DNA of 33,804 bases from a virus. Location of the stretch: positions 1 to 33,804 of IMG/VR virus record IMGVR_UViG_3300006735_000111; one strand, 5' to 3'. Of the stretch, positions 1 through 33,804 are shown piece after piece; position 1 is the first letter of the stretch; the number at the start of each line of letters is the position of its first letter. The position numbers and the translations under genes are program-made. The notes below the pieces were generated by a model. It ran no database searches. It worked only from the letters and a program-made list of their open reading frames with translations, and was not told the DNA's origin.

Positions 1-1143
1 AACTCCGATGACTTTATCAGCAGTACCCGCCCAAGCAGAGCCATAGCTTGATCCGCTGCCAGCGTCGGTGAAGTTGCCGCTGCTGCCAGCAAAAGCGTAC
101 CGACCTGTAGAGTTACCAGACAGATTCGTGACTGCACCAATTTGTGACGGGCTTTCAGCAGTTCTAATCCCTACATTTGGATAAGTAGCAGCCGTTGTGA
201 CTTTAGCCTCAAAATAGAAGCCATCGCTGTCGGTAGGATCAAACGCCATCGTACCTATTGCTGCACTATCTGCCGCAGCGGAAGCAACTAAATTACCATC
301 GCTTAAAGTGTGGCCGTCTACCCAAAGAGGATTAAGAGTGCAGTGGTTGTTAGTCGGGGTATCCGACATCTGATCCGCCGCTGCCAAGCCACTGCTAGAC
401 CAATCATTTCCATTACCGGATTCGTCATCACCTAGATCAGAGCTATCCCGGCCATCTACATAAAATCCGTTAGTTCCAAACGTGAGGTCGCTAACATCCT
501 TCGGAATCCAAACGCCATCGCTGTTGTATTCACCGAAACTGCTCGCATCGGTAGTTGCAGTGCCGTCGAGGAAAACCATTTCCGCAAGGTATCCGTCAAA
601 GAGGTATTTGTTGTCAGGTCCGGCTGAAATGTTCAGCGATCCAATGCGGTGATGTGAATAGCTGCTGCTATTCCAACGGCTACTCAAACTGCTGGAAACT
701 GTACCCGTTGCGGAAAAACTAGTGACTCTACTGCCGTTGATGTACAGGCGCATACGATCACCAGCGGTGCCGTTGGTCGAATCCCAAACTACAACTGCGT
801 GATACCAAGCGGCAACATCGCCCACCCTTTGTGAAGTTGTCCAATTCTGACCACCAATAGCAATAGCCCAAAAACCGGGGGTAGATGCGTCTGTAATAGA
901 TAAGGGGTAATCACTGGTGCTTGACCCGTCAGACGCCGACCAAATAGGAAACCATTGGCCATTTTCATTAGCGTTTGGTCTGCCTCTCTTGACCCAACAA
1001 GAAAGCGTCCACGTTGTCAGCGAGCCGCTAGATGAAAGGCTGCGACTAAGTAGTGCGTCATCGCCCGACTCAAATCGGATCGACTGATCAATCTCATACG
1101 AAGCTGCGCTTGATGGGAAAAACTGTCCGGGTTCCGTAAACAT
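1..1143 (-). CDS. LamG/SPRY-like tail or appendage protein, partial (C-terminus missing)
   Basis: Reading leftwards from ATG at 1143 the frame stays open to the window edge, giving 381 codons with no stop. The N-terminal ~230 residues look like a LamG/concanavalin-type jelly roll: 'WTLSCWVKRG' near the start and 'AAWYHAVVVWD' with 'RMRLYINGSRVTSF' in the middle, the usual signature of these lectin-like domains. The remainder ('TLNPLWVDG', then 'FYFEAKVTTAATYPNVGI') resembles the SPRY-like module that often follows LamG in marine phage appendage proteins. It is the last visible gene of the late operon and starts 5 nt after the tail-fibre stop, so a receptor- or glycan-binding role at the tail is likely. 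This is inferred from domain look-alikes; the C-terminal half is not visible. Confidence 0.75.
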   Translation of the reverse strand, partial: MFTEPGQFFPSSAASYEIDQSIRFESGDDALLSRSLSSSGSLTTWTLSCWVKRGRPNANENGQWFPIWSASDGSSTSDYPLSITDASTPGFWAIAIGGQNWTTSQRVGDVAAWYHAVVVWDSTNGTAGDRMRLYINGSRVTSFSATGTVSSSLSSRWNSSSYSHHRIGSLNISAGPDNKYLFDGYLAEMVFLDGTATTDASSFGEYNSDGVWIPKDVSDLTFGTNGFYVDGRDSSDLGDDESGNGNDWSSSGLAAADQMSDTPTNNHCTLNPLWVDGHTLSDGNLVASAAADSAAIGTMAFDPTDSDGFYFEAKVTTAATYPNVGIRTAESPSQIGAVTNLSGNSTGRYAFAGSSGNFTDAGSGSSYGSAWAGTADKVIGV

Positions 1144-1148
1144 TCAGA

Positions 1149-3089
1149 TCACCCGAAGTTCAACTGTGCCGCACCAAGCAGGACAGAGTTGTCCGCTTTA
1201 ATGATGTACGGAACGATGTCGTAATCGTTGTTAGCTGTTGAAAGTGTTATCCCTGCCGCCGCTGCCGTCTCATAGTCTCCATGCAATGACAAGGTTGCCG
1301 CGCTGCTGCTAGAAGGCTGAATAAAGATAATGACACCGCATTGACCAATCTGCGATGCCTCGGTCGTTGGCGCTGCAAGCGTGTTTGATCCACTTGCCAG
1401 GGTGATGATGAAATTCTGATAGGTGTCGTAATCTAAAACGCCGCTGGTTGCCGACAACGCAGCGGTGTAGGTGCTTGGCACTTGCGCCTTGGTAAAAGTA
1501 TTCTGAGCGTTTGTTGCGACAATGTTTGCGGCGGCCAGGTTGGCCGCTCCCGTACCGCCGTTTGCTAATGGCAAAGTGCCGCTTACCGCCGTCGCTAATG
1601 GAACTTGACCATATGCAGGGTCAGTGCCGTCTGAGATCAACACTCGGTTTGCAGAACCAACTGCCAACCGGCCTATAGCTGATGCGCCGCGCGTAATAAT
1701 GTCACCGCGCGTCGTTGTCGGGTCTGCTAAATCACCGGCATTACCAGTGCGGTTAAACTCAATCGCTATTTCATCGGCGTCACTAAAGCTGCCGTTGCTG
1801 TCTACATGCGTCACCGCCAACTTGACGTAGCCGGAAGCATCGGTTGATGCGCCGCTTACTTTGAAGATTGCGTAGTTTGCAGGTGCGCTTTTCTTCGTTA
1901 TGTAAATTGTTCCGCGATCATCAGTGTTTGTGCTGTCGTCCCACGTCAGCAAGTACGCAGACACATCCGCCGAATTAGCGTCACTGTCGTCGATGTAAAT
2001 TGCTGTGGCGCTGCCGGTCGTTCCGTGGTTAAGCCGCAGCGTTCCAGTTCCGGGATCGCTGTCGGTTGTGGTTGTGCTGAATGTGTAATCCAACCCAGCC
2101 ACATCGCCATCGCCAGCCGGTGAGAACTGCACCGATATTTCGGCAGAGTTTGAAATTGACGTGCTGCCAGCTACATATGCAACCGGCACCTTGGTATAGC
2201 CGCTGGCGTCTGTAACCGCGCCATTGACCTTAAAAATTACCAGCGGAGACGAACTATTCGGGTTGCCAGCAATCGTAATAAAACCTTTTGAACCGCTGGT
2301 GCTGTTGTCCCATGATTGCACCCACGCGCTAATGTCTGTGGTGCCATCGCTGTCATCCACATACATAATGGTTGCGCTGTTTAGAGACGTATTATTAAGG
2401 CGGATAACCCCAGCGCCGGGATCAGCGTCCGCAGTTGTCGTTGAATACTGCATGCTGATACCAGCATGGCCTGTCTGCCCAATCGGTATGCCCAACGCTA
2501 ATGCGCCGCTTGATGTCGTGAAGCTGGCGGTCGCGGTTCCGGGTGCGCCGCTGCTTGTTGCTACGTTGGAAACGCTGACTGATGAAACGCGGCCAGTCGT
2601 GCTTTCCAGATCGCCACTGCTGTCGAAACCCAGCAATTTGCTGGCGCGCGCGGTTGCGTCATCCGTAAATTCGGCGCTGGTGATTGAATTTGTGCGGCTA
2701 ACTTTAAATGATCTGTTAGACGCTTCCTGTAATTCCTGGGTTGCCATAGCCAACCGGTCAAGGGCCAGTTCGTGCGTGTCGGCCGGGAAGGGGTCGTTGG
2801 CAGTGTAATCAACCGTCTGCGTGCGCGTGGTTGCGCGTCTGATGTGCCACTGCACCGTGTCTGCTGGCGCAGAGGCTGCAACAACAGCGCCGGTTGAGCC
2901 GTTGCCGCCGGTCACTGTGTAGTGCGTGGTGTAGGACAGAACCGCCTCCACACCCGTTGCAATTGTGCGCTGAACGACTTCAAGTTCCGCCGTCGCACCC
3001 GTTCCCTGAAAGGGAAAAGTTACGGCAAAAGACGTAGTTGATCCGTTCCCCGTGTAGGACACGGTGGTTGATGTGCTGCTGACAGCCAT
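1149..3089 (-). CDS. T7 gp17-like tail fibre protein with duplicated beta domain
   Basis: 646 residues. The N-terminal ~135 residues ('SYTGNGSTTSFAVTFPF', then 'YTVTGGNGSTGAVV', then 'FPADTHELALDRLAMATQEL') match the T7-type tail-fibre attachment domain that docks the fibre on the tail tube. Residues ~213-327 and ~335-449 are two diverged copies of the same module: 'STTTADADPGAGVIRLNN' against 'STTTTDSDPGTGTLRLNH', and 'IFKVNGAVTDASGYTKVPV' against 'IFKVSGASTDASGYVKLAV'. Around 503-518 'VSGTLPLANGGTGAANL' is a motif common in trimeric phage fibres. The C-terminal ~100 residues would be the distal part. Start: AAGGA seven to nine bases before ATG. Host-receptor binding is expected from the family; specificity cannot be read. 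Confidence 0.88.
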   Translation of the reverse strand: MAVSSTSTTVSYTGNGSTTSFAVTFPFQGTGATAELEVVQRTIATGVEAVLSYTTHYTVTGGNGSTGAVVAASAPADTVQWHIRRATTRTQTVDYTANDPFPADTHELALDRLAMATQELQEASNRSFKVSRTNSITSAEFTDDATARASKLLGFDSSGDLESTTGRVSSVSVSNVATSSGAPGTATASFTTSSGALALGIPIGQTGHAGISMQYSTTTADADPGAGVIRLNNTSLNSATIMYVDDSDGTTDISAWVQSWDNSTSGSKGFITIAGNPNSSSPLVIFKVNGAVTDASGYTKVPVAYVAGSTSISNSAEISVQFSPAGDGDVAGLDYTFSTTTTDSDPGTGTLRLNHGTTGSATAIYIDDSDANSADVSAYLLTWDDSTNTDDRGTIYITKKSAPANYAIFKVSGASTDASGYVKLAVTHVDSNGSFSDADEIAIEFNRTGNAGDLADPTTTRGDIITRGASAIGRLAVGSANRVLISDGTDPAYGQVPLATAVSGTLPLANGGTGAANLAAANIVATNAQNTFTKAQVPSTYTAALSATSGVLDYDTYQNFIITLASGSNTLAAPTTEASQIGQCGVIIFIQPSSSSAATLSLHGDYETAAAAGITLSTANNDYDIVPYIIKADNSVLLGAAQLNFG

Positions 3090-3099
3090 GTCAATTTCC

Positions 3100-5523
3100 T
3101 TAGTTTAAGTAGCTATCCCGAACTGCGTCGGTGGGTGGCAGGTAAAACTCCTGCGCGGTTTCGTCGCGTACACGATCTTCAAAATTACTAGCCCAACCGG
3201 GCCGTAGGTACTCTGACATCTGCCAGAAAAACATATAATCAAGCGCAAGCCGGGTGTAGAAAATGTTCGCACCGGGCATCATGCTTTTCGCCACACGCAT
3301 GCCTTTGTAACTGGCAGCGTCGATATCACCCTCTACCAAAGCGCCCATTGCTTTTAGACTGCGTGCAAACGTACCAAGCACTGGGCCGCCGAGTGCTTCC
3401 GCCAGACCTTCGCCATATCTTTCCTCGCGGCCGACAGCGCCAATCACCAGATCGCCGTAGAACCCAAGCCCGCCAGAGGTTAGCATCGCATCAAACAACG
3501 CTTCCAAACCCGGTTCGCGCGGCTCTTTCCCGGCCGTAAAATCTTTAAGGCTTGACGCAATAAAGCCGTATACAGCCATACTAAGGGCTAGGTGCAGGGC
3601 GTAGCCAACGCGGACGCCTTCGCCTTTCCAAGCGCGGCTCAGTATTTCGTTCCAGTAGCTGACGCTGAATGACTTCAGGTGCATAAACACCATCAGCATT
3701 TCTGTCATTGGCTCCCCGCGCTTGCCCTGCTTTACCAGTGCCATCGTTCTGGCCCCCGGCGTCAGTACGGCGCTGTCGGCAAAGCCACTGAAAAATTCTT
3801 TCATTTTAAGCGCCAAGCCATCGTCCGCAATTGCATCGATGTCGATGTAGCTTTTGCCCTCTACTGTTCTTGCCGCAGCGCTTAGTGCCGAAAATTCGTC
3901 AGCGGTGATGCCGTATGCCGACAATTCCCTGCGAAGCTGCGGATGGATAGCGTCAAAGGATTTACCCATCTGACGCGCTATATAACTTGACAGCGTTAAC
4001 GACACCGACGTTTTAAGGGTGTCGGTCATCCAGTTCATTCCTGTCACGCGCATCACCATACTGACTAGCTGCGACCCTTGACCATCCATTGCGTCGTTGC
4101 CAAGAAAGCGCGATTGAACACCGGCTATAAGGTGATCCATTCCAATGCCAAGGCTGTCGGCAATCTCCCGCTTTTCACCAGTACGTCTGCCTTCAAAAAA
4201 ACCGGCAAGAACGGAGCCGTGCGCTTCTGTAAAATCCGCACCGATATCAGCTAACCGCACAGCGGATGTGCCAACGTCAGCGATAGATGTCAGCGTAGTA
4301 CCGCCAAGAATTGCGGAACTGGAAACATTTTTCAAAAAGTTCACGGCGCGCGCCAGAAAAAACCCGCGTGAGTTGTACGCAGGCAGGATAGACGCCGCTC
4401 CGGTTACTTCGTCAAAAAGCCTGTCCAGATAATCAGTGCTGATTTTGTTGTGCAGCCCAGTTTCATCACCGCGAATTTTGGCTTGCGCACGGCCCACAAT
4501 CTCGTTCAGCATCGCGCGAGGGTTGGGACCAAGATGCGACATGGCGGCAACGCTGCGTGTCATCATATCGATGCCGCCGAAGAATGACGTTCCCACGTCT
4601 GTTCGCGCGTACTTGCCCATATAAGACCACGCGGCGTCACCGTCTTTAAAATGCAGGCTACGATGATTGGTTAGCTTTTTTGCCAGATTTCCCGGCCCTT
4701 TAAAACCAGGCGGTGCTGACAAGTCAGACAGGAAATCATTGCGTTGCTCATTCGTTATAAGCGTGTCCCAGACGTTGCTTAAATATTGTCGCTTGGCAGC
4801 GTCCGTCATGCCTTCGTCAAAAGTCCGACCGTGATCCAGAAGGTCAATGATGTCGTCAATCCACGCCTGCCTGCCAGCTTGGTGAATTTTCAAATCGTCA
4901 TGCGACTGCTTTATCAAATACCCCGGCATGCGCGCGATATCGGCACCAAACTTGTTTGCGGACTTCCGCAGATATTCGTTTGTTTCCTCCATCGCTTCAG
5001 CAATGATGCGCGCTATATCGTTGCCAGAACTGCCGGGGTTATAGCTTTCCTGCAACAGCATCCGGCCGTTCTTGGCCTTCCGCAAAAAACTTATAGCTTC
5101 TCCACGGGCTAAACCCTTTGCTTCCACGCTTCTAAAAAACAAGGCGTAGGCTGTGCGTTCGAATGCTTTCTGCGTCGCCTCAATAGAAGTCTTGTACAGG
5201 CTATTGCCTTCTTCACCCGCCAGAATGCTTTCAAGGAATCTTGGAACATCTTGATCTGGCACTTCGCGCAATCGCTGAATAAAGTGCAGCCGTGTGTTGT
5301 AGTTCAGTGCAGCGATGCGCTTCTCATTAACTGCCGCCCGCGCTTCTCGCGAGATACGCTGTTCCACAGCTTCGGCAACAGCAGCTTCAAGGTTTGTTAC
5401 CTTTTTATCGGCTTGCAGCCGTTCCACAATGCCGGACACTTCATCAAGCAAAACGTTTGCCTGATCGTCGGTAAGATTGGGCGCAGCGGTGCGGATCGTC
5501 GCAAGGCAATCAGACAACGGCAT
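3100..5523 (-). CDS. Internal virion (ejection) protein, gp16-like C-terminal part
   Basis: 807 residues. The long alpha-helical protein resembles the C-terminal portion of T7 gp16-type internal core proteins, with hydrophobic stretches such as 'NVSSSAILGGTTLTSIADVG' and 'LHLALSMAVYGFIASSLKDF', and 'MTEMLMVFMHLKSFSVSYW' near residue ~610. Its start codon overlaps the stop of the upstream 589-residue gene by one base (TAATG), which suggests translational coupling and possibly a single ancestral gene split in two. In the T7 family these proteins form the ejected trans-envelope channel. No lytic transglycosylase motif was seen. Assignment rests on position and overall character. Confidence 0.75.
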   Translation of the reverse strand: MPLSDCLATIRTAAPNLTDDQANVLLDEVSGIVERLQADKKVTNLEAAVAEAVEQRISREARAAVNEKRIAALNYNTRLHFIQRLREVPDQDVPRFLESILAGEEGNSLYKTSIEATQKAFERTAYALFFRSVEAKGLARGEAISFLRKAKNGRMLLQESYNPGSSGNDIARIIAEAMEETNEYLRKSANKFGADIARMPGYLIKQSHDDLKIHQAGRQAWIDDIIDLLDHGRTFDEGMTDAAKRQYLSNVWDTLITNEQRNDFLSDLSAPPGFKGPGNLAKKLTNHRSLHFKDGDAAWSYMGKYARTDVGTSFFGGIDMMTRSVAAMSHLGPNPRAMLNEIVGRAQAKIRGDETGLHNKISTDYLDRLFDEVTGAASILPAYNSRGFFLARAVNFLKNVSSSAILGGTTLTSIADVGTSAVRLADIGADFTEAHGSVLAGFFEGRRTGEKREIADSLGIGMDHLIAGVQSRFLGNDAMDGQGSQLVSMVMRVTGMNWMTDTLKTSVSLTLSSYIARQMGKSFDAIHPQLRRELSAYGITADEFSALSAAARTVEGKSYIDIDAIADDGLALKMKEFFSGFADSAVLTPGARTMALVKQGKRGEPMTEMLMVFMHLKSFSVSYWNEILSRAWKGEGVRVGYALHLALSMAVYGFIASSLKDFTAGKEPREPGLEALFDAMLTSGGLGFYGDLVIGAVGREERYGEGLAEALGGPVLGTFARSLKAMGALVEGDIDAASYKGMRVAKSMMPGANIFYTRLALDYMFFWQMSEYLRPGWASNFEDRVRDETAQEFYLPPTDAVRDSYLN

Positions 5524-7292
5524 TATACTAATCCTTGCAGAACACAGGCTGCCGCCTGCCTAAAGCCATCAGAAGTTTGCTGTGTGCTTTCAATCGCCTC
5601 ATCAGCGGCAGCAAGTTCTGCCTCTGACTCATCGACAACTGATTCAAGTAGCGGCTCGTCTGTCAATTCTGTTTTCAAGCGGTCTACGTCGGCAAGTTGT
5701 TCGTCAGTTTCCTGACGCGCGGTAGCCTCATCTAAATCATCAAACATACGCCGGTCGTCAGCTTCAGCCCTAGCAAGTGCGTCGCGTTCCTGTGCGTCAA
5801 ATATACGGTTGTCCGGCGAGTGCGACCGTTCCAAAGCGTCGGCAGCGTAGTCAGTTTCCGGCACGACGCGGGGGCGGCCGGTGCCTTCGTCTAACGCTTG
5901 GCTTAAATTAAAAGCCGGGAACTCTGTTGGCAGTACAATATTGTCCGCGTTGTTTTTAAAAGCGCTGACAACATTCTTGTCGGTGGTCTGAACAATGAAG
6001 TATTCATCGCCAATCTTGACAGCGGTGCCGCGTTCAATGACCCCTTCTTTAGTCAAACTTTTCCGTGCTTTGTCAGCGGCTTTTTTTGTTTGGTAAGACA
6101 GGTAGCTGCCGTCTGGATTGCGCGCCACCATCTCTGTCGGTACAAACATATCGACCGTGTAGGTGCCGTCTGCGGTTGTGCGAACCTCAGTTCTGATGCC
6201 CGCCCTCTGCAACGTCGTGGCTAGCTGCGCAGCTTCAAAATCAGCCAAACCTTCGGCAGCTTGGGCCGGAAACGCAGCTTCGCCGTTTGCGCCTACATCA
6301 ACAGCGCCAAGACTTTCGCGCGTAGACCGGATAGCTTCTTCACCATCCAGTTCCAAATTCGATGTCCGCACCGGATCAAGCGTAACTTCAAATTTATCAG
6401 CATCGATTTCACGCGCTGTAGCTTCGAAACCAGTAAACTGACTGCCGACGCTGTCGACCGCTGTGCTGTTTTCAAGGTCAGCGCGCAGAATGTAATCCAC
6501 GCCTTGTACCATACGACCATTTGCAAGTTGTCCTACTGTTCCGTTGAAAGCAGACTGCCGGGCTTCCGGCGAAAGATTTTCAATTATTTGCGTGATGTGC
6601 CGCTGTGTGATTGGCGGAACAACTTGGTCTTTTACAAAACCACCGACACCGTGCAATCCGCCGCCAAGTACAGTACCGAAAGCAAGGTTCGCGTATGTGT
6701 CGTACAGGTCGTAATCAGCCTGTCTGTCCTGCGCAGCCAAATACACAATCGGTTCAACCATCGCTGCACCCAGCGCGCCTTCGGCAGCGCCTACGCGTGA
6801 GCGCACAGCAAACCGGCCGAAAGTCGTTGCCTTCTGCCGCAGCATCGCTGCGTAACGTGCTGGGCCGACTATTGGTACAAACGCTGACGCAACGTTGATT
6901 GGGTCAAGCATCGATACAAACAAGCCGCTGCCAAGCATCGCAGCAGATGACGTGATGCCTTCCTCAACGTTTTGCATGACGGCTTGACGCGCTAATTCTT
7001 CGCGCTTCAGGTTTATCATCAGGTCTAGGCTTGCAAGTGTTTCGCCCTCGTCAGGCTCAAGCATGCCAGTCAGATTTGCTTCTTCAATCACAGACGATTG
7101 CTCGTGCAGCGACAGGGGCGGTGCGTTGCCGTCATTTCTAGCTTGGTACAAATCAATCGATGTCAGAACCGATGAAAGCGGGTTCGTCGCGGCCGCCTCC
7201 TGTCCGGCAGCAACGACTGCATCGTATCTCGAAAATGTGAGATCAATCGGTCCAGCGCGCGGGTTGAGCGGTGACGGAAATTCTTGCGCCAT
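5523..7292 (-). CDS. Internal virion (ejection) protein, gp16-like N-terminal part
   Basis: 589 residues. Residues ~110-215 contain hydrophobic segments ('SSAAMLGSGLFVSMLDPINV', 'ANLAFGTVLGGGLHGVGGFV') like those in gp16-type internal core proteins of podoviruses, which insert into the host envelope during DNA ejection. The C-terminal ~120 residues are strongly acidic and helical, rich in Glu, Asp and Ala. The gene sits between the gp15-like and the second gp16-like gene with one-base TAATG overlaps on both sides. I see no catalytic motif. Another possibility is a family-specific core protein unrelated to gp16. Confidence 0.68.
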   Translation of the reverse strand: MAQEFPSPLNPRAGPIDLTFSRYDAVVAAGQEAAATNPLSSVLTSIDLYQARNDGNAPPLSLHEQSSVIEEANLTGMLEPDEGETLASLDLMINLKREELARQAVMQNVEEGITSSAAMLGSGLFVSMLDPINVASAFVPIVGPARYAAMLRQKATTFGRFAVRSRVGAAEGALGAAMVEPIVYLAAQDRQADYDLYDTYANLAFGTVLGGGLHGVGGFVKDQVVPPITQRHITQIIENLSPEARQSAFNGTVGQLANGRMVQGVDYILRADLENSTAVDSVGSQFTGFEATAREIDADKFEVTLDPVRTSNLELDGEEAIRSTRESLGAVDVGANGEAAFPAQAAEGLADFEAAQLATTLQRAGIRTEVRTTADGTYTVDMFVPTEMVARNPDGSYLSYQTKKAADKARKSLTKEGVIERGTAVKIGDEYFIVQTTDKNVVSAFKNNADNIVLPTEFPAFNLSQALDEGTGRPRVVPETDYAADALERSHSPDNRIFDAQERDALARAEADDRRMFDDLDEATARQETDEQLADVDRLKTELTDEPLLESVVDESEAELAAADEAIESTQQTSDGFRQAAACVLQGLV

Positions 7293-10200
7293 TAGTCAGC
7301 ACCTATATTTCTAACGGTGCTGCGCGCTTTCGTTGCCGATTTGTTTGCCTCGCGCACTGTACGCCGTCGGAATTTCAAATCGGCCGCAATTTCTGCATCG
7401 ATGTTCACAATAATCGGTTTGTTGTCTGCATTTAAAACAGGTGAGTTTCTAACGTGTAACTGTGCCTCAGTTCCCCCTTTAATAATTTGCCACTCGCCGC
7501 TTTGCGCGAGTCCGCGCCTTGCAATCCTCATCGCTTCTTCCGGTGTTTGACCGCGAGTAGACGAGAAAAGCGATGTGTCGTATTGGAAGTCAGGGTTTCT
7601 TTCAAACCAGCGAACAAGCGCTGGCTCCGCAACCCCTGCGTCTACACCTTCAGGATTGGCTGATTTGGGGATAATTCCGCGCAATCTATCACCCGTGATG
7701 ATGTGATAGTTGTCAGTTACAATTTCCTTGTACGCGCTTGTCACAGCTTCGTCGGCGGTTGCGGCTGCTGCGGTCTGTAGTTTAGCAAAAGCCAATAATT
7801 CAACACCGCTGCTGATAGACCGGCCCATTGACGCACCCGGTAACTGCCCAGCCACAAACAAACCGGACATCTGCTTAGTCAATTTTTTGTTGAAATCTTT
7901 AAGTAGGGTTGTGTCTATACGCTTCTTAAATTCCTCAGTTGTTCCTTGCTGTATTATTCGGGCAAGATTGGTGCGTAACTGCGGATCGTCTATCGCCATC
8001 AGCATGGATGTGCGGTCGTCTAAACCTTCTTTTTGCAATTCGTTTAATGCGCTGGGCCAATCCTCGCCCAAACCGTCACGCAGTTCCAGAATGCGCTCTG
8101 CGGCTTGTTCCGGTTGCAGGTTTGCGAATTGTTTGACGTAACCTTTTGCCACACCGACAGGGAGCAAACGCTGATCCACAACGCTGATGCCGAGTGTTTC
8201 ATATGCAGCGTCACGCGCTTCAGCATATCCCTTGTATGTTCCCGGATCATTAGGCGCTTCAATAAATTGCTGATACTTCTCTAAAACTTCCTCGTTTGAT
8301 CTGATAGCTGCCGTTGCCGGGTCGTCCAGTCGTGCTTTGATAATTTGCTGAAAGCGTTTGCGGAAATTCGCGGCGCGTTTAGCTTGCCGTTCAGCAGTGT
8401 CGGCGTCGCCGCCGTCCCTGCCTTCGGCCTGCAATTCCGCGTCTAGGGCCGTCAAATCCTCGCGCGACATTCCGCGCAAGTTTGCGGTTTTTTCCGCGTA
8501 TCCGACATCTCCCTCAACTGTTTTTGCCAAAACTTCCGCTGCTTCACGGTCAAACATAAATTCCCTGATGAACTCAGGATCAAGAAGAAGTCGTTGGTCT
8601 TCCGTTATGTCCTGCGCGCGGTTCACCGCACCGAGAACGTCTGTAACCTTTTTTGCAAAAGCCTGGTCAGCAGCCAAGCGTGATTTCGCACGCTTGTTTG
8701 CGATAGCCGCAATTTCGTTCTCAAGCTGTTCTTCTTGGCGTTTATTTCTTTCGGCAAGTTCAAGGTCGCTTGCGTCGCCGCCTTGGTTGCGAACGCGCTC
8801 CAGCAGTTCCGCTAATTCTGCATCTGTCCTCGCTTCAAGATTTTCGGTTTCCTCCGCAAATTGTTTTTCGTCTTTAATCACACGAATAAGCAAATCGGCC
8901 GCGCCTGCGTTGTGCATTGTCGCCCGAATGTGATCTTCATCCAGAAGTTTTCGATCTTCGTCCGTCAACGCCTGCCTGTTGACCATCGCTTTAACGGCCA
9001 GTTTAGCTTCCGACATGAAAAGTTTATCGGCTGCGGCACGCTGGTCGTTGCGTGATTTAATTATTTTATCGCGAAACCGGACAACGCTTTCGGCTTGATC
9101 TCTGTTTCGTTTTGCAACCCTGATATCTGTTGCGTTTTTTCCCTCCAGTGCCAGTTTTTCCGCTAACGCATTTACGCCCGAGTCATCTAATTCTGTGATA
9201 TTGGCGGTTTGGTCTAAAAATTTTCTTTGATCTTCAATGTTTGCAATAAGGTTTTCAGCAACCTTTTTATTGTTGATTGTGCTGCGAATAAACGCTGGGC
9301 TTAACCATTCTTCGTCCTCGGGAGAAAGCGTCTGTCGTGCGTTGAATGCGGCAAACCTTGTGTTAATTTTTTTAATATTTACAGCGTCTTCTGCATTCGC
9401 TTCTGCTTCACGGGCGGCAATAATCTGTTTAAATCTGGTATTAAACCGCACGTATTGGCGATAATTTTGGTCCGCAAGGTCAATATCTTCGGTCGCGTCG
9501 CTGCCTTCGCTTTCAAAGTTAGCGTTAGCGGCGATCAGTTCCGCATTCGACATTTCGTTCATCGCGCCGTAGATGGGCGCAAAAGCAACCTCATCGACAA
9601 CCAGCTTTTTTAACAAGGCGCGCTTCGGCGTGTCGGTCATCATTGTGTCGATGACGTCAGGATCAAGCAGCCTTCTGTCTGGATCGCTGACATCTTGGTC
9701 GCGCTTAACGGCCTGCAAGACAGTTTTAATTTGCTTTTCGGCAGCGTTGTCTGCGGCTGTGGTAGATGTTTTTTTTGCAACGCGCTGGCTTTTTAAACGC
9801 TTTTCCGCTTGCGCTATATATTTGGCGCGCTGTTCACCTGTCAGAGATTTGTATTCGTCGCCAGTGCCTGCCACCTTTATAAAATCAGCAGGGTCGTCGC
9901 GGACATGAAAAGCGGCGCGTCCTTTTTCTGCGTCGTTTTGATATTTGACTAAATATCTTGCGGCTACGTCAGCCGCTATTACCCTGTTAGTCACAGCGCC
10001 AGCTAACATTTCCCGTACATTGTCGAGACGAATTCGACGGTCGCCAACAGTGTCATCACCCCTAACGGCCATAACATTTGCGTCAATACCGCTCACCAAA
10101 TTCGATTCTAGCTTTTCACGGCCGCGACGAATGCCATCTTTTTGAACACCAATCTTGACGCGTGCCACAGCCTCACGCGAAGCTATGTCATAGGTCGCCC

Positions 10201-10522
10201 GTGCATTGTCTGACAGCGACGATCCGGCTTCGTCTATAATTGCTTGCGCACGAATATCATATGACGTGAGCGCCTTTATCGGATCAACGGTTTGTAGCTC
10301 AGTTTCAAGCTGGTTTAATTTAAGTTGAGCGTTGACCTTTGCCTGATGCGCTGCGTCATCATCCGCCGCCTTCAATAGCTGCGCACCGATTTTTGTCAGT
10401 TCAGAACCAGCTTGCATAATGCCTTGGCTGGAAAAATCCTGCATTGGGATGCCGCGTACTCTTGGCACACCGGTAGTCTGCACCGCACGCGATTGCGCGG
10501 TGTAAGTCGGGATTCTGGCCAT
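7292..10522 (-). CDS. Internal virion protein, gp15-like, with four ~120-residue tandem repeats
   Basis: 1076 residues, almost entirely alpha-helical and charged. After an N-terminal ~250-residue region, four consecutive units of ~120 residues can be aligned (about 255-371, 377-491, 496-611 and 616-731). The same element recurs at a fixed phase: 'RRLLDPDVIDTMM', 'EEWLSPAFIRSTI', 'RKLLDEDHIRATM' and 'RLLLDPEFIREFM' at residues ~284, 405, 525 and 645, each followed by an acidic helix and 'A.RN..Q' then 'IIKAR/S'. T7 gp15 forms a helical tube of the ejectosome, and its position just after the gp14-like gene fits that role. The larger size (T7 gp15 is ~750 residues) is largely explained by the repeats. 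Confidence 0.75.
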   Translation of the reverse strand: MARIPTYTAQSRAVQTTGVPRVRGIPMQDFSSQGIMQAGSELTKIGAQLLKAADDDAAHQAKVNAQLKLNQLETELQTVDPIKALTSYDIRAQAIIDEAGSSLSDNARATYDIASREAVARVKIGVQKDGIRRGREKLESNLVSGIDANVMAVRGDDTVGDRRIRLDNVREMLAGAVTNRVIAADVAARYLVKYQNDAEKGRAAFHVRDDPADFIKVAGTGDEYKSLTGEQRAKYIAQAEKRLKSQRVAKKTSTTAADNAAEKQIKTVLQAVKRDQDVSDPDRRLLDPDVIDTMMTDTPKRALLKKLVVDEVAFAPIYGAMNEMSNAELIAANANFESEGSDATEDIDLADQNYRQYVRFNTRFKQIIAAREAEANAEDAVNIKKINTRFAAFNARQTLSPEDEEWLSPAFIRSTINNKKVAENLIANIEDQRKFLDQTANITELDDSGVNALAEKLALEGKNATDIRVAKRNRDQAESVVRFRDKIIKSRNDQRAAADKLFMSEAKLAVKAMVNRQALTDEDRKLLDEDHIRATMHNAGAADLLIRVIKDEKQFAEETENLEARTDAELAELLERVRNQGGDASDLELAERNKRQEEQLENEIAAIANKRAKSRLAADQAFAKKVTDVLGAVNRAQDITEDQRLLLDPEFIREFMFDREAAEVLAKTVEGDVGYAEKTANLRGMSREDLTALDAELQAEGRDGGDADTAERQAKRAANFRKRFQQIIKARLDDPATAAIRSNEEVLEKYQQFIEAPNDPGTYKGYAEARDAAYETLGISVVDQRLLPVGVAKGYVKQFANLQPEQAAERILELRDGLGEDWPSALNELQKEGLDDRTSMLMAIDDPQLRTNLARIIQQGTTEEFKKRIDTTLLKDFNKKLTKQMSGLFVAGQLPGASMGRSISSGVELLAFAKLQTAAAATADEAVTSAYKEIVTDNYHIITGDRLRGIIPKSANPEGVDAGVAEPALVRWFERNPDFQYDTSLFSSTRGQTPEEAMRIARRGLAQSGEWQIIKGGTEAQLHVRNSPVLNADNKPIIVNIDAEIAADLKFRRRTVREANKSATKARSTVRNIGAD

Positions 10523-10540
10523 ATTTATTCCTAAAGCGCG

Positions 10541-11071
10541 TTAGTTGGGGGTGCTTCGCGAAATCTGATAACCACCTTTAGCAAGCGAAGTCAGCGCCTG
10601 AATATTTCCAGAGGTACGCGCTTGGCTTGCTTGCACAAGCAACCCACGACTTGCCGCCGTGTCTTGTCCAGCTTGGGCAAGCTGCGCCCGCGCGCGCGTC
10701 TCGCCTTCGTACAAACGATTTAAGCGATCCAGTTCAAATTCTGCGGCAGCGTCGCCCAAGGTATCAAGCGTAGATCCCTCATTTATCACCACCCCTTGCG
10801 CGGCACGCTGCGCGCTCTGCTGCGCTAACGCAATGCGCCGCCGTCGCTCAATAGTATCCGCGTCCGCTATCGCCGCTTGTTCCGCAACAAGCGCATTATT
10901 TTCGGCAATCTTCGCGTTTTGCGCGGCAATCTGAGACGAATATTTAAGATTAGCAGATTGAAACTGGCTTTGCCGCACTGCGGCGTATGCACTTGTTAAA
11001 GCCGCCGCACCGGCAATAACTGTGCTAGTTGTTAAGGCTGGTAACGCCGCTGCGATTGCTGGAAAGCACAT
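10541..11071 (-). CDS. Internal virion protein, gp14-like
   Basis: 176 residues. It begins Met-Cys followed by an Ala-rich hydrophobic helix ('AAALPALTTSTVIAGAAALT') and then a long Gln/Ala-rich coiled coil ('SQIAAQNAKIAENNALVAEQ'). T7 gp14 likewise starts MC, has a hydrophobic N-terminus and a helical body, and is ejected to form an outer-membrane pore. It lies between the tail tubular B gene and the gp15-like gene, which is the T7 order. Size and composition fit the family. Confidence 0.78.
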   Translation of the reverse strand: MCFPAIAAALPALTTSTVIAGAAALTSAYAAVRQSQFQSANLKYSSQIAAQNAKIAENNALVAEQAAIADADTIERRRRIALAQQSAQRAAQGVVINEGSTLDTLGDAAAEFELDRLNRLYEGETRARAQLAQAGQDTAASRGLLVQASQARTSGNIQALTSLAKGGYQISRSTPN

Positions 11072-11075
11072 ATGA

Positions 11076-13763
11076 TTATCCCGAATGCGTAATAATGCGA
11101 GTTACGATGGCCGTCAGTTCAAACGGTAATGGCTGGGCTTGGCGCACAATAACTTGGCCTTCCGTTTCCCATGAACCGTGGAACTGAACAGTTTTGTCAC
11201 CGCTGAATAATGGTGGCGACATATCCATTGGCGTTGAACCTGCGCGAAACTGCACCTCGTCAAACGACCCGCCGACTGGCGAATACTCCGCACCCAACGT
11301 GTCAAGAAATCTAAACGTTATTTCAAAAATGCGTTTTGTGCGGCCCTGCGCGGAACCATCGTCGCCGCCCTGTTCCGGTCGCAAAGTTTTCATTGTTGAT
11401 GTGTACGGCAAGCCCACTGTTGCTTTTGTAACTGTTGGCGACAGTGACGACACGCTGCCAGAGGTTACAGTTTGATTAGCGTAAACCGAACCGTCGCCCA
11501 ATATGGTGGCCGTTTCGCCGGTCAGGTGATCCAGCCCACTTAACGATGCCGTGGCGGTGCTGTCGTATGTTAGCGCGGAGTCGGCAAAAATTGACGTGAC
11601 CTTATCGCCGCCGCGTGTTGTATCGAACTTCGTTGACATAACTTCGACATAACGCCGCGTTGTGCCGTTGACAGTGCGTTTTATTGACAGCCACAGTTCA
11701 TCTTCGTTTGTACCGGGTATGACAATTGCGGACTCGCAAACTGAATCCTGTCGCAATTGCTGGGTGGACGCTGACGAAGCATCTGCCAGCGTTATCGTTG
11801 CCGATACTAAAGCTTGCGCTTTAGTCGCCGCAAGTTTGATCGTGTTAGCATCTACGACAAGGACAAAGTATTCAGTGCCATCAACTAACCCGCCGACAAC
11901 TTCGCCACCTACCGCGTCGTATGTCACGGCGTCGCCAGTCGAATAACCGTGGCTTGATATTGTTATCTGATTGCTGCCAACGCTTGATGCGGAGTTAAAA
12001 CTTTTAGAATTGTTGCCGCCAAAAACGTGTTCGTGCCAAGCCACCACTTCCTGATCGCGCATGTACGTCAAACCGGCTAACCGGCCATCATCTCGCACAA
12101 CCCAAACTACGCTGTCTGGCTCCTGCTGAAACGTCATTTCAACAAAGCCGTTGCCGCTTACGTCTTCGGCAAGAACCGTAAGGTCAGGAGATACAAAACT
12201 ATCAGAAGCAAAATCAAAACTTAGTTCGCGTAACTTGCGTTGGTGATACTGAATAAACAGCACACGGTTATCGATCCGCACGGGACGTGTGGAATGCACG
12301 CCGCGTGTTCCCTGTCTGACAACGCGAACGTTTGAAGGCGTTACTGCGTCCTGCTGCGTTGTCGATGATAGGGTAAACTCGCCACCAGCGGTTCCAACAG
12401 CAAGCACCTGTCCGGGCGATAGCCACCTGATACTGTTAACTTCGTCCGTCGCAATTGTGTTTGTGATAGCGCCGGTATCCAGCGCGCTCGGCGTAAAGTT
12501 TTCAAAGTCACCCGATTGGCTGCCAAAGATTGTTTGCGGCTGGTCAGTGGTTCCCGCGAAAAACAGGCGTTGTTCAAAAAACGCAACCGCAGACGGATAA
12601 CCAGTTGTGCCGCTAAACGCGCCAAGACGCCAATCCGTTTCTGCGGACGTTCCGCCAAAGGCTTTGTTAACTGTAGCGTCAACGTTTGTAGTGCTGTTGA
12701 TATCGGTGATTGTAGCGTTGCCATACACAACGCCGCCGTCGTCTAGAAACTTCCACGTTGCGCCATTGTCAACGATGTTGTCGCCTTCGCCACTTGGCCC
12801 ACCGGACCCCGCAGACGTACCCGCCTTGATGCATTCGTATACGTTGCCGCTGTTCCGTATGACATTGCCGACCGCATATGCCGTACCCGACGCCCATGCA
12901 GTCGCATGGTGGCCAATCCTAACCATGCGTCCAACGTCAGAAGATATAAAACCACTACCTCCGTTAATACCGGTTACGGCAGACGCGGCAATTGTGATGC
13001 TGCCTGTCGCGCCGCTGGGGGTCAGCGTCGTTGTGGTTATGTTGTCGTCAAGATAAGGCCCGTCTTGAAAGGCCACATCCTCAATTGTCCACGCTGTATG
13101 GCCGGTGCGCGAGAGCTTTCGCGGCGGATAAGACGGATGCGCGATATACATAACGTCCGCTGTTTGCGCGTACTGTAATTGAAACAAATCCGCCGTCGCA
13201 TACGTGGTTGTAATTTGATAAACGCGTGCCGCTGTGCCAGCGCTGGAATATGTGGTGAAACCAGACGTATTAACATCCGTACCGTCAATGTCCTCTAGTT
13301 CAAATGTATTCGTTGTTTTGTTGCTAACCTTAAAATACTTGCCGTTTACCTCTGTCATCCCCACAACGGCACTGATGAAAACAATATCGCCGTCGCTGTA
13401 GCCGTGGCTGGTTGCGGTCACGACGCCGGGGTTAGCCTTGGTTATTGCGCTTATCGTTTTATTGGCTTCAAGGATTGTTCCCTGATCCTTGAAAAACCGG
13501 AAATACAAATTTCCAGCCTCAATGCAATAGGCTTGCTCGGTCGAAAACCGGAACGGTATTAGCCGTGTTTTAGCACCACTTGTTTTAACTTCGTTCACGT
13601 ATTTGGTGCCGGGGCGGCGCGTAATCCCACCGTGCGGCATTACGATTAGGTTCGTTAACTCAGCCGCACCGTTTGCGTATTTGTTTAAATCAACACGACC
13701 TAACAGGCGCGGTGATAACTGTCCTGCGGTAAAGTTTGTTTGTATCGGAGTGACACGCGCCAT
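11076..13763 (-). CDS. Tail tubular protein B (T7 gp12-like)
   Basis: 895 residues. The N-terminus 'TNFTAGQLSPRLLGRVDLNK' followed by 'GGITRRPGTKYVNEV' is the hallmark of gp12-type podovirus tail nozzle proteins. Inserted modules make it longer than T7 gp12 (794 residues). Residues ~103-183 and ~588-665 are two related beta domains sharing 'SHGYS.GD' ('TATSHGYSDGDIVFISAV' and 'TISSHGYSTGDAVTYDAV'). Residues ~289-343 contain a W..GT.Y..GN.....G..Y motif like carbohydrate-binding modules ('AWASGTAYAVGNVI'). It would form the distal tail tube below gp11, and the glycan-binding-like insert may contact the cell surface. Overall identity is firm; insert functions are inferred. Confidence 0.92.
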   Translation of the reverse strand: MARVTPIQTNFTAGQLSPRLLGRVDLNKYANGAAELTNLIVMPHGGITRRPGTKYVNEVKTSGAKTRLIPFRFSTEQAYCIEAGNLYFRFFKDQGTILEANKTISAITKANPGVVTATSHGYSDGDIVFISAVVGMTEVNGKYFKVSNKTTNTFELEDIDGTDVNTSGFTTYSSAGTAARVYQITTTYATADLFQLQYAQTADVMYIAHPSYPPRKLSRTGHTAWTIEDVAFQDGPYLDDNITTTTLTPSGATGSITIAASAVTGINGGSGFISSDVGRMVRIGHHATAWASGTAYAVGNVIRNSGNVYECIKAGTSAGSGGPSGEGDNIVDNGATWKFLDDGGVVYGNATITDINSTTNVDATVNKAFGGTSAETDWRLGAFSGTTGYPSAVAFFEQRLFFAGTTDQPQTIFGSQSGDFENFTPSALDTGAITNTIATDEVNSIRWLSPGQVLAVGTAGGEFTLSSTTQQDAVTPSNVRVVRQGTRGVHSTRPVRIDNRVLFIQYHQRKLRELSFDFASDSFVSPDLTVLAEDVSGNGFVEMTFQQEPDSVVWVVRDDGRLAGLTYMRDQEVVAWHEHVFGGNNSKSFNSASSVGSNQITISSHGYSTGDAVTYDAVGGEVVGGLVDGTEYFVLVVDANTIKLAATKAQALVSATITLADASSASTQQLRQDSVCESAIVIPGTNEDELWLSIKRTVNGTTRRYVEVMSTKFDTTRGGDKVTSIFADSALTYDSTATASLSGLDHLTGETATILGDGSVYANQTVTSGSVSSLSPTVTKATVGLPYTSTMKTLRPEQGGDDGSAQGRTKRIFEITFRFLDTLGAEYSPVGGSFDEVQFRAGSTPMDMSPPLFSGDKTVQFHGSWETEGQVIVRQAQPLPFELTAIVTRIITHSG

Positions 13764-14318
13764 TTATACACGCGACTCCAACCAGGAGTTTTCCGCTTCC
13801 GGCTGCGCCTCTTGCGCATCGATCAAACGGGCCTCTGGCAGCTTACGAGCATACAATTCCTCCATATTAGACATAACGGTTTGCGAAGCAGTTATGTCGT
13901 ATGCAATGTCTGCGGCCAGTCGTAGCGCGTAGGTTTCGACAAACAGCGCATCAAATTTTGTTGGGTCTGTGACTTGAGAAACGTAAACAATGTTAAGCGG
14001 CGCGCCGTCGTCTGTGACAATCTGGCGGCCTTCTATGATCCATTTTTCCGTGGTGTCTACCTCGACAATACGTAGACAATCTGACGGCCAGTCGTAAGCG
14101 TTTGTGTATTTAAACACAGGTGCAGTTGTGTTTGCCGCAAGCGCAGCGCGCTTCATCGCAAAATTCCACGGATGCCCGCGCAACACCTGATCGCGCGATT
14201 GCAAATACATACGGTTTGCAGCGCGCGCCTCCTTCGTATCGTCTTCTAAAGACGTGATCGGTTGCGCACCCAAAAGGGTCAGCGCCCGATTTGAAATCGA
14301 AACAAATGTTGCAGCCAT
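13764..14318 (-). CDS. Tail tubular protein A (T7 gp11-like adaptor)
   Basis: 184 residues from the ATG at 14318 (AGGA nine bases upstream; a TTG lies one codon earlier). The features of gp11-type adaptors are visible: 'NRALTLLGAQPITSLEDDTK' at the N-terminus, then 'ANRMYLQSRDQVLRGHPWNF', then 'AYDWPSDCLRIVEVD' and 'LRLAADIAYDIT'. The protein joins the portal ring to the gp12-like nozzle. It directly precedes the gp12-like gene, with no space between them. Confidence 0.9.
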   Translation of the reverse strand: MAATFVSISNRALTLLGAQPITSLEDDTKEARAANRMYLQSRDQVLRGHPWNFAMKRAALAANTTAPVFKYTNAYDWPSDCLRIVEVDTTEKWIIEGRQIVTDDGAPLNIVYVSQVTDPTKFDALFVETYALRLAADIAYDITASQTVMSNMEELYARKLPEARLIDAQEAQPEAENSWLESRV

Positions 14319-14333
14319 CAATTATTCCTGAAA

Positions 14334-14357
14334 AGGAGAGGGGGGCCGAAGCCCCCC
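14334..14357 (-). terminator. Hairpin with UUCG loop after the decoration gene
   Basis: On the minus strand six G, CUUCGG, six C (the stem is GGGGGGC/GCCCCCC around UUCG) is followed by TCTCCTTTTC. It sits between the probable decoration gene and the tail tubular A gene, so it likely acts as a partial terminator or 3'-end stabiliser that keeps capsid transcripts more abundant than tail transcripts. The U tract is interrupted. Confidence 0.65.
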
Positions 14358-14364
14358 AATCCGT

Positions 14365-14844
14365 TTAGTCAACGCAATAGTGGATAATGAACGAAAGGTC
14401 GCCTTCCGTTCCGCCAGCAGCTTGCATCGTGACGGCTATATAATAATAGCCCCCACCATCGCTAGAAGCACCGGCAAGTTCCCACATCTTTTTACCAACA
14501 GTGTTGATATTGGATGCTTCGTGGCGCACGTCGGCCATAGCACCAGCATCAGCGACTGCCGACGCAAAAGCGTCTTCGTCAACAACGACGCCAGCGGTAG
14601 TATAAATACCGACGTTTACGGTTGCTGATCCGCCCAACGTGTCTGAACCGACAAAAATGTGCGGAACAGTCGCGTTTGATGGGATTGGTGCGAGCATCAG
14701 AATGTCATTGTCATCTGAGTCACCCGCAGCCACAACGATAGTTCCCTGTGCTACACGCATCACGCCATGTAGGTTGGCAACATCATTCATTGTTTGGGGA
14801 GTGGCTTCAAAATTTGAAACCAGCGTTGAGTTAGCTGTACCCAT
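14365..14844 (-). CDS. Probable capsid decoration or head protein
   Basis: 159 residues, rich in Gly, Ala, Ser, Thr, Val and Asp, with a beta-strand pattern ('PHIFVGSDTLGGSATVNVGI', 'GGGYYYIAVTMQAAGGTEGD'). It lies directly downstream of the major capsid gene, where podoviruses of this type often encode a small head decoration or auxiliary protein. A run of G lies before the ATG at a suitable distance. No family is recognised with certainty, so the role is inferred from position and composition. Confidence 0.6.
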   Translation of the reverse strand: MGTANSTLVSNFEATPQTMNDVANLHGVMRVAQGTIVVAAGDSDDNDILMLAPIPSNATVPHIFVGSDTLGGSATVNVGIYTTAGVVVDEDAFASAVADAGAMADVRHEASNINTVGKKMWELAGASSDGGGYYYIAVTMQAAGGTEGDLSFIIHYCVD

Positions 14845-14858
14845 TTTTCATACCCCCC

Positions 14859-16001
14859 CTACGTTGGATCGCATTCGATATAGCCAACCAATTCTTCCTG
14901 CATCCGGGTCGCCCCGATTGTCATGGAAGCAAAAACCTGGGTTGCGTGGTTCTTGTCCGCGCGCTCCGAGATTTTAATGGTCGGTTCGGCACCCATTGCC
15001 AGCTTCATTCCAGCCTTTTGCCAGAACAAAACTTTGTGATCGGAATTGCTATCCGTTCCAATCAATTCGGTGCGGATGAAATTGAAGCCCAAGAAGGTAT
15101 TCACTTCACCCTGTACTACATTATTTTCAATCAGGCTCGTTAGTTCCTGATCCGTCCGAAGACTGCTGCACATTGCCTTTCGACCTGTGCAGATAAGACC
15201 ATATCTCCATCTCAGTGAGATGCTCTGCGCTTCCAGCCACTTGGCTGTACTTCCCGAAGGAATGGTCGTTGAACGTTCCCGTAAAGGGCTTCGCTGCTGA
15301 TTGTCTCTTGCGAGATTTCCCAGCAATTCACAGAGAGTTTACCCGCGCGTCGCCACGCGGGGGCGCTAGTGTTTTGTTAACGCTTTGACAGTCGCAAAAT
15401 CGCTTGACGTGATTTCCGTCTCAGCAAGCAAATTCTGAAGCTGTTTGGCATTGATAATGCAATACCGGTCTTCGTCATCAGCTTCGTTAGCATCCAAGAC
15501 GTTTTTGGCTGCGCGAAGTTTTCCGACGTTTAGTCCCGTATCGGCAGCAGGGGAAACGCCAACCTGCACGTCAACAGTGTTGCTGCTGTCGTAGCTGGTT
15601 GAAGTTCCACCGGCAACGCCGGTAAAGGCCGTTCCATCCGCAGCACTAACGATTGCCGAGTCGATGGCCCTTCCGAGGGCGTTTGAAGCAGCAGTTGCAT
15701 ACGGACCTTGGGGATCAATGAGGAGCCTGACGCGATCCTCACTGTCTATGAGGTCTGCCCAATCGTAATCTTCAAGGCTGACCCGACGCCTAGCATGGGG
15801 TGTATCCATTCTGGGCGTATCGGCGTGGCGGCTAGTACGTAGTTGGGCCGCCGTACTTCCGATTTGCTCAAAGAACGCATTTTTGCCGACTACAGTTTCC
15901 ATGGAAACCGAAGAACGCAGACGCGAACCTTTTTGCTGAACCAGATGTTCGACATTCCCTTTGTACTGTTCCACCATCGCAGTCGTAATTTGCACACTCA
16001 T
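14859..16001 (-). CDS. Major capsid protein, interrupted by a group I intron (exons 15380-16001 and 14859-15118)
   Basis: The unspliced frame starts at ATG 16001 (AAGGAG nine bases upstream) and stops at a TAG at 15366 inside the intron after 211 codons. Its natural continuation lies in a second open stretch ending at 14859. Joining 16001-15380 (622 nt) to 15118-14859 (260 nt) gives 882 nt, exactly 294 codons and a 293-residue product. The joint reads 'FATVKAL|VQGEVNTFLGFNF', which restores a continuous capsid-like sequence. The family is the HK97-fold capsid proteins of podoviruses (N-terminus 'MSVQITTAMVEQYKGNVEHL', C-terminus 'ASMTIGATRMQEELVGYIE'). It follows the scaffold gene, as expected. 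The 5' exon alone would lack the C-terminal third, so splicing should be essential. Exact junctions are inferred from ribozyme pairings. Confidence 0.9.
15119..15379 (-). ncRNA. Group I self-splicing intron (261 nt, no ORF) in the capsid gene
   Basis: All core elements are visible on the minus strand. P1: exon GCGU and intron UA pair with the guide UAGCGC, placing the obligatory U.G wobble at the 5' splice site. P2: CCCGCG/CGCGGG. P3: CTCTGTG (15335-15329) with CGCAGAG (15229-15223). P4: TTGCTG (15326-15321) with CAGCAG (15299-15294). P5: TCTC-GCAA-GAGA. P6: CCC/GGG. The R-type segment GTTCAACGACCA (15274-15263) pairs through GACCAU with the S-type segment AGATATGGTC (15206-15197) as P7. P8 is CATCTC/GAGATG and P9 is CTGCACA/TGTGCAG. 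Two hairpins after the 5' strand of P7 suggest P7.1/P7.2, a subgroup IA feature. The intron ends in G (15119), and ACUA in the guide can pair with UAGU of exon 2 (P10). There is no room for a homing endonuclease. Confidence 0.95.
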
Positions 16002-16144
16002 GGCGCATTACTCCTTAGTTGGTTGAAGGTAGGGTGTTGTCGCGGCGAGTTATCTGCGAAGCAGGCTCAGTCCTCCGCTTTACGTGCGGTGCCCGTTGGT
16101 CTTTCCCAATGTCATACCTGGCCCCTTGCGGGGTTATCAGGGAA

Positions 16145-17020
16145 TTACGCCGCAGCGCCCGTCGAAAACAGGACTTCACTCCCGTAAGCGACTTCGTTTA
16201 GCTGCGTTAATTTCTCATTCAGAAGCTTATGCTCTGCATGACTTTTATCGTATAGCGCAGGGTTAGCCCTGATCTGCGCTATCTGTTCCTTGGCCATATC
16301 CGGCGTTACGCCAAACTGCCCTGTCTGTTCAGAATCCTTGAACTGCTGGCCAGACGAAAGCTCTGCACCAATGCGCGCAAAAGCGCGGATCATTTCAGGG
16401 TGATTGCCCATGCCAGTCTGGTTTAAAACATTCGATAATTCGTCAGAGCCAAACGCACGAACCGCACGACGTGCCAGACCAATCCGGTCATCGTATGCCG
16501 TGCCGTATTCCTTTTTCAGTTCACTGTCCCACTGGTTCATCGTGTGCTGTTGCTCAGTGGCAAAATCAGTTTCCTGAGAAATCGCACGTTCAACAAATTT
16601 GTCATGCAGCCGTTGTGCCATTGCTGCTGGCAGTTTTGCCGCATGTGCCTCTTGTCGAAACCAGTCAGACAATTCTTCGGAATAGCCTTCGTAGCCGCTT
16701 GGCACACTTAGCTCGTACCCGGATGCTTCTTTGGGCGTGCCAAGCTGTGACCAGCCATCCCATTCCGTAATGTCTTCCTCACCGTTCGGCAGCGTTACCT
16801 TGTCACTGCCAATTTGCTTTTCAAGATTAACGTAACTTTTCAGAACGTCGTCGGCTGACTTCCAGCCTTTTGCCTCAACGACGCCGCTGTATTCCTGCGA
16901 AGCCCAACCAGCTTCGGTTAAAGTTGATTCCGTGGCTGCTTCCGTGACGGGTTCAGCCGCTACCCCTGTGTCCTCGACCGCAGGGTTGCCCGCTAATACG
17001 GACCCTTGTTCCTCACTCAT
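16145..17020 (-). CDS. Capsid assembly scaffolding protein
   Basis: 291 residues from ATG 17020 (AGGAG nine bases upstream; a TTG two codons earlier is less well placed). It is acidic, helical and Gln/Glu-rich, with a disordered Ala/Glu/Thr-rich N-terminus ('NPAVEDTGVAAEPVTEAATE'), then 'WASQEYSGVVEAKGWKSADD' and 'LKSYVNLEKQIGSDKVTLPN', features common to scaffolds of T7-like podoviruses. It lies directly upstream of the capsid gene and overlaps the preceding Bbp19-like gene by 8 nt. It would guide prohead assembly and be lost during DNA packaging. Confidence 0.85.
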   Translation of the reverse strand: MSEEQGSVLAGNPAVEDTGVAAEPVTEAATESTLTEAGWASQEYSGVVEAKGWKSADDVLKSYVNLEKQIGSDKVTLPNGEEDITEWDGWSQLGTPKEASGYELSVPSGYEGYSEELSDWFRQEAHAAKLPAAMAQRLHDKFVERAISQETDFATEQQHTMNQWDSELKKEYGTAYDDRIGLARRAVRAFGSDELSNVLNQTGMGNHPEMIRAFARIGAELSSGQQFKDSEQTGQFGVTPDMAKEQIAQIRANPALYDKSHAEHKLLNEKLTQLNEVAYGSEVLFSTGAAA

Positions 17021-17258
17021 CGTCAATAACTCCTATTCCAATTTTCATTACCTGTTCGTCATCCAAGCCAAGGAACGACACGATGCGTCGCACCATGTCC
17101 CTTGAACCTTCAAGATGCTGAACTTCTTCGGGCGTGCGGACGCCAGTAATCTGAAACAGTCCGCTCGCTTTCATCATGTCGCGCAACACCAATTGGCCTT
17201 CCGGCATGTGCAGAAAAATATTCCTGTACGCGTCGATCAGTTCCTTTTGAGTTGTCAC
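17013..17258 (-). CDS. Bbp19-like small phage protein
   Basis: 81 residues. 'YRNIFLHMPEGQLVLRDMMK', then 'ASGLFQI', then 'EGSRDMVRRIVSFLGL' matches my recollection of the short Bbp19-type phage domain usually found between portal and scaffold genes. The start is GTG, overlapping the portal stop as GTGA (17255-17258), so it is translationally coupled to the portal. Function in the family is not established; a head-assembly role is inferred from position. Confidence 0.75.
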   Translation of the reverse strand: MTTQKELIDAYRNIFLHMPEGQLVLRDMMKASGLFQITGVRTPEEVQHLEGSRDMVRRIVSFLGLDDEQVMKIGIGVIDDE

Positions 17259-18868
17259 TGCTGGGCAGCTTGACTGATCTGGCTAATTTTCAATGCCGCG
17301 TCCGCTGCTTGCGGCGCACCCTGCAAGACATTCTGCATTTGCTCCTGTTGCGCCCTGTTCTGACGCTGCTGTTCAATTTCTTCCGCTGGCTTCAGGATGC
17401 GCTGCGGTACGCCGTTAACATCTGCAAGAACGCGCGTTATCTCATCAAAGTCAAAGTTGTCCATGACGGACGGATCAACCGCCGCTATTGGCTGCACCAT
17501 TTCAAGCGTGCGCAAAATGCCCACACCTTCTTCTGACTTCATCGCACGCGATAGCGGGCTGACATATTCAACCTGGTATTCCTGATCTAGAAGTATCTGC
17601 GGCACCTCCGGCAACAAACCCTGCCTTGAAAGAACACCAAGCTCGCGTTCGATCAGCGGCCCTAACGTTTCTGATTGCTGGCGGCCAATCGTCGGCGCAA
17701 GCAACGCGCCTTTCTCTTGCGCGCGCTGCAACACTTCCGTTGCTGTCATCTGCGGACTGTCTACAAGTATCTGGAATAACGTGACAAGAAACGCATCGTT
17801 GATTGTGCGCCGTCGTCGCTCCATCATATCTTCGCCAATGTCTGGGCGACCGCCTGTGTTCAACGGCTGGATAGGCGCTTGCTGGCGACCATCAAGGCGA
17901 GCAAATGTAGCACCACCTGCCTTAGTGTTGACCGGCAGGATAACGCCGTCATCGGCAATCAACAGGGGCGGGTCAACAATCTTTTCACCTGCGCGGATTA
18001 CGACACGCGACATTGCTTGCAACATTTTAATATCAGGCAGAACCATCATGGCCGGTGATCTGCCATATGTTTCGCGCGGCCCGGTTACATAGCGGGACAG
18101 GATATAGGGGAAATCTTCAAAGCCGCCTTCTTCTACCAGCAAACGTTTCTGCACTTCATAGTAGCCGGAGCCGAACGCCATGTTTGCGCGGTCAAGCATC
18201 GACACGTCGCGATCTTCGCGCGGCGCTACAACGTGCAGTATTTCGATTCTTTCGTCAGGATTATCGTTGGCTTTCTCGCGCGTCTCCTTACTGACATTAT
18301 CCTCGCCAAACATCATTACGCATTGACGCGCGGTGCAATCCATCTTGCGGAATACAGTGTCAACAATGCCGTGTTCGTTTTCTGCAATAAACAAATCAGA
18401 CAGATGAACAGCACGGTAGCGAAAGCCTTCATCAAACTTTTCATCAACAAAAATTGCGCCCGTGCCAAACGCGCCCAGAGACAGATAACTCTCGTGCATC
18501 TGTGACGCAAAATTCGCGCGTGGGGCGTAGCGATAATGGAACAAGATACGTTCCACATTATCAAACCACGTTGCAACTTCAGGGTCTTCGTTAAGGTCAG
18601 GTTCCGACGCACGCAGCGTATGCCACTTGGCACCGCGCGGAGTCAGCAGACTTTCAACAGCCGCAGCAAAACGTTCAAGCGCAAGCGCACTTGTGGCGTC
18701 GTACAGCTTCTGCGTGCGCTTGTCGCCCGGTGTGCGCGCGCCGGTAAACTCTGAGGATCGTGGCAGAACGCGTTCAGCTATTTCTTCCCAATGAGATTCC
18801 CACGTACCGCGCATTCCCTTCAAACGCTCGTAGCGTTTAAAGATTGCGTCTGCGTCTTTAAAATTCAT
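17255..18868 (-). CDS. Portal (head-tail connector) protein, T7 gp8-like
   Basis: 537 residues, the normal size for T7-type portals (T7 gp8 is 536). Characteristic stretches include 'RGTWESHWEEIAERVLPRSS' near the N-terminus, then 'YDATSALALERFAAAVESLL', then 'SPAMMVLPDIKMLQAMSRVV', then 'DAFLVTLFQILVDSPQMTAT'. The C-terminus is Gln-rich ('EEIEQQRQNRAQQEQMQNVL'). The dodecameric ring at the capsid vertex is the DNA gate. Its ATG shares one base with the stop of the upstream 68-residue gene (TAATG). Confidence 0.93.
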   Translation of the reverse strand: MNFKDADAIFKRYERLKGMRGTWESHWEEIAERVLPRSSEFTGARTPGDKRTQKLYDATSALALERFAAAVESLLTPRGAKWHTLRASEPDLNEDPEVATWFDNVERILFHYRYAPRANFASQMHESYLSLGAFGTGAIFVDEKFDEGFRYRAVHLSDLFIAENEHGIVDTVFRKMDCTARQCVMMFGEDNVSKETREKANDNPDERIEILHVVAPREDRDVSMLDRANMAFGSGYYEVQKRLLVEEGGFEDFPYILSRYVTGPRETYGRSPAMMVLPDIKMLQAMSRVVIRAGEKIVDPPLLIADDGVILPVNTKAGGATFARLDGRQQAPIQPLNTGGRPDIGEDMMERRRRTINDAFLVTLFQILVDSPQMTATEVLQRAQEKGALLAPTIGRQQSETLGPLIERELGVLSRQGLLPEVPQILLDQEYQVEYVSPLSRAMKSEEGVGILRTLEMVQPIAAVDPSVMDNFDFDEITRVLADVNGVPQRILKPAEEIEQQRQNRAQQEQMQNVLQGAPQAADAALKISQISQAAQQ

Positions 18869-19074
18869 TAAACCCTCATCATTGTCGTGCGACGAATAGC
18901 GGCAACGTCGGTATTGCGGGGGACGCCTTGCATCACCGTGCGGCCCTGATAGGTGCCGCCGCCTGACGTAGACATTGCAGAACGCTGCGCCTGATCCAGA
19001 CGTGCGCCAGCGGAGCCGGTGGGCGTTTTAATGCCGGACCTTTGCATCTGGTCGTAAATTTGTGGCGAACACAT
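18868..19074 (-). CDS. Small basic protein beginning Met-Cys, unknown function
   Basis: 68 residues ('MCSPQIYDQMQRSGIKTPTG' at the start), basic, ending 'AAIRRTTMMRV'. It is coupled by one-base TAATG overlaps to the 28-residue peptide before it and the portal after it. It is one of four virion-operon proteins in this window that begin MC. Probably a minor head or internal virion component; no family recognised. Confidence 0.65.
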   Translation of the reverse strand: MCSPQIYDQMQRSGIKTPTGSAGARLDQAQRSAMSTSGGGTYQGRTVMQGVPRNTDVAAIRRTTMMRV

Positions 19075-19160
19075 TATTTCTTGCGCGCAGTCTTCGCTGG
19101 TTTCTGCTTTTTGGGCGGACGCCCTACCTTGCTGCCGTAAGTTCCTTTGCCTTTTGGCAT
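19074..19160 (-). CDS. 28-residue Lys-rich peptide
   Basis: ATG at 19160 with GGAGA nine bases upstream, 28 codons, stop at 19074-19076 overlapping the next ATG as TAATG. The peptide starts 'MPKGKGTYGSKVGRPPKK' and ends 'AKTARKK'. Similar tiny 'MPKGKGTYG...' ORFs are, as I recall, frequent near the head genes of marine phages. The good SD, the tight coupling and the strong charge argue that it is translated. The GRP core resembles an AT-hook and suggests nucleic-acid binding, which is inference. Confidence 0.7.
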   Translation of the reverse strand: MPKGKGTYGSKVGRPPKKQKPAKTARKK

Positions 19161-19179
19161 GGATATCTCCTTTTTACTG

Positions 19180-19398
19180 TTATCCGCCCAACAAACTTAT
19201 GCGGCCAAGGTTTGCTTCTTCGTCTTCCAAACCCTGCCCGCCTGTTAAAAGCGTTGATTGACGACCGCGCGCTGAAATAGCACGGCGACGCGCAGCCCTT
19301 TGCGCACCTACTACCTCTGGATCATCGCGCGTTGGTGGCGGCTCTGGAGCCGGAGGGGGAGGTGGTAACGGTGGCGGGTTGGGGCTTGGCACACACAT
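19180..19398 (-). CDS. Small proline-rich protein beginning Met-Cys
   Basis: 72 residues from ATG 19398, chosen because GGAGG lies nine bases upstream; upstream codons in frame overlap the preceding gene and lack an SD. The N-terminal ~25 residues are a polyproline tract ('MCVPSPNPPPLPPPPPAPEP'), followed by an Arg/Ala-rich helix ('VVGAQRAARRRAISARGRQS') and a short C-terminal segment ending 'GRISLLGG'. No family recognised. The location inside the head operon suggests a minor virion or assembly protein. Confidence 0.65.
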   Translation of the reverse strand: MCVPSPNPPPLPPPPPAPEPPPTRDDPEVVGAQRAARRRAISARGRQSTLLTGGQGLEDEEANLGRISLLGG

Positions 19399-19399
19399 A

Positions 19400-19936
19400 T
19401 CAATTACCTCCGAGAATAGAACGACTGCCAAGTTGTGAATTGACTACACCCCTGGCAGCGCGGCCCGCGACAAAACCTAATGGCCCTCCAATAAGTGTAG
19501 ACACGCCAAGCCCTACCGCACCGCCGACTGTCGGCGGCTGGTTAACCTGATCCAGCAAACTGCCCGGTGTGGGCGGCGAACGACCACGGCTATACCCCGC
19601 CACCGAAGCCTGTCGCCCGCGTGCGGTTGTAAATGTTGAGCGGCCTTCCTCTAACGCGTTAGAAACTGCTTGGTCGTTAGCAATGTCCTGATCGGAACGG
19701 GTTTCGCCAAACACGCGACCAGACCACGAACGCATGCTGTTGAACGTGGCACCCGCCGCAACCTCGCCACGCGTGCCGGTAGGATCGGCTGGCGCGCCGT
19801 AGGCTTCTGCGCGTCCACCAATATCACCACGGCCACCGCGCACACCGCTTGCTTTATAAGTACCAATTGCGGGATTGGTTGCCATTGTCAGGCTAGCGTC
19901 GCCGCCGTCGCCTCCGCCGTCACTGCCACCACACAT
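19400..19936 (-). CDS. Gly-rich virion-operon protein beginning Met-Cys
   Basis: 178 residues from ATG 19936, with GAAGGAA just upstream. Starts 'MCGGSDGGGDGGDASLTMAT' and continues Gly/Arg/Ser-rich to a helical hydrophobic stretch near the C-terminus ('PTVGGAVGLGVSTLIGGPLG'), ending 'SQLGSRSILGGN'. The end resembles that of the next gene's product ('GRISLLGG'), so the two may be related. No family recognised. A membrane-active internal virion role is possible given the hydrophobic segment. Confidence 0.65.
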   Translation of the reverse strand: MCGGSDGGGDGGDASLTMATNPAIGTYKASGVRGGRGDIGGRAEAYGAPADPTGTRGEVAAGATFNSMRSWSGRVFGETRSDQDIANDQAVSNALEEGRSTFTTARGRQASVAGYSRGRSPPTPGSLLDQVNQPPTVGGAVGLGVSTLIGGPLGFVAGRAARGVVNSQLGSRSILGGN

Positions 19937-19937
19937 A

Positions 19938-20423
19938 TTAAATTCCTTCGTCAAACCTTTTTCGTGTAATCGAATAGCAATGGTACGTCTGGCGATCCTG
20001 ACTGTAGTCTTCGCAAGTTGCCTCACGCACAAAGCCCAGTATTTCCAGCCAGCGATGCGATACATCGTGATCGTCAGCAGACCAGCAATCCAGACGAACC
20101 GCGCCTGTGTCCGCTATCTCCGGTGCAAACTTTCGCCTGATAAAACGTGTTGTCGATAACGCAACCTGCGGCCATTCGTCGGTCGCAAACATCCAGCACT
20201 GCCACACTTTTGGTAGCCGCTCATGCGCACCCCATGCAGCAACCGGGCGCTGGTTGTGCAGCGCGCAGTACGCAAAACGTTGATTAAAAGAAAACGCCGC
20301 CAGGTTTTCCGGCGAGGGATTAAACAGATGCGGGTAAATCTCGCTTTTGTCCGCTGCGCGTAACCGCCGCGCTATGTAAACAATATCCGCGTATGTCGCG
20401 CGGACAATATCGACGCTAGACAA
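19938..20423 (-). CDS. GNAT-like protein, T7 gp13-type internal virion or assembly protein
   Basis: 161 residues. 'VDIVRATYADIVYIARRLRA' at the N-terminus, 'AALHNQRPVAAWGAHE'-type strands in the middle (seen as 'FAYCALHNQRPVAAWGA') and 'VSHRWLEILGFVREATCED' near the C-terminus follow the pattern of a GNAT acyltransferase fold. T7 gp13 and relatives have such a fold and act in virion morphogenesis. The only usable start is TTG at 20423, which overlaps the end of terL by 8 nt, so it is probably translated by coupling. The acetyl-CoA loop is not clearly conserved, so catalytic activity is uncertain. Confidence 0.72.
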   Translation of the reverse strand: MSSVDIVRATYADIVYIARRLRAADKSEIYPHLFNPSPENLAAFSFNQRFAYCALHNQRPVAAWGAHERLPKVWQCWMFATDEWPQVALSTTRFIRRKFAPEIADTGAVRLDCWSADDHDVSHRWLEILGFVREATCEDYSQDRQTYHCYSITRKRFDEGI

Positions 20424-21759
20424 AACTATCCGCGTAGTCAGTAAGTATTACCGGGCGGCCATCGCCCAATCTCTGCGAACGCGAAACACTTTGCAGCAGT
20501 TCGTTGTCGTCTGCGTCACGCAGCCCGACAGCTAGATACCGAAAACTGTCTGCGCTATGTGAGCTATGATCGTGATTAGGTCTATCACGCCAATCATTCC
20601 TTCTTGCGTCCCATGCCCGGTGATAGTTGCGGAGAAGTTTCAAACCCTCCGCACACCGTTTCCGGTCAAACCAGCATCGCGGTAGCAGGCCGCGTACCGC
20701 CTCGATGCCGTCCTGCACCTTCAGCTTCGCAACAACAGTAGGACGCATTCCAAGGCCAAGCAACATTTCATAGCGGCTGGACCCGCTGCCAAGCTCTCGC
20801 ACCATAATATCGTGCGGGAAATAGAACTTGTCGTAATGATACGGCCGGTTGTTCAATTCCCGCACGTAATGGTGCAAGCCCTCACCGCTTGCTTCGTAAT
20901 AATCGATGAGCCTGATTTCGCCGGTTCTGGGATACTCTTGGCAAAACCATATAGCAGTTGAATCCGCGACGCCGAGATCGAAGCTCACCGAAACTTGTAA
21001 ATTAGGATCATACGGAACGCTCGTAACGCGCCCATCCGTTTCCGCAAGATCAAGTGCCTGCCCGTAATAGCTTCCGACTAATGCAGCACTCCAGCTACAT
21101 TCAAATTCCTGTTCGTACTGCGAGTCATCCATTACCTCGCGCGCAGCATCTAGTTCCGCTTGCTCCAAAATGCCCGTCTCCGATGCTTTGAAAAGCATCG
21201 TAAACCAGTCTTCGCTGCCCGCTTCCTCCTGCTCGCGGGCATAGTCGTACATCTCTTTAAACTGATTGGAACCGCGTGGCGTCCCAATCCACATGCAGTT
21301 ACCAAGCCTATCTGCCAACGCTGGCCTGATGACCTCCGGGTACAGGCGCGTATTCATGTCCGCGTATTCATCAAGAATTACGCTATCTAATGCCAAGCCC
21401 CGAAGATTGTCTGCGCTATCGCCGCCGAGTAGATATATCTTGCGATCATCCGGCAGGTCGCAGCGCAGTTCCGCTTCGTTAAACTTCACCCCCGGTATAA
21501 CCCCCGCATATTCGCGCAGGTACGCCCATGCTATCCGTTTAGCAGCCGTGTATGTCGGCGCTATATAAGCCCCCTGGGGGCGGGGGTGCTGGCACAAAAG
21601 TATGTCACGCAGCAGGTGGTTAATAGCCATGACGGTCTTGCCAAAACGACGATGGCAGACCGCAACATTGAAGCGTCGCGCACTGTTATGAAAATCGTTC
21701 TGTAACGGACGCGGAGTATACGGAATTGTTACGTTATGACTGCCTCTCGCTTGCTTCAT
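20416..21759 (-). CDS. terL: Terminase large subunit
   Basis: 447 residues. ATPase: Walker A 'CHRRFGKT' (residues 35-42), Walker B 'SVILDEYAD' with D130/E131, and coupling motif 'WIGTPRGSNQ' (~158-167). Nuclease: 'SFDLGVADSTAIW' with D261 and the C-terminal acidic motif in 'HSADSFRYLAVG'. It is the motor that translocates DNA through the portal and cuts the concatemer. It overlaps the upstream oxygenase-like gene by 26 nt. The length and motifs are complete. Confidence 0.96.
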   Translation of the reverse strand: MKQARGSHNVTIPYTPRPLQNDFHNSARRFNVAVCHRRFGKTVMAINHLLRDILLCQHPRPQGAYIAPTYTAAKRIAWAYLREYAGVIPGVKFNEAELRCDLPDDRKIYLLGGDSADNLRGLALDSVILDEYADMNTRLYPEVIRPALADRLGNCMWIGTPRGSNQFKEMYDYAREQEEAGSEDWFTMLFKASETGILEQAELDAAREVMDDSQYEQEFECSWSAALVGSYYGQALDLAETDGRVTSVPYDPNLQVSVSFDLGVADSTAIWFCQEYPRTGEIRLIDYYEASGEGLHHYVRELNNRPYHYDKFYFPHDIMVRELGSGSSRYEMLLGLGMRPTVVAKLKVQDGIEAVRGLLPRCWFDRKRCAEGLKLLRNYHRAWDARRNDWRDRPNHDHSSHSADSFRYLAVGLRDADDNELLQSVSRSQRLGDGRPVILTDYADSFV

Positions 21760-22165
21760 TCATAAACATCAAAAGCACCATTCTGTTGCCGCGATGACGC
21801 TCTACCATGTGGCGTTCGTCGCTGCTGTAGTACAGCAGATCGCGGTAGTGGTGATGCTCCTGCCCATCCTCAAATTTAAAAGTACCGCCGCTGTAATCCT
21901 CTGGCGGTGAGAGAAGAACCGACGCTGTGTAGGCGCACCAGTCCATATGTCCGTTGTTACCCTTGTCACAGTGCCACTCATGCCCCTCGCTGCGCTGTTC
22001 TACCCTTACGTAAGACGGCGGGTCGTATCCGGCTTCAGGGAGGCAGGACGACAGGCGCGAGAGGACAGGTAGCAGCCTGTCGTCCTGCCAAGCCAGATAC
22101 CCCGTTGTCGCGGCCAGGGATGCGCATTGCGCTGCCGTCAGGACATCAGGTATCAGGCGTCTCAT
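21734..22165 (-). CDS. 2-oxoglutarate/Fe(II) oxygenase-like protein (prolyl hydroxylase type)
   Basis: 143 residues. The facial-triad pattern is visible: H65-x-D67 in 'GHEWHCDKGN', 'YSGGTFKF' (residues 91-98) typical of the strand before the second metal site, H119 in 'DERHMVERHRGNRMVLLMF', and R128 as the likely 2-oxoglutarate-binding arginine. 'PPSYVRVEQRSEG' supplies the usual tyrosine strand. These enzymes hydroxylate proteins or modify nucleic acids. It sits between terS and terL, overlapping terL by 26 nt, so it is expressed late. The short length suits a minimal double-stranded beta-helix. Substrate unknown. No good SD was seen before ATG 22165. Confidence 0.8.
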   Translation of the reverse strand: MRRLIPDVLTAAQCASLAATTGYLAWQDDRLLPVLSRLSSCLPEAGYDPPSYVRVEQRSEGHEWHCDKGNNGHMDWCAYTASVLLSPPEDYSGGTFKFEDGQEHHHYRDLLYYSSDERHMVERHRGNRMVLLMFMNEASERQS

Positions 22166-22338
22166 GCGTTTTTTGAAATTCTACTTTCAGTCGTGTTGAG
22201 CATAGGATCATATGTGGTGGCGCGGGCGCGGCCGGGGGTACCCCTGCCCGAAGACCCCCGCCCCCTCAGGTACGGAACCTGCGGGTCAGGCCGCAGAGGT
22301 CTGCCGTTTTTCTGGTGTTCGTCGCGTTTCTGGCGCGT

Positions 22339-22827
22339 TTATGACGTGGCGATGTTCGGCAACGCGTCATCTGCCGTGATTTGTCGCGCGCGAAGGTCCA
22401 CTTGATCGTCGGAAAAAATCGTTTCTGCCGTGCCTTCGATTGTTTGCCAACCGACGACCATTGGTCCGTTGTGCGTAATTTCCGCACGCTGTGCCGGTTG
22501 ATAGATTGCAAGGCGTTTTTCTGCCATCCACTCGGCATGCCTCAATAACTCTTTATATTTAAGTACGTCGTCGCGCTTTGTTGCCGCCGCTAAATCCTTT
22601 CGGGCGTTTTCCAAGCTGACGGTAATTCCGTTACACGCGGCTTGTTCAAACAATTCATCAAACGCTGGATCAATCCGCCGCGCTTCCCATACACCTTGCC
22701 GCGATATTTTATATTCGTCGCACAAATCGACCAGCATCTGGCCTTGTGCCATGCCGGTTACAATACCTTCTTTAACAGTGTCTGTAATTTTCCGCGATTT
22801 ACCGCCGCCGCGTCGCTGTTGGGCCAT
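22339..22827 (-). CDS. terS: Terminase small subunit
   Basis: 162 residues from ATG 22827 (GGGGA upstream). Starts 'MAQQRRGGGKSRKITDTVKE', then an HTH-like DNA-recognition region 'GMAQGQMLVDLCDEYKISRQ' followed by 'FDELFEQAACNG', and helices 'KRDDVLKYKELLRHAEWMAE' for oligomerisation. This is the pattern of small terminases that bind the packaging site. An upstream ATG at 22953 would add a segment crossing the operator/promoter region and is unlikely. It is the first gene of the late operon. Then 173 nt of GC-rich DNA separate it from the oxygenase gene; I see no gene there. Confidence 0.85.
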   Translation of the reverse strand: MAQQRRGGGKSRKITDTVKEGIVTGMAQGQMLVDLCDEYKISRQGVWEARRIDPAFDELFEQAACNGITVSLENARKDLAAATKRDDVLKYKELLRHAEWMAEKRLAIYQPAQRAEITHNGPMVVGWQTIEGTAETIFSDDQVDLRARQITADDALPNIATS

Positions 22828-22891
22828 AAATCCCCACTTTAGAAATTTATGCGCGCTTTTCGGCGTGTTGGCAATAGCGGATATCTTTTGC

Positions 22892-22940
22892 GACTTCCAG
22901 CGCACTTTTTTGTTGTATTCAATATAACAGCTTGTTATAT
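22892..22940 (+). promoter_or_regulatory. Repressor-controlled promoter/operator module between terS and the tiny-gene cassette
   Basis: Starts with GACTTCCAGCGCA (22892-22904), then a candidate -35 TTGTTG (22910-22915), a 17-bp spacer and -10 TGTTAT (22933-22938). A perfect palindrome ATATAACA-GCT-TGTTATAT (22922-22940) overlaps spacer and -10. The same module with the same spacing lies upstream of int at 32722-32768. It faces the plus-strand cassette and could also block a divergent terS promoter. Confidence 0.75.
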
Positions 22941-22971
22941 GTTTAACGTACACAACATGAAAGGCGACAAA

Positions 22972-23172
22972 ATGCTAACGCAAAAAGAATTGGACACTTA
23001 CGCAGCCGAAACACTTTTGACGCATTGGGCGCAAGGGCATGCAACCACACAACAGACAATAGACGCGTGCAAATTCTGCGGTTTTGAAATTGATTTCTGG
23101 CAAGAAGATATCGGCGCAACAATGGTTGGCGAATATGTGCCGACTGGCGAATTTATTGAGTTGGAATTTTAA
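22972..23172 (+). CDS. Small acidic hypothetical protein
   Basis: 66 residues from ATG 22972 (AAAGG seven bases upstream); ATG 22957 lacks an SD. Sequence begins 'MLTQKELDTYAAETLLTHWA' and ends 'EYVPTGEFIELEF'. Contains two cysteines in 'ACKFCGFEID' that could bind metal. First gene of the plus-strand cassette, directly downstream of the palindromic operator. Function unknown. Confidence 0.65.
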   Translation: MLTQKELDTYAAETLLTHWAQGHATTQQTIDACKFCGFEIDFWQEDIGATMVGEYVPTGEFIELEF

Positions 23173-23175
23173 TAA

Positions 23176-23268
23176 ATGACCGAATTCATAATCATATTTC
23201 ACGCAATCATGTTTACCGGCGCGGCAGTTATATGCGGCCTCGCCTATTGGCTAAACAAATCAATCTAA
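23176..23268 (+). CDS. 30-residue single-span membrane peptide
   Basis: ATG 23176, 30 codons: 'MTEFIIIFHAIMFTGAAVIC' then 'GLAYWLNKSI'. Almost the whole peptide is one hydrophobic helix. It starts three bases after the previous stop and has only a weak SD, so it may be coupled. Possibly a small toxin-like, holin-like or exclusion peptide; no family evidence. Confidence 0.5.
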   Translation: MTEFIIIFHAIMFTGAAVICGLAYWLNKSI

Positions 23269-23278
23269 ACCGCGCCGG

Positions 23279-23296
23279 GACGGGTTGCACCCCGTC
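23279..23296 (+). promoter_or_regulatory. Leader stem-loop before the 108-residue gene
   Basis: GACGGG-TTGCAC-CCCGTC forms a perfect 6-bp GC-rich stem with a 6-nt loop. No U tract follows, so it is more likely an mRNA leader structure than a terminator. The ORF begins ~40 nt downstream after GGAGG. Confidence 0.4.
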
Positions 23297-23334
23297 ACCG
23301 ACGCTAATCACAACCGATCATTGGAGGATCGATA

Positions 23335-23661
23335 ATGACTATCAACGATTATAGACTAGACGAATACGCGGCGGAAATCGCCGCCGAAATAATTAGCGAA
23401 TGCGACGGCGACCGCGACACCGCGATGGATCGCGCGCACGAACACGCCGACGGTAGCGAATGGGCGATCTACTACCACAAGGCCCACGAACTCTGCCAAA
23501 ATTGCAATACCGACAATGGCGAGCAGTTTTACGAAGACTGCGGCCCGTGGGAAGACCTCACATATAACGGTATTGCCAGCATTATAGCGTATGGCGAACT
23601 CAACGCCAGAATAGCGCAAGCAATTGACGCAAAGATCGACAAAGCGGAGGCGGCCGAATGA
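23335..23661 (+). CDS. Acidic hypothetical protein
   Basis: 108 residues, strongly acidic. Contains 'DGDRDTAMDRAHEHADGSEW', then 'HELCQNCNTDNGEQFYEDC' with four cysteines that may bind a metal, and a helical C-terminus 'ARIAQAIDAKIDKAEAAE'. GGAGG is well placed before the ATG. Its stop overlaps the next ATG (ATGA). Size and charge would suit a DNA-mimic or inhibitor, but that is speculation. Confidence 0.7.
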   Translation: MTINDYRLDEYAAEIAAEIISECDGDRDTAMDRAHEHADGSEWAIYYHKAHELCQNCNTDNGEQFYEDCGPWEDLTYNGIASIIAYGELNARIAQAIDAKIDKAEAAE

Positions 23662-23876
23662 TCACCTCACATAGCCGCAAACCCGCCCGCATTAGTTCCG
23701 ACGCAAAACAATGGGCGCGGGAAATGATTGATCTCGGATGGTCATCAACCCAGCGCGAATTGATCCGCAAAGAAATCCATTCCGCAATGTACTGGGGGCC
23801 GCGCGACCGCGACCGAACGCGGGAAATGTTCCGCGAATGCGTCGCGGCGATGCAAGACATGGAGGCCGCGCAATGA
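23658..23876 (+). CDS. Small hypothetical protein
   Basis: 72 residues, helical and charged: 'DAKQWAREMIDLGWSSTQRE', then 'RTREMFRECVAAMQDME'. GGAGG seven bases upstream, ATGA overlaps with both neighbours. No family recognised. Confidence 0.62.
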   Translation: MITSHSRKPARISSDAKQWAREMIDLGWSSTQRELIRKEIHSAMYWGPRDRDRTREMFRECVAAMQDMEAAQ

Positions 23877-23998
23877 AACGCGCATTCACAACAGCCGCCG
23901 AGGCGCTTGTGCTGATCACAATTTTCGGCGTCGCGCTTGTTTTCTATTCACTAGCGCCAAAATTGAACGCCGCTATGATTGCGGCAATGGGAGGGTAA
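23873..23998 (+). CDS. 41-residue membrane peptide
   Basis: ATG 23873, coupled to the previous stop by ATGA, with GGAGG seven bases upstream. 'MKRAFTTAAEALVLITIFGV' then 'ALVFYSLAPKLNAAMIAAMG' gives one confident transmembrane helix with a basic N-terminus. Membrane location is likely; function unknown. Confidence 0.6.
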   Translation: MKRAFTTAAEALVLITIFGVALVFYSLAPKLNAAMIAAMGG

Positions 23999-24001
23999 AT
24001 C

Positions 24002-24283
24002 ATGAATGAAACAGATTTTTGTAACGCGACAAGCCAATGGAATTGCAACAAATTCGGCATTGAAACCGCGTGGGTTTGTCAACCTGCACAGGTCGTTGAT
24101 ACGCGCGAAACGATTGCTGATTTTATAAAGGCAAGGGGTAGCGATTACGATCTTTATCAAACAGAGGTTGGCGATTTGTATGTGTGGGAAAACCAAAACG
24201 CCAGAAGGGGGAAACGGCGGGGCAATCTGTTTTTGATGGATGCCGGGGATATCCGCTTTTCCTATTTTGACGGGCAAGTTTGA
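24002..24283 (+). CDS. Hypothetical protein
   Basis: 93 residues from ATG 24002 after GGGAGG. Two cysteines near the start ('FCNATSQWNCNKFG'), then 'RETIADFIKARGSDYDLYQT' and 'FLMDAGDIRFSYFDGQV'. Next gene begins after the stop with no gap. No family recognised. Confidence 0.6.
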   Translation: MNETDFCNATSQWNCNKFGIETAWVCQPAQVVDTRETIADFIKARGSDYDLYQTEVGDLYVWENQNARRGKRRGNLFLMDAGDIRFSYFDGQV

Positions 24284-24457
24284 ATGAACAAGAAAATTTA
24301 TAAATACGAATGTTTGGGCGATACGCTAGAGTTTGCGGAATCATTGGGCTGGAAAGCAGACGACGACAGCGACGACGGCCGCGATGACTTCGTAGACTGG
24401 CTCGAACTGGACGCAATAGAATATATTGAGGGCAAAGGGTACGAGGTTATCGAATGA
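24284..24457 (+). CDS. 57-residue very acidic protein
   Basis: ATG 24284 directly after the previous TGA, 57 codons, stop overlapping the next ATG by ATGA. A central run 'ADDDSDDGRDDFVDWLELDA' makes it one of the most acidic products here. Acidic phage proteins of this size often mimic DNA, but nothing shows that here. Confidence 0.6.
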   Translation: MNKKIYKYECLGDTLEFAESLGWKADDDSDDGRDDFVDWLELDAIEYIEGKGYEVIE

Positions 24458-24687
24458 CCGACACACAAAAATCCTACACCGCCGGGCATGACGCCGGGTT
24501 AAACGCGCTTGATGCGTTAGCCAGGTCCGGCGCAACCGAACACGACGGACTGGCCGGGTTGATGGCGGTTGTCATGCACGCCGCCTACGCGATGGCACCG
24601 ACTGAGGAAGCTGCCGAAGAATTGATTGCGTTTAGTCGCAAGCAAGCGTTGGATAATTGGATTGTAGAGAAGGAGGGCGACGAATGA
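24454..24687 (+). CDS. Hypothetical helical protein
   Basis: 77 residues, Ala-rich helices ('HDAGLNALDALARSGATEHD', 'AAEELIAFSRKQALDNWIVE'). GAGG seven bases upstream and ATGA overlaps on both sides. No family recognised. Confidence 0.6.
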   Translation: MTDTQKSYTAGHDAGLNALDALARSGATEHDGLAGLMAVVMHAAYAMAPTEEAAEELIAFSRKQALDNWIVEKEGDE

Positions 24688-24911
24688 AAATTAAAAAAAC
24701 AAAACGCACCTACCAACTAACGATGTCTCACGATGAGTTTGAGGCGCTGTCTTTTATTGTCGAGGCTGGCGAAAGCGAGTGGATGCACGAGCCAAGAGAG
24801 GAGGGTTCGCGGTATGAAATTGCTGACATAGCCAACCGTTCAATTGGGGTGCAAGACATGATCGATAATCTTCCCTTTTCCCATTCATTTAGCCGGGCGC
24901 TTAACGGCTAA
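24684..24911 (+). CDS. Hypothetical protein, last gene of the cassette
   Basis: 75 residues from ATG 24684 (AAGGAGG upstream, ATGA overlap). Basic N-terminus 'MKIKKTKRTYQLTMSHDEFE' then acidic helices. No family recognised. The convergent minus-strand operon ends 42 nt downstream. Confidence 0.6.
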   Translation: MKIKKTKRTYQLTMSHDEFEALSFIVEAGESEWMHEPREEGSRYEIADIANRSIGVQDMIDNLPFSHSFSRALNG

Positions 24912-24941
24912 AAACCCGTTATATCCTAAAACGGATTCTGC

Positions 24942-24973
24942 GGCCCGCTGATTCACTTCCGATTCAGCGGGCC
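24942..24973. terminator. Inverted repeat between convergent operons
   Basis: GGCCCGCTGA (24942-24951) and TCAGCGGGCC (24964-24973) form a perfect 10-bp stem with a 12-nt loop between the ends of the plus and minus gene blocks. U tracts are poor on both sides, so termination is only probable. The right arm lies in the last codons of the minus gene. Confidence 0.6.
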
Positions 24974-25402
24974 TCTCACTACCCCGGCGCGCCACAATCG
25001 TTCTGTGGCGGCTTTAAAACGCGTTTTAAGGGTATCTGGCGCGATGCCCATGCCATCGCTGACGCGTTTCCATTGCGGGCCACGACTGCGCGGCCATCCA
25101 TGTTTTTGCGCGCTGAATGCAACGGCCATGCAAACGCGAGCGTCGGCAGGGTCAGCGGCCCATAGGCAGCCGATTACTTTATCCAGCCGGTCAATCTCGC
25201 GGGCGGCTGGCGGGCCTAGCCGAACGGGTTCCTCATTGTAGCCGTAGGCAAGGTTCGCATCTCGTACCCAGTCCGGCCAGCCGGTCGCGTGGCCGCGAGG
25301 TCCGGCGGCTGGCAATCGGCTAATTGTCCGCGCGGCCTCGAATAGCACATCCTCAAATTCGTCTAGGGAGAAAAATGGTGCGTTTTCAAAATGGGATGTC
25401 AT
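24953..25402 (-). CDS. DUF6362-like HTH protein
   Basis: 149 residues from ATG 25402, overlapping the previous gene by 17 nt; codons further upstream only shadow that gene. 'FEAARTISRLPAAGPRGH', then 'EIDRLDKVIGCLWAADPADA', then 'PDTLKTRFKAATERLWRAGV' follows the layout I associate with DUF6362: an RLP segment, a segment counting on D/W, and an HTH-like end. A DNA-binding regulatory role is plausible. It is the last gene of the early operon. Confidence 0.65.
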   Translation of the reverse strand: MTSHFENAPFFSLDEFEDVLFEAARTISRLPAAGPRGHATGWPDWVRDANLAYGYNEEPVRLGPPAAREIDRLDKVIGCLWAADPADARVCMAVAFSAQKHGWPRSRGPQWKRVSDGMGIAPDTLKTRFKAATERLWRAGVVRGPLNRK

Positions 25403-25958
25403 CGTCCAGCTTTCCCTTGTTTTTGATCGCTGACACTTCGGCACCGGGGAACGCAACCTTCGCTTCGCTGGGCAGATTTTTTGAAAAATGGTCGAAATTA
25501 TCCACGATGCGGATGATCTCTGCCATCGTCCACACTGCGACGCCGGGGTTTTCCTTTCCGTACTGATGCGCTTCCGCCACGTCGCGGACAAATGCGTGCG
25601 CCCTTCCGCCATCATCACGCCATGTCCATGCCGTGATCGAAAGCGCTGTGTGGCCGCGCTCCGTCGCTTCGCGGTCTAATGCTTCCCATCCGCGCTGCAT
25701 GATCGCAGCCCGCTTGGCTACCTCTGTTGCATCGTTTTGAAAAATGGACTCATCCAGCTTTACCTTCGCACTGGCAAACCTGGCAGCCGTGTCCACGCTG
25801 ACCAGCGTTTCCAATCTGTCGACGCCCCATCTGTCCTCCATCTGCCGCACAGTTTCATCCAGCGGCTGAAGCGCATGAAAAACCGTCTCGTCCGTCCGAC
25901 GCAGGAAGCTGTCAGGATTAGTAATCGGGTCTGGTCGCTGGAACCTTTTTTTAGACAT
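25386..25958 (-). CDS. Early protein with an SSB-type C-terminal tip
   Basis: 190 residues. The body ('AARFASAKVKLDESIFQNDA', 'ALSITAWTWRDDGGRAHAFV') matches no family I know. The last residues 'KGKLDDDIPF' reproduce the terminal DDDIPF of bacterial SSB, the peptide that recruits SSB-binding proteins such as RecO, RecQ, PriA and Exo I. It is preceded by a Lys/Asn-rich linker, as in SSB. The gene lies just after the primase-helicase gene and a 145-nt intergenic region. Inference: it recruits or blocks host SSB partners. A remote single-strand-binding role is also possible. Confidence 0.7.
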   Translation of the reverse strand: MSKKRFQRPDPITNPDSFLRRTDETVFHALQPLDETVRQMEDRWGVDRLETLVSVDTAARFASAKVKLDESIFQNDATEVAKRAAIMQRGWEALDREATERGHTALSITAWTWRDDGGRAHAFVRDVAEAHQYGKENPGVAVWTMAEIIRIVDNFDHFSKNLPSEAKVAFPGAEVSAIKNKGKLDDDIPF

Positions 25959-26103
25959 CCGCGACCTAATTATCTATTAGAGCGCGCACATAGCGCTCTA
26001 TCTATAGATATGCTTATGTGTGTAATTGATAAGTCGTTGAAACTGTTACGTTTTTCGCTGAGTGTGTAACGGCTCCGACACATAAGGGTTTTTACTATGT
26101 ATT
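25959..26103 (-). promoter_or_regulatory. Palindrome-rich intergenic region in the replication operon
   Basis: Holds GAGCGC-N7-GCGCTC (25980-25998), the 12-bp palindrome TATCTATAGATA (25999-26010), and CTTATGTGT (26013-26021) inverted as ACACATAAG (26078-26086). Between those arms on the minus strand are GTTACACACTCAGCG and CGTAACAG, a motif that recurs at 31164-31188. This may be a promoter for the two last early genes, a transcript-processing site or a replication origin; no DnaA-box set or iterons are evident. Confidence 0.5.
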
Positions 26104-28113
26104 TCAATGGCTTACCTCCGTTTTGCGGTTTTTCACAATTCGGTATCCAACACGCGCCTGCATCGTGATTTCACCCTCGTTTTCAAGGTCACGAACGGCC
26201 CTCATTACGACCCCCTGACGCTCGTTTAGCAGCGTCGGCAGAGCGGTCGAAATCTTCCTGCCGGTACGCATCTGGAAGGGCAATCCGGCGTTAAATGCGT
26301 CATCGATTGCGGCGATAATTTTGTTCTTCAGCGCCCTGTTCTGGATGCGATCCATCTGCCCCGGCGACGATGGCAACTGATAGACGCCCTGATCCCACAG
26401 CAACGTCATGTCGGTGCTGTCGCCGGACTGTGAATAGTTCGATTTCTTTCGGCTCAGTATCCGCACATCATCGTCGGTATCACTGCGTGAAAAATAGGCG
26501 CGCGCCCTGACACTATTCTCCCAGGCGGTGCTGCCAGACATGCCTGTGCCGGATGCCATGCCGGACATGGACGGGTGCGCTAGCATCAGCACCGTCGCGT
26601 CGTATTTGGTGCAGAAGCTGCCCAGATACGTCTTGATAAACGTGTTGACCTCACGCCGAATGTTTTCGTTGCCGCCGAACGTGTCGGCCGCTGTGTCGAT
26701 CACCAGCAGGATTTCTTCTGCGTTTTGTTCTGCTTTGACCGCCTGCACTTGCTCACATAGCTGGCCGTAGAACTCACCCGGCTTGTCCTCGCCTTGCTGC
26801 GGCCATGTGACAAGGATGTTTGTTTCGCCCACTCTGGGCCATATCAGCAGGTTGGATGGGCCGCTGTCGGTTATCTCGTTGACCTGTAGCCACTCGTTGA
26901 TCGATAGCTGCCTGCGGCTTATCTCCAACGCGTCGTCCTCGCACAGCACCATCAGCACCGGCATTTTCTTTGTCGTAATGCCCATAAATGGTGTGCCGGT
27001 CGCGACACAGTTCGCGAGTTGATGCACCAGCAGCGTCTTGCCCACGCCACCCTGCCCAAACAGCACCGAAACGGCTTGGTTGGGAAACCATTGGTCAAGC
27101 AGCCACTCGCGCTGTGGTAGTGGTCCTCGAATCTCTGACGCACGCAGTAGCGGCGAGGGCTGCTTGTTCTGTATGGGCTGGTCAGGTTGCACGTCAGCAG
27201 GGCCGGGGTGCTGTGGCTCCCGCACTTCCCGCAGGTTGAAACCGTATTCTGATGCCCAGTGGAAAATGGACCCGGCACCGATGTGTTTGACGGCCTTTAT
27301 GCTGCGCCACGCGCGGTCTGTTTCTGCTTCGTCGTACTTGTCGGATCGTTTCGACCAGCGATGCGCGAGATCGTAACCATCGTCCCCCAGCGCCCCCTTG
27401 ATGGCATGCAGCGTCTGCACCCAGTCATCATAATGTTCGTCATCATTGGGCAGAAACGCGAGTGCGGTTTCGATCTCAGCAATCTCGCCGTCCAGTTCTT
27501 TCAGGTTCAGCGCTGGCGGTGGTGTGGTTCTGACCTCACTGACCCTGCCCTTCAGCGGGCCGTACTTGTCCAGTATGGTTGCGGACGCGTGCAGGAAGTC
27601 TTGCAGGTCGTCCGGCGTGACGGTTTCCAGGTCTTCAATGGGGAAGTCCATGATGGTGTCGTCGGGCCAGAAATACTTTTGTTGTGTGTCGGGGTGTATG
27701 CCGCTGGCGACGAATTGCTGTCCCTCTGCCAGCACTTCGACCTGACAGTCTGCACCTTCTATCTCATAGGTGCCGGTCTTGCGCTTGGTCATTGGCTCCG
27801 TGCAGCGGAACATCATCAGGAACTTTGGCTGCTTGCCCACGCGGCGCGGTGACTTGCCCAGCGTGTCTTCAATCAATGCTTTTATGGCGTTGGATAAAAA
27901 TGGATTGACCACATCGACATCGATGGCGACGAGGTTGTGTTCACCGCCGCACAGCACGCCGATACCGGCGTCACCGTGAAGCGCAAAGTCCTTTGCCGTG
28001 TCTGGTCGTTGCGACCAGCCCGTCAGGATTGGCTTCTTGCCGTTCACAGGCGTGGTGTCATAGCCAAGGTCGGCCAGCTTGGGCGCGAATGTCGCGTAGC
28101 GATCAGGCATCAT
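26104..28113 (-). CDS. Bifunctional prim-pol / RepA-like helicase
   Basis: 669 residues. N-terminal prim-pol: 'GDAGIGVLCGGEHNLVAIDV' with the DxD pair at residues 65/67 and 'EVLAEGQQFVASGIHP' (His140). Residues ~200-295 form a PriCT-type helical linker. C-terminal helicase: Walker A 'GQGGVGKT' (353-360), Walker B 'ILLVIDTAAD' (D473) and 'VLMLAHPSMSG' as sensor, in the RepA/KaiC-like AAA_25 style. A winged-helix end follows ('ALPTLLNERQGVVMRAVRDL'). This would prime and unwind at the fork while host DNA polymerase III synthesises, since no polymerase gene is visible. Start ATG 28113 or 28110; SD weak. A terminator-like hairpin precedes it. Confidence 0.92.
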   Translation of the reverse strand: MMPDRYATFAPKLADLGYDTTPVNGKKPILTGWSQRPDTAKDFALHGDAGIGVLCGGEHNLVAIDVDVVNPFLSNAIKALIEDTLGKSPRRVGKQPKFLMMFRCTEPMTKRKTGTYEIEGADCQVEVLAEGQQFVASGIHPDTQQKYFWPDDTIMDFPIEDLETVTPDDLQDFLHASATILDKYGPLKGRVSEVRTTPPPALNLKELDGEIAEIETALAFLPNDDEHYDDWVQTLHAIKGALGDDGYDLAHRWSKRSDKYDEAETDRAWRSIKAVKHIGAGSIFHWASEYGFNLREVREPQHPGPADVQPDQPIQNKQPSPLLRASEIRGPLPQREWLLDQWFPNQAVSVLFGQGGVGKTLLVHQLANCVATGTPFMGITTKKMPVLMVLCEDDALEISRRQLSINEWLQVNEITDSGPSNLLIWPRVGETNILVTWPQQGEDKPGEFYGQLCEQVQAVKAEQNAEEILLVIDTAADTFGGNENIRREVNTFIKTYLGSFCTKYDATVLMLAHPSMSGMASGTGMSGSTAWENSVRARAYFSRSDTDDDVRILSRKKSNYSQSGDSTDMTLLWDQGVYQLPSSPGQMDRIQNRALKNKIIAAIDDAFNAGLPFQMRTGRKISTALPTLLNERQGVVMRAVRDLENEGEITMQARVGYRIVKNRKTEVSH

Positions 28114-28125
28114 TTTTTAATCCGA

Positions 28126-28162
28126 GAAAAACGGCAGAGGTGAAGGGCATCACCCCTGCCGT
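28126..28162 (-). terminator. Strong intrinsic terminator/attenuator upstream of the primase gene
   Basis: On the minus strand a 13-bp stem with one G.U pair (arms 28150-28162 and 28131-28143, 6-nt loop) is followed by TTTTT. It lies between the ssDNA-binding-like gene and the primase gene, so it should reduce primase transcription relative to the binding protein. Confidence 0.85.
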
Positions 28163-28170
28163 GTGCGCAC

Positions 28171-28731
28171 CTAAAACTCAGCGTCAGCAGGTGATGGCTC
28201 TGCTGCTGGCGCTGATGCGCCGCCGTTAAACGCGTCCGGCCTGTCGGCCATCTTCGCTACCGCCCAATCCGGCGCGTAGTAATCGCCTACCTTTTTGGGC
28301 GATCCCTTCACCTTCACGACCGGCAGCTTGCCGTCGGCCTTCTTGCCTTCGTAATCGGCGTACAATTCTGAAAACGCCGCAGTTACCGTGCGCGCCTGGT
28401 GCATGAACTCAACCACGCCGCCGAACGCATCGTTGGAAAAGGCAAGCACCTTGAAACTGCGCTTCCACTTGTCTTCTTCCGTCTCGTCGGCTGGTTTCGG
28501 TGCCGATGTTTCAAGTGATGGGTCAGCGATAAAATCCAAAAACGATCCATTGAACCGCGACCAACCCGTTTGCAGGTTGTCCATGTCAAAGACCGCTTGG
28601 AAGCCGTCGTTAAACCGCGTTTCTTCATCGCCTGATTTCATGTACCAGACCCCGCCCTGCGCGTTGAAGCGCAGCTTGTCGTAGAACTGGCTGCCGCCCT
28701 CACCAGGGCCGCTGTCTAAATTTAGAGGCAT
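28171..28731 (-). CDS. Single-stranded DNA-binding-like protein (gp2.5-type)
   Basis: 186 residues from ATG 28731 (AAAGGG upstream). It has an OB-like strand-rich body ('QGGVWYMKSGDEETRFNDGF', 'KWKRSFKVLAFSNDAFGGVV') and ends in an Ala/Pro/acidic tail terminating in Phe ('PSPADAEF'). An acidic tail with terminal aromatic residue is typical of phage ssDNA-binding proteins such as T7 gp2.5. It sits in the replication operon before the primase-helicase and overlaps the upstream HTH gene by 10 nt. Identification rests on general layout, not on a firm family match. Confidence 0.62.
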   Translation of the reverse strand: MPLNLDSGPGEGGSQFYDKLRFNAQGGVWYMKSGDEETRFNDGFQAVFDMDNLQTGWSRFNGSFLDFIADPSLETSAPKPADETEEDKWKRSFKVLAFSNDAFGGVVEFMHQARTVTAAFSELYADYEGKKADGKLPVVKVKGSPKKVGDYYAPDWAVAKMADRPDAFNGGASAPAAEPSPADAEF

Positions 28732-29084
28732 GCTTTTGCCCTTTCTGATGAAATGATTCCGTTGCCGTTGCTTTTGTCCTTCCAAGTTGGCTGCCTTGCG
28801 TTGGTGCTTTGATCCAGCGCCTGCAACCTCTGTTCGACTGCTTCTAACCGTTCCAAAAGTTCAGCCATCTTTCCGCCGGAACGGCTAGCGTGGCCTGCAA
28901 GATTGCCAAACGTCTTCGAGCGGATAGCCGCGACTGTTTGCCGGGTAGCACCAAACTGCTCGGCGACCGCTTCGTCTGACAAATTTGCGCGGTACTTCCA
29001 GCCAAGTTCCGTTTCATCGCCATTCCGTGCGATAAAACTTTCAATATCAAACCGCTCCCGGTTCGTTAGTCGTGTGCGTGACAT
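28722..29084 (-). CDS. HTH protein with C-terminal coiled coil
   Basis: 120 residues from ATG 29084 (GAGG eight bases upstream). 'NLSDEAVAEQFGATRQTVAA' is an HTH-type DNA-binding segment, followed by a coiled coil 'MAELLERLEAVEQRLQALDQ' that probably dimerises it. The C-terminus is basic/polar. It lies among recombination genes, so it may be a regulator or a DNA-loading factor. Confidence 0.68.
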   Translation of the reverse strand: MSRTRLTNRERFDIESFIARNGDETELGWKYRANLSDEAVAEQFGATRQTVAAIRSKTFGNLAGHASRSGGKMAELLERLEAVEQRLQALDQSTNARQPTWKDKSNGNGIISSERAKACL

Positions 29085-29139
29085 GTCTTTGTCCTCATTT
29101 GTGTTGGCACATTTTTTTAAGCGCGGTGCCGTGAAGCGC

Positions 29140-29877
29140 TTAGAACCCAAAAATCTCCTGCGCCGTTTTCCGTGTTTGCGGGTTTGACCAGTAAAAACTT
29201 TCGTAGTTTGGGATGACCGCAGATGTCAGGTGTTCCAGATCATCAAACGCTGACAGAAATGTTTGCAGCCGCGTTGCCGCTTGGCAGACAGCAATCCAAT
29301 CCTGTTCACTGTCTTCAAGCAGGTAACGCGCCGCCTTCTTTGGCGTCAGGTAAATGAACTCAACTTTGCGATTGCCAGCGGCCTGCTGGTAGATCGCGCC
29401 CTGCCAGCGGTGCGATGCGCTGATGGCAGACGGCATCCGCCCGGTCGTCTTGATATCAACGACGCTGTCGGGAAATTCAAAATCGGTGTAGCCAATCAGC
29501 GGCACTTGGAGGCCAGGTATCTCCAGCGTAATCTTTTGCTGGTAGCTTTCGATCTGCGGCAGTTTGCCGTCCCACAGGTCAGCGTAGTTTTCAAAATAGC
29601 CGGGGATGTTATTGGCTTCGCGTTGCTTTGCTTCGCCGTCTACGCCAAGCGCGGTGCGCTTGTTAAACTCTTTCATCGCTTCATCGATGGGATCGTCAAA
29701 CTCGCCGCCGTTGTGGCAGTATTTTAAGCCATGCTCGACTGCCTGACCGCGTGCCATTGCAGCGTTTGTCGGGTCGTACAGTTTGTGGCCGTACCGCGCG
29801 ACCCAGTAGGCGATGTCGGTGCGGGCGCAGACTAAGCTGCTGTAGCTGACGTGTTTGACTAAATCAGACAGTTTCAT
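29140..29877 (-). CDS. PD-(D/E)XK nuclease, RecB/Cas4-like
   Basis: 245 residues from ATG 29877, coupled to the upstream gene by ATGA. Core motifs: 'MARGQAVEHGLKY' with the early Glu, 'LIGYTDFEFPDSVVDIKTTG' carrying the catalytic Asp and D-x-K (VDIKTT), then 'HRWQGAIYQQAAG', the Q-x3-Y helix typical of the RecB/lambda-exonuclease clan. These proteins resect DNA ends for recombination or repair. No annealing protein of the Beta/RecT type is recognisable nearby. Confidence 0.85.
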   Translation of the reverse strand: MKLSDLVKHVSYSSLVCARTDIAYWVARYGHKLYDPTNAAMARGQAVEHGLKYCHNGGEFDDPIDEAMKEFNKRTALGVDGEAKQREANNIPGYFENYADLWDGKLPQIESYQQKITLEIPGLQVPLIGYTDFEFPDSVVDIKTTGRMPSAISASHRWQGAIYQQAAGNRKVEFIYLTPKKAARYLLEDSEQDWIAVCQAATRLQTFLSAFDDLEHLTSAVIPNYESFYWSNPQTRKTAQEIFGF

Positions 29878-30203
29878 TTGCCGTATGCCATTTGCATGAG
29901 TTTCAGCACGGCTTCCTCGCGCATCAGGTAGAGCCGGGGGCTGCGGTCCTGTCGGATGCACAGCCAGTCCGACACGCCGTCATCTTGCGCGAGGCTGTCG
30001 TATAGAAATTTAAAGCCGGATTTTTTCCGCTTGGCTTCCACCACAAAATCTTCGATGTGCAGGTCGCCCGCATGCTCATCGCCAAGCTGCTGCTTGTATG
30101 CGCCGCTGGCGAGTGTGCGCTTGGCTGTAAACCCGTTTGCGATCCAGAAGTCGCGGCAAGCGGCCTCTAGTTCGTATCCGCGTTGCTTGTTGCGATTAGG
30201 CAT
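29874..30203 (-). CDS. Holliday-junction-resolvase-like PD-(D/E)XK nuclease
   Basis: 109 residues from ATG 30203; a TTG one codon earlier is less likely. 'NKQRGYELEAACRDFW' gives the N-terminal Glu, 'TLASGAYKQQLGDEHAGDLH' the Ser-Gly and Asp segment, and 'FVVEAKRKKSG' the E-x-K, in the order of small Hjc/VRR-type nucleases. The probable role is cleavage of branched DNA before packaging or in recombination. It overlaps the Cro-like gene by 8 nt and the RecB-like nuclease by ATGA. Confidence 0.78.
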   Translation of the reverse strand: MPNRNKQRGYELEAACRDFWIANGFTAKRTLASGAYKQQLGDEHAGDLHIEDFVVEAKRKKSGFKFLYDSLAQDDGVSDWLCIRQDRSPRLYLMREEAVLKLMQMAYGK

Positions 30204-30405
30204 CAATCGCCTCCGATGCTGCGCTAAACAGATCGCGTGCAGTTACAAGCCACTCCGTCTCGGCTTCGATTTTTAATGTGTTTTCAATGGACGGCCGCCG
30301 TCTGCCGGTCGCCCAATAATAAACGGCGTTCCGGCTTACGCCGATTTGGCGCGCAAACTGCCCGTAAGTTAAATTTCTGTTTTTCAGATATTTTTTTAAT
30401 GTCAT
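30196..30405 (-). CDS. Cro-like XRE-family HTH regulator
   Basis: 69 residues. HTH at ~12-34: 'LTYGQFARQIGVSRNAVYYW', then 'ATGRRRPSIENTLKIE'. First gene of the leftward early operon and divergent from the cI-like repressor, which is the classic Cro position. There is no SD; a terminator-like hairpin and a T tract sit immediately upstream of the ATG. Confidence 0.85.
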   Translation of the reverse strand: MTLKKYLKNRNLTYGQFARQIGVSRNAVYYWATGRRRPSIENTLKIEAETEWLVTARDLFSAASEAIDA

Positions 30406-30408
30406 GCC

Positions 30409-30434
30409 AAAAAAGGAAGGGGCGTTGGCCCCCC
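30409..30434 (-). terminator. Terminator-like hairpin in the leader of the Cro-like gene
   Basis: On the minus strand GGGGC-CAAC-GCCCC (30432-30419) is followed by TTCCTTTTTT, ending three bases before the ATG of the Cro-like gene. It lies downstream of the operator and so could attenuate the whole early operon or require antitermination. The stem is only 5 bp and the U tract begins after four bases. Confidence 0.6.
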
Positions 30435-30477
30435 ATAAGTTTCAAGGACGTGCGTTGTTTTATAAACGCAACAAATG

Positions 30478-30494
30478 TATAACAGATTGTTACT
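30478..30494. promoter_or_regulatory. Operator between the Cro-like and repressor genes
   Basis: TATAACA-GAT-TGTTACT: five perfect inner base pairs (TAACA/TGTTA) around a 3-bp centre, the same half-site and spacing as the palindrome at 22922-22940. A candidate promoter for the repressor, TTGCAA, 17 bp, TACATT, lies just to its right (30495-30523). Confidence 0.75.
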
Positions 30495-30546
30495 TGCAAG
30501 GGACTGACAATTTCCGTACATTATCTGTGCATGCGAATGGGTACTG

Positions 30547-31164
30547 ATGAAAAAAAATAGAATCCGAGAAATACGTATCGCCAACGACGTGACGGCAGCG
30601 CAGCTTGCGCGCATGCTTGATGTGTCGGGGCCGCGACTGCGTCGGTGGGACAGGCAAGAAGTAACGCCGCCTCGCGAACCTATATGCCGAATGATTGCGG
30701 AGCGCTTCGGCGTCAGCACCGACTATGTAGCCGGTGAAGACGTGCCTGCTGAAGCGCAAGCGGTAAAACGCGGACGCGGTGATGATATACCGCTGTATGG
30801 CAGGGCAGCCGCAGGGCAGGGTGCCGTTGCTATATCAGACGGCCCAGTCGATTATATTGAAAAGCCCACCTACCTTGCAGAAGTAGAAGACTGCTACGCC
30901 GTGATGATTGTGGGCGAAAGCATGGAGCCGCGCTTTTACCCCGGGGAAGTAGTGATTGTGCATCCCTATCGGCCGGTCAGGGCTGGCGATTATGCCGTGG
31001 TGCAGTTTGAGAAAAATGGTGAGTTGCGGGCAATTGTAAAACGATTCGTGAATCGCACAGAAACCGGCATTCATCTGTCGCAACACAACCCGGACGATGA
31101 AATTTATATTGATAACAGTGACTTGCGTGCGCTGCATTACATAAAAGCGATACGCACGATATAG
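30547..31164 (+). CDS. LexA/cI-like prophage repressor (HTH + S24 peptidase)
   Basis: 205 residues. N-terminal XRE HTH (~8-55): 'VTAAQLARMLDVSGPRLRRW'. A self-cleavage site Ala89-Gly90 in 'YGRAAAGQGA'. C-terminal S24 domain with catalytic Ser125 in 'IVGESMEPRFYPGE' and Lys165 in 'RAIVKRF'. It should bind the TATAACA palindromes and be inactivated by RecA-promoted self-cleavage after DNA damage. Divergent from the Cro-like gene. The ATG lacks a strong SD and a 9-codon ORF (ATG 30532) overlaps the start. Confidence 0.95.
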   Translation: MKKNRIREIRIANDVTAAQLARMLDVSGPRLRRWDRQEVTPPREPICRMIAERFGVSTDYVAGEDVPAEAQAVKRGRGDDIPLYGRAAAGQGAVAISDGPVDYIEKPTYLAEVEDCYAVMIVGESMEPRFYPGEVVIVHPYRPVRAGDYAVVQFEKNGELRAIVKRFVNRTETGIHLSQHNPDDEIYIDNSDLRALHYIKAIRTI

Positions 31165-31216
31165 TTACACTCAGCGTAACAAAACAGTTGACCTTAATGT
31201 AAATCTGTTACTATCT
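31164..31216 (+). promoter_or_regulatory. Palindrome and promoter downstream of the repressor
   Basis: GTTAC-ACTCAGC-GTAAC (31164-31180) is followed by a candidate -35 TTGACC (31188-31193) and -10 TACTAT (31209-31214) or CTATCT (31211-31216). The element ACTCAGCG with flanking GTTACAC and GTAACA recurs on the minus strand at 26045-26070. It probably drives the small gene cluster that starts at 31248. Confidence 0.55.
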
Positions 31217-31247
31217 TGTTTCTCCTGATTGAAAGGAGTTACAAGAA

Positions 31248-31460
31248 ATGTACAACAAGCCGACACTTTTATCGGTCGAGCAAGCGTCTCAAGAAATATA
31301 TGGCAGCGCTACACCGGCTGACCGCAACCGTATGTACCGCATGCTGCGGCGCGGTGCTTTCAACGAAATAGCTGAAAAGAATAATTGTCCCATAATTAAA
31401 GACGGCAACCGTTTCCGCATTCCGTTTGCGCTCATTAAAGCAATTCGGGGCGAACAATGA
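31248..31460 (+). CDS. Small excisionase/HTH-like protein
   Basis: 70 residues with AAAGGAG eight bases upstream. 'TLLSVEQASQEIYGSATPAD', then 'MYRMLRRGAFNEIAEKNNCP', ends 'FRIPFALIKAIRGEQ': the plan of MerR-type/excisionase winged-helix proteins ('sequence in, protein name, then R.RIP'). In a phage with an integrase it may be the recombination directionality factor, or a small regulator. ATGA overlap with the next gene. Confidence 0.65.
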   Translation: MYNKPTLLSVEQASQEIYGSATPADRNRMYRMLRRGAFNEIAEKNNCPIIKDGNRFRIPFALIKAIRGEQ

Positions 31461-31843
31461 CGGTGTGCGACACGTGCGGCGGGAATGGCTACCTGCGGCA
31501 TGACGACAACGCGCCTTGCCCCGAATGCGTTGTGCCAGACAAAGTAGCAGCGCCACAGCCGCATCACCCTGCGCCCCGTGAAGTTGTTTTGGAAATCTCT
31601 AGGTCAATTATTACAGGTGATCGCGCGCGCGAGTACGGACCTGCGAAAAAAAATCATCAGACAATTGCTGACCTGTGGTCATTTTTTATCGACGCAGACA
31701 TCGACGCTGTGCAGACGGCGACAATGATGGCGCTGATGAAAGTTGCGCGCATGAAAGCTGATCCCAAAAAGGAGGACAATTACATTGATGCTATCGGATA
31801 CCTGGCAATCGCCTACGAACTTGCTCAGTCGCATGACGATTAA
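31457..31843 (+). CDS. DUF6378-like protein with N-terminal zinc ribbon
   Basis: 128 residues. The N-terminus has four cysteines in two pairs: 'CDTCGGNGYLRHDDNAPCPE' (C-x2-C-x-G-x-G ... C-x2-C). From ~45 on, 'SIITGDRAREYGPAKKNHQT', 'IADLWSFFIDADIDAV', 'MMALMKVARMKADPKKEDNY' follows the DUF6378 phage family. The family has no established activity. Coupled to both neighbours by overlaps. Confidence 0.78.
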   Translation: MTVCDTCGGNGYLRHDDNAPCPECVVPDKVAAPQPHHPAPREVVLEISRSIITGDRAREYGPAKKNHQTIADLWSFFIDADIDAVQTATMMALMKVARMKADPKKEDNYIDAIGYLAIAYELAQSHDD

Positions 31844-32147
31844 TCAGAACGACGATCTTAAAAAAGTTGTTTGCGGATCGTATCAGCAGATCGCAGACGA
31901 GCATTCCCAGTCAGCTATGTCACCAAATGAACGACGCAAAATGACGTGGCGCGTTATTGGTGTTTGTAAGGGTGTGCATGGTCGCTGGTTGCCGACAGAG
32001 GACTGTCCGTATTTAGGCAGTCACGATCCGTTGAAGATGGCGCGTAAAGCTGTCCAAAACGGCGACTTAATTATCGCTCAAAAAAAGATTTCGCAGCACC
32101 ATTACGAACTCTGGGCGCAGACGCCAAAGACGGCGAAGAAAACATGA
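31833..32147 (+). CDS. Hypothetical basic protein
   Basis: 104 residues from ATG 31833, overlapping the previous gene by 11 nt. 'SPNERRKMTWRVIGVCKGVH', then 'GRWLPTEDCPYLGSHDPLKM' and a Lys-rich end 'TPKTAKKT'. No family recognised. Its stop overlaps the next ATG (ATGA). Confidence 0.58.
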   Translation: MTINQNDDLKKVVCGSYQQIADEHSQSAMSPNERRKMTWRVIGVCKGVHGRWLPTEDCPYLGSHDPLKMARKAVQNGDLIIAQKKISQHHYELWAQTPKTAKKT

Positions 32148-32287
32148 AAAAGTGTTGGCGATGGTGGCGCGGCGACAAACGCGCGCAAGCTGTTTTATGC
32201 AGCGATAAAAAAAATATCTCTGCAATTACACAAGCAAAGCTGTTGCGTGTTGCTATTGAAAGATGGAATCCTGACCGTCGGTTCTAA
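32144..32287 (+). CDS. 47-residue basic Trp-rich protein
   Basis: ATG 32144, coupled by ATGA, 47 codons: 'MKKCWRWWRGDKRAQAVLCS' then 'DKKNISAITQAKLLRVAIER' and 'WNPDRRF'. Strongly basic, with three Trp near the start. No family recognised. Confidence 0.5.
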   Translation: MKKCWRWWRGDKRAQAVLCSDKKNISAITQAKLLRVAIERWNPDRRF

Positions 32288-32435
32288 AGACTGCCCCGAC
32301 TGCGATGGCAGCGGTGAGGTGGAACGCGAACGCGTCATTGGCGGCGTCGATGCCAACGGTCCTTATCAAACTTATTGGCTATACTGGACGACGTGTGAAA
32401 CTTGCGACGGGTCAGGGGAAGTCACTGAACATTGA
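32247..32435 (+). CDS. Small DnaJ-type zinc-finger protein
   Basis: Up to 62 residues with two C-x2-C-x-G-x-G motifs, 'CPDCDGSGEVE' and 'CETCDGSGEVTEH', the zinc-finger half-sites of DnaJ. The start is uncertain: GTG 32247 or TTG 32256, both overlapping the previous gene. Such lone fingers are common in phages; target unknown. Confidence 0.62.
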   Translation: MLLLKDGILTVGSKDCPDCDGSGEVERERVIGGVDANGPYQTYWLYWTTCETCDGSGEVTEH

Positions 32436-32457
32436 CGACGCCTAGAAGTCGCGACGC

Positions 32458-32696
<239 letters not shown>

Positions 32697-32721
32697 TCCG
32701 CAAAAGTTCCGCAAGCCGTCT

Positions 32722-32768
32722 GACTTCCAGCGCAGAAACCTGTTGTATTAAGTATAACAATAGTTATA
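32722..32768 (+). promoter_or_regulatory. int promoter/operator module
   Basis: GACTTCCAGCGCA (32722-32734), -35 CTGTTG (32740-32745), 17-bp spacer and -10 GTTATA (32763-32768), with TATAAC-AATA-GTTATA (32753-32768) overlapping them. Same elements and offsets as at 22892-22940. Its palindrome is one base shorter, so repressor affinity may differ. Confidence 0.72.
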
Positions 32769-32793
32769 TCTAGCAGCACAAAGGAGGACGGAA

Positions 32794-33804
32794 ATGAGCA
32801 AAAAGAGCAACACACCAAAAGGCGTTCGCGAGATTGTCAGGGGAAAAGAATACCGCATCGATCTAAGGAAGTACGGCGGTGGTGAGCCAAGATTTTTTGG
32901 CACACAAGCCGGAGCCGCGATACATCGCGAAGACATGCTGCAAAAAATGTCACGCTTGCGTCCCGGCAACATGCGCGACTTACCCAGCAGTTTGAGGGTT
33001 GCGTGCGACCGTTTTTTGGACAAGCAAGAAGAACGCTGCGACGACGGTGAAATCGGCGTCGGTGAGTTAGATAATAAAACCCGGCACCTGAAGCAGCTTT
33101 GTCTGGTACGGGTGGGCAATCGTTTTGTCGGTGACTTTAATCTATGCGACATCACGCACGATCTGCTGGCCGAAAATGTCCGCAGGGAAATGTCCGAGTG
33201 TCGAGCAAAGCCGACCGTCAGACGGGCGTTTGTGACAATCAAACAGATGTTTGACTGGTGCGTCACCCGCGACTGGCTGCACAAATCACCGGCAGAAAAG
33301 ATAAAAATTTCGTTGAAGGGCTTGCCGCCCAAAGAACCCCGCAGCATCAGCCCTGCGGAAATGGCCTGCGTAATAAGCGCTGCCCCTGATCTTTACCGGC
33401 GTCAGATCATGTTTGCCGCTTACACAGGTCTGCGGGCTGGCGAACAGGTTACTTTGACCTGGGACGATCTGGATTTCGACTACGGTTATATCAATGTGAA
33501 GCGGGCGAAGAAAAAACGCGGCCACAAAGACAGAAAGGAATACCCGGTAATTGGTTTGCCAAAAACTGATAAAAGCTACCGCACGCTGAAGATGCCGAAC
33601 GTCGTGGCTCAGATGCTGCGGGAATGGAAAATGGAACAGCCGCTCGAAATGCGCGGCAATAACCTCGTGTTTCCCACCAAAACAGGGTCAATGGCAGACC
33701 ACAGCAATTGGCGTAAGCGAGGTCTGCATGCGGCCTGTGACAACGCGCTGTACAACAACAAACCTGTCGCGCGGATGACATGGCACGATCTGAGGCATTT
33801 TTAT
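32794..33804 (+). CDS. int: Tyrosine integrase, partial (C-terminus missing)
   Basis: 337 codons open to the window end, from ATG 32794 (GGAGG six bases upstream). After an arm-binding-like N-terminus ('GVREIVRGKEYRIDLRKYGG') and a core-binding domain ('PTVRRAFVTIKQMFDWCVTR'), the catalytic domain shows Arg214 in 'AYTGLRAGEQVTLTWDDLDF', a Lys-rich beta-hairpin ('NVKRAKKKRGHKD') and the H-x-L-R-H box 'WHDLRHFY' (H331, R334). The active-site Tyr would lie beyond the window. It would integrate the phage into the tRNA-fMet gene, whose 3' end is carried at the adjacent attP. Confidence 0.95.
   Translation, partial: MSKKSNTPKGVREIVRGKEYRIDLRKYGGGEPRFFGTQAGAAIHREDMLQKMSRLRPGNMRDLPSSLRVACDRFLDKQEERCDDGEIGVGELDNKTRHLKQLCLVRVGNRFVGDFNLCDITHDLLAENVRREMSECRAKPTVRRAFVTIKQMFDWCVTRDWLHKSPAEKIKISLKGLPPKEPRSISPAEMACVISAAPDLYRRQIMFAAYTGLRAGEQVTLTWDDLDFDYGYINVKRAKKKRGHKDRKEYPVIGLPKTDKSYRTLKMPNVVAQMLREWKMEQPLEMRGNNLVFPTKTGSMADHSNWRKRGLHAACDNALYNNKPVARMTWHDLRHFY

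Follow-up and report, generated by a model that had tools for sequence, protein, structure and literature searches.

The window, i.e. the whole stretch of DNA analysed here, is a 33.8-kb IMG/VR phage record from a marine-type virus of bacteria. A morphogenesis block of the podovirus type is encoded on its minus strand and comprises terminase, portal, a scaffold/protease-like protein, the major capsid protein (MCP), the tail tube and internal virion proteins. On this strand the MCP gene is present in two pieces, separated by a 261-nt group I intron without an open reading frame (15119-15379). Exon 1 (15380-16001, with the ATG start at 16001) covers codons 1-207 and the first base of codon 208, and exon 2 (14859-15118), for which the intronless homologue L002 is 97% identical, covers the remainder of codon 208 to the stop. 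When precisely 15119-15379 is excised, the 622 nt and 260 nt of the two exons form a single frame of 293 amino acids across VKAL/VQGEV (the slash marks the exon junction here and below), and the junction in the spliced message reads AAAGCGT/TAGTACAG. The PHROG profile phrog_3437, 'major head protein', covers residues 1-291 of the spliced protein (E 3.5e-75), which is thus a full-length member of this family. Cultured HTVC010P-type Pelagibacter phages have MCPs that are 49-58% identical to it, all of them uninterrupted. Prophage relatives were sought in GTDB contigs as a clue to the host, and none were found.

An Infernal search gives a match to the Rfam group I model RF00028 at 15166-15389 on the minus strand, with 62.0 bits (E 1.4e-13), where the gathering score is 50, covering the model in full length (1-253). 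This is the sole Rfam match in the whole window. The borders of the intron are U15380/U15379 at the 5' end and G15119/U15118 at the 3' end. P1 (15363-15383) is formed by GCGU of the exon and UA of the intron (15383-15378) pairing with the guide UAGCGC (15368-15363), with a U.G pair at the splice site, while the P10 strand of the 3' exon, UAGU (15115-15118), pairs with ACUA at 15370-15367. The catalytic core (15223-15335) contains P3 (15335-15329/15229-15223), P4 (15325-15320/15300-15295), P5, P6, the 5' strand of P7 (15267-15263), P7.1 and P7.2. It is followed by P8 (15222-15208), the 3' strand of the guanosine-binding helix P7 (15201-15197) and P9 (15192-15166), i.e. the region 15166-15222. 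All pairs drawn for P1-P9 are standard, and P2-P9.2 as well as P10 are present. P7.1 (UUCC/GGAA) and P7.2 (CAGCC/GGCUG) lie between the 5' strand of P7 and the 3' strand of P3, a position that is the mark of subgroup IA, typical of phages. The intron is therefore of the IA type, the usual phage class. More than half of the viral group I introns are reported to belong to IA2 (PMC11835236).

The structure is conserved among relatives. In an alignment of 22 related introns, 90.2% of the cells pair and 37 of the 63 pairs change on both sides. The pairing score of this alignment is reached by none of 500 shuffles, and sliding the partner columns by 1-3 positions lowers pairing to 34-43%. Pairing is 100% in P3, P4 and P7 across the 22 introns, and each of these helices shows two to three changes on both sides of a pair; P7.2 covaries at all five of its pairs, and P1 shows compensation at four of six pairs, with the U.G pair invariant in 22 of 22. 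The folding of the window intron RNA also beats that of 200 out of 200 shuffles (z -3.0). The splice sites of L113, L095, L109 and L157 were set by eye, 4-6 nt off the start of the covariance-model match, and L164 was left out as a possible misassembly. An in-frame UAG stop is found at nt 12-14 of the window intron (15366-15368), within P1 and ahead of the ribozyme core, and a first in-frame stop that starts at most 17 nt from the 5' splice site is common to all 13 introns checked.

By analogy with known group I introns, guanosine-driven splicing can be predicted for this RNA. The MCP pre-mRNA would fold, and an exogenous guanosine would attack after U15380, at a position set by P1 (GCGU and the guide ACUAGCGC). 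The 3' OH of the exon would then attack after the terminal G15119, positioned by P10, and the ligated mRNA would give the 293-residue capsid protein, while the UAG within P1 would halt translation ahead of the core. A first-pass annotation, made from the sequence alone, had described a small ORF-less group I intron here, with P1-P9, the U.G pair, the terminal G and P10, whose exact removal restores the 293-residue frame. Every one of these elements is present, and the description is borne out by RF00028, P1-P10, covariation and an intronless allele; the Rfam search and the comparison with intronless relatives that it proposed both came out in its favour. Its view that full-length capsid protein needs intron removal agrees with the spliced and unspliced frames, and capsid production probably depends on splicing. 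It is codon 211 that needs correction: the unspliced frame ends there, as it had said, but the junction lies inside codon 208, after nt 622. Its suggestion that the intron sits in a conserved site failed, as the residues around 208 are only at the 28th percentile of conservation in the MCP family. The idea that insertion sites are the most conserved MCP positions is likewise contradicted by the conservation ranking.

Empty alleles are common in the family of the window. Of 234 distinct MCP loci covering residues 48-215, 212, L002 included, lack an insert, and 22 have one or more introns. A split is thus present in about one in ten capsid genes of the clade, and such genes will be overlooked or cut short by gene callers and capsid markers. 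The closest intronless MCP is L002, with 95.1% DNA and 96.9% protein identity to the spliced window gene. The 43 differences between the two are clustered: nt 589-678 hold 29 of them, against 7 each in nt 1-588 and nt 679-879 (permutation p 5e-5, the lowest value that the test can give). The flanking kilobases are mostly ~94-95% identical. The dense block (15063-15413) comprises 90 nt of coding sequence, 34 nt on the 5' side and 56 nt on the 3' side of the insertion site, so exon co-conversion at the insertion site is found for this pair. From the pattern of differences, we read this sharp block as the footprint of gene conversion as left by homing, and the converted allele could be either of the two, L002 included. 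After the MCP gene, the gene for a 159-residue protein with a weak virion structural match (14365-14844) is only 40-60% identical to L002, against ~95% on both sides, and has been replaced or has strongly diverged. This exchange is a separate event from the intron block.

A second pair looks different. The intron-bearing L108 and the intronless L291 are 97.8% identical, and at the junction AAAGCTC/TTG of L291 corresponds to AAAGCGT/TAG of L108, a synonymous change that restores the P1/P10 match. Two further differences lie at most 22 nt upstream of the junction, and there is no wide tract. Hence either the tract was very short or the changes were selected.

Movement between more distant phages is also evident. 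An identical intron of 249 nt is present in L147, L153 and L163, while the nearest 60-nt exon bins of L147 and L153/L163 have an identity of only 0.68 (5') and 0.65 (3'), and the exon runs shared at the junctions are 22 and 10 nt. An unchanged 249-nt intron in MCPs of ~65% DNA identity means recent movement. Judged from these comparisons, the intron is mobile although it encodes no endonuclease. The first-pass annotation had proposed that the intron had lost its mobility or moves in trans; immobility does not agree with the conversion footprint and the recent horizontal movement, and movement in trans is the better half of that guess.

A homing endonuclease acting in trans, free-standing or from a co-infecting phage, could cut the intronless MCP, after which repair would carry the intron in, comparable to the free-standing endonuclease of cyanophages that acts at the psbA intron site; in our judgement the arguments for and against this explanation are evenly balanced. 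The conversion footprint of 34 + 56 nt is what it would leave, and precedents for trans-homing are cited in PMC2993671. Among the relatives, an HNH_3 gene above the cut-off is found only in L086/L088/L097, just downstream of the intron-bearing MCP, and is a candidate for an endonuclease that acts in trans. In L086 it is an open frame of 92 residues between the MCP and the tail gene (~2876-3151), whose product has the HNH_3 domain, and L095 has a sub-threshold HNH_3 match ~6 kb from the MCP. However, searches with four Pfam models (HNH_3, HNH, GIY-YIG and LAGLIDADG), which novel nucleases would escape, found none in the window, neither in the intron, as the first-pass annotation had noted, nor elsewhere in the record, and most intron-bearing records have no HNH, GIY-YIG or LAGLIDADG match. 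Further, an endonuclease in trans does not alone explain the ectopic sites without flanking homology.

Introns are found in at least eight positions of the phrog_3437 MCP, at codons 48/49, ~50, 53, 69/70, ~84, ~164, 205 and 208, and site 205 has at least two intron subtypes. The MCP genes of L085, L111, L144/L170, L152, L168/L145, L169 and L382 contain two group I introns each, and the two in L085 are of different subtypes. Close relatives occur at different sites in the intron tree: those of L092 (site 53) and L109 (site 69) are 97% identical. Similarly, L085 has at site 164 an intron with 96% identity to the one at site 69 of L087, and both have the same guide sequence. The DNA match between L085 and L087 extends from four exon bases (CCAT) before the intron to its end, whereas the exons are only 66-69% identical. 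Their targets, CCAT/TGCAA and CCAT/GCAAG, have only the P1/P10 bases in common. In L085, site 69 is intact and without an intron, and in L092 it is likewise empty. From these alignments we consider both pairs to be ectopic moves of nearly unchanged introns inside one gene. An intron at a heterologous site, as expected of reverse splicing, is therefore seen in L085/L087, i.e. in close kin, and not at site 208 of the window. The site-208 introns form a single group in the intron tree, and spread to the same site is therefore the supported history for the window intron.

It can be speculated that spread occurs mainly by reverse splicing, in which a freed intron enters the capsid mRNA at any P1/P10 match and the cDNA recombines into phage DNA. 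The abundance of the capsid mRNA, which exceeds that of every other late message, would then account for the confinement to capsid genes. We see this as possible but on the doubtful side. It agrees with the finding of introns of 96-97% identity at three codons (53, 69 and 164), with the L085/L087 targets that share just the P1/P10 bases while the original site is empty, with the minimal exon sharing between L147 and L153, and with the clear non-capsid exception being a tail-fibre gene (L096). However, reverse splicing does not predict the 90-nt exon conversion between the window and L002, and the empty site of L291, which has C and not U before the junction, could not accept the intron unchanged. 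Reverse transcriptase (RVT_1) was not found in any of 33 intron-bearing records, but the host could still supply this enzyme.

The confinement itself was studied with two core-sequence patterns in 2.9 million viral contigs, P3-P5 (32 matches) and P7-P3-P8 (42 matches). Their union is 60 stretches, 58 of which are in MCP genes, a count inflated by the preference of IMG/VR for contigs with hallmark genes such as the MCP. All 28 records newly matched by P7-P3-P8 exceed the Rfam cut-off, as do 32 of 34 records made up of the matches of the first pattern and earlier MCP introns. The host MCPs belong to at least six PHROG families: the phrog_3437 type, the SU10-type phrog_1328, phrog_267 (a T7-like group and another group), phrog_9953, phrog_14242 and phrog_1357. 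The exceptions are the tail-fibre gene of L096, the one clear case, and L093, a 53.8-kb record unrelated to the others with six weak RF00028 matches. An unrelated core pattern for other phage introns finds MCP hosts for at least 25 of 79 proteins, counted by cluster representatives and inflated by the same preference; many of these introns contain endonuclease ORFs, and other host genes are mixed in. A capsid bias as a trait of all phage introns was thus rejected. In near-complete genomes (the window, L072, L082, L095 and L150), the single RF00028 match is the one in the MCP, which argues that the IMG/VR bias is not the whole story. It is notable that capsid genes are frequent intron hosts generally and near-exclusive for the lineage of the window intron. 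A stronger proposal, a tiny group I intron lineage specialised on phage capsid genes that transposes at the RNA level by reverse splicing into capsid mRNA at any short match, strikes us as unlikely; if true, RNA-level transposition would explain both the capsid confinement across unrelated MCP families and the changes of site within the gene.

An immobile remnant, gained anciently, inherited vertically and lost repeatedly, would fit the single tree group of site-208 introns and the lack of an ORF. We find it very improbable, as 249 nt are unchanged between MCPs with a ~65% exon match near the junctions, the conversion block is sharp, and different sites are nested in the intron tree. A reading without any intron, such as a capsid gene that is broken or frameshifted, programmed bypassing or an assembly artefact, is hardly credible given the covariation, the Rfam score, the U/G borders with P10, the identical insert in independent contigs and its precise absence in relatives. 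A coding insertion or frameshift was ruled out by the in-frame stops in the insert together with this precise absence, and the presence of the intron in the independent contigs L046 and L110 rules out an assembly error.

We suggest, with high confidence, that the window contains a functional ORF-less IA-type intron of a capsid sub-lineage, which is exchanged at the same site with copying of exon sequence. Same-site spread between phages would be a DNA-level exchange that copies a short flanking exon stretch, and the enzyme would most likely be an endonuclease in trans or from a co-infecting phage. Close kin now and then enter the capsid gene elsewhere, at positions that have in common just the few bases recognised by P1/P10. 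For such events, reverse splicing into abundant capsid mRNA is a candidate route, or else illegitimate repair. The near-identical (96-97%) introns at different codons, their intact empty sites and the near-identical alleles without an intron provide defined donor/target pairs by which reverse splicing could be separated from an endonuclease in trans.

Introns in capsid genes and phage introns without an ORF are already known. The Cluster J mycobacteriophage LittleE has a group I-type intron in its major capsid gene, with U before the intron and G at its end as here, and its splicing was shown by RT-PCR and N-terminal protein sequence (PMC3706429). However, that insert is 819 bp long, contains a LAGLIDADG-like endonuclease gene and is a single site in a single phage. 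A capsid-gene intron in the lactococcal phage Tuc2009 is cited in the same paper, which also describes a 265-bp insert in a tail gene of the mycobacteriophages BAKA/Optimus, with splicing shown by RT-PCR (PMC3706429). The latter also interrupts a virion gene and lacks an endonuclease gene, but the gene is a minor tail gene and there is no sign of several sites in it. The introns of T4 td, nrdB and nrdD and other phage introns with endonucleases share the P1-P10 architecture and homing with exon co-conversion (Hausner et al. 2014, PMC3984707). However, they move by their own endonuclease and sit in nucleotide-metabolism genes, while the window lineage has none and sits in capsid genes. The window intron, 261 nt without an endonuclease ORF, carries no intron-encoded enzyme of the I-TevI type. 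The gut Jug phages have many ~206-nt introns, with splicing backed by metatranscriptome reads (PMC12363816); they have ~18 per genome in many genes (terL, nrdD, polymerase), whereas the window lineage has one or two, all capsid, in the records searched. Fungal rDNA introns spread by reverse splicing are similar in that related introns occupy different sites of one highly transcribed locus, but that locus is ribosomal RNA in eukaryote nuclei and not a protein-coding phage capsid gene (PMC1299323). Our searches of the open-access literature turned up no earlier description of an intron lineage dedicated to capsid genes, nor of a capsid gene with several intron sites. The setting of these endonuclease-free introns is a highly expressed essential gene of small phages.

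Some further features of the window were observed. The contig L110 (15,536 nt) has the intron at the exact coordinates of the window (15166-15389), and both contigs share the left end (1-15536 of the window), which may be a true genome terminus. Elsewhere, the window encodes a DUF6362 protein (24953-25618), a Prim-Pol/AAA replication protein (26104-28113) and a small HTH repressor-like protein (30196-30405).
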